Source: a virus. Taken from it: a DNA stretch of 39,764 nt. The DNA is taken from IMG/VR virus record IMGVR_UViG_3300035457_000024, positions 1-39,764 of that record; one strand, 5' to 3'. Both the position numbers and the translations under genes were made by a program. A model generated the notes under the pieces. The model searched no databases, had not been told where the DNA came from, and saw only the letters and a program-made list of their open reading frames with translations. This document shows positions 1-39,764 of the stretch, piece by piece (positions within the stretch are counted from its first letter, which is position 1; every line of letters starts with the position of its first letter).

Positions 1-62
1 GTAGATTTTAGTTCTGCTAAATCATTATATCTTTCCTTAACTTTTTCAATAGTATTTAACAT
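1..62 (-). CDS. Prohead protease, 5' end only (duplicate)
   Basis: The ATG lies at 62-60 on the minus strand and the frame runs off the left edge. It is the same coding sequence as the first 62 bases of the complete gene at 38591-39703, repeated because the window ends overlap. It is not a second gene. Confidence 0.9.
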   Translation of the reverse strand, partial: MLNTIEKVKERYNDLAELKS

Positions 63-89
63 AAAAATTAATTCTAGACATTCACATAG

Positions 90-116
90 TACAAAAAAAA
101 TTGGTTACTGTATATT
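90..116 (-). repeat. Intergenic AGTAACCA element, copy A
   Basis: On the minus strand this reads ATATACAGTAACCA followed by a run of T and GTA. A copy with 26 of 27 matching bases lies at 5052-5078, and a shorter relative (GTAACCAATTT) lies at 2230-2240. Copy A sits just after the minor head gene stop and about 30 bases before the protease ATG, so it is in the 5' leader of the capsid genes. It could be a late promoter or operator, or an RNA-level signal. Function is inferred from position only. Confidence 0.6.
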
Positions 117-120
117 TATT

Positions 121-705
121 TTAAAACTGCGAAAAGCCTTTATTGATAGCTTCTTGAATATTTTTAAAAAAATATGGCTTACATCGACAATTTGGTTCTA
201 AACAAGGGTTTTTAATACTTCCTTTTTTCCAGAATTTACGATTACATAAAGCATGATAAGGCCTAACCTTTGGGTCTTCCATTGAAATTGACCCCATGTA
301 TAATAAATCAAAATCATCACTTAAAAGATAAACAGAAGCTTGGAAAATTGTAGTTGCAAGTATTTCGCTTATAGTATTAGTTCTTGACTCAATTACTGAA
401 TCATAATCTTTCTTGTCTTTGTTTTGTAACAGTCTTTCAGTTTCAGTATCTATTCCTGTATAATCTTTGGGGATTTCTACTAAATCAATTATATTTTGTG
501 AATATATAGAAGTATCTACCCCTTCCCAGCCAAATAAAGTTACAGCAACAAATAGATTAATATAATCAACTAAATTTGCTGGCATGGTGCCTACAGTATA
601 ATTGGTCCCATATTTACTATTAAAAGATTCTATAGCTGATTTAGCCACTATATTTGCTATGCTAACAAAACCTGCTTTGTTTAAGTATGTTTCAATTTTC
701 TGCAT
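121..705 (-). CDS. Minor head protein, phage head morphogenesis family
   Basis: This 194-residue protein ends in the hallmark C-terminal region of the SPP1 gp7/Mu gpF head morphogenesis family: a DPKVRPYHALCNRKFWKKG segment (about 143-161) followed by a proline, Cys and CRC-type cluster (PNCRCKP, about 170-176). Such proteins bind the portal or capsid interior and help head assembly or DNA ejection. The ATG overlaps the end of the portal gene by 14 bases, the classic portal-to-minor-head order. The protein is shorter than SPP1 gp7, which has a longer N-terminal half. The N-terminal 100 residues are helical and otherwise unassigned. Confidence 0.85.
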   Translation of the reverse strand: MQKIETYLNKAGFVSIANIVAKSAIESFNSKYGTNYTVGTMPANLVDYINLFVAVTLFGWEGVDTSIYSQNIIDLVEIPKDYTGIDTETERLLQNKDKKDYDSVIESRTNTISEILATTIFQASVYLLSDDFDLLYMGSISMEDPKVRPYHALCNRKFWKKGSIKNPCLEPNCRCKPYFFKNIQEAINKGFSQF

Positions 706-2218
706 AAATTTGTTTAGTTAGTGCTTTTTTAATTTTACTTTGTATCTTTAAGAAGCTATCACTTAATAAAAAGTCTGAAACAAAAAATTCTTGGTTATTT
801 TTAGTTATATTTTCTTTAGACTTAATATCTGGGGTGGCACTTCTATTATTTTGATTATTAGCATTTTGTGGATTATCGACAGGGCTAATAGTATTTTTTG
901 TGTCTATAGCTACAGTGTTTGGATCTACAACTGCTTTTCTTTTCAATCCTAAGTTTTCCAAGATATGATCTTCAATATCAAAAACACCAGGTAAAGCTTT
1001 TTCTGCTGTAATAAAATTATTAAATATTCGAGTGTTTTGCTCTCTAATAGTTAAATCTTCTTCAGAAGGGTCATAACCAAAGAAAACAGGTTCTTGTTCT
1101 GAATCATAGTCTGCAAAGACTAAACTCAAAAGATTTTCTAGAATTTTTTTAAAATAAATTTTGAGACTTTCAATGCTTAATTCTGTCAAATTTTCTCTAT
1201 TTTGTTCACTGGTACTATAATTTGTAGATTCAGTAAAACCTAGATTGCTAACTGCAACCCCAAAAGAAGCTGAAATTTCTTTATCACAAGCTATTATAAA
1301 GTTGATTGCGTCTAAATCTAAGTTACTTGCCCCAATTTTTTGTACACTAACAGGGACTCTTGAAACTATATCTTTATTTCTATTTTCAAGGCCTCGTGTG
1401 GCTTCAAGCTCTTGTGTCCATTTGCTAAACTGAGTCACTAAAGCATCAAGCATATTGACATCTTTAGCTAAAGAAAAGTCTGGCGAAATTAGTTTATTAA
1501 AATTCATACCATTTGCAAAAGAAGTTTCGGTAGAAATAAACATTTCCAGTTTTAGTTTCAAAGCTCGTGCAGCAACAATTGCTGGCGATGTGTAAAACAT
1601 ATAATCACCGTCTGGCCTAGATAATCCCAAATGCAAACAACTATCAGGTGAAATAGTTGTAATAACCTTTTGACTATTTTTGCTATCTAATATTTCATAT
1701 TTTTGAATTTTTCTTTGGTTTCTATCACCAAAAACTTTAACTCTTTGTATTCCTTCTGCAATAAATGGTTCCAAAACTAATTCAAGATTATTGTAACTTG
1801 TATTTTCTACACTAAAAGTTTCTTGACTTTTTCTAATAAAAAGCAAAGCATTACCACCACTTGCCCCAATTAAAGAATAAAAGATATCTTCTTTAAGATT
1901 ATCAAAACCTAAATCTTTAATAAATTGAGTGTAGTAATTTGATTTTTGTTTTCTGCCACCTATTTTCCAACCATGTTTAAAAAGCAAATTCTTAATAGTC
2001 TCAATCATTCTGAAAGGTACTGGGCTTGTAACTACTGTTTGTAGCAAAGCAGGAGAAATTCTATAATCAAGTACTCCTGTTGTTGAATCATTCCCTCTGT
2101 ATCCAAAATAACCAGTATTGAATAAAGATGACAACTGGCTATATTCAGTTTGCATTCTTTGATTTGTATCTACTACTTTAGTATTTCTACCTTTTTTTTT
2201 AACTCTTTTTCTTTGCAT
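692..2218 (-). CDS. Portal protein
   Basis: At 508 residues this has portal length. Its location between the terminase/adhesin region and the minor head gene supports the call, as do family-like segments: a basic N-terminus (MQRKRVKKKGR), an N-terminal domain with SPALLQTVVTSPVPFRMIE, a central segment ASFGVAVSNLGFTESTNYST followed by a long helix typical of the portal stem/crown region, and an Asn/Gln-rich tail. The portal forms the dodecameric ring at one capsid vertex, through which DNA is packaged and tails are joined. It resembles the DUF1073/DUF935-type portals more than HK97 portals, but I cannot name the subfamily. It ends in TGA, which overlaps the next gene, so TGA acts as a stop here. 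Confidence 0.8.
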   Translation of the reverse strand: MQRKRVKKKGRNTKVVDTNQRMQTEYSQLSSLFNTGYFGYRGNDSTTGVLDYRISPALLQTVVTSPVPFRMIETIKNLLFKHGWKIGGRKQKSNYYTQFIKDLGFDNLKEDIFYSLIGASGGNALLFIRKSQETFSVENTSYNNLELVLEPFIAEGIQRVKVFGDRNQRKIQKYEILDSKNSQKVITTISPDSCLHLGLSRPDGDYMFYTSPAIVAARALKLKLEMFISTETSFANGMNFNKLISPDFSLAKDVNMLDALVTQFSKWTQELEATRGLENRNKDIVSRVPVSVQKIGASNLDLDAINFIIACDKEISASFGVAVSNLGFTESTNYSTSEQNRENLTELSIESLKIYFKKILENLLSLVFADYDSEQEPVFFGYDPSEEDLTIREQNTRIFNNFITAEKALPGVFDIEDHILENLGLKRKAVVDPNTVAIDTKNTISPVDNPQNANNQNNRSATPDIKSKENITKNNQEFFVSDFLLSDSFLKIQSKIKKALTKQIYAEN

Positions 2219-2229
2219 ATTACTAAGTT

Positions 2230-2240
2230 ACTAAATTGGT
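2230..2240 (-). repeat. Partial AGTAACCA-type element upstream of portal
   Basis: In the short gap between the tailspike stop and the portal ATG the minus strand reads GTAACCAATTT, followed by AGTAACTTAGTA. The first part matches the core of the elements at 90-116 and 5052-5078; the second matches the iteron core near 21.4 kb. The match is short, so chance is possible. Confidence 0.35.
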
Positions 2241-2251
2241 TACATTTTGGC

Positions 2252-3715
2252 TTAAGTTTGAATAGTATTTGAAGTTTGAATTTCAGAAGGAGGCCTTACA
2301 GTCGAATTAAACCATGTTGTTGAATTTTGATTTACTCTTTGTAAGTTAGTTTGTGCTATATTCCGAGCAAAATATGAACTGGCTGGATAACCCCCAATCA
2401 CTCCAAAACTCATTCCATTTCTTACAAATTTATTATAGTTGTTATCATACAAGTTATTATACTTAACAATGTTATCAAATAATTTCCCTTCTGATTCAAT
2501 TGTAAAAGCAAAATTGGCATAACCCCCGCTAGAAGAAGTAGAATTATTAAATACTTCATTATAATAATAGTTATTGTTTCGACCTTCTTTCGCCAGACTT
2601 GCTGTTTGGATTATTCCATTTTTTTCGCAATTATAGACTCGGTTATGATGTACTGAAATATTTCTACCTCCATTGTTGTAAATGCCATTTCCACCACCAC
2701 CATTAGAAATGATTTTGCAATTTGAAATATCGTTGAAAGCAACTTGGCAAAGCTGATTGTAATAATTCTTGTTGTTCTGATAATCATTAAAGAAAACCCC
2801 ATTTCCGTTATAATTTTTGATTTTGTTGTTTAAAATGTTTAAATAGCCCCCGACGCAAGTTTGAGTCAAAGACAATTCAACACCTGCCCCAGTGTTTGAT
2901 TGAAACCCATTAATTGTGTTATTGATTACATAACAATTTGCTTGTGGAGAAAAATAGGCAATAGCAGAATCTCTTGCTTGCACGCTAGAATTAATGACAT
3001 TGCAGTTTTGAGCACCAGGCCCACCAAACGCAATTCCAGAACCGCAACTTGCACAATCAGTATAAATTCTTTCGCAATATATATCGCTGTAATTATAAGT
3101 TATACCATTTTCACCACTAGACGAAAAAACTGGTTCAAACCCCAAAGCAGAAGAGTCTAAATGGTCAAAACTTAAATCGATAAAGTTACTCTTTGAAGAG
3201 CCTTTGCTGTAGGCAAAAAAGCAACAACCGTTTTGTTGGTTGACTGTCCAACCAGCTGGTAATTGTCCGCTGAAAGTAAAACCCTCAAAATGAATAGCTT
3301 TAAAACCAGCAGTCCCAGCTTTTCCAGTGAAAGCTGGCTGATAAAACAAAAAAGTACTATCACAATTTACATCTTTAATAATTCTAGTATAGTTTTGTCC
3401 AAGCCCAACGATTTTCGTATTGTTTGGAACTAAAATTGAAGTGCTTGCCTCCAAAAAATAGCTATTTCTATTAGTTAGAAATATTGTGCCACCGTTAAAA
3501 CTTTCGCAATAATCCAAAGCTTTTTGTAAAGCAACTCCAAAAGCTTTCCCAGACTTTCCAACCCAAAAATTGGTTTCAGTTTTCTTGTTTTCATCTAATC
3601 CAACGCTACAAAAGCTATTATTCCATTCAACATTTTCAAATTTGTTTATGACAATAGTTTGGGCAGGTTGTAATACACCTGAAATATACCACGCTGGAAA
3701 ATTGAAAGTTGGCAT
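2252..3715 (-). CDS. Tailspike-like protein with right-handed beta-helix
   Basis: This 487-residue protein has the start of a pectate-lyase-3-type fold: FGVALQKALDYCES, then GGTIFLTN and NNTKIVGLGQNYTRI (about 58-118). A long stretch of parallel beta-helix (PbH1) coils rich in N-x-I, G-N-G and hydrophobic triplets follows to about residue 440. Such proteins are phage tailspikes or depolymerases that bind or cut surface polysaccharide. No catalytic residues can be assigned by eye. The gene directly abuts the LamG gene upstream and precedes the portal, so it belongs to an adhesin cassette placed inside the packaging/head module. The protein is Asn-, Gly- and Tyr-rich and notably rich in Cys for an extracellular protein. 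Confidence 0.75.
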   Translation of the reverse strand: MPTFNFPAWYISGVLQPAQTIVINKFENVEWNNSFCSVGLDENKKTETNFWVGKSGKAFGVALQKALDYCESFNGGTIFLTNRNSYFLEASTSILVPNNTKIVGLGQNYTRIIKDVNCDSTFLFYQPAFTGKAGTAGFKAIHFEGFTFSGQLPAGWTVNQQNGCCFFAYSKGSSKSNFIDLSFDHLDSSALGFEPVFSSSGENGITYNYSDIYCERIYTDCASCGSGIAFGGPGAQNCNVINSSVQARDSAIAYFSPQANCYVINNTINGFQSNTGAGVELSLTQTCVGGYLNILNNKIKNYNGNGVFFNDYQNNKNYYNQLCQVAFNDISNCKIISNGGGGNGIYNNGGRNISVHHNRVYNCEKNGIIQTASLAKEGRNNNYYYNEVFNNSTSSSGGYANFAFTIESEGKLFDNIVKYNNLYDNNYNKFVRNGMSFGVIGGYPASSYFARNIAQTNLQRVNQNSTTWFNSTVRPPSEIQTSNTIQT

Positions 3716-4414
3716 TTATAAACCCCATTTTGTTTTTAGATAATTCATGATACTGTTAATTTCTGTAGTGTTTAAAACCCTATTATAAATCAAAAGTTCT
3801 CCAAGCGAAAAATTGCACCATTCGGTTAAATTTGCGTTCACAGCGTCAAGTCTATTTCCAATGGTGATTGCCCCACCAGTTGCAGTGGTGCAAGCAGTCG
3901 TTCCAACTGAAGTTGCAGTAGTCGAGTTAATATACATGTTATTTGCAGTAGTCCCGTTGCTTACACAACCTAAAACTTCTTGCACACCTCCTGAAATTGC
4001 TCCGTCAGACATTGCACCAACCCCGCATTGCAGAACGTTTCTGTTTGCATTTATTCTGTAAGCAAAACCGTTTGTTGCGTTCCCATTGACAAACGCACTT
4101 TTTGTATTTCCTGTATTGGTAATAAGCTTATAAGCAATAAACCAACTATAAACACTTACAGAAGGGATAAAAGTACTAGATTTCATTATGTCGCTAGTAC
4201 CATTGAAAGTGAGACAGGGCTTGCCATTCAAGCCAGTTGCGGAATAGGTAGATGTGCCAGTTAAATTGTAGCCGTTGCCTGACAAATCGTTTTGGTTTGT
4301 TGAAGAGCTATTTTGAGTTATGTCATAGCCAGCAGACAAACCCGATACTGTCATCGGGAAATAAATTGTCTTTGCTACAGTACTGTAGCGAGCATAAAAT
4401 TGCTGTAAATTCAT
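3716..4414 (-). CDS. LamG/concanavalin-like lectin domain protein
   Basis: This 232-residue protein has the recognisable LamG-type jelly-roll pattern. It has DLSGNGYNLTG (about 43-53), a GLNGKPCLTFNGTSD strand pair, a SWFIAYKLI strand and the terminal motif ELLIYNRVLNTTEINSIMNY leading to a KTKWGL end, which is characteristic of phage and bacterial LamG_3 domains. It probably binds glycans on the host surface as part of a tail fibre or spike. It sits between the repeat protein (4417-5025) and the tailspike, separated by two bases or fewer, indicating one transcript and probably one appendage. No catalytic function is expected. Confidence 0.75.
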   Translation of the reverse strand: MNLQQFYARYSTVAKTIYFPMTVSGLSAGYDITQNSSSTNQNDLSGNGYNLTGTSTYSATGLNGKPCLTFNGTSDIMKSSTFIPSVSVYSWFIAYKLITNTGNTKSAFVNGNATNGFAYRINANRNVLQCGVGAMSDGAISGGVQEVLGCVSNGTTANNMYINSTTATSVGTTACTTATGGAITIGNRLDAVNANLTEWCNFSLGELLIYNRVLNTTEINSIMNYLKTKWGL

Positions 4415-4416
4415 AA

Positions 4417-5025
4417 TTAACCTCCAATGAATGAAATTAGTTGGCTACTTGCAGAAGCTATAGCATATATTGTAGATAAATCAGTGCCAGGTACAAAAAC
4501 AGCATCTCCAGCTTTTAAAATAAAGCCGGTGGAAGTTGTAACACTAGAACCCCCGATATAGACTGTGCTAGTGTTTGCAGAATCAGCTTTGACATATAAC
4601 CCCTGATAAAGTTGTACAGAACTACCTAAAGCTCCTCTAGTTGTGCCTACCGTCATTTGTCCATAACTTGCGAGTGGGGTTACAGTTAATTTTGCATTAA
4701 TACTTATTAAATTTGTATTTCCAGTAGTTTGATTTGCAGAAGTAGAAGCCCCACTTGGCAAAGGCAAAGTTTGGTCACTAGCTAAAACAACGGGTAAAGA
4801 ATTAGCACTTGCTTTTTGTCCAATAGCAGGGATTTTTGTATTTACTGCTGACAAAGTAGTTTCTGTCGCTACATCACTTGTGCTACCTGCAGAATTATTA
4901 ACATAAACTTCTGGTAAATATATTGCATTTCCTGCTCCGTCAATAGCTCCTATATCTTTAATTCTAATTACTTTTTTTGGACTTTGATCGACTGGTCCTG
5001 CAATTGGTTGATAAATATCTGCCAT
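4417..5025 (-). CDS. Tail-appendage structural protein
   Basis: The 202-residue protein contains a segment widespread in phage virion proteins, of the form ATETTLSAVNTKI then GQKASANSLPVVLASDQ (about 53-88). It is followed by a Ser/Thr/Gly-rich beta region ending in a hydrophobic strand. These segments occur in adhesin adaptors and appendage base proteins. It is the first gene of the adhesin cassette and follows the repeat element at 5052-5078, so it may be the base that carries the LamG and tailspike proteins. The exact role is inferred. Confidence 0.6.
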   Translation of the reverse strand: MADIYQPIAGPVDQSPKKVIRIKDIGAIDGAGNAIYLPEVYVNNSAGSTSDVATETTLSAVNTKIPAIGQKASANSLPVVLASDQTLPLPSGASTSANQTTGNTNLISINAKLTVTPLASYGQMTVGTTRGALGSSVQLYQGLYVKADSANTSTVYIGGSSVTTSTGFILKAGDAVFVPGTDLSTIYAIASASSQLISFIGG

Positions 5026-5051
5026 AAATTAGGGTTATTACAACCTAATAA

Positions 5052-5078
5052 TACAAAAAAAAATGGTTACTGTATATT
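5052..5078 (-). repeat. Intergenic AGTAACCA element, copy B
   Basis: This differs from copy A (90-116) at one base over 27. It covers the stop codon of the 5067-5324 gene and lies 27 bases before the ATG of the adhesin cassette. Just upstream on the minus strand is TATAAT (plus-strand 5077-5082 region) with TTGTAT about 18 bases further upstream, a fair sigma-70 promoter. This copy is therefore the best argument that the element marks a transcription start. Confidence 0.6.
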
Positions 5079-5324
5079 ATAGTTATTTTTAATTAGAATA
5101 TACAAATTTTTTTTAGTTGCAGAATAAGTTCTATTATAGTTAGAAGAAAATTCTTTGATTGTTTTTACAAAACCCCCATATTTCGATGTATTTTTTAAAT
5201 ACATTTTGAATAAAAGGTTTTTTTCTCTTTTACTCCAAGCGTTAATAATTGGGTTCTTATTCTTTATAACAATTATTCTATGATCAGTACTTACATATTT
5301 TGGCAAAGGAATATTACTATACAT
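5067..5324 (-). CDS. Small HTH/SANT-like protein of unknown function
   Basis: This 85-residue basic protein overlaps the end of the large terminase gene by 8 bases. The segment from about 28 to 80 (AWSKREKNLLFKMYLKN, then an F-V-K-T-I helix, then RTYSATKKNLYILIKN) has the spacing and aromatic/basic pattern of a Myb/SANT-type three-helix DNA-binding domain. This is a visual judgement. It may bind DNA in packaging or late regulation. I do not recognise a family. Confidence 0.5.
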   Translation of the reverse strand: MYSNIPLPKYVSTDHRIIVIKNKNPIINAWSKREKNLLFKMYLKNTSKYGGFVKTIKEFSSNYNRTYSATKKNLYILIKNNYNIQ

Positions 5325-6564
5325 AAATTGCAGATTTATTTAGTTTATTAAAAATATCATCTATAGATTGATTTTGAAAATTATCTAAAGCACCAGAAAG
5401 TCCATCAACAAAGTCATCGTTTATATTTTTTTGTGGGAAAGCCAATAGCTGATCCACAGCAATTGCAATTTGTGAGTGAAATTTTGGTAATAAAACTGAA
5501 TGACTTTTGAATTTGTCAAAGTTACCACTACTTAAAAAGTGTTTAACTTTGTCTCCTTGAAATTTAACCCCAGAAAAGTTGAAATGTTTGTTTTGCTCAC
5601 GACAAATCTTTTTAAAAAATTCTTCAAAGCCGTCGTTAGAAACTGCGTCATAGTTTCCTTTGATTATCTTTGGGTATCTTTCAAAGTAGCTAATTATTGT
5701 TTCTATTTGTTGCATCGGGGTCAATTTTTTTGTCAAAACAAAATCTATAATATAGAAAAATTTGTCAATCTTGTTTTGACCAATGATAACTAAAGCAAAG
5801 TAGTCAGAAGTAGTTTTGGCAGTGTGTGTTGTGTCAGCGTACAAATACAATTGGTCAAAGTTTTCAATTGATACATTGTCATAATATTTGATGTCATTTG
5901 GAGATAACAAACTATTTTCATATACATCAACAAATTCAGCAATATATTCTTGAGAATATAAATAAGAAGGGGTAGTTTGTTTTATATTGTCTAATATTTC
6001 TTGCGTGTACTCTGGGCTTTCAATAGCTGGAAAATGAAAATCTACCCAGTCAGGATTGTTTAAAGCAAGTTGACTCAGTTCAAAATATTTATGGCCTGTT
6101 TTGCCTTTTGGTGTACCAATGAAAAAAACTTGGGCATTCAAACCCATCGGGGCAATAGTGCGTTCCCAAAGTCCTTCTTTTTTTAAAATGATTCCAGCTT
6201 CGTTTAAAATTATAATATCATAACCAAAACCTTCAAGATTTTCTGGTCTTTCTGCTGAACCAAAGTCGATAATTGAACCATTTGCAAATGTTAATATTTG
6301 CTTTTGTTTATCATATTCTATGCTTTCCCAAATATCACCTAAAATTGGTTTAAAATATCTTTCAATGTATTTAGCAATATTACTTTGCACAGTATCAACC
6401 CAAAGACCTTTTGAATTTTGTTTTGTTAAAACAAATAAACAAATTTTTTGTACACCAGCAAATGTTTTGCCAACTCTTCTTCCAGCCCGGACTATTACAA
6501 ACTTCTTTTTAGATTCGAAAGCTGGTTTAATAAAATTGTAGAATATGAAATTACTTTGTTTCAT
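5317..6564 (-). CDS. terL: Terminase large subunit (TerL)
   Basis: The 415-residue protein has both TerL domains. The ATPase carries a Walker A motif VRAGRRVGKTF (25-35) and a Walker B strand DIIILNEAG (116-124) in which the usual Asp-Glu pair is Asn-Glu (N121, E122). A coupling motif follows around FIGTPKGKTGH (148-158). The C-terminal RNase H-like nuclease starts with LYLYADTTHTAKTTSDY (about 239-255), with its first metal-binding Asp. It cuts concatemers and pumps DNA through the portal. Its start overlaps the small terminase gene by 14 bases, as expected for a translationally coupled terminase pair. Length is normal for the family. Confidence 0.92.
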   Translation of the reverse strand: MKQSNFIFYNFIKPAFESKKKFVIVRAGRRVGKTFAGVQKICLFVLTKQNSKGLWVDTVQSNIAKYIERYFKPILGDIWESIEYDKQKQILTFANGSIIDFGSAERPENLEGFGYDIIILNEAGIILKKEGLWERTIAPMGLNAQVFFIGTPKGKTGHKYFELSQLALNNPDWVDFHFPAIESPEYTQEILDNIKQTTPSYLYSQEYIAEFVDVYENSLLSPNDIKYYDNVSIENFDQLYLYADTTHTAKTTSDYFALVIIGQNKIDKFFYIIDFVLTKKLTPMQQIETIISYFERYPKIIKGNYDAVSNDGFEEFFKKICREQNKHFNFSGVKFQGDKVKHFLSSGNFDKFKSHSVLLPKFHSQIAIAVDQLLAFPQKNINDDFVDGLSGALDNFQNQSIDDIFNKLNKSAIYV

Positions 6565-7066
6565 CTACATTTAAATTTGTGTTTATAATATATTGTTTTT
6601 CTGTATTCAAATTATCATTCTTACTTATAACGTTCGGTAATCCTCTTTCTAATCTAATAATCGGGTTCAAATCTTTTAGAATTAAGCCAGCTTTTTGTGC
6701 AGTTTTCAAAGCGGTCAAATAAGGCAAGGGATTATTTGCAATGTCTTGCTCCCTCATAACTTTTAAAATATCTTCTGCTAAACCTGCTGTAAATTCAACC
6801 ATTCCAAGATGTGCCTCGTGTAATCGTTTCTGAGCGACTTTCTCTCTTTCTAATATATCTATATCAGTTTTCTTAAAACTCTCGTCTAATAGTGGCTGTG
6901 CTTGTAATTTGGCTTCTTTTATGCGATTGTCAATAGTCTTTTCGCTGTTGGGAAAGTCAGGGTAAGTTTGGGTAAATCTTTTTTGTATTTCACCCGTAGT
7001 CAGCCCTTCGTTTAGCCAAATTTTGACTTGGTCTATTTGTTTTTGAATTGCGGGTTTGGTTTTCAT
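6551..7066 (-). CDS. terS: Terminase small subunit-like protein
   Basis: I take the ATG at 7066 (protein starting MKTKPAIQKQ), giving 171 residues; an upstream GTG at 7099 would add 11. The N-terminus has an HTH-like helix pair (IDQVKIWLNEGLTTGEIQKR), typical of the DNA-binding domain of small terminases. A long charged helix and the segment LPYLTALKTAQKAGLILKD follow, a plausible oligomerisation core. It directly precedes and overlaps TerL. Function as the DNA-recognition subunit is inferred from position, size and the HTH. Confidence 0.7.
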   Translation of the reverse strand: MKTKPAIQKQIDQVKIWLNEGLTTGEIQKRFTQTYPDFPNSEKTIDNRIKEAKLQAQPLLDESFKKTDIDILEREKVAQKRLHEAHLGMVEFTAGLAEDILKVMREQDIANNPLPYLTALKTAQKAGLILKDLNPIIRLERGLPNVISKNDNLNTEKQYIINTNLNVDETK

Positions 7067-7155
7067 AATGTTTTTGGAGCCTTGTAGTAGGATTTGCACC
7101 TCTTTTTCTTTTCTGGATTGAAAAGTGTTTTACTCATAAACTAACAAGGCAATAA

Positions 7156-7845
7156 TTACTTGTTTAATTGGTTTTGTCTTTCTGTCAATGTTATTTTTTG
7201 CCCTTTATACATTCCTGCTCCCATTTCGTCTATTTTGCTAAATGGTAAAATTGGCACGGTTATTTTGCAGGATTTGTCTATAAGGTAGATGTAGCGAAGT
7301 TGAAAGCCATCTAAATATTCAGAACTTAAAGGGATATTAGCTTTACCATTTTGTTTTAAAATACTTTTGCCTTTAGTAAAGGTCATTTTAGCTCTAATTT
7401 CTCCATTTTCTAGTTTTATTATCCCTGTATTCCTTTTTATATCCGTTAATACAAAACCGCTTGCCCTGTAAATAGCACCGTCTCCGCACTGTGTCCCGTC
7501 TGAATAGCTAAGAATCCATTTAATGTGTTCTGCATTCTTTTTAAGTAGTTTAACTGCTATACTAAAACACCTTGATTCACTGTTTTTAGGTAAGTAATCA
7601 TCAAAAGCCATTCTGTTTAATTCTAGCATTTCATTCCAGCTAGTATTTTTAACAAAATATAATACTTTATTTTTCATCATTGGACTCCCAAAACTCATAA
7701 CACCATGTAAAGTACCATCTAAAAAAGCCCCGAAATGCAATTTAGAGTTATTGACCACCTTGCCCGAATAATGCCATTTCTTAACAAAATCATTTGCGAC
7801 TTTTGAGGGTATAACCTTAACTATAATTTCTTTAGCCCTACCCAT
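7156..7845 (-). CDS. Mom-like DNA adenine modification protein (GNAT fold)
   Basis: This 229-residue protein carries the motif series of the Mom family, acyltransferase-like enzymes named for phage Mu Mom, which converts adenine in DNA to N6-carbamoylmethyladenine. Visible are KKWHYSGK (22-29), a hydrophobic strand with GAFLDGTLHGVMSFG (39-53), ELNRMAF (75-81), NSESRCFSIAVKLLKK (88-103), ILSYSDGTQ (111-119) and GAIYRASGF (123-131). The product likely shields phage DNA from host restriction enzymes. It overlaps the ParB-like gene by 8 bases, so the two are probably made together. Substrate and exact modification are not readable from sequence. Confidence 0.8.
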   Translation of the reverse strand: MGRAKEIIVKVIPSKVANDFVKKWHYSGKVVNNSKLHFGAFLDGTLHGVMSFGSPMMKNKVLYFVKNTSWNEMLELNRMAFDDYLPKNSESRCFSIAVKLLKKNAEHIKWILSYSDGTQCGDGAIYRASGFVLTDIKRNTGIIKLENGEIRAKMTFTKGKSILKQNGKANIPLSSEYLDGFQLRYIYLIDKSCKITVPILPFSKIDEMGAGMYKGQKITLTERQNQLNK

Positions 7846-8482
7846 AAAATCTAGTAATTAAAGTATAAAGTGCATTGCCGTTTGAGTTTTCATTGCCAAA
7901 AGTTTCGCAGTATTTGTACTCATCTGTTTGTTTGATCTCATCTAGCTTTCGTTTGAGTTGATTAGCCTGCTCAGATGCCATTGTAAAAGTCATTTGTTGA
8001 AATGGTTCTTTGTCTCCTTTGGGTAATTCAAAATCAGTGTTTAAATCATCAGGACTTAAACTCTTTTCCACATCCAAACTAGCCACTTCTACCTCTTCAA
8101 TTTCAATACCTTCCACCTTAAACCAATCAACCATCGCTGTTTCGTCAATCGGATTTTTCTTGGTGTTAAAAACCTCGAGCAAATACTTTACCGCTTCTTT
8201 TCTAGTTTTTAGATCTAAAAAAGTACAGGTTAATTGGTCTGGGACTATGTAGTTGTCGTTAATCAGTTCTCTAAGTAGATCAGATCTCAAATGACCGTCC
8301 ACCAAATATTTATCACCATTTTTATCTTCCCAAACATAAAATGCAAAACTAAAACCATTTTTGATTAAGCTTTGTTTTGTCTTTTCGTTAAAATATGGAT
8401 TTTTTAAATTATTTGGTTGTAAATCTTTTAATTCTTGCCAATTAACTAATTCAGTTTTTAAAATCTTATTTTTGATTTCCAT
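7838..8482 (-). CDS. ParB/sulfiredoxin-like domain protein
   Basis: The 214-residue protein has a ParB-like N-terminal domain: an LKDLQPNNLKNP segment (about 18-29), a helix KTKQSLIKNGF, then KYLVDGHLRSDLLREL (58-73) with the signature DGH-x-R, which in this superfamily binds or cuts nucleotides. A C-terminal acidic and helical region follows. ParB-like proteins are often found beside phage DNA methylases or modification enzymes. Here the next gene, overlapping by 8 bases, is Mom-like, so a role in site choice or nucleotide handling for DNA modification is a fair inference. It could instead aid terminase, being just upstream of TerS. Confidence 0.75.
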   Translation of the reverse strand: MEIKNKILKTELVNWQELKDLQPNNLKNPYFNEKTKQSLIKNGFSFAFYVWEDKNGDKYLVDGHLRSDLLRELINDNYIVPDQLTCTFLDLKTRKEAVKYLLEVFNTKKNPIDETAMVDWFKVEGIEIEEVEVASLDVEKSLSPDDLNTDFELPKGDKEPFQQMTFTMASEQANQLKRKLDEIKQTDEYKYCETFGNENSNGNALYTLITRFYG

Positions 8483-8576
8483 ACAAAATTTATATCTTTG
8501 TTATATTTTTTACTTAAAATAAAATTTTAGTCAAATATTATTTGTCATAATAACAAAATTATTATTCATTTAGTTA

Positions 8577-8939
8577 ATGACTAACATCACACCGTTTGAA
8601 AGTGCCGAACAAAAAGCTTTGGTTAATTATTTAGAAATATTAATTTTGCAAAGAAAAGATATTATTTTTACTGCAATTCCAAATTCAACTTTTACAACCT
8701 CACCAATTCAAAAAAGAAAAAACTCCTTGCAAGGAGTTAGAAAAGGTTTACCAGATTTATTTTTAATAGTAAATAAGCAAGCAATATTTATAGAAATGAA
8801 AAGAAAGCAAGGGGGAATTCTTTCAAATGAGCAAAAAGTTTGGATTGAAAAGATTAATCAAACAAATATAAAAGCTTTTGTTTGTAAAGGTTTCCAAGAA
8901 GCTAAAGCTATTGTAGATAAATTTATTAATTGCGTATAA
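8577..8939 (+). CDS. VRR-NUC family nuclease
   Basis: A 120-residue stand-alone VRR-NUC (PD-(D/E)xK superfamily) nuclease. Visible are the N-terminal helix with ESAEQKALVNYLE (8-20), GVRKGLPDLFLI (53-64) with catalytic Asp60, IFIEMKRKQGG (70-80) with the E73-x-K75 pair, and the trailing LSNEQKVWIEK helix typical of the fold. Such small phage proteins act as Holliday-junction or branched-DNA nucleases in recombination or before packaging. It is the only rightward gene between 0 and 16 kb. It is divergent from the ParB-like gene across a 94-base AT-rich gap and convergent with the 9015-9236 gene. Confidence 0.88.
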   Translation: MTNITPFESAEQKALVNYLEILILQRKDIIFTAIPNSTFTTSPIQKRKNSLQGVRKGLPDLFLIVNKQAIFIEMKRKQGGILSNEQKVWIEKINQTNIKAFVCKGFQEAKAIVDKFINCV

Positions 8940-8962
8940 TATTAATAATATCTATTTTTACT

Positions 8963-8988
8963 ATCAAACCAATGTAGTTGTGTTTGAT
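8963..8988. terminator. Weak hairpin after the nuclease gene
   Basis: ATCAAAC (8963-8969) can pair with GTTTGAT (8982-8988) over a 12-base loop, and a run of nine T follows at 8996-9004. On the plus strand this is a possible terminator for the VRR-NUC gene, which is convergent with its neighbour. The loop is long and the U-run is separated, so it is only moderate. Confidence 0.35.
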
Positions 8989-9013
8989 TTGTCAAGTTTT
9001 TTTTTCAAGTTTA
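8983..9013. repeat. 30-bp intergenic repeat, copy 1
   Basis: Plus-strand TTTGATTTGTCAAG, then nine T, then CAAGTTTA. Copy 2 at 11415-11444 is identical except for eight T. Both copies lie immediately after a leftward gene's stop codon. On the minus strand each contains CTTGACA, a consensus -35 box. Copy 1 has no convincing -10 downstream. Confidence 0.75.
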
Positions 9014-9014
9014 A

Positions 9015-9236
9015 TCAATAATCAGTAAGTTTCTTGATTAAATCATCTTTAAATTCACTCAAAAATATCATAAATAGTGTATTCATTGATATTTTATAAT
9101 CTTTAGAAAGTTTCAAAAAAGTTTTATAATCGGATTGTAAAACACTGATTGATTTGAGTTGCTTTTTTTCAGGATTCATTTTTTTACGTCCTGAATTTAG
9201 TCTTTTCCCGCCCCAGTTTTGTTTTGTTTTCTTCAT
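9015..9236 (-). CDS. Small basic protein with NSGRK motif
   Basis: 73 residues, last gene of the leftward early block, stop codon TGA. The N-terminus has WGGKRLNSGRKKM (8-20), the glycine/arginine AT-hook-like GG-x-R-x-N-S-G-R-K motif seen at the start of many small phage and plasmid DNA-binding proteins. A ribbon-helix-helix-like region follows (LKSISVLQSDYKTFLKLS, then a helix). It probably binds DNA as a small regulator. Targets are unknown. Confidence 0.6.
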   Translation of the reverse strand: MKKTKQNWGGKRLNSGRKKMNPEKKQLKSISVLQSDYKTFLKLSKDYKISMNTLFMIFLSEFKDDLIKKLTDY

Positions 9237-9258
9237 ATTTACTTAGAGTGTTTAAATT

Positions 9259-9651
9259 TCAAAAAAAAATTACGTGGAAATGTTGCATTTCTTTAACTGA
9301 TTGCTCCTTTTTTAAGTTTTCAAATAAGAAAAATGCTTGGTTTGGGTAATAATTGCGAATAAAAGTTATTGCTTCGTCTTCTGTCGCATTTTGGTTGTTG
9401 TTAGTATAAATCCACAAAATATTGTGTTGAAAGTCTTCTGGCCAACTGTATGGGTACTCATTTTCAGTTAGTAGCCAATCACCAATTTTCATTTCGTATT
9501 TGTCTATAATATACTTTGTCGGAGTTTTACCGCTAGCTTTTATTTTTGCTAAGTGATTAATATATTCAGCTTCAATTTCTGGTTTTCTGATTAAATATTT
9601 TTTATCCCAATTTTCTCGGACTGATATTTGTTTGATTTGGTAATTAGACAT
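9259..9651 (-). CDS. DUF3605-like protein of unknown function
   Basis: 130 residues. The region from about 60 to 130 (LTENEYPYSWPEDFQHNILW, later a FFLFENLKKEQSV segment and a terminal HFHV) resembles the order of conserved elements in DUF3605: a YPY/H-x-hydrophobic-W stretch, then an F-x-N/E segment, then an H-x-HV end. The similarity is by eye and the function of that family is unknown. It overlaps the next upstream gene by one base (TAATG-type junction), so both are translated together. Confidence 0.45.
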   Translation of the reverse strand: MSNYQIKQISVRENWDKKYLIRKPEIEAEYINHLAKIKASGKTPTKYIIDKYEMKIGDWLLTENEYPYSWPEDFQHNILWIYTNNNQNATEDEAITFIRNYYPNQAFFLFENLKKEQSVKEMQHFHVIFF

Positions 9652-10100
9652 TATAATTCACTTAAAATTTTGTTTAGTTCAGTCAAGACTTTTTCGGGTT
9701 CACGATCGAAAAGTGGATTTAAACCGTCTAGCCAGCGGTCACAAAGATCTTCGGCTTGATTTTGTATAATTCTAAAACCACAGTAAGGGCAAATATCAGT
9801 TTCTTTTATATCTTTAAACCATTCAGCATTTTTTTTTATTTTATCGTCTATCAAAACATCTTTAAAAGCCACTAAGATTTGGCGGATTTGGTCGGCTTGG
9901 ATTACCCCAAAAATATGGTCAAAGTTATTGTCTATAGCTAAATGATAAGCTAAATCACTTGATACTAGTTGTATATTTTCTGTTATTTTATGGTTACCAT
10001 AGTATTTATCACTTTCAATCTCCAACTCCAAGTTGTGCTTTTTGGCTTTTTCTTGAACCGTTTCGTGTAGTTGTTTTGTAATTTGATATAAGTTAGGCAT
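9651..10100 (-). CDS. Unknown protein with a CPYCG zinc-binding motif
   Basis: 149 residues. A treble-clef or zinc-ribbon half-site CPYCGF occurs at about 107-112, with another Cys near 122 (DLCDRW), so a metal site with a dimer partner or incomplete ligand set is possible. The rest is helical and charged. It is followed without a gap by the DUF3605-like gene. I do not recognise the family. Location in the leftward early block suggests a host-takeover or DNA-metabolism role, which is inference only. Confidence 0.5.
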   Translation of the reverse strand: MPNLYQITKQLHETVQEKAKKHNLELEIESDKYYGNHKITENIQLVSSDLAYHLAIDNNFDHIFGVIQADQIRQILVAFKDVLIDDKIKKNAEWFKDIKETDICPYCGFRIIQNQAEDLCDRWLDGLNPLFDREPEKVLTELNKILSEL

Positions 10101-10103
10101 AGA

Positions 10104-10346
10104 TTAAAATTCTAAAGTTTTTATAATTTTGGGTTTTGAATTGAACTTTTTCAATCTGTCAAAATAAATATTTAGTAGATTTTCTAGCTCTTCTAGAGCT
10201 TTAAACATAGTTCCTGAATTTGCTTCTGAAACAAATTTTAAACCTTTTTCAGTTGTATTTTGGAAATATTCGGATTTAGAATTTTTAGCAAAAAAATATT
10301 CTTCTCCGTCTTCTCGATACGTTAAGTAAATAGATATTATAGACAT
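10104..10346 (-). CDS. Small protein of unknown function
   Basis: 80 residues, starting MSIISIYLTYREDGEEYFF, with a central helix (MFKALEELENLLNIYFDRLK) and a basic C-terminal end. No motif is recognised. Three bases separate it from the next gene. Coding status is supported by its place in a tightly packed leftward run. Confidence 0.5.
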   Translation of the reverse strand: MSIISIYLTYREDGEEYFFAKNSKSEYFQNTTEKGLKFVSEANSGTMFKALEELENLLNIYFDRLKKFNSKPKIIKTLEF

Positions 10347-10384
10347 TAGCTAATTGGTTTGATTTGATATAAGTTAGACATAAG

Positions 10385-10588
10385 TCAGATGTTATAATTT
10401 GCTATTTTATTTATAAACTCTACAAGTTCTAACAAATCCCCTCTTCGCATATTATCAAAAGGTTCATTAGCCATGTCGTATAGATAATCTTTGTCCGAAT
10501 AGTTTTCTTCGAACCAGTCGATGATTTGGTTGAATTTTTGTGCTTCAGCTTTTAAATTTTGTAGATATTGATTATTAGTGTCAGACAT
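10385..10588 (-). CDS. Small acidic protein of unknown function
   Basis: 67 residues, acidic and helical (a long first helix, then YLYDMANEPFDNMRRGDLLE). Its ATG overlaps the TGA stop of the upstream gene at 10581 by 8 bases, which supports both translational coupling and TGA as a genuine stop codon in this genome. No family recognised. Confidence 0.5.
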   Translation of the reverse strand: MSDTNNQYLQNLKAEAQKFNQIIDWFEENYSDKDYLYDMANEPFDNMRRGDLLELVEFINKIANYNI

Positions 10589-11087
10589 AGATATTTTGCA
10601 AATAAATTAAGTTTATAATTTTCAAAGCCTCGTCAAAAGTTTTGCCATCGCTTAGTAAAAAAGCAAAAGCAAAGAATAAAGTAATCCGCAAATTTGATAA
10701 AACTGTATCTGTGAAAAGATAAATTGGTATATTTAAATCAATTAAAACAGATTTCATTGTTTCGGGATCATTCTTCACATCCAAAAACTGTATTATTACT
10801 TGATCGTTTGGAGTGCAAGAGAGTATGGTTTGGATAAATAAAATTTTTGTATCTCTTTGTTCTTTGCTTATAAATGTGAAATTTGAATTAAATAAACAGC
10901 AATCACCAGGAAAAAAATAAAAATCTTGTGTAGGAAATAATTTTAAAACATCATATTTTTCTAAAACATTCCAGTTTTTTAATTCCTTCAAACAATCCTC
11001 AACCAAAACATTTTTAAGGCTTTCTGGCAAAAGTTGATTTTGGTTTTGTTTCCAGTTTTGGAAATCGGTTTTTTGGTCTTTAGTCAT
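10581..11087 (-). CDS. Unknown protein, mixed alpha/beta
   Basis: 168 residues. The sequence alternates short hydrophobic strands (DFYFFPGDCCLF, KILFIQTILSC, VIIQFLDVK, PIYLFTD) with helices, ending in LRITLFFAFAFLLSDGKTFDEALKIINLIYL. A Rossmann-like or alpha/beta layer is plausible, but no catalytic motif is obvious. The hydrophobic stretch near 133-146 is too short and polar-flanked to call a membrane segment confidently. It ends in TGA overlapping the next start. Confidence 0.45.
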   Translation of the reverse strand: MTKDQKTDFQNWKQNQNQLLPESLKNVLVEDCLKELKNWNVLEKYDVLKLFPTQDFYFFPGDCCLFNSNFTFISKEQRDTKILFIQTILSCTPNDQVIIQFLDVKNDPETMKSVLIDLNIPIYLFTDTVLSNLRITLFFAFAFLLSDGKTFDEALKIINLIYLQNIYV

Positions 11088-11105
11088 AAATTGATTTTAG
11101 TATAG

Positions 11106-11133
11106 AAACCCACGCTATTACAGGCGTAGGTTT
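11106..11133 (-). promoter_or_regulatory. Intergenic RNA hairpin
   Basis: On the minus strand AAACCTACGC pairs with GCGTGGGTTT over an 8-base loop: ten pairs, one of them G-U. The single departure from DNA symmetry being a G-U pair suggests an RNA structure. It lies between the genes at 11154-11375 and 10581-11087 and is not followed by a U-run, so it is more likely a processing, stability or attenuation element than a simple terminator. Confidence 0.5.
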
Positions 11134-11153
11134 TCCGCTGGGATTAAAATATT

Positions 11154-11375
11154 TTATTTATTATCAAGAATTACTTTTGTTTCTTGAGTTACTGGATTAT
11201 AACACTTTGGAGAAACAAAATTTGCGTACATTATTTCTGAAAAGTCTCCACCATATTTGCGACTGCAAATCTCTAATCTTTGTGTATTTATTGTAATAAA
11301 TAAAGAAAATGATAATATACTAAATAGTATCACTACTCCGACAAAGATTACAATTATTTCATTATTTTTAAACAT
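11154..11375 (-). CDS. Small single-pass membrane protein
   Basis: 73 residues. A hydrophobic segment at about 8-29 (IVIFVGVVILFSILSFSLFI) forms one membrane helix. The remainder (about 30-73) contains two Cys and a conserved-looking YGGDFS segment and probably faces outside. No family recognised. A TTGACA-N17-TAAACT promoter lies just upstream, so this gene may begin a transcript. Confidence 0.5.
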   Translation of the reverse strand: MFKNNEIIVIFVGVVILFSILSFSLFITINTQRLEICSRKYGGDFSEIMYANFVSPKCYNPVTQETKVILDNK

Positions 11376-11398
11376 AGTATTTAAATTATTATGATTTT

Positions 11399-11427
11399 AG
11401 TTTAAAATGTTTTATTTGATTTGTCAA
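11399..11427 (-). promoter_or_regulatory. Leftward sigma-70-like promoter
   Basis: On the minus strand TTGACA (11427-11422) is followed after 17 bases by TAAACT (11404-11399). The start point would be about 25-30 bases before the ATG at 11375. The -35 box lies inside the 30-bp repeat at 11415-11444, linking that repeat to transcription. Confidence 0.55.
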
Positions 11428-11444
11428 GTTTTTTTTCAAGTTTA
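11415..11444. repeat. 30-bp intergenic repeat, copy 2
   Basis: Matches 8983-9013 except for one fewer T in the T-run. It overlaps the TAA stop of the 11442-11717 gene and supplies the -35 box of the promoter at 11399-11427. It also contains the imperfect palindrome TTGATTTGTCAA, a possible operator. Confidence 0.75.
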
Positions 11445-11717
11445 GAAAAGACATTCTTGTTTCTCTTTTGAGCAATATTTTGCAACCAATTCATAAAACT
11501 TTTCCGCTTCTTTTTTTGTGCAATCGAACCACTTTTCACTTTTTGGTTCGAAACTCATCGGCGTATGATTCAAAGGTAATTTTTGGCTTGCTAAACAATT
11601 ATTGAAAGCGTCAAATAAAAGTCTATTTTCTGCCTCTTCATTTGCTATTAGAAGTCCTTGACTTATTCCAGCAGAATAAGCTTTTAAAAGTAAATCTAGA
11701 ATTTCTTGTTTAGACAT
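11442..11717 (-). CDS. Small protein of unknown function
   Basis: 91 residues, starting MSKQEILDLLLKAYSAGISQG, a helix-rich acidic protein. The middle contains NHTPMSFEPKSEKWFDC and the end has a Cys near the terminus. No motif identifies it. It ends inside the 30-bp repeat at 11415-11444. Confidence 0.45.
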   Translation of the reverse strand: MSKQEILDLLLKAYSAGISQGLLIANEEAENRLLFDAFNNCLASQKLPLNHTPMSFEPKSEKWFDCTKKEAEKFYELVAKYCSKEKQECLF

Positions 11718-11762
11718 GCTAAAATTAAATTATAGTATTTTGTAAGTAACATAAAGACTTAT

Positions 11763-12044
11763 TTATTCTCTAATCTTTTTTTGAACATCTTCGAGAGAAT
11801 TTAGATTTTTAATTTCTTGTTTAAACTTTTCTAGGTTAAAAGTGAAGTGAGTGCATTCTTGGACCAATTCCCATTCTTTTTTTGTCAAATTTTTGGGCTT
11901 TTTCAGGAACATAATTGGGCATTCTAAGCCCGGGGCTACAATAAATATTGACTTGTTTTTTATCACTCCTTTCAAAGGATTGGCAAAATAGCTGGTTATG
12001 AAGGAATCAAATTTGTTTGGTAAAAGTAAGGTTGTTTCAGTCAT
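11763..12044 (-). CDS. Small protein of unknown function
   Basis: 93 residues. A beta-rich first half (KSIFIVAPGLECPIMFLKKP) is followed by helices (KKEWELVQEC, then a charged end). It follows the lysozyme-like gene at 12046 with no spacer, so it is probably translated from the same mRNA. No family recognised. Confidence 0.45.
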   Translation of the reverse strand: MTETTLLLPNKFDSFITSYFANPLKGVIKNKSIFIVAPGLECPIMFLKKPKNLTKKEWELVQECTHFTFNLEKFKQEIKNLNSLEDVQKKIRE

Positions 12045-12045
12045 A

Positions 12046-12549
12046 TTAATTTAATTTTATAGATTCTATACCTTGTAATTCTTTGCCCAAAAGTTCTCCA
12101 AAAAATTTAGTTGTGTTTGTATGCCAGTTTTCTAAACTTGAAGCATAATATTGGTTTTTAGCTTTGTTTGGAGAATCTGGGCAAACTTTCCAACCTCCTC
12201 TTGAAAAATCACAAATTCGCGTACCTTCACCTAGCATATCGTTAGACAATGTTTGACTAATGCCAAAAATACCTTCTCTAAAAGATTTAAAGCCAATGTT
12301 TGGGCATTTCTTGGCACATGCTGAATCAGTTAGCAAATATGAGCCTAAATTGTACTTATCAGCCATATTTTTACCAAAACTGTTTTCTGCTCCAATTATT
12401 GCAACTAGAAAATATGGGTGATTACCATATTTTTTGCCAGCCTCAACAAAGTCTTTGCCTAAGTCTTCGTTTGCAAGTGGTGAATTTTTTGACTTTAAAT
12501 ATTCATTGATTCGATTTGCCATTTCTTCGTCGGATTGGCGAACTGTCAC
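12046..12549 (-). CDS. Lysozyme-like (glucosaminidase/SLT-type) protein
   Basis: 167 residues with a lysozyme-superfamily core: a helix (DFVEAGKKYGNHPYFLVAII), then GAENSFGK (53-60) whose Glu55 matches the catalytic position. NLGSYLL (67-73) and SFREGIFGISQTL follow in the region where this superfamily has its N-x-G-x and helix motifs. The ending YYASSLENWHTNTTKFFGEL resembles proteins I associate with Patescibacteria. It cleaves or binds peptidoglycan. No signal peptide is seen. The GTG start overlaps the TGA of the upstream membrane protein (GTGA), so the two likely work together. Its place among early genes, away from the other lysis genes, is odd. Confidence 0.65.
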   Translation of the reverse strand: MTVRQSDEEMANRINEYLKSKNSPLANEDLGKDFVEAGKKYGNHPYFLVAIIGAENSFGKNMADKYNLGSYLLTDSACAKKCPNIGFKSFREGIFGISQTLSNDMLGEGTRICDFSRGGWKVCPDSPNKAKNQYYASSLENWHTNTTKFFGELLGKELQGIESIKLN

Positions 12550-12830
12550 TTCGCCACCGCTTTTTTTTCTTCACTTGAACTTTGACTCGAATCTATATTT
12601 TTTAGCTTTTCTTGCAAATCTAACATTTGCTTTTTGAGTTCCAATTTTTGCTTTTGTTTTTCGATTTCCTCTTTAGTTTCGGAAACTGCGGAGCTGTCGA
12701 TTTGACCCGATTCTGCTTTGACTTTTGTTGGTTCGGAATCGGCAAGTTTTGGGATTAGTAAGATGCTAATAATAAAAATGCCGATAATCCAGTTTTTTGA
12801 GTTGTTGTTTGTTTTTGTTATTTCAGACAT
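12546..12830 (-). CDS. Membrane-anchored coiled-coil protein
   Basis: 94 residues: a short cytoplasmic start, one membrane helix (NWIIGIFIISILLIPKLA, about 13-30), then a Lys/Glu/Gln-rich stretch (about 52-80) with heptad-like hydrophobics that should form a coiled coil. Size and layout resemble an inner-membrane spanin or a small holin partner, or a tether for the lysozyme-like protein encoded immediately downstream with a GTGA overlap. Function is inferred from topology and coupling. Confidence 0.55.
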   Translation of the reverse strand: MSEITKTNNNSKNWIIGIFIISILLIPKLADSEPTKVKAESGQIDSSAVSETKEEIEKQKQKLELKKQMLDLQEKLKNIDSSQSSSEEKKAVAK

Positions 12831-12849
12831 ATTTTTGGTGTTTTTAGTG

Positions 12850-13377
12850 TTATTTAGACTCAGAAAAAGGGTCTTCTGCTGTCAACATTTTTTCAAGATT
12901 AATTTTTGAGTATTCAGCTTTGCAAATTGCCTGGTCTTCTGAAGACAAAGGCTGAGTGTCTCCAGTCATTAAAGTATATTCTGTATCCATATTTTGCCCA
13001 GTTTTCGTAATTTGGATGTCAAACTGTCTCCAGTCATTTTTTATTTTGCCACTGGCAATAGTGTAAAGATAGCTTTGAATTGTTTTTTGTGAAAATTCTG
13101 CTACTTGAACTTTTTTCAAGTCATGATTATAAATAATAACTGCCCAGATTAGTTTTGTGGGCTTTTCTCCTAAAGTTTCAGGAAACGATCCGTCGCCTCT
13201 GTCGGGATAAGTAATTTTCTCTTTTTTGCCTTCGCTTCCGTCAATAAATTCTACAAAGTAGGTTATTACATCTTCTTTAGCACTTAAAATTCTGATTAAG
13301 TTTGAGCCATCACTCATTTTAAAATATCCGCTAGTTTTAGCTGGTGTTTGGTAGTTTGGTGAAAATGGATTAGCCAT
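12850..13377 (-). CDS. Single-stranded DNA-binding-like protein
   Basis: 175 residues. The arrangement matches phage replication proteins of the OB-fold ssDNA-binding type: NLIRILS (26-32), then IWAVIIYNHDLKKVQVAEFS (77-96), QKTIQSYL (97-104), and NDWRQFDIQITKTGQNMDTE (114-133), ending in an acidic tail (AEDPFSES) as is usual for SSB proteins that recruit partners. It would coat ssDNA during replication or recombination. Its neighbour at 13380-13751 is probably co-translated (two-base gap). The family call is by pattern, not search. Confidence 0.6.
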   Translation of the reverse strand: MANPFSPNYQTPAKTSGYFKMSDGSNLIRILSAKEDVITYFVEFIDGSEGKKEKITYPDRGDGSFPETLGEKPTKLIWAVIIYNHDLKKVQVAEFSQKTIQSYLYTIASGKIKNDWRQFDIQITKTGQNMDTEYTLMTGDTQPLSSEDQAICKAEYSKINLEKMLTAEDPFSESK

Positions 13378-13379
13378 AA

Positions 13380-13751
13380 TTAATAAATTTTAATAATTTT
13401 GAGTTGTGCTTTAGTTTCGCTATGTGTATAAAATAAGTCTTTGACTTTTTGCTCAGATTCAAAGTAGCTTGTGAGCTTTTTAGTATCTAAAGTAAATCTA
13501 TTGCTAACTGTTGATTTAATTTGGTAATTTTTGTATTCTTTAAAGTTTTCTCCTTCCAAAATATCAAAAGCGAGTTGCTCACGCACTTTATCTAATTTTG
13601 TGTAAGAGTCTTTAATAACACGATCGATTTCTAGTTTGACTTCTTGCATTAGAATCAAGTCATCAGTTTGTCGAACTTGTACTAAAACTGCGTCTAAGAG
13701 TCGAGTCATTTTTTCGACTTTTTCTAAAATTGTTTGATTTTCTTCTGACAT
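13380..13751 (-). CDS. Unknown coiled-coil protein beside the SSB-like gene
   Basis: Start at the ATG at 13751 gives MSEENQTILEKVEKM and 123 residues; an upstream ATG at 13772 would add seven. The N-terminal 80 residues are amphipathic helix, likely coiled coil, followed by a beta-rich end (SNRFTLDTKKLTSYFESE, then a YTHSETKAQLKI strand). The terminal arrangement resembles small phage proteins found with SSB and recombination genes, but I cannot name it. Confidence 0.5.
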   Translation of the reverse strand: MSEENQTILEKVEKMTRLLDAVLVQVRQTDDLILMQEVKLEIDRVIKDSYTKLDKVREQLAFDILEGENFKEYKNYQIKSTVSNRFTLDTKKLTSYFESEQKVKDLFYTHSETKAQLKIIKIY

Positions 13752-13780
13752 AATTATTATTTTTTTATACATTTTTTTTA

Positions 13781-13972
13781 TTATAAAAAAGCAGTTCTAT
13801 TAAATTCTTCCATAAACTTTTGATTTTTTTTGTTTGCTTTTGCAAAACAATAAAAAATTTCTCCACCAGAAACTTGACCATAAATTTCTCGTACATCTTG
13901 AAAAAGATTAAGAAGTGTTTCACCACATTTCCATTTTGAAAGTAAAATTTTATTTAATTGTTCAATAGACAT
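13781..13972 (-). CDS. Small protein of unknown function
   Basis: I choose the ATG at 13972 (MSIEQLNKILLSKWKCGETL, 63 residues) over a TTG at 14002, because the ATG follows directly on the TAG stop of the small gene at 13974-14105 with one base between. The protein is helical with a central REIYGQVSGGEIFYCF segment. No family recognised. Confidence 0.5.
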   Translation of the reverse strand: MSIEQLNKILLSKWKCGETLLNLFQDVREIYGQVSGGEIFYCFAKANKKNQKFMEEFNRTAFL

Positions 13973-13973
13973 A

Positions 13974-14105
13974 CTACTTTTTTTTACTGTTTTTATGCTC
14001 AAAATAAAGCATAACGAAAGTTATTGTTACTAAGATTAGACTCATAATTATTGTAACTATGAATCCAATCTTTAAGTAAAAATTTACTAATTCTAACATT
14101 TCCAT
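13974..14105 (-). CDS. 43-residue membrane protein
   Basis: Reading the minus strand from the ATG at 14105 gives a 43-residue frame ending in TAG at 13974. It starts MEMLELVNFYLKIGF and contains one strong membrane helix (IVTIIMSLILVTITFVMLYF), followed by a lysine-rich tail. It is tightly packed between neighbours (three bases to the upstream gene, one to the downstream), which supports coding. Topology suggests a small inner-membrane effector or holin-like peptide. Function unknown. Confidence 0.5.
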   Translation of the reverse strand: MEMLELVNFYLKIGFIVTIIMSLILVTITFVMLYFEHKNSKKK

Positions 14106-14108
14106 ATT

Positions 14109-14228
14109 CTATTTATTTTTAAAGTTGTTATAGATATCTAAAAATATAAAAAAAATGGATAAAATTATTGGAATAATTAAACTTGTAGCAAATAAAGCTA
14201 CGAAATAGTTAAAATATAATTGAGACAT
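14109..14228 (-). CDS. 39-residue membrane protein
   Basis: The ATG at 14228 opens a 39-residue frame ending in TAG at 14109. Almost the whole peptide is hydrophobic (FNYFVALFATSLIIPIILSI, then FFIFLDI) with a short polar basic end. It overlaps the end of the 14209-14358 gene by 20 bases. With the neighbouring 43-residue protein it makes a pair of tandem tiny membrane proteins. Confidence 0.45.
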   Translation of the reverse strand: MSQLYFNYFVALFATSLIIPIILSIFFIFLDIYNNFKNK

Positions 14229-14358
14229 AGTCCATAATGTTAATAAGATTTGAAAATATTGATTTTTTCTTTTTTGTTGGTTTGTTTTTAGCTACAAAAT
14301 AGCCATTTTCAAAGTTGTAGTAGAATGTTTTACTTCTTTTTTTAGAGTTCTTTGTCAT
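14209..14358 (-). CDS. 49-residue basic protein
   Basis: The ATG at 14358 opens a 49-residue frame with a very basic composition: KNSKKRSKTFYYNFENGYF, then a KPTKKKKS cluster, then a hydrophobic end. It lies four bases from the Cys-repeat gene and overlaps the next start. It may bind nucleic acid or the membrane surface. Unknown family. Confidence 0.45.
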   Translation of the reverse strand: MTKNSKKRSKTFYYNFENGYFVAKNKPTKKKKSIFSNLINIMDYVSIIF

Positions 14359-14361
14359 AGT

Positions 14362-14793
14362 TTAAATTTTTAATCCAGTTATTTTTTCAAATATTTCAGC
14401 GTTGAAATATGGAATTTCAAGTAATTCTTGCTTTTTTTCTTGGTAATTTCGTTCTCCCAAATTTAATTTCCAAACTTTTTCTCTAATTTCTAAATATTCT
14501 TTTTCTGTTACTTGAACATTAAAAACACGAAAAGATTTTTGTTGATAAGAATCAGCATATTCTCTACCAAACATTTCTGCGAAACAGAATAATTGATTTT
14601 CAGACATTATTAAGTTTTTTGAATAGTAGCAAGATTTGCACCAGTAGCAATAGTTGCAAAAGTAGCAAGAGTAGCAAAAGTAGCAAGATTTGCAAGAGTA
14701 GCAAGATTTGCAAGAGTCGCAAGATTCGCAAGATTTGCAAGATTCGCAAAAGTCGCAAGATCTACAAGAGAGGTTATTATTTTGAGAAGACAT
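14362..14793 (-). CDS. Cys-triplet repeat protein
   Basis: 143 residues in two parts. Residues 10-55 carry a Cys at every third position without a break, 16 in all (C10, C13, C16 ... C55). The in-between positions are mostly Ser, with Arg/Asp/Glu/Lys in the first half and Tyr/Phe/Trp in the second. Residues 63-143 are an ordinary helical domain beginning at an internal Met63 (MSENQLFCFAEMFGREYADS). Cys-x-x arrays of this kind are known in scattered phage and bacterial proteins of unknown function. A three-residue period fits a narrow triangular helix or a multi-metal/disulfide rod. Met63 could be an independent start. The ATG overlaps the upstream gene by 17 bases. Confidence 0.65.
   Translation of the reverse strand: MSSQNNNLSCRSCDFCESCKSCESCDSCKSCYSCKSCYFCYSCYFCNYCYWCKSCYYSKNLIMSENQLFCFAEMFGREYADSYQQKSFRVFNVQVTEKEYLEIREKVWKLNLGERNYQEKKQELLEIPYFNAEIFEKITGLKI
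14629..14766. repeat. 9-bp tandem coding repeat (Cys-x-x codons)
   Basis: The DNA under the Cys array is a minisatellite with a 9-base period on the plus strand (variants of GCAAGATTT, GCAAGAGTA, GCAAGAGTC), about 15-16 units. Units near 14700-14760 are almost identical while those near 14640 have drifted, so the array has probably grown by slippage from one side. Confidence 0.85.
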
Positions 14794-15184
14794 AATTTAG
14801 TTCTTTTTCGAATTTCTGAATATTAAATGCTTTAAGTGTTTCTAAAGTAGTATTTAAAGCTAAAAGAATATTCTGAGCTTTAGTGTGATTTTCAGTCATT
14901 ATTTCGTAATCTACAGTATAATGCCAATGAACGTCGTCGCCTTGATCGTATTGATCAATATTTTTGATGTAACAGTTAAACTCAAACTCATCTTGTATAG
15001 AAAGATTTAAATTTTCTATGTATTCCTCAAGTTTTTCTGAAGCAATTTCTAAATTATTGATTGAAAAATTAGCTAGTTCTTCAGCAGAAATAAATTTATA
15101 ATAGCCTGCTTCCAAAAAATGAGTAGTTTTCTCATCAGTCGTTTCTTGTGTCGATAAATAATTGATTAACAAAGAAAGTAACAT
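14777..15184 (-). CDS. Unknown acidic protein
   Basis: 135 residues, acidic, mostly helical. The first 60 residues form helices (KTTHFLEAGYYKFISAEELA). The middle has beta strands with an aromatic/His-rich run (DDVHWHYTVDYEIM, about 83-96), and the C-terminus is helical. No family recognised. It overlaps the Cys-repeat gene by 17 bases and is the first sizeable gene after the control region promoters. Confidence 0.5.
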   Translation of the reverse strand: MLLSLLINYLSTQETTDEKTTHFLEAGYYKFISAEELANFSINNLEIASEKLEEYIENLNLSIQDEFEFNCYIKNIDQYDQGDDVHWHYTVDYEIMTENHTKAQNILLALNTTLETLKAFNIQKFEKELNYVFSK

Positions 15185-15188
15185 AAAA

Positions 15189-15263
15189 CTAATTGTTTTT
15201 ATTTAAAGTTTCTAAATAGCCTTTTTTTGTGAAAAGAGTTGTATTTTTTAATTCGTTTGGCAT
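15189..15263 (-). CDS. Possible 24-residue peptide
   Basis: The ATG at 15263 opens MPNELKNTTLFTKKGYLETL and four more residues, ending in TAG at 15189. It fills the gap between the 54-residue gene and the 14777-15184 gene with four-to-seven-base spacing. Position is the only support; it may not be expressed. Confidence 0.3.
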   Translation of the reverse strand: MPNELKNTTLFTKKGYLETLNKNN

Positions 15264-15270
15264 ATTGAAA

Positions 15271-15435
15271 TTATGTTAAATTTATACAAAGTTGAATTTC
15301 CTTAAGTTTTTTGTTTAATTCAGTTGAAATATCTGAAAAGTCTTCTTTGTTTGAGTTATTTAGTAATTTAACTAAATCAATTGTTAAATTTAAAAAGAGC
15401 TTTATTTGCTCTAAAGTTAGTAAATAATTAGACAT
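15271..15435 (-). CDS. 54-residue protein, first gene after the leftward promoter
   Basis: The ATG at 15435 opens a 54-residue frame: MSNYLLTLEQIKLFLNLTID, then an amphipathic helix and a Lys-rich end, stop TAA at 15271. It is helical and unrecognised. It is the first open frame downstream of the promoter at 15615-15643, after an untranslated leader of roughly 170 bases. Confidence 0.45.
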   Translation of the reverse strand: MSNYLLTLEQIKLFLNLTIDLVKLLNNSNKEDFSDISTELNKKLKEIQLCINLT

Positions 15436-15614
15436 ATTATAATTTTGATAAGTTATTTCTTACTTAAAGAATTAAAAGTGTGTGATTCATAATAAAAGAC
15501 TGAATCAAATCGAACAAATTTATATTCTTTTAAAATAAGAAATTAAAAAAAGTTGTCTTCTTACATCTCGTTTGTCTCTTTCGAGTGAGTCTGTAATCAG
15601 TTGTCTGTGAAACA

Positions 15615-15643
15615 ATTATTAAATTATTTTTTATTTATGTCAA
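15615..15643 (-). promoter_or_regulatory. Leftward early promoter
   Basis: On the minus strand TTGACA (15643-15638) is followed after 16-17 bases by TAATAA/AATAAT (15621-15615). It would drive the leftward early block beginning with the 54-residue gene. The -35 box lies within the 31-bp repeat at 15632-15662, so whatever binds that repeat would control this promoter. Confidence 0.55.
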
Positions 15644-15662
15644 GAGAAAAATTTAGTTTTGA
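15632..15662. repeat. 31-bp control-region repeat, copy 1
   Basis: This matches 16432-16462 at 30 of 31 bases; the shared core is TGTCAAGAGAAAAATTTAGT. The two copies sit exactly 800 bases apart and flank the candidate regulator gene on both sides. Each contains CTCTTGACA on the minus strand. They are good candidates for operators bound by the regulator. Confidence 0.8.
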
Positions 15663-15691
15663 TATAAAACTTGTAAAATATCCACTTTTTT

Positions 15692-15730
15692 TTATCAAAA
15701 AACAAAAAGAAATCCTTTTTTCAAAGGATT
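15692..15730 (-). terminator. Intrinsic terminator of the regulator gene
   Basis: On the minus strand AATCCTTT pairs with AAAGGATT over a GAAA tetraloop (15730-15711) and is followed by TCTTTTTGTTTTTTG. This is a textbook Rho-independent terminator 31 bases after the stop of the 15761-16360 gene. It separates that gene from the early promoter at 15615-15643. Confidence 0.8.
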
Positions 15731-15760
15731 AGTTGAATCTAAATTGGATAAATACAAAAA

Positions 15761-16360
15761 TTAGATAACTTCTATTTTTTCTTTTAAATCATTTTTAAAT
15801 TTACTGCCTAGATTTTTCAAAAGTTCAATATATAAAGGATTTGTTAATAATTCTAATGCAATTCTGCCTTCGATTTCGTATTTAGTTATTTTCTGTTTTG
15901 CCGATTCAACAGGATACATCAATATAACATTATTTGAGTTTTCTTTATTATTTTCTTTTCCTTTTTTCAAAATTCCAGTGCTAAAGCCAAATTCTGTTGA
16001 TAAAAGTAAGAAAATAAAACATTCGACATCAGTTTTATATAAAGAATATCTAGTTATATTCTCTTTTTCTATTTTTTCAGCTCCAATTATCCCTGATTTT
16101 ATTAAACTTAAAATATGCTGATAAGTGATTGTTTCTTTTTTTTCAGTTAGGCTTAATTTGTTATTGATTAAAGTAACTGCTGCTCTCGCTGAAATTTTTT
16201 CATTGTTGCGAAATTTATCTCGCAATTCAAAATAAGTACTATAACTTTTTTTATCCAAATCTTGTTCAACTTTAATTCTATATTTCATATTTTTAGCAAT
16301 TAGGTTTAATTCTCTTTTTGATAAAAACAAAATTTGTTCTTTTATCGGTTTAATATTCAT
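15761..16360 (-). CDS. Candidate transcription regulator
   Basis: I choose the ATG at 16360 (MNIKPIKEQILFLSKRELNL, 199 residues); a TTG at 16387 would add nine. The N-terminus has helices with basic faces. The segment ITYQHILSLIKSGIIGAEKI (about 93-112) looks like the recognition part of an excisionase/MerR-type winged helix, and the C-terminal half is helical. It is a single gene with its own terminator, divergent from the rightward block, with identical 31-bp repeats on each side. That layout fits a phage repressor or switch protein. No family match is claimed. Confidence 0.5.
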   Translation of the reverse strand: MNIKPIKEQILFLSKRELNLIAKNMKYRIKVEQDLDKKSYSTYFELRDKFRNNEKISARAAVTLINNKLSLTEKKETITYQHILSLIKSGIIGAEKIEKENITRYSLYKTDVECFIFLLLSTEFGFSTGILKKGKENNKENSNNVILMYPVESAKQKITKYEIEGRIALELLTNPLYIELLKNLGSKFKNDLKEKIEVI

Positions 16361-16431
16361 ACTAACATAATATTTTTTTGATGTCAAATGTAATTTATTT
16401 TGTATTCAAAGTAATACAAATCAATGATTAA

Positions 16432-16462
16432 TATTTATGTCAAGAGAAAAATTTAGTGTTGA
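16432..16462. repeat. 31-bp control-region repeat, copy 2
   Basis: This is the partner of 15632-15662 (one mismatch, at 16458). It lies in the divergent gap between the candidate regulator and the rightward block, and its right end overlaps the -35 box of the rightward promoter at 16459-16486. On the minus strand it carries another CTTGACA. A protein bound here could control both directions. Confidence 0.8.
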
Positions 16463-16486
16463 CAAATTCAATTAAAATTTTAATAC
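16459..16486 (+). promoter_or_regulatory. Rightward promoter of the SLT/antirepressor block
   Basis: TTGACA at 16459-16464, a 16-base spacer, TAATAC at 16481-16486. The start point would be near 16493, leaving an untranslated leader of about 228 bases before the GTG at 16721. Overlap with the 31-bp repeat suggests repression by the neighbouring regulator. Confidence 0.6.
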
Positions 16487-16599
16487 TATATTTTGATCAA
16501 ATCTTTTTGATTGTTTTACAGCTGGAAACAAAAAATCTGATTTGATTATGCAAGCAAAATATTACAGGCAGTGCTATTTAGCTTATAAGCAACTACACA

Positions 16600-16676
16600 A
16601 AATTAAGTGTGAGAACTTAATTTAATAGCTCGAAAGAGCTATAAAGGGGGTCAATAACCCTAAAGGTTATTCCCCC
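16600..16676 (+). ncRNA. Three-hairpin structured leader RNA
   Basis: Three hairpins follow each other closely. Hairpin 1 is 16600-16608 with 16615-16623, nine pairs. Hairpin 2 is 16625-16631 with 16636-16642, seven pairs closed by a GAAA tetraloop. Hairpin 3 is 16646-16650 and 16653-16659 with 16665-16676, five G-C plus seven pairs with a two-base bulge. A short palindrome GCTTATAAGC (16581-16590) precedes them, and AACCA/TGGTT may pair just after. They lie in the untranslated leader of the SLT gene. This could be a riboregulator, a stability element, a terminator-like attenuator or a replication-origin structure. I do not recognise a known riboswitch. Confidence 0.65.
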
Positions 16677-16720
16677 AGTTAAACCAATTTTAAATTTACG
16701 GCTGGTTACCGATTTATTTT

Positions 16721-17209
16721 GTGTCAAATTTTGCAAAATTTACTTTGACTTTGAGCTTATTAACTATTTTTTTCATTCCAAATTTGGGAGCGGAAGCTTC
16801 AAGCCAGTGTTATCGCTGGAAAATGGTAAAAGGCAAAAAACAATATACTTATTTTAATTGTAAAAAAAGTCTTAAAACTCCAATTAAATCTGCAAACAAA
16901 GTGGAATTGGAAACAGCAAATTATACTGGAAATCACATCGATTTGATGAAACAAGCAGGTATTTCAGAATCAGATTTTGAAGCGGTAAATTTTATTGTTG
17001 AAAGAGAAAGTTCATGGAATCCAAACTCAATCAATAGAAGTTCTGGTGCTTGCGGTTTATGTCAATTTTTACCTTGTAGTGTTGAAAAAGCAGGTGCAGA
17101 TTGGAATAATCCAATAACAGCTCTTAAAAAAGGTAATGAATATGTTACTGCAAGATATGGAAATTGGAATAACGCAAAAAACTTTTGGTTAAAAAATAAC
17201 TGGTATTAA
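16721..17209 (+). CDS. Secreted SLT-type lytic transglycosylase
   Basis: 162 residues from a GTG start. Residues 1-25 are a signal peptide (hydrophobic LTLSLLTIFFIPNLG, then an AEA cleavage site). A Cys-containing linker and an SLT/aggregation-promoting-factor-like lysozyme domain (about 70-162) follow. The catalytic Glu is E96 in VERESSWNP, followed by GACGLCQFLP (109-118) and the end RYGNWNNAKNFWLKNNWY. It would cut glycan strands outside the membrane. The CGLCQFLPC variant and terminal W-Y resemble enzymes from Patescibacteria and Actinobacteria. The start has no Shine-Dalgarno but a long structured leader. As the first gene after the control promoter, it may act at entry or in lysis. Confidence 0.8.
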   Translation: MSNFAKFTLTLSLLTIFFIPNLGAEASSQCYRWKMVKGKKQYTYFNCKKSLKTPIKSANKVELETANYTGNHIDLMKQAGISESDFEAVNFIVERESSWNPNSINRSSGACGLCQFLPCSVEKAGADWNNPITALKKGNEYVTARYGNWNNAKNFWLKNNWY

Positions 17210-17214
17210 GTTAA

Positions 17215-17242
17215 TAGTCGGGCCTCGCAAGGGGCTTGACTA
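17215..17242 (+). terminator. Stable hairpin with GCAA tetraloop
   Basis: 17215-17226 pairs with 17231-17242: twelve consecutive pairs, three of them G-U, closed by a GCAA GNRA loop. It begins six bases after the SLT stop codon. The following sequence is ACTTTAAATAAA rather than a U-run, so it may be an mRNA 3'-end stabiliser or a weak terminator between the SLT gene and the antirepressor gene. Confidence 0.6.
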
Positions 17243-17281
17243 CTTTAAATAAACTGCGTTTAATAGTTTTGGCTTAAATAG

Positions 17282-17344
17282 TATGTAGAATCTAGTATGC
17301 GGGAGTTCTCTAAGCCGATTGACCCGTATATTAGATTCTGCATA
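17282..17344 (+). promoter_or_regulatory. 22-bp RNA hairpin upstream of the antirepressor
   Basis: 17282-17303 pairs with 17323-17344 without a gap: 22 pairs, of which three are G-U, around a 19-base loop. All departures from DNA symmetry are G-U pairs, which favours an RNA role. The loop holds AGTTCT (17304-17309), complementary to AGAACT at 17354-17359, and CCGATT (17315-17320), complementary to AATCGG at 17368-17373, two bases before the ATG at 17375. The leader could therefore switch between folds that hide or expose the start codon. Confidence 0.65.
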
Positions 17345-17374
17345 TTAATGTGTAGAACTTTAAAACAAATCGGT

Positions 17375-18133
17375 ATGAATAATAATTTGTACATTCAACC
17401 TGAGCTATCAGTCCAAACTAGCAAAGCAACTATTTCTAGTTTAGATTTAGTAAAATTTATTAACTCTAACAGAGACAAAAGTCAAAGTAAGTTACTTCAC
17501 AAAGATTTTCTCGAAAAAGTCTTGAAAGTTCTTGGTGAAGAGTTAAGCGGAAATTTCCGCTCATCTTATAAAGATTCAATGAATCGAGAAAAACCTTGTT
17601 ACTCTTTCCAAAAACGTGAGGCTTGTCTGCTTGCTATGAGTTATAGCTATGACTTACAAGCTAAAGTTTTTGACTATATGACAGAATTAGAGCAAAAAGT
17701 TGTAACCCCAAAACTTCCGAGTAGTTATTTAGAAGCTTTGAAAGCTTTAGTTAATTCAGAAGAGGAAAAATTGCAATTAACAACTAAATTAGATGAAGCT
17801 AGGCCAGCTATTGAATTCACACAAGCTGTACATGATTCAATAAATGCCATAACTATTGAAGAATTTGCAAAAGTTCTAGGAACAGGTAGAACAAAAATGT
17901 TCAAATGGCTTAAAAATTATGGATATTTAAAATCTGATAGATTGCCTTTTCAAAAGTTTATTGATAACAAATATTTTAAAGTAATTGAAAAAACGTATAA
18001 TGAATTTAAAACACAAAGATTCATAGCTTACACCCAAACTTTAATAACAGGAAGAGGTCAAGTTGCAATTCAAGAAAAGTATTTACAAACTTTTCAATAT
18101 TTACCGCTGGTAACTATAAATTTTGAAGACTAA
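17375..18133 (+). CDS. Rha/KilAC-type antirepressor
   Basis: 252 residues from the ATG at 17375 (MNNNLYIQPELSVQTSKATI). An in-frame ATG at 17297 would add 26 residues but lies inside the 22-bp hairpin and gives no recognisable extension. The N-terminal part has the Rha layout: DLVKFINSNRDKSQSKLLHK, then NFRSSYKDSMNREKPCYSFQ, then REACLLAMSYSYDLQAKVFD. The C-terminal domain is KilAC: ITIEEFAKVLGTGRTKMFKW (about 170-189 of this start), then LPFQKFIDNKYFKVIE, then TLITGRGQVAIQEKYL. Such proteins bind DNA or repressors and control the lysis/early switch. The gene is followed by a terminator hairpin at 18144-18164. Confidence 0.82.
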   Translation: MNNNLYIQPELSVQTSKATISSLDLVKFINSNRDKSQSKLLHKDFLEKVLKVLGEELSGNFRSSYKDSMNREKPCYSFQKREACLLAMSYSYDLQAKVFDYMTELEQKVVTPKLPSSYLEALKALVNSEEEKLQLTTKLDEARPAIEFTQAVHDSINAITIEEFAKVLGTGRTKMFKWLKNYGYLKSDRLPFQKFIDNKYFKVIEKTYNEFKTQRFIAYTQTLITGRGQVAIQEKYLQTFQYLPLVTINFED

Positions 18134-18143
18134 ACAAACAAAA

Positions 18144-18164
18144 TTCCCGCTTTTAGAGCGGGAA
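18144..18164 (+). terminator. Terminator hairpin after the antirepressor
   Basis: TTCCCGCT (18144-18151) pairs with AGCGGGAA (18157-18164) over a five-base loop, ten bases after the stop codon. There is no immediate U-run; a second AT hairpin (TAATAA with TTATTA, about 18169-18186) follows. It is a likely terminator or mRNA 3'-end. Confidence 0.65.
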
Positions 18165-18284
18165 ATGTAATAATATGTCTTATTATTTATAAGCTTTAAA
18201 ATACATTTTTAAATATTTGTCAAGAATATAATTTTAATATTCAGTTTTTTCATTAATATTTGTACTATGTGATACTCAATAAAA

Positions 18285-18304
18285 ATTAGCTCCGTGAAGA
18301 GCTA
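18285..18304 (+). other. Hairpin in the 18.1-18.5 kb intergenic stretch
   Basis: TTAGCTC (18285-18291) pairs with GAGCTAA (18298-18304) over CGTGAA. The gene-poor stretch 18134-18441 also contains two CTTGACA boxes on the minus strand (near 18213 and 18360), with no clear -10 for either. Apart from these and the terminator I see nothing in it. Confidence 0.4.
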
Positions 18305-18441
18305 ACCAATAATTCCAAAAGAAAAGTAACAACTTAAGACTCAGCAAATTTTCTAATTTTGTCAAGAGTAAATCTTTTAATGTCTATTTTTCCTTTAAAT
18401 TTAGACAAAAATACAACAAATATGACCCAAAAGCTAGCTTT

Positions 18442-18567
18442 ATGCTCAATGTTTTGTTGCCAAAAATAGTAGGCAATGAAGCAGTAAATAACGACTTCAA
18501 TTACTTTGTTTTATTCTTAGTAATTTCTTCAATGCTTTTTTATTTCATTTTTACCAAATTAATATAA
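18442..18567 (+). CDS. Possible 41-residue membrane peptide
   Basis: The ATG at 18442 opens MLNVLLPKIVGNEAVNNDFN followed by a hydrophobic helix (FVLFLVISSMLFYFIFTKLI) and stops at 18567, eight bases before the initiator gene. The same frame is open back to about 18317 with no ATG or GTG, so this may be the intact small gene or the remnant of a longer one. Confidence 0.35.
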   Translation: MLNVLLPKIVGNEAVNNDFNYFVLFLVISSMLFYFIFTKLI

Positions 18568-18575
18568 CAAAATTT

Positions 18576-19424
18576 ATGTCTTATAACATCACAAAAGAAA
18601 CATTTTTTTTACTAAATGAGCGACCAATTGCTTATAGAAAATCAAATACAAAAATCACTGGTAGCTTAACAGCAGGTGTTTTACTAAGCCAATTAATTTA
18701 CTGGTCATCAGCAGTTAGAGACACAGAATTTTATAAAACTGATAGTGAATTAATTGAAGAAACTGGACTCACAGAAAAAGAACTTTTAAAAGCTAAAAAA
18801 GATATTATAGATTCTGGCGTGTTTTCTTGTAAAAGAAAAGGATTACCAGCAAAAAATCATTGGGTTTTTAATATAGAAGAATACAACAAAAAGCTCTATT
18901 TAATCAGTACTGACAAAAGGGCGGAACTAGAACTGACAAAAGGGCACCTATTTGAGTGCCAAAAGGGCGGAACTTTAGGTGCCGAAAAGTCAGTTCTATA
19001 TACTACAGAGAATACTACAGAGAATAACAACATAGACACCAAACCAAACTCAAATTTTCAACAAGAAAAAAATCAATATCCAAATTTAAAAAACAACCCA
19101 TTGTGGGATCAGCTTAAAGACAATAAGTTTCCAAATCTAAGTGAAGCTGAGATTGATTTAGAAATTGCTCAATATTCTCAAGGAAAAAAACAATCAATAA
19201 GTTTCAATGCTATTATTTTTCATTTAGAATCAGCAAATTTAAATAAACTCAAAAGAAACAAAACAAAAGAATGGTACAATCCAGCCCAAACTTCAACTCA
19301 AACTCAAAATTTAAATAAAAAATTCACACTTTATAAAAAAGATTTCGCAACAACTGAAGATTTGCAAAACGAAATTAATTACTACAAAAGCAATCATTCT
19401 GATTACGAACTTGTAATCGTCTAA
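18576..19424 (+). CDS. Replication initiator/helicase-loader-like protein
   Basis: 282 residues. The N-terminal 110 residues match the winged-helix domain common to phage and plasmid replication proteins: FLLNERPIAY, then ITGSLTAGVLLSQLIYWSSA (26-45), FYKTDSELIEETGLTEKELL (52-71), ARK-like KAKKDIIDSGVF and KGLPAKNHWVFNI (89-101). A Gln/Asn-rich linker and a second short helical domain follow, as in DnaD-like loaders. It should bind the phage origin and load the helicase encoded 15 bases downstream. The candidate iterons at 21313-21434 may be its target. Confidence 0.75.
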   Translation: MSYNITKETFFLLNERPIAYRKSNTKITGSLTAGVLLSQLIYWSSAVRDTEFYKTDSELIEETGLTEKELLKAKKDIIDSGVFSCKRKGLPAKNHWVFNIEEYNKKLYLISTDKRAELELTKGHLFECQKGGTLGAEKSVLYTTENTTENNNIDTKPNSNFQQEKNQYPNLKNNPLWDQLKDNKFPNLSEAEIDLEIAQYSQGKKQSISFNAIIFHLESANLNKLKRNKTKEWYNPAQTSTQTQNLNKKFTLYKKDFATTEDLQNEINYYKSNHSDYELVIV

Positions 19425-19439
19425 ACAAAAAACAATATT

Positions 19440-20645
19440 ATGTCTCAAATACAACAATCAATAATTGGCTCACTTTTACTCACACAAAGTCTTAAACAAC
19501 AAAAAAAAATTACTAATCAGCTTTTACCAGACTTTTTCACAGGAAAATTTATAGATATTATAAGAAAAATCAAAGAATTAAGCGATAAAGACATTCTTTT
19601 AGATTTAACAAATTTAAAAGTAGATCAAGATTTACTTTTAGAATGTATCGCCAAAAGTTCTTTGATAGCTAACTTTGAAAATGCTTTGGAAGAACTCAAA
19701 GAAGAATATTTGCAAAATAACATTGTTAATCTAAAGAATTTAGGGTCTTTGGAAGAAGTTAAGCAAACTATAGCAATGATTGAAGAAAAAGCCCAAATTT
19801 TGGACGACACGAAGTTACAAACAATTCAATCAATTATTAACAATAGTTTCAAGATTTTAAACCATGATATTTCAAATTTGGTGAAGACTGGATTTAAAGA
19901 TGTAGATGAAAACCAAAATTCAAATAAAAGCTTCACTGGTTTTTTGCCAGGTCAACTTTGTACAATTGGGGGTTATTCTGGAATTGGGAAATCTACTTTA
20001 CTTTTTTCTTTAATCAAAAATATAGCTTCAAATCATGAAACATTAGTTTTCAATTTAGAGATGGATTGCCATGTCATGTCGTCCAGAATTTTGTCTAGTT
20101 CATCTGGTGTGCCATTTGAATATTGCCATTCTATTGGGAACCCAAAAACACAAGAAATGATAGCTAAGTATGACTTAAGTCAAAAATTATCTGACGGAAT
20201 AAAAAAAATTGAGCAAATGAAACTCAAAATAGTTGATGACCAATATTATATCGACAAAATCATAAATTCAATTAGAAAAGAAGCAAAAGATAACAATTTA
20301 GAATTTGTTTTTATTGATTACTTACAGCTAATTACAACTAATAGCAATAAACAAAGACATTTAGAAATTGGAGAAATCACAAGACAATTAAAGCTTTTAG
20401 CTAAAGAACTAAAAATTGTAATTATAATTTTGGCACAATTAAGTAGAGCTACTTTGACTCGGGAAGAGCCAGAAATTCAAGATTTGCGAGAATCTGGATC
20501 AATCGAAATGGACAGTGATTTAATATTTCTAATTTGGAGAAAAAAAACAGGAGAATCAATGATTAGACTCGCAAAAGATAGAATGTTTGGAAAATCACTT
20601 ATAGCAAATTTAACTTATGACCCAAAAACTAAAAGTTACCAATAA
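19440..20645 (+). CDS. dnaB: DnaB-like replicative helicase
   Basis: 401 residues, a little shorter than bacterial DnaB. The N-terminal domain starts SQIQQSIIGSLLL. The RecA-like helicase domain has TGFLPGQLCTIGGYSGIGKS (166-185) including Walker A GYSGIGKS, LVFNLEMD (DnaB motif H1a region), LEFVFIDYLQLI (Walker B), LKLLAKELKIVIIILAQLSR (H3 with sensor Gln), DLRESGSIEMDSDLIFLIWR and the arginine-finger-like LAKDRMFG near the end. It unwinds the replication fork as a hexamer. No primase is found in the window, so host DnaG is probably recruited. Confidence 0.92.
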   Translation: MSQIQQSIIGSLLLTQSLKQQKKITNQLLPDFFTGKFIDIIRKIKELSDKDILLDLTNLKVDQDLLLECIAKSSLIANFENALEELKEEYLQNNIVNLKNLGSLEEVKQTIAMIEEKAQILDDTKLQTIQSIINNSFKILNHDISNLVKTGFKDVDENQNSNKSFTGFLPGQLCTIGGYSGIGKSTLLFSLIKNIASNHETLVFNLEMDCHVMSSRILSSSSGVPFEYCHSIGNPKTQEMIAKYDLSQKLSDGIKKIEQMKLKIVDDQYYIDKIINSIRKEAKDNNLEFVFIDYLQLITTNSNKQRHLEIGEITRQLKLLAKELKIVIIILAQLSRATLTREEPEIQDLRESGSIEMDSDLIFLIWRKKTGESMIRLAKDRMFGKSLIANLTYDPKTKSYQ

Positions 20646-20758
20646 TAAATTTATACGAATTAAAAGAATTTTACCACAAATTCAACACTTTACAATTAAC
20701 CAAAAATTAATAACCTTAATCAAGGTATTATTTGATAAATCTAAAATCATAAATTAAC

Positions 20759-21268
20759 ATGTCTGGTGCACTAACTACCAAAATACTAAAATTACTAGAA
20801 GATCCAAAAAACAGAGAAATTGTTAACGCAGGGCAAAAAATTTTTGAAGTTTATACTTCTACTGATTTTAGAGGAGAAATTAATTACATTAAATTTAATA
20901 CAGTAGGCATTTATATAACTGAGCTATTTTTAAAATACACAACAGATTTAAATAATGATGTACAGGGTTTAGCATTCGTTACTTGTTTAAACTGCATCAA
21001 GCTTTTGCCAGAATTCCAAAAAGAAAACCCCAAGAAAATTGAATCGGTTAGTATTACTTCATTAACTAGTAGTAATAACTTAATGTATGATCAAATTTTT
21101 GCTAAGATTGGTGATTCAAATTTTAGAAAATATACTCTCAGCAACTTTATAATGAAAGAGCTAAGAGATGTATATCAACCAGAAATAATCTCTGAAGCAA
21201 TATTAAAATCTGGTGCAATGACTGTTGCTGAACTTAATCAAGAATACGAAAAATTAAATATTGAATAA
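20759..21268 (+). CDS. Unknown protein after the helicase
   Basis: 169 residues, helical, beginning MSGALTTKILKLLEDPKNRE. A conserved-looking middle (NDVQGLAFVTCLNCIKLLPE) and a C-terminal helix pair (AMTVAELNQEYEKL) are visible but not recognised. It is separated from the helicase by 113 bases containing a small hairpin (ACCTT/AAGGT near 20713-20726), and it lies just before the candidate origin. A replication accessory role is possible from position only. Confidence 0.5.
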   Translation: MSGALTTKILKLLEDPKNREIVNAGQKIFEVYTSTDFRGEINYIKFNTVGIYITELFLKYTTDLNNDVQGLAFVTCLNCIKLLPEFQKENPKKIESVSITSLTSSNNLMYDQIFAKIGDSNFRKYTLSNFIMKELRDVYQPEIISEAILKSGAMTVAELNQEYEKLNIE

Positions 21269-21312
21269 ACAAATCTATTTACAAGGCTCTTTGAGAACTA
21301 CTAAATTATAAA

Positions 21313-21434
21313 TTAAAAGATAAAAAACCTCTTTTAAAAGATAAACTTAAAAGATATAAGCCTAAAAACCTTTATTTAATCATTTTAAAACTTAGTAGGT
21401 GAAAGTAGTAACTTAGTAGATAAATTTAGTAGAT
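21313..21434. repeat. Candidate replication origin with two iteron arrays
   Basis: The 298-base gap 21269-21566 contains two threefold repeats. TTAAAAGATA starts at 21313, 21334 and 21347 (steps of 21 and 13). CTTAGTAG, with TTTAGTAG as the last copy, starts at 21391, 21412 and 21426 (steps of 21 and 14). The matching 21 plus 13/14 spacing is close to whole DNA turns, as expected for protein-binding iterons. The gap is very AT-rich and lies downstream of the initiator and helicase genes. Confidence 0.55.
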
Positions 21435-21520
21435 TATTTCATTTTAACCTATATTTAATCAACAAAAAACTTACACAAGAAAGATTTATTTACATAGAAA
21501 AATACACAAAGAAGCTTAAT

Positions 21521-21549
21521 TTGACATAATGCATTTCAAAAATCTAGTT
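21521..21549 (+). promoter_or_regulatory. Possible promoter of the deaminase-like gene
   Basis: TTGACA at 21521-21526 is a perfect -35 box. With a 17-18-base spacer the -10 would be CTAGTT/TAGTTC (21544-21550), which is poor. It lies 18-46 bases before the ATG at 21567, so a weak or activated promoter is plausible. Confidence 0.35.
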
Positions 21550-21566
21550 CAACAATCAAAAGTTTT

Positions 21567-22109
21567 ATGATACTCAATTCTAACCAAATCTTACAAGCCC
21601 ACAAACAAGGTAAAATCATTTACCACAGTCCAAAAGGTTACCAAATCCAAAACTTTGCCAAAAACCAAAGTGTAGATGTGCATTTGGGAGATTGGCTTTA
21701 TTTTCCTGAAAAAGATATTTGGTTAAATTTAACAAAACTTGATTCCTTTTTAGTTCCCAAAAACATTTTCTTTCTGGCTTATACAGAAGAGTTTATCGGT
21801 ACAAGTGCAAGTAGCAATCTTCACCCGCAGTGGCATTTGCGTTCAACTCCTGCCAGACTTGGTTGGGGTCATTCAAAGGCTGGTTGGGGTGATGTTGGCT
21901 TTCATAATCGCTGGTGTATGGAGTTTTATGCTTGCACAGATATTGAAGTCAAAGCTGGAATGAAAATTGCTCAAATCAGCTTTACTGAAACTTTGCCAAG
22001 TGATTCCGATTATACTTTAGAAACAGGCAATTACCAAAAGGAAAGCTTGGAAAGTCTTTTTGAGAATTGGAAAAAGGAGGATATTTTACCTAAAACTGAT
22101 AATGTTTAA
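21567..22109 (+). CDS. dCTP deaminase/dUTPase-family protein
   Basis: 180 residues with the trimeric dUTPase/Dcd fold motifs. SVDVHLGDWLYF (35-46) matches the usual S-x-D-x-R/H-LG, HLRSTPARLGWGHS (90-103) matches the R-S-S-x-A-R motif, and AGWGDVGFHNRWCMEF (105-120) matches the D-x-G-F...E-F motif with the candidate catalytic Glu119. Such enzymes deaminate dCTP and/or hydrolyse dUTP, which raises dTTP and keeps uracil out of DNA, useful for an AT-rich phage. The substrate cannot be fixed from sequence. Confidence 0.82.
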   Translation: MILNSNQILQAHKQGKIIYHSPKGYQIQNFAKNQSVDVHLGDWLYFPEKDIWLNLTKLDSFLVPKNIFFLAYTEEFIGTSASSNLHPQWHLRSTPARLGWGHSKAGWGDVGFHNRWCMEFYACTDIEVKAGMKIAQISFTETLPSDSDYTLETGNYQKESLESLFENWKKEDILPKTDNV

Positions 22110-22123
22110 ACTAAATAAGCAAT

Positions 22124-22522
22124 ATGCCACACCTAATTTATAACCCAATAAAAAATAAATATTATCTAAATAATGAAACTTATAAATTCTGGATAGAAGA
22201 CAGAAAGATTCCAAAAAAAGAAGCGATAAATCTTTTAAAAAATTTAATTTTATCCATAAAAGAAAATAAAAGCTTCAGAGATTATTTATATAAATCTAGA
22301 AAATTTAGCAAATTTAATATTTCTATTAATTTGTTAAATAAAACTGCTATAAAATACCAAAACTTTTTGAAATCACACACATTTTATGTAAATTATAATT
22401 ATAATAATTATGATAATTGGGTGATTATACATCCAAATTATAAGTATATGCACTCAAATAGCCATATGAAGAAATTTTTTGAGATGGGTTTGGATGTGTG
22501 GAGAAAGAATCTATGGAAATAA
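22124..22522 (+). CDS. Unknown basic, Tyr/Asn-rich protein
   Basis: 132 residues beginning MPHLIYNPIKNKYYLNNETY, with several basic helices and a run of Tyr/Asn in the middle (YVNYNYNNYDNWVII). It follows the deaminase-like gene by 14 bases, so it is probably on the same mRNA. No family recognised. Confidence 0.5.
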   Translation: MPHLIYNPIKNKYYLNNETYKFWIEDRKIPKKEAINLLKNLILSIKENKSFRDYLYKSRKFSKFNISINLLNKTAIKYQNFLKSHTFYVNYNYNNYDNWVIIHPNYKYMHSNSHMKKFFEMGLDVWRKNLWK

Positions 22523-22552
22523 AATATACAAACTAATTAATATAATTAAATT

Positions 22553-22744
22553 ATGAACTTAAAAAAATCTACACATTGACAAATTATAATCTTTACTCCA
22601 AACTACAATTGGAATTATTGCTCTTTTGAATTGTCGCAAGATTGCGTGCGTTTCGAAAGAATAGAAAGAGCAAAACTAATAGTTGAAAAACGAAAAGGAA
22701 AGTGTAAATACTACTATGTAAAAGTACAAGTCTTTTACTTCTAG
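22553..22744 (+). pseudogene. Small ORF interrupted by an in-frame TGA
   Basis: The ATG at 22553 opens MNLKKSTH, then a TGA at 22577-22579. The same frame then stays open for 54 codons to TAG at 22744, with a coding-like composition (NYNWNYCSFELSQDCVRFER, later KCKYYYVKVQVFYF). If TGA were read as Trp or another residue the product would be 63 residues. TGA acts as a stop elsewhere in this genome, so this is more likely a nonsense mutation, a sequencing error or regulated readthrough than recoding. Confidence 0.45.
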
Positions 22745-22759
22745 ATTAATTAGCTCAGA

Positions 22760-22776
22760 GGGCCCCATTGGGGCCT
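22760..22776. terminator. Bidirectional terminator hairpin
   Basis: GGCCCC (22761-22766) pairs with GGGGCC (22770-22775) over ATT, with a G-U pair outside. It lies in the convergent gap between the rightward replication block and the leftward lysis cassette. It is by far the most GC-rich element nearby, and AT-rich DNA follows on both sides. Confidence 0.7.
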
Positions 22777-22804
22777 GATTTGCTATTTAAAATATTATTA
22801 AATG

Positions 22805-22933
22805 TTACTTCTCTTTTTCAACTTCCCTTTTTAAAGCTTCTTGCCAAACCAAGCTTAGAAGTGCTAAAACCTTAATTTTGGCCTTCTCTTTTTCAACTTG
22901 TGAGATTTCTTTAGATTGCGAAGTTTCAAACAT
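22805..22933 (-). CDS. 42-residue helical protein, end of the lysis cassette
   Basis: The ATG at 22933 shares its last base with the TAA of the upstream gene (TAATG junction). It opens 42 residues: MFETSQSKEISQVEKEKAKI, then VLALLSLVWQEALK and a Lys/Glu end, stop TAA at 22805. It has one amphipathic helix and no true membrane segment. Tight coupling supports coding. Unknown function. Confidence 0.5.
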   Translation of the reverse strand: MFETSQSKEISQVEKEKAKIKVLALLSLVWQEALKREVEKEK

Positions 22934-23289
22934 TATTCGATAAAAGTTACAATTATAGATATTAATAAAATAAAAGCTAAATTCGTGAGGAAAAATAGAA
23001 TTTGACTAACAATAAACATATCAGAAATTTGATAAACCCAAATCATAAACCCGAAAAAATGACCAAAAAAAAAGCTATTTTCCCAAATCTTTTTCCAGTT
23101 GTTTTTAAGCAAATTACAGCCAGTTTTTATCATTAAAAGCCAAAAATACAAAAAAACAATGAAAAGTGATTTGTTGATTGCAAGAGAAGCAACTGGGTTA
23201 GCTTCAACCAAATAACCACCAGCCAAAGACAATCCAAAAATTGTGGCTAACCAGTCTAAAATCACAACAAACAATAATTTTTTAGGCAT
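22933..23289 (-). CDS. DUF5658-like multi-pass membrane protein
   Basis: 118 residues with four likely membrane helices. The start, LDWLATIFGLSLAGGYLVEA then NPVASLAINKS, resembles the D-x-x-T-x-x-G...E-x-NP pattern of DUF5658 membrane proteins. It is the third gene after the M23 peptidase in a compact leftward cassette and overlaps the neighbour on each side by one base. It may be a holin, antiholin or membrane partner. The function of DUF5658 is unknown. Confidence 0.55.
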   Translation of the reverse strand: MPKKLLFVVILDWLATIFGLSLAGGYLVEANPVASLAINKSLFIVFLYFWLLMIKTGCNLLKNNWKKIWENSFFFGHFFGFMIWVYQISDMFIVSQILFFLTNLAFILLISIIVTFIE

Positions 23290-23585
23290 TATTTAAATAA
23301 TTTGGAGGCAATAAATGAATAAATTGACTGTACAAATAAGACTCCAACTAGGCCAGAAAGCCAGCGAATATATCCTGTTATGCTTTCGATTTTTAGAAAT
23401 CGTTCATTCATATTTTCGATTGTTTCACTCATATTTTTTTGTTCGATTTTAACCTCTGCAATAGACTTTCTTTGCTCAAGCTTTAATTCTTGAACTGTTG
23501 CAGTCAAAAATTTGATTTGCTCAAATATCTTAGCAACATTGACTTGAGTTTCAACTAAAATTTTACTTTGATCATCTTTTGTCAT
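23289..23585 (-). CDS. Coiled-coil protein with C-terminal membrane anchor
   Basis: 98 residues: a long charged helix with heptad character (about 10-70, for example IFEQIKFLTATVQELKLEQR), then one C-terminal membrane helix (SGLVGVLFVQSIYSFIAS). This is the layout of XhlA/hemolysin-type phage proteins that assist holins. It lies between two small membrane proteins and overlaps the 23572-23784 gene by 14 bases. Role in lysis is inferred. Confidence 0.6.
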   Translation of the reverse strand: MTKDDQSKILVETQVNVAKIFEQIKFLTATVQELKLEQRKSIAEVKIEQKNMSETIENMNERFLKIESITGYIRWLSGLVGVLFVQSIYSFIASKLFK

Positions 23586-23784
23586 AATTGTTTAAGAATA
23601 ATACACCGAGTAGCCAGCCAAAAATCCACATTATGAGTACAAAAGTATAGTCAATGAATGGGTCATAAACTCCAAAACTGATGACTACAAGTACAGCAAA
23701 AAAAACAAACATTTCTGGAAGTTTCTTTATAATTTGATCGACGACAATTGGATGTGTGAGAAAAGTTTCAAATATTTTTTTCAT
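23572..23784 (-). CDS. Holin-like small membrane protein
   Basis: 70 residues with two predicted membrane helices (MFVFFAVLVVISFGVY and YTFVLIMWIFGWLLGVLFL), a short cytoplasmic start and a polar basic end (NNYDKR). Size and topology fit a class II holin. It follows the membrane-anchored M23 peptidase by about 50 bases and overlaps the coiled-coil gene. Holin function is inferred from context. Confidence 0.6.
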   Translation of the reverse strand: MKKIFETFLTHPIVVDQIIKKLPEMFVFFAVLVVISFGVYDPFIDYTFVLIMWIFGWLLGVLFLNNYDKR

Positions 23785-23833
23785 AAGAATTAGTTGTTAT
23801 TAAACCTCGTCGGAATTTCCGACATACTTGATT

Positions 23834-25090
23834 TTAGCTATTGATTACATTTTTAGTAGCCTGAGAAGTTGTAGCCCCAAAACCAACCAATATTAGAGCT
23901 TGTATAATCATATCTTTGTATGCATTTAACGAGGGTACAAATTGAATTATAATTGCGGTAATTGAAACTGCACTCATTGAAAGCAAACCAGTTATCAAAC
24001 CGTTCTTTTCCCAACCGATAAAAGCTTTATTTAAGCTATAAGATTCTTTACTTCCTAAGACAATTTGACTAGCCAAAAAGTTAGTTTCTGTCTTATGATT
24101 TTGTTGTAAATTTTGGTAATTTTCTTGTAAATCTTTCAAGTTAGAATCCAAAGTTTGTTTTTCTTGGTTTAAATCGGACAAATTCTTTTGTAGTTCTTGA
24201 ATTTGTTTATCTTTGTCTTGTAATTGCTGACTATTTTCACTTACATTTTGTTTCAATTGTGGTAATTGAGTTTGAAAGTCCTGCAGTTCCTTTTTAGCAC
24301 TTTCTAGCTGGTTTTGAGTGTCTTTTAGGGCTTTTCTATAATTCATGTTGTCATCGCCTAAGTAATAGGTCAATTCATTAATTATACTATCTGCATTCTC
24401 ATTTTGATTATTAGAATAATAATTTTCCTTGTTTTCTAGTTTTGCAAGTAGTCTATCTCTTGTTTGCTGGTCAACAATTGGTTTTTGTTGACTAGAATAT
24501 AGACGGATTTTGTCTGGCAAAGTAACAGTGCGAATATATTCAGACTGACTAATTTCTTGTCGAAGTTGGTTGAATTCGTCGCGTTCAGCTTGGGACATAT
24601 CATCTTGTTGTTTAAAATATTGGATATTATCATTTTTAGTTTCGTTACTTTCGACATTAGACCAATCAAAAAATTCTTGGTTATCTTTTGTAAAAGTTTT
24701 GAGGTTAAAAGTTTTAGACCAATCAACAAATGAGCCATTGTCTTTCATTCCTAAATGTAAATGTGGCCCACCTGAAAGTCCTGCCCCTTTTGCTCCAACT
24801 GCTCCACCAGAAAGTCCAATAACTTGCCCTTTTTTGACAGCTTGACCAACTGTAGTCCTATTTTCTGAAAAGTGTAAATATCTCCAAATGTTACCAGTAT
24901 TTGATTTTAAATCAATCCAAGTAGCTCCGTTTTGGTCAAAAGTAGATACAATAATTGTCCCGTCTTCCACTGCAAAAATTTCAGTACCAATAGTGCAACC
25001 AAAATCGATTCCGTCATGAAATTTTGTAAAAGTTTGTCTAGGTCCAAAATCGCTAGTTATTGGGTAATTACTGCTGAAAGGTTTAAACAT
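23834..25090 (-). CDS. Membrane-anchored M23 (LytM) peptidase with coiled coil
   Basis: 418 residues. The N-terminal domain is an M23 endopeptidase: SDFGPRQT (13-20), FHDGIDFG with His25 and Asp29, and GGPHLHLG with the HLH zinc-ligand motif (His110, His112). A long Gln/Lys/Glu-rich coiled coil spans about 240-345. Two hydrophobic helices close the protein (GLITGLLSMSAVSITAIIIQ and DMIIQALILVGFG). It should cut peptide cross-bridges of the wall while held at the membrane by its C-terminus. No signal peptide is seen. That order, enzyme first and membrane helices last, is unusual for an endolysin. It is the first gene of the leftward lysis cassette. Confidence 0.8.
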   Translation of the reverse strand: MFKPFSSNYPITSDFGPRQTFTKFHDGIDFGCTIGTEIFAVEDGTIIVSTFDQNGATWIDLKSNTGNIWRYLHFSENRTTVGQAVKKGQVIGLSGGAVGAKGAGLSGGPHLHLGMKDNGSFVDWSKTFNLKTFTKDNQEFFDWSNVESNETKNDNIQYFKQQDDMSQAERDEFNQLRQEISQSEYIRTVTLPDKIRLYSSQQKPIVDQQTRDRLLAKLENKENYYSNNQNENADSIINELTYYLGDDNMNYRKALKDTQNQLESAKKELQDFQTQLPQLKQNVSENSQQLQDKDKQIQELQKNLSDLNQEKQTLDSNLKDLQENYQNLQQNHKTETNFLASQIVLGSKESYSLNKAFIGWEKNGLITGLLSMSAVSITAIIIQFVPSLNAYKDMIIQALILVGFGATTSQATKNVINS

Positions 25091-25119
25091 TTGACATCTA
25101 AATTGGTTTATGTTATGTA
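25091..25119 (+). promoter_or_regulatory. Rightward promoter of the accessory cassette
   Basis: TTGACA (25091-25096), a 17-base spacer, TATGTA (25114-25119). The start point would be about 25126, only a few bases before the ATG at 25129, so the mRNA may be leaderless. The -35 box directly abuts the start codon of the divergent M23 gene. Confidence 0.6.
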
Positions 25120-25128
25120 AGTTTGAAT

Positions 25129-25596
25129 ATGAATGAAAATGAACCAGATATTTTGATTGAAAGAGTCAATGAGGACAATTTTAAAGAAAACTTTTTGACT
25201 ACAGAAGAGGCTTCTAAATATATTAGTAAGTGTAAATCTACACTGAAACAATCAGATTTTTTTAAATCAGTCAAGAAAAAAGTACTAAGAAATAATAGAC
25301 TAATATCATTATATCCAAAAACAGCGTTAGATAAATATTTAGATGATAGAAAAAATAAGGTAAAGGAGTCAAAAAACACAAATAAAACTGGCTATGAGGA
25401 CAAAGACAAATTTATTGACCATTTGTTGACTCAACATAAATGGCTTAGAGAAAGAATAGAAAAGAAAGAAACTGAGGGTAATAATTACCAAATTTTAATC
25501 CTAAATTTGACTCAAAAAGTTAAAGAATTAGAAACTAGACAAATCAAAAAACCAAGTTTCTGGCAAAAAATAGCTAAAAAATGGAAAGATTTTTAA
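25129..25596 (+). CDS. Excisionase-like HTH protein with coiled coil
   Basis: 155 residues from the ATG at 25129 (MNENEPDILIERVNEDNF); a TTG at 25123 is possible but less likely. The segment LTTEEASKYISKCKSTLKQS (about 22-41), followed by a wing-like RNNRLISLYPKTALDKYLDD, is a MerR/excisionase-type winged helix. A C-terminal coiled coil and basic tail follow (about 85-155). It probably binds DNA as a regulator. It is divergent from the lysis cassette and lies immediately before the candidate small RNA gene, so it may control either. Confidence 0.65.
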   Translation: MNENEPDILIERVNEDNFKENFLTTEEASKYISKCKSTLKQSDFFKSVKKKVLRNNRLISLYPKTALDKYLDDRKNKVKESKNTNKTGYEDKDKFIDHLLTQHKWLRERIEKKETEGNNYQILILNLTQKVKELETRQIKKPSFWQKIAKKWKDF

Positions 25597-25597
25597 A

Positions 25598-25626
25598 TTG
25601 ACAAAGATTTAAATTGTTGCTATTAT
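25598..25626 (+). promoter_or_regulatory. Near-consensus promoter of the candidate small RNA
   Basis: TTGACA (25598-25603), exactly 17 bases, then TATTAT (25621-25626), starting one base after the stop codon of the HTH gene. This is the best sigma-70 promoter I found in the window. The start point should be near 25633. Confidence 0.75.
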
Positions 25627-25632
25627 TTAGTT

Positions 25633-25745
25633 GATGACACAGTTTGACTGGGTCCCTGAAATTTGATAATGAAAGCATAGCTCTCAAAAGAGATTTCTTG
25701 TAACAATATTGGCAAATTAGACTTGTAGAAATACAGGTCTTTTTT
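25633..25745 (+). ncRNA. Candidate small RNA, about 113 nt
   Basis: The stretch is bounded by the promoter at 25598-25626 and a perfect intrinsic terminator at 25720-25745, and holds no plausible open frame. Predicted structure has three parts. Stem-loop 1 pairs 25636-25643 with 25647-25654 (one A-G mismatch, loop TTG). Stem-loop 2 pairs CTCT (25681-25684) with AGAG (25689-25692), with GAAA (25671-25674) able to pair with TTTC (25694-25697) outside it. The last is the terminator stem. The unpaired region between stem-loop 2 and the terminator (about 25698-25718) could bind a target. No known RNA family is recognised. Confidence 0.65.
25720..25745 (+). terminator. Intrinsic terminator of the candidate small RNA
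   Basis: GACTTGTA (25720-25727) pairs with TACAGGTC (25732-25739) over a GAAA tetraloop, eight pairs with one G-U, followed at once by six T (25740-25745). Textbook Rho-independent form. Confidence 0.85.
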
Positions 25746-25814
25746 GTAAATAACAATATAAATTCTTATATCAAATTTAAAAATTGTATTAATATTATCT
25801 TTATAAATTGCGAA

Positions 25815-25880
25815 ATGAATGGCCAAAAAATGGGTCAATTAGAAAAAGATGACTACATACTCAGAATTGAAAAAATTTAA
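25815..25880 (+). CDS. Possible 21-residue leader peptide
   Basis: The ATG at 25815 opens MNGQKMGQLEKDDYILRIEK plus one residue, with TAA at 25878-25880 three bases before the ATG of the membrane protein gene. Its position fits a translationally coupled leader or minigene. Length alone gives little support. Confidence 0.3.
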   Translation: MNGQKMGQLEKDDYILRIEKI

Positions 25881-25883
25881 ACT

Positions 25884-26399
25884 ATGCTTTTAAGAAAAAA
25901 ACCAAAGCTTAGCTCAGAAGACAAAAGCTACATTTATGAAAAAATGTTTGATTATCAAAAAGAGCAACATGCTAGTTTGCTACAATCAATATCAGAAACT
26001 AGAAATATATGTAATCAAATCACAATTACAATTCTGATTTTTACAGGTTTTATTATTTCTATTGAAAATCAAACTATCAATACAATTTTGAGAAAACTTA
26101 TTTTTTATAGCTTATTAGCCATAATAGTTGCCATTTGGACAAAGATAAATTGGTCTATCAAAGTAACAGTTGGTTTTAATCCAGCCCAAACAAAAAATCT
26201 ATTTTCTATAAAAGAAAATGAAGATGAACCAAACAAAGAGAAGATTTTTGAACAAATTTTTAATGCGAGTGTAAGAGAATATTCAATTCTAAAACAACAA
26301 TTAGAAATTACTGAAAAGTATAAAAAATGGTTTTTAAAAGTTTCTTTAATTTTTCTAATTACAACGATTATTAACTTACTATTAACTATCAATTTTTAA
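25884..26399 (+). CDS. Three-helix membrane protein, possible exclusion factor
   Basis: 171 residues. Three hydrophobic segments: about 46-62 (ITITILIFTGFIISI), 71-87 (KLIFYSLLAIIVAIW) and 151-169 (SLIFLITTIINLLLTI). The first 45 residues and a 60-residue acidic/basic loop between helices 2 and 3 lie on the same side. The helix layout recalls SLATT-like or superinfection-exclusion membrane proteins, but I do not recognise a family. It ends the rightward accessory cassette and is convergent with the tail genes. Confidence 0.55.
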   Translation: MLLRKKPKLSSEDKSYIYEKMFDYQKEQHASLLQSISETRNICNQITITILIFTGFIISIENQTINTILRKLIFYSLLAIIVAIWTKINWSIKVTVGFNPAQTKNLFSIKENEDEPNKEKIFEQIFNASVREYSILKQQLEITEKYKKWFLKVSLIFLITTIINLLLTINF

Positions 26400-26443
26400 A
26401 TAAACTTACCTGTGAAAAGTCTAAAAACCTGGCAAATTCCCAT

Positions 26444-26461
26444 TTTGTTGACGTCAACAAA
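26444..26461. other. 18-bp perfect palindrome
   Basis: TTTGTTGACGTCAACAAA reads the same on both strands. It lies in the 125-base gap between the convergent membrane protein and last tail gene. With no loop it is a poor terminator stem but a strong candidate binding site for a dimeric protein, or a recombination or attachment core. Confidence 0.6.
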
Positions 26462-26518
26462 CTCGTAGAAAATAGCATTTTACCATTTTAATTTTGGTTC
26501 ATATAACACTTATTATAC

Positions 26519-26533
26519 GCAGTTTTAAACTGC
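26519..26533. other. Inverted repeat at the tail gene stop
   Basis: GCAGTTT and AAACTGC are separated by one base and span the stop codon of the 26525-27325 gene. It may help terminate the long leftward structural transcript, though no U-run follows directly. Confidence 0.35.
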
Positions 26534-27325
26534 TTGATTTCCTTGTATTCTAAAGTTAAGATTGACTCTAAACAAACCGCTAATGCCAGCTGGCAAAGTG
26601 TCTGTATCTAACCTTTGAAATATGTTGATGTCGTTTGTATTTGTCATACTAGAAGTATCAACAGCTATTTGATAAATTAGCTGTACACCATTATTAATAA
26701 TCTGATTTAATTGGTTGCTACTAATTCCGTCTCGGTTTGTTAAAAATATAGGGTCATTATAATTAGTATAAGTTCTAGTAATTGTATTAAACAGATTATA
26801 AGTTTGACCAAATTGGTTAAAAGTAACAGTAGAAGCGGTTCTATTAATCACCATGTTTCCAAGAAATGGATTTAGCCAAGCTTCAAAAGGCGTTTGTTTA
26901 ATACTATCATATAAGCCAAGCTTCAAATAGACTGGGAAAGTGTAATTAGTACTAAAATTGCCAACTGCGAATGAGCTATAAAATATTTGTACGAATAAAT
27001 CCATGTCAAGTCTAGTTATATTATTTATTTTTAATTGTGTTTGGCTTGGAATAGCTACTATACCATCAAAATAAGTAAAGTCAATGCCACTGCCTACAAT
27101 ACCAGTTGCGGAATCAGGAATATTGCCAGTGTAAAACTTTTGGCCACCTAAACTACTGGAAATATTACGTTCAACTTTTGGAGTTTCTGGTAGTTTTCCG
27201 TCTAATTTATTTTGCTCAACCATTTTTTTTAATGCTTCTTGTTCAGCAGGAATTATACCTCTTACTTGCATTTCAGCATCAGTTTTGGCTTCGCTTATTG
27301 GGTCAGTAGTTAGTATAACTTTCAT
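26525..27325 (-). CDS. Distal tail/baseplate protein, last of the tail block
   Basis: 266 residues. The first 50 are charged and helical. The rest is beta-rich with strands such as LDMDLFVQIFYSSFAVGNFS and YTFPVYLKLGLYD, and a final GLFRVNLNFRIQGNQ. No family recognised. It overlaps the start of the hub-like gene by four bases and ends the tail block, where phages usually encode baseplate or fibre components. Confidence 0.5.
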   Translation of the reverse strand: MKVILTTDPISEAKTDAEMQVRGIIPAEQEALKKMVEQNKLDGKLPETPKVERNISSSLGGQKFYTGNIPDSATGIVGSGIDFTYFDGIVAIPSQTQLKINNITRLDMDLFVQIFYSSFAVGNFSTNYTFPVYLKLGLYDSIKQTPFEAWLNPFLGNMVINRTASTVTFNQFGQTYNLFNTITRTYTNYNDPIFLTNRDGISSNQLNQIINNGVQLIYQIAVDTSSMTNTNDINIFQRLDTDTLPAGISGLFRVNLNFRIQGNQAV

Positions 27326-28509
27326 AAATTAGCTAAATCATTTGATTTATATTCCATTTTATCAACTATTAATTCATAGTTTTTTATTGTTAAAATATCT
27401 TTATTTTTCCCATTAATTTCTAAACTTGACTCAAAATTTATCAAAACTTTATCACAAGGTAAAAGCATCTTTTTAGCTTGAAATTGTATAGAATAAGAAA
27501 ACCCAAACCCTTGTTTTTTTAATTGTCCCACCGCTTGGTTATATATACTTTGTTTTCCTTGCTGTAAATCTTGTAACTGTTGTCCAGTTTGGCTATCAAT
27601 CATATTTGAGGCAATATTGATTGTAGTTTCGTCAAGTTGTATTACTCCAATTTGAGCAAAAGCTTGTGTATTAAAAATCCTATAAATGATTTTACCTTGT
27701 GCGGTTCTTTCTCCTAAATCTACAAGTGGATAGGCTGGGTCAATTTGAATTGAACCATCCAAAAATATGCTACTATTTTCATCTGCTCCGTTTCCTGTAG
27801 ATAAACTAGAAATAACTTTTAAATGAGTAACAACATTACCATTTAAATTTTGTTTAGGTGCATTTAAAATTCTAAAATCAAAAGAATTTGGATCATCAAT
27901 GTAGTAACTTCTAGCAGTAGCTACTTTTGCTAAATTTTCAAATTGCCCAAATTGAATAACTGGCAAATTATTTTCAATGTTTCCTTCACGCCAAGTAACA
28001 TTTCCCAAAGTATCAGCTAAAGTATTAATTAGTTGTAAATTACCAAGATTACCAGTTATAATATTTACATTATTACTACTTTGGCCTATATATTTGAATA
28101 TATAGTTTGAAGAAATTGAATTTAAAAAATTTTGTGGTGTGGAAGAAATTACACTAAATGAAGGTATAAGTTTTGGTTCTTTCAAATCTAATAAGCCACA
28201 CATTGAACGAAATAGAATTTCTATATAACCGTTGGCTCGATTAATTTGGCTTTGTCTATCTTTATAAAAAGCAATATCAAAATTTACAGTACCGTCTTTG
28301 AGAATATTTTTAAATCTAACACCAATATTCAATTGATTTTTAAATAAATCAAATTCTTTAAGAGTAGGTTTAATAATTAATTTTAGTTGGTAAGGTTCTC
28401 TTTTAGAACCATTCAAACTGTCAATCAAGATTCCACCGCCAGCTATGTCTAGTTCTCCACCAAAAAAGACTAAGCTTGTGTAAGGTTGAATTGCAAAAAG
28501 TTGAATCAT
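27322..28509 (-). CDS. Tail hub / tail-associated protein
   Basis: 395 residues. The layout (an N-terminal strand-rich part, a central YIFKYIGQSSNN segment, then a region with RSYYIDDPNSFDFRILNA and a C-terminal part with LLPCDKVLINFES) fits the N-terminal hub domain of phage Tal/gp27-like proteins, which often carry a DPNSF-like turn. It comes after the distal tail and C1q-like genes, the usual place for the hub. Lacking an obvious peptidase or glycosidase domain, it is a structural hub rather than a lytic one. Confidence 0.55.
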   Translation of the reverse strand: MIQLFAIQPYTSLVFFGGELDIAGGGILIDSLNGSKREPYQLKLIIKPTLKEFDLFKNQLNIGVRFKNILKDGTVNFDIAFYKDRQSQINRANGYIEILFRSMCGLLDLKEPKLIPSFSVISSTPQNFLNSISSNYIFKYIGQSSNNVNIITGNLGNLQLINTLADTLGNVTWREGNIENNLPVIQFGQFENLAKVATARSYYIDDPNSFDFRILNAPKQNLNGNVVTHLKVISSLSTGNGADENSSIFLDGSIQIDPAYPLVDLGERTAQGKIIYRIFNTQAFAQIGVIQLDETTINIASNMIDSQTGQQLQDLQQGKQSIYNQAVGQLKKQGFGFSYSIQFQAKKMLLPCDKVLINFESSLEINGKNKDILTIKNYELIVDKMEYKSNDLANL

Positions 28510-28517
28510 ATCAAATA

Positions 28518-29384
28518 TTAGAAACTAAGCCATTTTCCAGCAAACCAGGTGTCAGATTGCCCAGTATTTACAACTCTATTTGACCCTTGACTTACTACTT
28601 TTAAAGACATTATATCACCAACTGCTAATTTAACTTGTACCGCTGGCAAAATAATTTTAGCGTCTATATTCCCATTGTTATTAGTTCCAGAACCAAAGTT
28701 TGTGCCTCCAGTACCAGTTCCATTCATAAGATAGCATTCAACTTGGTTGCTTCCTGTTTGCCAATATACTCCCCCAGTGAATTCCCATTTGCCTGGCACA
28801 GAACAAGTAAATAAACCAGTAGTTAAATTCACATCTGCACGATCATTATAGTAATTTTGATTAATGGAGTTAAAAATCAAAGGGGTTGCGGTTCCAAAAT
28901 TATTTGCACTGATTGTCTGGGTTGTGGTTTCTTTCCAGACTCTAAATCTTAGCGTTTTTGTTTCTACATATTGAGATGTAATTACCCAATCGTTAGTGCC
29001 GACAACACCAACTAAATCAATAAAGCTATCTTTAGTATATAATACATAGTTTGCACTGCTACTAATTGTTTGGCTACCATTCCCAACAATTGTTATTGTG
29101 TTGTTATTGCTAGCAGTTTTTACAAACTTTAGCCAAATATTTTTACCACTTGCAGGTATTGCAGGTAAAGTGATTGTGATATTACTTGTATTAGCACAAA
29201 ATATATACTGGTTGTTAGTAGTGATACTGGAACTAGTGCTAACAGAAACAACTGGTGTAGTAGGTACATTGGTAGTAAAATATGTATCTACATTGCTTTT
29301 CTGAGTATTAACACTTGCAGAAGTAATCAAACTGCCTGCTATAATATTAGCAACTGAAGTATAGGGGGTTAAGATATTAGACAT
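28518..29384 (-). CDS. C1q/TNF-like tail protein (receptor-binding candidate)
   Basis: 288 residues in two domains. Residues about 50-140 form a repeated-strand module common in phage fibres (ITITLPAIPASGKNIWLKFV, then NNTITIVGNGSQTI). The C-terminal 140 residues resemble a C1q/TNF jelly roll: NQNYYNDRADVNLTTGLFTC, then SVPGKWEFTGGVYWQTGSNQ, then a final strand DTWFAGKWLSF. C1q-like heads often bind receptors as trimers. The ATG overlaps the TAA of the distal tail gene by one base. Confidence 0.6.
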   Translation of the reverse strand: MSNILTPYTSVANIIAGSLITSASVNTQKSNVDTYFTTNVPTTPVVSVSTSSSITTNNQYIFCANTSNITITLPAIPASGKNIWLKFVKTASNNNTITIVGNGSQTISSSANYVLYTKDSFIDLVGVVGTNDWVITSQYVETKTLRFRVWKETTTQTISANNFGTATPLIFNSINQNYYNDRADVNLTTGLFTCSVPGKWEFTGGVYWQTGSNQVECYLMNGTGTGGTNFGSGTNNNGNIDAKIILPAVQVKLAVGDIMSLKVVSQGSNRVVNTGQSDTWFAGKWLSF

Positions 29385-30976
29385 TATAGGAATTGTTTAA
29401 GGTTTTGCATTAAAATAGTTAGATTTTGACTAGTACTTTTTTGAATTTTTAAATTGTCGCCTGTTAAATAATCAAAACTTTCAAAATCAGGATATAACTT
29501 GCTTAAATAAAATTTAAAAGGTAAGCTATCAATTCTATAATTGCTAACATCAATAACTTGTTTATTTTGAATGTCAAAAATAGTATCAGAAATAGGATAA
29601 TATAAGCAATTATTGCTTGGAGTAGTGCTAAGCCAAGTTAATCTAAAACCTGTATTATTTGAAGAATTTATAATTTCAAACCATTCATTTTGATTTAATG
29701 GTTCAAATTCAATAGCTAAATCATTATTAATAATTGTAGTTTGCAAATTTAAAGGAGAAGTATTTAAACTAACTTGTATATCATTACTTGTTAGAGTATA
29801 GCAAAAAGCATTTTGAAAATTACAAAAGTCATCATACATATTTATAACTGGCATATAAGTTGGTTTTGCACCAGAAACTAAAGTATTAAAAACTTGTGGA
29901 TGTTCAATTAAAATAGTTGAACCAGTTGTAGGGTTTGAGCCATTATTTGAAAATTCAAATTTGATTGTTAAGCCATTATCTTGAGTTGTGGTGAAACTAA
30001 AACTTAAATTATACCAACTGTTGCCTAAACTTGTACTATTTACAATAGCTACCTGGCTTGAATTTAAACTACCGTCTGTTGTATTAGTTGCTATACATCT
30101 AACATGTGTTACATTACCAGAAATTATTTTTACATTTATGCTTGCTTTAATAGAGTTATTAGCTATAACAATGTTACTTTGACTAATACTTGGTAACCCT
30201 GCACTTGTAGTTAGCAAAGTTGCGTCTATATTTCCACTAGTTCCAAAATTAGAATTTAAATTTACTGTGCAGTTTGTTTTTGCCCAAATATTTGAGCTAA
30301 AATCTTCAGTTTGCAAAAAGTTATTTAAAACCCTACCTGTAGTTTCCCTTTTCAGCCATTTATTTGGATAAGCAAGCTTTACAGTAGGCAAAGGGTTAGA
30401 AACTCCAAAATAGGCAAGTTTTTGCTCATTACTTAAACTAGACACAAAAAACTCACTTGTAAGTTCAAAAGCGTCGTATATTAATCCACTATCATAAGTC
30501 AGCCCAGTGTCGTAGCGATATTCTTTAGCATTTGTATAATCAATGTATTTCAAATCATTATCACAAGCTATTCTGCGAGGAGTAGCTAATCGAAATTTAC
30601 AACTACAAAGTTTGGCATTGGGTCCATATGGCTCGTTTTGTGTCCAACTTCTAGGTACTCCAAGAATTTCAGCTATGTTATATTGAAAAGTAATATTGCC
30701 ATTTTCATCTTGTCGTACAAAATACAAAATATATTGTTTGCCATCAGCATATTTGAGTAGCTGGTTAAAAGTTTGATCGTCTTGAAAAATGAAAGTAACT
30801 GGTAAAATATAGTCTGAACGAAAGTTTGCAGTATCACCATTGCTTCTAGTAGTTCCATTGCCAAAACTGTTATCATCAAACTGCGTTTTATAGCCAATTT
30901 CATAATTCCAATCCATGTCTAACCTTTTGAAAGGGGGCAAATTTGCAAATTGATAAGGATAAATTTTTTCAGTCAT
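29384..30976 (-). CDS. Distal tail protein with carbohydrate-binding insertion
   Basis: 530 residues. The N-terminal 150 residues have the Dit-like belt layout (WNYEIGYKTQFDDNSFGNGT, later KLCSCKFRLATPRRIACD). A jelly-roll module starting with FLQTEDFSSNIWAKTNCTVN (about 221-240) and running to about 370 matches the sugar-binding insertions seen in evolved Dit proteins. The C-terminal part (about 390-530) is a second beta domain. Dit forms the ring joining tail tube to the hub. It lies directly after the tape measure gene, as expected. Confidence 0.65.
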   Translation of the reverse strand: MTEKIYPYQFANLPPFKRLDMDWNYEIGYKTQFDDNSFGNGTTRSNGDTANFRSDYILPVTFIFQDDQTFNQLLKYADGKQYILYFVRQDENGNITFQYNIAEILGVPRSWTQNEPYGPNAKLCSCKFRLATPRRIACDNDLKYIDYTNAKEYRYDTGLTYDSGLIYDAFELTSEFFVSSLSNEQKLAYFGVSNPLPTVKLAYPNKWLKRETTGRVLNNFLQTEDFSSNIWAKTNCTVNLNSNFGTSGNIDATLLTTSAGLPSISQSNIVIANNSIKASINVKIISGNVTHVRCIATNTTDGSLNSSQVAIVNSTSLGNSWYNLSFSFTTTQDNGLTIKFEFSNNGSNPTTGSTILIEHPQVFNTLVSGAKPTYMPVINMYDDFCNFQNAFCYTLTSNDIQVSLNTSPLNLQTTIINNDLAIEFEPLNQNEWFEIINSSNNTGFRLTWLSTTPSNNCLYYPISDTIFDIQNKQVIDVSNYRIDSLPFKFYLSKLYPDFESFDYLTGDNLKIQKSTSQNLTILMQNLKQFL

Positions 30977-30986
30977 AATTTATATT

Positions 30987-32669
30987 TTAATATCCAGGCA
31001 CAAACCCAGAATCAATGTAAATTCCATTATTATAAGTATTAGAAACATTTTGAGTAGAGTTTGTATCACCTCGACCTCTAAAGTTTAATTGATTAACTAA
31101 GCTATTTATTAATTCTTTAGTACCATTGGCATTTATAATTCCAAGCTCTTGCCCTGCCATTTTGCCAACACCTTCATTGACATTGATTAATTGCCCGCCG
31201 TTGGCAAAACCAACTATTCCACCATTGGCAAAACCCAAAGCTTTTACAGCTTGATCGCCACCAGGCACACCAGCAAAAATTCCTTTTACCAACCCTTTCA
31301 AAAAATCTCTTAATCCTTCTCCGCCTTTTTTCAATAAATCACCCCAATTGATAGAGTTAAAAAAGTTGCCAATTGAATTAAGTGCACTTTTAGCTCCATT
31401 TTCTAAACCTTTCCAAACATTATTCCAGTCAACCTGTGATATTAATGCAGTAATTTTATTAATTGCTTCTGCAACATACAAAGGAAGTTTAATTGGTAAA
31501 GTAATAAAAAAGCCAATAATTTTCCCAGTTTCCTCCAAAGCATGATCTTTGAAATAAGTAAAATAGCTACTCATTTGATTTATACTAAAATTTATTCCAT
31601 TTTTTACTATTTCATTTGTATTATATAAGTAAATTAAAGCCCCAGTAATTGCACCAATTGCAACTACTGTAATACCAATTGGTCCAGTGACAAAAGCAAG
31701 TATAGTTCCAAATCCACCAATTGCGGTTGTTGTGCCTGCTACAGTGGTAGTAGTAGTAGCAAAAAATCCTATTAAAGAACTAATAACTGGTCCAAAAATC
31801 CCAATTGCTGTATTTACACCACTAAATACTGTTAAAAGCCCTACAAAACTTGTAACAGTTATAGCAATAGCATTAGTTAATTCTGGATAGGCAATAACAA
31901 ACTCATTAATTTTAGTTATAGAATTAACTAAAAAACTATAAATACCACTATTTTGTAATATATTTCCAAGCGTTTGATCAATATTATCTGAAAGCGTACT
32001 AAGTTGTCCTCGCAGTGTTTTACTAAGTTTATCAATTCCCCCTTCGTATTTCTTAGCTATAATATCCTGAACTTTTGCATATAATTCATCTACTGATTGT
32101 ACCACAGAGCCGTCTTTTGCAAAAGTAATTCCTGCTTTGGTCAAATCTTGCATACCAATAACCCCTCTTTCAAATAATTGGTTCAAATTTTCTCTTGATT
32201 TATTTTGAGAAAGTTGCCCCAAAATCAATGCTAAATCACTCATGCTAGAACCAGTAATTGCAGATGTATTACCTATAGTTTTTAGGCTTTTTTCAGTACG
32301 AATCCCAAAATTTTGAAGTATTGTGTCTGCTTTAACAATCTCATCTAATTTAAAAGGACTTTCTATCGCAAATTTATTTAGTTCTTTTAATCTAGTAGTG
32401 GCTTTCTCAGCACTTCCAAGAATAACTTCATATTTTGATTGTGCTATTTGTAGTTGTGAAACATTATCCAAAGCTTTTTGTCCTAATTTTCCTAAACTAA
32501 TTGTGCCTAAAACAGCAGTGGTAGCATTAGCAAAAGCACTAGCAAAACTATTACCAACATTTTTACCTATTTCAGTAGCTTTATTTTTTGATTTATTTAG
32601 TTCCACATCTATTTTGGCAGACAAGTCACTAACTTCAAAAAGTACTCTATATAGCAAATCATCACTCAT
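30987..32669 (-). CDS. Tape measure protein
   Basis: 560 residues. The N-terminus is helical with Ala-rich segments (GNSFASAFANATTAVLGTIS). The region about 75-240 has the tape-measure-domain pattern (LKELNKFAIESPFKLDEIVK, later LILGQLSQNKSRENLNQLFE). Two long hydrophobic stretches (about 262-300 and 320-350) can enter the membrane at DNA ejection, and the C-terminus has repeated GFANGG motifs. It sets tail length; at the usual 1.5 angstrom per residue this suggests a tail of roughly 80-85 nm. It follows the frameshifted chaperone genes. Confidence 0.88.
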   Translation of the reverse strand: MSDDLLYRVLFEVSDLSAKIDVELNKSKNKATEIGKNVGNSFASAFANATTAVLGTISLGKLGQKALDNVSQLQIAQSKYEVILGSAEKATTRLKELNKFAIESPFKLDEIVKADTILQNFGIRTEKSLKTIGNTSAITGSSMSDLALILGQLSQNKSRENLNQLFERGVIGMQDLTKAGITFAKDGSVVQSVDELYAKVQDIIAKKYEGGIDKLSKTLRGQLSTLSDNIDQTLGNILQNSGIYSFLVNSITKINEFVIAYPELTNAIAITVTSFVGLLTVFSGVNTAIGIFGPVISSLIGFFATTTTTVAGTTTAIGGFGTILAFVTGPIGITVVAIGAITGALIYLYNTNEIVKNGINFSINQMSSYFTYFKDHALEETGKIIGFFITLPIKLPLYVAEAINKITALISQVDWNNVWKGLENGAKSALNSIGNFFNSINWGDLLKKGGEGLRDFLKGLVKGIFAGVPGGDQAVKALGFANGGIVGFANGGQLINVNEGVGKMAGQELGIINANGTKELINSLVNQLNFRGRGDTNSTQNVSNTYNNGIYIDSGFVPGY

Positions 32670-32671
32670 AA

Positions 32672-32965
32672 TTAAATTTTAATTGTATTTAAACCATTTA
32701 TTTTCTCTTCATTAATCAAATACAAATAATCAGATTGCATTCTTGGCTCTTTTTCTGTACCTGCATTATATTCAAACATACCATTTAAAAAACCCCAATT
32801 TGTGTAAGAAATAAACATTTCGTACATACTTTCTACCGTTTCATTTTCCAAATCTTTTTTACCATCGCCCAAAACATGAAGCATTTTCCAGTACACAGCC
32901 TTTACTCCTTTGGCAAAATATCCATTTGAGAGGTTTGAGCCTGTTTTTGCTTTTGGGTGCGGGCT
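32672..32965 (-). CDS. Tail assembly chaperone, frameshift-made C-terminal part
   Basis: This is the T part of the G-T chaperone pair. The frame is open without a stop from the slippery site at 32965-32971 down to TAA at 32672 (97 codons after the shift). The expected fusion has 217 residues from the upstream frame plus 97, about 314 in all. A separate GTG at 32896 (74 residues) is also possible, since AAAGGAG lies about eight bases before it, an unusually good Shine-Dalgarno for this genome. The T domain binds the tail tube protein while the G domain coats the tape measure. Confidence 0.8.
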   Translation of the reverse strand, partial: SPHPKAKTGSNLSNGYFAKGVKAVYWKMLHVLGDGKKDLENETVESMYEMFISYTNWGFLNGMFEYNAGTEKEPRMQSDYLYLINEEKINGLNTIKI

Positions 32966-33615
32966 AAAAAACCCTGTACCCGTGTAAATGAATTTCTTGG
33001 GTCGTTTGCAATAGCAAAAATTAAATCAGTGATATCTTGCAAACTAAATTTTTCTACTCTATACTTTTTCCAACCAAATTTAGCTTTAGTTTTTTCTAAA
33101 AAGTTAAAAGTATTCTCTTTTTCAAAATAAGAAAGTATTTTTTGCAACAATTCAAATTTTGTATCTCTAATTTTAGATTGGTAATTTTGATCAATATCTT
33201 TGTCTTCATCAGACAAAAGATGTAAGTCTTCATTATTTGCAATTTTTTGGATAACTGTTTTAAACAACTTAATCTTTGTCTTTTCTAATTCTGCTTTTGC
33301 CTCATCTTGTTTTGCTTCTGGAAGTAATTTTATTTGCTCATCAATTTTTTGGATATTTTCTAAATTTTCAAGGAAAAAAGGGATATCTTCAACTTTAATA
33401 AAATCTAATATAGCTTCTTGATTACTAGACTCAAAAGCCTTTTGTAACTTATTTAAATTAGTATTAGTTTTTAATTTTGATTGAATCCAATTATTATATT
33501 CCTCTTCGTACTCAAAAAAATGGTTTAGCTGGTGTATAAGTTCCATGCCAGCTTGGCTCATTTTGATTGTGAAATGTGGGAATTCAACCCCAGCTATAAT
33601 ATTTTTTTGGTCCAT
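32902..33615 (-). CDS. Tail assembly chaperone G
   Basis: 237 residues, acidic and helical with long Lys/Glu-rich helices. It is the zero-frame product ending in a TAA at 32902. It lies between the tail tube gene and the tape measure gene, the fixed position of G in siphoviruses. The slippery heptamer at codons 215-217 allows a share of ribosomes to make the longer G-T fusion. The DIPFFLENLENIQKIDEQIK segment (about 82-101) is part of the helical body. No direct sequence family is recognised. Confidence 0.75.
   Translation of the reverse strand: MDQKNIIAGVEFPHFTIKMSQAGMELIHQLNHFFEYEEEYNNWIQSKLKTNTNLNKLQKAFESSNQEAILDFIKVEDIPFFLENLENIQKIDEQIKLLPEAKQDEAKAELEKTKIKLFKTVIQKIANNEDLHLLSDEDKDIDQNYQSKIRDTKFELLQKILSYFEKENTFNFLEKTKAKFGWKKYRVEKFSLQDITDLIFAIANDPRNSFTRVQGFLARTQKQKQAQTSQMDILPKE
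32965..32971 (-). promoter_or_regulatory. Slippery heptamer for -1 frameshift
   Basis: On the minus strand TTTTTTA is in the exact X-XXY-YYZ register of the chaperone G frame (GGT TTT TTA). The -1 frame that follows is open into the 32672 gene. A weak downstream stem (AGCC with GGCT) is possible, but no strong stimulatory structure is obvious. Confidence 0.85.
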
Positions 33616-33626
33616 ATACTAGAAAA

Positions 33627-34904
33627 TTAAGCAATAAATTCTTTGAAAAAGTTACCTCTGGCAGTTGTCATAGCAGTTAGTTTAAGCGTAAACTTGCTTT
33701 GCTCCGTCAACGAACTTGTTTCTTCTACAGAATCTAAAGTTACCTTTTCACAAATCAAAACCTTAATTTGGCTGTTTTGAAGTTGAATGTTTTTTTGGAT
33801 GTAACCGATCAGTGGTGGGGCAACATCACCATAATCGGCAGTAACATTGGTTTGTATAGGTTCGTTGACCCAAACTGATACATTCTTACCAACTGCAGTT
33901 CCAAGACCGGGTCCTATAGTTAAAGTAGTAGTTGCATAAACATAATTACCTTCGTCTATATTAGCTACAGACAAATCAGTTGGTTGGTAAGGCAACCCGT
34001 CAACAGATACGGCAACAATATTTAAGCCTGCAGGTAGTGTAATAGTAGCAATACCGGCTCCTGAAATTGAACTAATTCCAAAATCACCGAGCTTTCTGTC
34101 GTAATTGACTGTTTCTGTTCGAGGTAAAAGCCCTAAAAATATTGACTTGAGTAAAGTATTCACTGTGCTGGTTTCAAGTTCAATCGGCATAGCTTTGGAT
34201 GTTGCAAAAGATCCAGATGGAGAGTTACCACATTTCCATTGCCCGAGTTCTTTTGTATAAGGAGCTTTGAAAGAGTCCAAACAGTTGATTCCTGCAACGA
34301 CAGGTACCCCTGCGAAATGCATTTCCATAACTGCACTATACTCGGCAGCAATAGAATAATTTGCCCCAGTGCTTGTATCGCCTACTTTAATAAGAATTGC
34401 ATTTGCATAATTCATTGTACCAACCAAAGTCCCAGTACCTTTTTTGAAAGTATAGCCTGCCCAAGTGTTGGCTGTTGACGGAGTAGTAATATTGAAAGTT
34501 TCAGTATTTGAACCATCTATATATTGCACTGTCATGGCTTTACTTGCAGTTGAATTTCTAATAACTATTCTAAAAAAGTTATCATTAACGCGAGATAAGC
34601 TTGGACCTGCAAATGTTACAGTTTGGGCAGTAGAGCTAGTGGTGACATCAATATATCCTCTGTTTTGGCCTACTAACGGTCTATTCCCATTAGGGGTGTA
34701 AGTAGTGGACGATGTAGTCAATAATGGCTTACCTGTGTTTTTGACAGTAATAGTTGCAGACGCAGTTGGAGTCCACAAAGTTGCATTGTCAAAATAGTTG
34801 CGGTTAGTACAATAAAAATCACTCGGATTCCACAAATATAATCCTGTGTATTCATCTGCTTTAAGTATGTATTTGTAGTTTTGAAATAAATTAGTATCTG
34901 GCAT
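33627..34904 (-). CDS. Major tail (tube) protein with extra jelly-roll domain
   Basis: 425 residues, larger than a minimal tube protein. It lies between the tail terminator gene and the chaperone genes, as the tube protein does. A beta-rich central region beginning YFDNATLWTPTASATITVKN (about 37-56) resembles a sugar-binding jelly roll inserted near the N-terminus. The tube fold itself is probably split around it, with strands in the last 200 residues (for example GISSISGAGIATITLPAGLN and KFTLKLTAMTTARGNFFKEF). Confidence 0.65.
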   Translation of the reverse strand: MPDTNLFQNYKYILKADEYTGLYLWNPSDFYCTNRNYFDNATLWTPTASATITVKNTGKPLLTTSSTTYTPNGNRPLVGQNRGYIDVTTSSTAQTVTFAGPSLSRVNDNFFRIVIRNSTASKAMTVQYIDGSNTETFNITTPSTANTWAGYTFKKGTGTLVGTMNYANAILIKVGDTSTGANYSIAAEYSAVMEMHFAGVPVVAGINCLDSFKAPYTKELGQWKCGNSPSGSFATSKAMPIELETSTVNTLLKSIFLGLLPRTETVNYDRKLGDFGISSISGAGIATITLPAGLNIVAVSVDGLPYQPTDLSVANIDEGNYVYATTTLTIGPGLGTAVGKNVSVWVNEPIQTNVTADYGDVAPPLIGYIQKNIQLQNSQIKVLICEKVTLDSVEETSSLTEQSKFTLKLTAMTTARGNFFKEFIA

Positions 34905-34909
34905 ATTAA

Positions 34910-35467
34910 TTAAGAAACTTTGTATTGTGTTGAAAATATTGTGAAAGCTATTAAAGCATCAGCTGTAATATAGTTTGGACTAGTTGGCCTTTGTTTTTCG
35001 ATTGTAAAGTCAATTTCAGAAATTTGCCTGTTAGCCTGTAAATTTGAAATATATTCCTTTCCAGAAGGTACAACTGCTTGGTAAAGACACTTGTTTTGAG
35101 TTAAAGCATAGATAAGTTTTTGAGAATATATTTTTATTAATTCTTGATTGGTATCACTTGCAAACATTGTTAGATAAATTCTATATACTCTATCCCAAGT
35201 TGGCGTTGTATAATCAAAATTTGTTCTTGATTGATCAGTATTTAAAAGACTATTAGTATCATTCCAAAAAGTAATTAATACATTTGTATCGTTACCTTCT
35301 GTATTAAGAGTTAATAAATTAGAACCAACATGATTTTGTACAAAACATTGAAAATCAAATAAAGTATCGCAAGCGTCCATTAGTAGTCTTTGCACGAAAA
35401 AATCAAAGTCTAACAAATTTAGCTGATTATTATTTTTAACAGTGTTATTAACAAAATTACTAGACAT
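34910..35467 (-). CDS. Tail terminator-like protein
   Basis: 185 residues located between the HK97-gp10-like gene and the tail tube gene, the usual place of the tail terminator. It starts MSSNFVNNTVKNNNQLNLLD and contains a mid-protein helix pair, a beta-hairpin (YRIYLTMFASDTNQELIKIY) and a C-terminal strand pair (YITADALIAFTIFSTQY). Called by position and size; sequence alone is not diagnostic. Confidence 0.5.
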   Translation of the reverse strand: MSSNFVNNTVKNNNQLNLLDFDFFVQRLLMDACDTLFDFQCFVQNHVGSNLLTLNTEGNDTNVLITFWNDTNSLLNTDQSRTNFDYTTPTWDRVYRIYLTMFASDTNQELIKIYSQKLIYALTQNKCLYQAVVPSGKEYISNLQANRQISEIDFTIEKQRPTSPNYITADALIAFTIFSTQYKVS

Positions 35468-35809
35468 TTATCTTTTGAGTTTTCTAATAAAAATAGTTCT
35501 AGCTCTATCAAGCCAAGGCCTAGGTCCATACTTTCTAGAAGTACCCAATCCTTTGTCAACTATACTCAAATAGTCTAAACCGCTGGCTTTGAAATCCATT
35601 GCAACAAAACTTGCAAGAGCAGTAGCTTTGGCAACTGAACTAGCTTCCAAATCGCCAGTGTCATATGGAACTTTTGGGTAAGAATGAATAGCTTCATGGA
35701 TACATTGTGTTGCTTGTGTTTGTCTAGCAATTATATCATCACCAAGTTTATCAAATGCCTTTCTAGTCATTTTTACTTTAGTATCTGATTGCAACCCTAT
35801 TTCTAGCAT
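35468..35809 (-). CDS. HK97 gp10-like tail completion protein
   Basis: 113 residues. The pattern HEAIHSYPKVPYDTGDLEAS (about 38-57), then DYLSIVDKGLGTSRKYGPRP (about 79-98), WLDRARTIF and a basic end, matches HK97 gp10/tail completion proteins, in which a Y-D-T-G-x-L segment is followed by a (Y/F)-x-x-x-V-(D/E)-x-G stretch and a P-x-P-(F/W)-L-x-x-A. It joins tail and head. Its start abuts the upstream gene and its stop is one base from the next start. Confidence 0.8.
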   Translation of the reverse strand: MLEIGLQSDTKVKMTRKAFDKLGDDIIARQTQATQCIHEAIHSYPKVPYDTGDLEASSVAKATALASFVAMDFKASGLDYLSIVDKGLGTSRKYGPRPWLDRARTIFIRKLKR

Positions 35810-35812
35810 ATT

Positions 35813-36163
35813 TTAATCATTAAAACTGTCGCAATAAGCTTCAGCAACTCTGTTTAGGATTCTCAAAGTCATTGGTTTAATTTTTTTAATTGTAATTTTT
35901 TTTGATCCGCTATAATTATTTGGACTTTCAAAATCAATAACATCACCAACAAAAAATTTTGGCATTCCTTCTTCAATGTAAGCTAAATATTCAGCTTGAG
36001 CATGTATTTGAATTTGATTATATGGGTTACTTTCAGATCCATTAACAATTCGCATTAATCCAGTATAGATTTCAACATTTGATTCTTCTGCATAATATCC
36101 AGGTAAAGATGTTCTTATCTTTCTATTAATTGTAACAGTAGATTTGGGAAGCATATTAACCAA
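35813..36163 (-). CDS. Head closure-like protein
   Basis: 116 residues, beta-rich (for example ESNVEIYTGLMRIV and EEGMPKFFVGDVIDFESPN), situated between connector and gp10-like genes. That order (connector, head closure, gp10-like, terminator, tube) supports a head closure role, but the sequence is not diagnostic. It overlaps the connector gene by eight bases. Confidence 0.55.
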   Translation of the reverse strand: MVNMLPKSTVTINRKIRTSLPGYYAEESNVEIYTGLMRIVNGSESNPYNQIQIHAQAEYLAYIEEGMPKFFVGDVIDFESPNNYSGSKKITIKKIKPMTLRILNRVAEAYCDSFND

Positions 36164-36824
36164 TTTTGAAAGTTTGATTAGTTTCTATGATATAGTTATT
36201 CAAAACCTTAGCAATTTCTGGTACACTCATTAAATCACCAGAAGCAATTTTAGAAGCATTATTAAAAAAGTTTTGAGGAATTGAACCATAAGAAATTGAT
36301 GATGTTAAATCTCTTTCTGATTGCACAAAACCCATAAAGCCACCATCAGAAGCGTATTGGCTTTGAAGATACTTATTCCAAAGCATAGCTGTAAAGGTAG
36401 TGTTATAAAGAAGGTTTCTAATATCATTTGGAACAGTACTCGACCATCCCATAGTTCCAGAAACAGTTAAATAAAAGTTAGAGTCTAATATATATATTAG
36501 ACTTTTTAAAGCAACTATTTGCTCATTCTTAAAGTTTGGGTATATTAGCTTATAATCTTGATTAACTACGTTAAAAAAAGGATAAACATAGCCATAGATA
36601 TTGCTAGTTATAGTTAAACCAGCAGGTTGCCAAGCACCTATGCAGATGACTTGGCTTCCTGCTCCCTGATATTCACGCACTAAATTTGGAATTAAACTAA
36701 AAGATACACCAGTTAATAATTCAATAGTTGAAGATAATCCCTCCAAGACATCTATTAAGAAATAATCTTGAGCAGTATCAGTAATACCAGCTCTTAGTTT
36801 GAAGTCTGCGAGGGAAAGCAACAT
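36156..36824 (-). CDS. Head-tail connector (gp6-like)
   Basis: 222 residues. Helical start MLLSLADFKLRAGITDTAQD, then ELLTGVSFSLIP, resembling connector proteins of the gp6 type. Later TMGWSSTVPNDIRNLLYNTT recalls the G-W-x-x-x-V-P-x-D-I motif of the family, followed by FTAMLWNKYL. It fixes to the portal ring and receives the head closure protein. It follows the head decoration gene, as is common in this gene order. Confidence 0.75.
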   Translation of the reverse strand: MLLSLADFKLRAGITDTAQDYFLIDVLEGLSSTIELLTGVSFSLIPNLVREYQGAGSQVICIGAWQPAGLTITSNIYGYVYPFFNVVNQDYKLIYPNFKNEQIVALKSLIYILDSNFYLTVSGTMGWSSTVPNDIRNLLYNTTFTAMLWNKYLQSQYASDGGFMGFVQSERDLTSSISYGSIPQNFFNNASKIASGDLMSVPEIAKVLNNYIIETNQTFKIG

Positions 36825-36826
36825 AA

Positions 36827-37168
36827 TTAAACTACAACTTTAAGATTCCCAGTAATGTTACCAGTTCCAGCAGTACGATTTAGTCTAACATAGTCATAAA
36901 CTCTTTTAACAACAACAAAATATTTGCCAGCCACTACAGTTGTAGGAATAGTATTTTGAACAATTAAAGGTGTAGTAAAAGTAGAGTTTACGCTATATTC
37001 AACTTGCCATGATAAACTAGAAGGGGAAGTAATATCCAATTCAAAAATTAGGTCTACGTTATCTTGAGAAGACAAGTTATAGACAGGGCTTGTCCCTGTA
37101 GCATTTAAAGTAAAGTTTCCATTTGGAAATAGATTTGCACCAGTAGATAAAGCAATTGTTGTAGCCAT
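36827..37168 (-). CDS. Small beta-rich head decoration-like protein
   Basis: 113 residues, almost entirely beta strand: LFPNGNFTLNATGTSPVYNL, then DLIFELDITSPSSLSWQVEY, then YVRLNRTAGTGNITGNLKVV. Small Ig-like or jelly-roll proteins at this place decorate capsids. It sits between the capsid and connector genes, three bases from the next start. Function by position. Confidence 0.55.
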   Translation of the reverse strand: MATTIALSTGANLFPNGNFTLNATGTSPVYNLSSQDNVDLIFELDITSPSSLSWQVEYSVNSTFTTPLIVQNTIPTTVVAGKYFVVVKRVYDYVRLNRTAGTGNITGNLKVVV

Positions 37169-37175
37169 AGTTTAT

Positions 37176-37412
37176 TTATTTTTTAGAAGTTTCTGTAGAT
37201 GTATCTTGTACTTTTGTAATAGCTGTCATGGTATTTGGTTTTCCATCTTGTTGATTTTTCAAAGCAGACCAATTGCTGTAGTAAATAACATCATTTTCCA
37301 GCATGTCTTTTTCATCAACCTGAGTATTTGCTTTAACCAAAGTTGATTTAAAGTTTCCATTCTCGTCCTTAATAAGTAAAGTCAAATCGTAATTGAATAG
37401 ATATTTAGCCAT
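37176..37412 (-). CDS. Small protein after the capsid gene
   Basis: 78 residues, beginning MAKYLFNYDLTLLIKDENGN with a beta-hairpin feel, then an acidic helix and a Thr/Ser/Lys end. It lies one base after the capsid stop and before the decoration-like gene. It may be a head accessory protein. Not recognised. Confidence 0.45.
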   Translation of the reverse strand: MAKYLFNYDLTLLIKDENGNFKSTLVKANTQVDEKDMLENDVIYYSNWSALKNQQDGKPNTMTAITKVQDTSTETSKK

Positions 37413-37413
37413 A

Positions 37414-38589
37414 CTACAAACCAGTTGTTACATTAATTTTAGCAAAAGAGTCAGTCCAAGTTGGGATACCAGTTGCAAAAGAGTAAATCCTTGTCTTGGT
37501 AGTCAAATTAGTAAATCCTGTAAAGTTGTCGGTATCAGTTCGATAACCACCATTGCTCGCAAAGTAGTAACTAGAAAAGTCACCAATAACCAAAGGGGCA
37601 ACTTGAGAACCAGCAGAACCTACAGAATCCAAATTTTCAGTAATAACAAAAGGAATCCCACTAATTTTATTGTTGACTAGGTCAAGAGAGGCAAAGTTAG
37701 CATTATTATTTCCACTTCTAGAAGCTTTCTCTACTACAGCATAAACAGCACCATTAAATACGATAGTTAATTTGTCTCGTTGTACTTTCTTTTGAGACAA
37801 CTGAGCAACTGCATTAGTGATAGTGTCAAAGATGTTAGCTCCAGCAGTGATAGCAGTAGCATTTTGTAGCAAACCAGTTGGGTTTCCATTTAATCCAGTA
37901 CCGCTCAAAATACCTCTTTCCTCAGCTCTATACATGGCTTCGGCTAACATATCCATGATAAATCGTAGATTACTTCCATTGATTTTCTCTTGAAATAACA
38001 AAGACATACCAACATAAGCTCCATACTGAGAAGTAGTGAGGTTTACACTGTCCAAATCTTGATTAATATTGTTCAAATAAGAAGTTTCAACTCCGAAAGT
38101 TGCAATTGGCGAGTTAGAACGACGAGGTAAAGTAAAATTACCTTTACCTTGCTGAATATCAAAGAAGTTTGAAGTCAATTTGCGGATTTGACCTAGCTCT
38201 TCAATTCTTGTAGCAATAAAATCTGCAACATTAGTTTGAACCAAAACACCAGCAGAAGCAGGGGTAATAGTTTCATAAACACCAGAGGCACGAGTCAGCT
38301 CTTCAGCTTCTTCAAGTAATTTTGATTCTGATTCAAAACCAATCAAACGAATGTTTGAATCTCTTTTGTTAGCACTAGTATTTAGTAAAGATCTGTTAAG
38401 TTCTTTTCTCAAATTGGTATCTTCCATTAAGCTAAGACTCAAAGCGGCAATAACATCGCCATTAGATTCTCGCATGTAGGATTCAACCATTTCTTTTCTT
38501 TTAGCTGCAACTGTTGATAGTTCGCTTCCAGGTAATTTGTAATTATATAAGGCAACTCGTTTTGCCCTTTGTTCGTTTGTAAGTGTCAT
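37414..38589 (-). CDS. Major capsid protein, HK97 fold
   Basis: 391 residues. The N-terminal 90 residues form a helical delta/scaffold-like region. The capsid domain starts at about 100 (EETGV-type segment ASGVYETITPASAGVLVQTN) and has the markers of the HK97 family: LPRRSNSPIATFGVETSYLN, ILSGTGLNGNPTGLLQNA (glycine-rich loop), KLTIVFNGAVYAVVEKA, IPFVITENL, and APLVIGDFSSYYFA near the C-terminus. It follows the protease gene by one base. The N-terminal region is likely removed by the protease during head maturation. Confidence 0.92.
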   Translation of the reverse strand: MTLTNEQRAKRVALYNYKLPGSELSTVAAKRKEMVESYMRESNGDVIAALSLSLMEDTNLRKELNRSLLNTSANKRDSNIRLIGFESESKLLEEAEELTRASGVYETITPASAGVLVQTNVADFIATRIEELGQIRKLTSNFFDIQQGKGNFTLPRRSNSPIATFGVETSYLNNINQDLDSVNLTTSQYGAYVGMSLLFQEKINGSNLRFIMDMLAEAMYRAEERGILSGTGLNGNPTGLLQNATAITAGANIFDTITNAVAQLSQKKVQRDKLTIVFNGAVYAVVEKASRSGNNNANFASLDLVNNKISGIPFVITENLDSVGSAGSQVAPLVIGDFSSYYFASNGGYRTDTDNFTGFTNLTTKTRIYSFATGIPTWTDSFAKINVTTGL

Positions 38590-38590
38590 A

Positions 38591-39703
38591 TTATTTATAA
38601 AGATTGTTTAAGTAATTTGCTTTTAATTTCTGCTCAAGAGTTTTCTCAGACTTTGACAAATCACTACTTTTCAAATGAGTAGCACTTTCAATGTTTGAGT
38701 TTTTAACACTTTCAACAGGAATAAAAGTAGATTTAATAGCAGACCTTTGGGTCATTTCTTCTTTTGGTTTTTGTTCTTTTGTACTTTCTTTTCCCATTTT
38801 CATGGTTAGAACTTCAATAAGCTTTTCTAGTTTTGAGATAAGCTCACTGTTATCTTGAGGTTTGGGCGTAGGTTCTACAGTTCGTTCAGTTTCCTGAGTT
38901 GTGTTGTCTGCAGAAGGTTCTTCTTGTGTTTCTTCTTGTACACCCATAGCGATGTAACTTTGAAACTCTTCAACTGTTGGCATGCTTAAATCAGTCTCAG
39001 AAGCAGTTGCAGTGGATTTATCATCTACCATAGAAAGCATGTATTGGTCGCCTTCTATGCCGGTAATAGTAGCTAATTTATCATTGAATTTAACTAAGTT
39101 ATTGGTTGAGTATTGCATAATGTTTGAGTTATTTGAATTATTTGAATTTCTAAAGTTTGATTTTTCTAGAATATAAGCAGCGTCTTGCGAAGGAGCCTTA
39201 TCTAGTAAACTAACGTAACTAATACGATATTTCCCGTAGTAAATACGGCCATTTTTATCAGTGCGAGTATATTCGGGGTAAGGTTTAGGATTAAATTGAA
39301 TGGAGGCAAATTGAATTCGGCCATTTTTAATTGCGTCATAAGTAGAACCGCCATCAATAATCTCACCTCTTTTGTTTTCAAACCAAAGCTTTGAATCTTT
39401 TGGCACATACATGTCCACTATAAGAGTTTTGACCCCATTGATAATCTCATTCCTCTTATCTACTAATCTACAGCCAATATTGATACCAGCATGCCTAAAA
39501 TCAACTACTACAGATTCTATCGGGTTATCCATTCCCTCAGGATTAATCCAGGTGTTATAATCATCTACTTTATCACTTATTAAACCTAAAACAATTTTAC
39601 CTTCATCGCTTAAAGATTCTCTTTGATAGATTATAACGTTTGTAGATTTTAGTTCTGCTAAATCATTATATCTTTCCTTAACTTTTTCAATAGTATTTAA
39701 CAT
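38591..39703 (-). CDS. Prohead protease with scaffold-like C-terminus
   Basis: 370 residues. The N-terminal 180 residues carry the U35/HK97 prohead protease layout: VVVDFRHAGINIGCRL (65-80) with candidate catalytic His71, ASIQFNPKPY (133-142) with Ser134, and YRISYVSLLDKAPSQDAAY (159-177), equivalent to the usual E-x-S-(L/V)-V-x-x-P-A-x-x-D-A region. The C-terminal half is Gln/Glu/Lys-rich and predicted coiled coil (about 280-300), which may act as internal scaffold. It is the first gene after the repeat element at 90-116 and precedes the capsid gene. Its first 62 bases reappear at the left end of the window. Confidence 0.82.
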   Translation of the reverse strand: MLNTIEKVKERYNDLAELKSTNVIIYQRESLSDEGKIVLGLISDKVDDYNTWINPEGMDNPIESVVVDFRHAGINIGCRLVDKRNEIINGVKTLIVDMYVPKDSKLWFENKRGEIIDGGSTYDAIKNGRIQFASIQFNPKPYPEYTRTDKNGRIYYGKYRISYVSLLDKAPSQDAAYILEKSNFRNSNNSNNSNIMQYSTNNLVKFNDKLATITGIEGDQYMLSMVDDKSTATASETDLSMPTVEEFQSYIAMGVQEETQEEPSADNTTQETERTVEPTPKPQDNSELISKLEKLIEVLTMKMGKESTKEQKPKEEMTQRSAIKSTFIPVESVKNSNIESATHLKSSDLSKSEKTLEQKLKANYLNNLYK

Positions 39704-39764
39704 AAAAATTAATTCTAGACATTCACATAGTACAAAAAAAATTGGTTACTGTATATTTATTTTA
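39642..39764. repeat. Terminal direct repeat, right copy
   Basis: Identical to bases 1-123; see the left copy. It contains the first 62 bases of the protease gene on the minus strand plus its upstream leader with the AGTAACCA element. Confidence 0.95.

Follow-up and report, generated by a model that had tools for sequence, protein, structure and literature searches.

Several characterised prophage small RNAs (sRNAs) act in trans by base pairing (svsR, PMC12803456; DicF, SprY and AsxR, reviewed in PMC12197685). The RNA predicted here is likewise short, phage-borne and putatively non-coding. Like the products of many sRNA genes, it would be transcribed independently and end at an intrinsic terminator. 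It has no sequence or family relation to svsR, DicF, SprY or AsxR, however, and its host is uncultured and probably of the Gracilibacteria type, a lineage for which our literature search found no published phage sRNA.

A position opposite the late genes and signals of their own have been described for moron loci (PMC7067206). Like moron and prophage accessory loci, the locus studied here has its own promoter and terminator, lies antisense to the late genes and has lower G+C in its flanking genes. Unlike in such loci, no integrase was recognised among the phage proteins scanned, and close relatives were not found. The DUF3800-IX RNA (RF02968) occurs in the same genome, on the plus strand and behind an intergenic TTGACA, as the new RNA does, but it has a defined junction fold and scores 42 bits against its model, whereas the new RNA matches no family. 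Transcription-attenuated leaders of the riboswitch or leader-peptide type share with the locus a promoter, a short RNA and a terminator that precede a gene of the same orientation, but the locus lacks an antiterminator, has a long gap to the gene and matches no such family.

Phage genome and probable host

The window (the whole stretch of DNA that was analysed, 39,764 nt) is a complete, circularly closed phage genome, because an exact 123-base direct repeat occurs at both termini (1–123 and 39642–39764). The genome has a G+C content of 30% and encodes a terminase, a portal protein, a major capsid protein, a tape-measure-like protein, a DnaB helicase, a Rha/KilAC-type regulator and a Mom-like DNA modification protein. 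The Mom-like protein (7156–7845, minus strand) matches Pfam at E = 1.9e-50 and also PHROG 1384. A frame at 14362–14793 contains an 18-base unit repeated 7.6 times (14625–14761). Shine–Dalgarno sequences are absent from the genes of this phage.

The closest relative of the terminase (49–53% identity) is found on IMG/VR contig 3300027996_000531.

5317–6564 of the window: terminase; the terminase of the closest relative lies at L005 3001–4197

That contig has 21 in-frame TGA codons, which translation table 25 reads as glycine at conserved positions, so the lineage points toward the Gracilibacteria/Absconditabacteria neighbourhood. The host of the phage is probably a tiny Gracilibacteria-like bacterium. 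The long frames of the window are open under the standard code, and its genes look compatible with both codes. TGA is the stop codon in 5 of the 48 genes, each time with a TAA or TAG within 2–25 codons. Code-11-compatible phages are targets of Gracilibacteria spacers (PMC10746230), and the stop-codon use of the window resembles theirs.

A promoter–terminator pair

The locus is made up of the following features.

25129–25596, plus strand: 155-aa protein with a weak HTH_17 match and its own TTGACA at 25091
25598–25626, plus strand: promoter TTGACA-N17-TATTAT, 11/12 match, extended −10 (TGC)
25633–25745, plus strand: predicted RNA of about 113 nt, its start inferred 7 nt past the −10
25634–25666, plus strand: 10-codon ATG frame (MTQFDWVPEI) at the 5′ end of the predicted RNA
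25719–25745, plus strand: intrinsic terminator with a 9-bp stem, a GAAA loop and six U
25815–25880, plus strand: 21-codon ATG frame that ends 3 nt before the start of the membrane-protein gene
25884–26399, plus strand: 171-aa membrane protein, predicted to be all-helical, with hydrophobic segments

The original prediction described a near-perfect promoter and a terminator with a GAAA loop and six T, and both descriptions were borne out. TTGACA (25598–25603) and TATTAT (25621–25626) are separated by a spacer of 17 nt, and this is the best of the 92 promoter-like sites in a scan of 20000–39764 and the sole one that matches at 11 of 12 positions. The terminator stem (25719–25727 paired with 25732–25740) includes one G–U pair and runs into the U-run at 25740–25745; the hairpin alone folds at −10.1 kcal/mol. 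Promoter-like sites (92 versus 95) and terminator-like sites (6 versus 8) are both present at chance level, so either signal alone says little. The pair is rare. When the whole window was shuffled with its dinucleotides preserved, 1 of 979 sequences had a promoter matching at 11 or more of 12 positions with a terminator of 8 bp or longer 40–300 nt after it on the same strand. Positions 25633–25745 are likely to be a transcription unit.

Promoter grammar of the phage

TTGACA occurs 12 times in the 3,880 intergenic bases, about a five-fold excess over the 2.3 expected, and together with its reverse complement it ranks as the commonest of 180 anagrams in intergenic DNA. A TAnnnT-like hexamer (A at position 2 and T at position 6, as in TATAAT) lies exactly 17 nt 3′ of seven of these 12 sites and 16 or 18 nt after none of them; among genic TTGACA, 1 of 25 has such a hexamer at 17 nt. 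The excess and the exact spacing therefore argue that TTGACA-N17-TAnnnT is a promoter grammar used by the phage. Promoters of this class lie at varying distances from start codons.

The DUF3800-IX RNA of this genome (22617–22678, plus strand; 42.2 bits, gathering threshold 36.8) has an intergenic TTGACA upstream, at 22576, so a known small RNA gene of similar build is already present in the phage. A DUF3800 gene was not found among the phage proteins scanned. At 16459–16720 of the window, about 230 bases that contain no clear gene separate a TTGACA-N17 site from an SLT-domain frame; Rfam gave no match there, and the region may be a further leader or small RNA. We also noticed by eye a repeat of about 24 bases, tttatgtcaagagaaaaatttagt, at 15636–15660 and 16436–16460, near two TTGACA sites, which is possibly an operator.

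A moron-like position and its neighbours

The upstream gene, the RNA unit and the membrane-protein gene all lie on the plus strand and are inserted in a minus-strand late block, where an M23 peptidase gene flanks them on one side and a further gene of the block on the other. The G+C content of the two insert genes is 24–26%, compared with 31–32% in their surroundings. The placement opposite the late genes, the promoter, the terminator and the genome-wide promoter grammar together support the moron-type cassette that had been proposed.

The same proposal placed an HTH regulator before the RNA and a membrane protein after it. The second half stands, with an all-helical prediction and hydrophobic segments (structure model only fair, pLDDT 67); the first holds only weakly, as the upstream protein matches Pfam HTH_17 at E = 0.11, below the cut-off, and its structure model is poor (pLDDT 48). 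The codon score of the upstream gene is within the range of other phage genes. Searches of Pfam, PHROGs, PADLOC and NCBIfam gave neither protein a match that passed the threshold. The membrane-protein gene starts 139 nt past the terminator, and the 21-codon frame just before it (codon score 0.45 over 20 codons) is possibly a small gene. A perfect 18-bp palindrome, TTTGTTGACGTCAACAAA, occurs at 26444–26461, 3′ of the membrane-protein gene, and a related sequence, TTTGTTGACTCAACA, lies inside the upstream gene at 25422–25436.

Fold and coding content of the predicted RNA

At least two more stem-loops had been claimed between the promoter and the terminator. Such stem-loops are predicted, yet the body of the RNA without its terminator (25633–25718) folds at the level of shuffled sequences (z = +0.16; 114 of 200 shuffles fold as well), and this part of the claim found no support. 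On the same value we set aside a structure-conserved RNA. The z-scores of 25633–25745 (−1.59) and 25630–25748 (−2.6) are due to the terminator and its flanks. Unpaired probabilities indicate an A/U-rich unpaired part at about 25698–25718, and the body is largely unstructured.

No Rfam family reaches its gathering threshold for this RNA, in agreement with the earlier impression that it belongs to no known family. Several specific identities were tried and rejected. Nothing at the site matched a DUF3800-type RNA, and for a riboswitch there was neither an antiterminator nor an Rfam family. A guide RNA of the box C/D or TIGR-Tas kind was rejected too: there is no array at the site, a TIGR array being by definition a tandem dual-repeat array (PMC12045711), and the box pair is at chance level: the TGATGA...CTGA pattern was found 3 times, compared with 1.6 in shuffles. 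One of the three lies in the RNA and accounts for its sub-threshold matches to C/D snoRNAs.

The stretch had also been described as free of open frames. This is nearly correct: on the minus strand, two TTG frames score as non-coding by codon use and a gene across the stretch was rejected, but on the plus strand the 10-codon ATG frame is present.

Searches for relatives

Neither the RNA nor its neighbours had a convincing homologue in the viral, phage, plasmid or Patescibacteria searches. Two exact patterns of 20–21 bases from the RNA had no match in viral contigs, and the RNA had none in plasmids. In phages there were short partial matches only (E ≥ 0.01). A set of 380 Patescibacteria genomes yielded four matches (18–34 nt, E ≤ 0.01), which equals the chance expectation. 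These searches used exact patterns and first-look filters that distant relatives would escape, and the genome search also missed the DUF3800-IX RNA of the window itself. A search of 231 loci with nhmmer gave no match, and the region is absent from the stretches examined around relatives of the terminase.

Against viral contigs, the membrane protein, the HTH protein, the M23 peptidase and DnaB each returned no relatives, as did the HTH and membrane proteins against phages. The membrane protein had one marginal match (27%) in the 380 Patescibacteria genomes, within a 485-aa frame.

Proposed function and alternative explanations

The promoter, the terminator and the placement antisense to the late genes are read directly from the sequence. 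The small RNA gene of the original prediction gains support, as a predicted autonomous transcription unit, from the promoter, the terminator and the promoter grammar. We favour a moron-type unit of this kind that makes an RNA of about 113 nt acting in trans by pairing, an explanation that we rate at roughly an even chance. The housekeeping RNA polymerase of the host would start near 25633 at the strong promoter and halt at the intrinsic terminator at 25745, yielding the RNA. The RNA may then act in trans by base pairing through the A/U-rich unpaired part beside the U-tailed terminator, possibly on transcripts of the host or of other mobile elements. As the body has no stable fold, a pairing RNA fits better than a ribozyme, a riboswitch or a protein-scaffold RNA. 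Any of the roles first suggested for it (antisense RNA, decoy, anti-defence RNA or host regulator) may apply. Segment 25698–25718 had been put forward as the seed; a check against the phage genome gave no target beyond shuffled seeds, with no phage gene start scoring better than they do (39 of 100 shuffles were equal).

The main rival, which we consider rather unlikely, is that the RNA is an attenuator, the promoter serving 25815–26399 and read-through of a premature terminator in the 5′ leader setting the level of expression. The promoter, the RNA and the downstream genes are on the same strand, and the absence of another good promoter between the terminator and 25884 counts for this explanation; the sole other promoter-like site within 25741–25884 is TTAAAA-N19-TATAAA (9/12). 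The read-through RNA (25633–25884) folds better than shuffles (z = −2.63), and 25659–25668 is complementary to 25770–25779, around the terminator, although a complementarity of 10 nt also occurs in 16 of 300 shuffles. Against an attenuator, an RNA cut at the 5′ arm of the terminator pairs with that arm by 4 bp only, a gain of about 0.5 kcal/mol, which gives no antiterminator; the gap of 139 nt from terminator to membrane gene and the lack of a matching Rfam riboswitch or leader family also weigh against it.

Alternatively, the hairpin could serve the HTH gene as its distal terminator, with a promoter-like site that is weak or unused and no discrete small RNA. The hairpin is indeed the first terminator past the HTH gene, and both kinds of signal occur in chance numbers, but it lies 123 nt beyond the stop codon of that gene, no promoter in the scanned half is better and this one matches the grammar of the phage, and the pair is as rare as the shuffles indicate; we regard such a chance or relic origin as improbable. 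More improbable still is a role as a short, leaderless mRNA that encodes MTQFDWVPEI, a 10-residue leader or signal peptide beside the HTH regulator. Its ATG at 25634 sits 7 nt past the −10, and we kept the frame as a candidate because the phage genes lack Shine–Dalgarno sequences. A frame of ten codons is too short for codon use to be informative, however, it is not unusual in such DNA for an ATG to lie soon after a −10, and other promoters of the TTGACA class lie at varied distances from start codons. The broader proposal that the locus is either an anti-host or anti-defence sRNA regulator or a 113-nt leaderless transcript for that signal or leader peptide beside the HTH regulator seems to us quite doubtful.

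Implications for the phage lineage

The trans-acting RNA that we favour would, if real, add an orphan sRNA gene to the complete genome of a phage that is kin to the code-25 phages of Gracilibacteria and Absconditabacteria, in which regulation has been little studied. It settles none of the long-standing questions. If the anti-host, anti-defence or peptide reading were true, it would represent an RNA-based accessory function in a Gracilibacteria-type phage lineage. The promoters of this phage appear to be plain TTGACA-N17-TAnnnT elements, and further transcription units of the lineage may therefore be callable from sequence.
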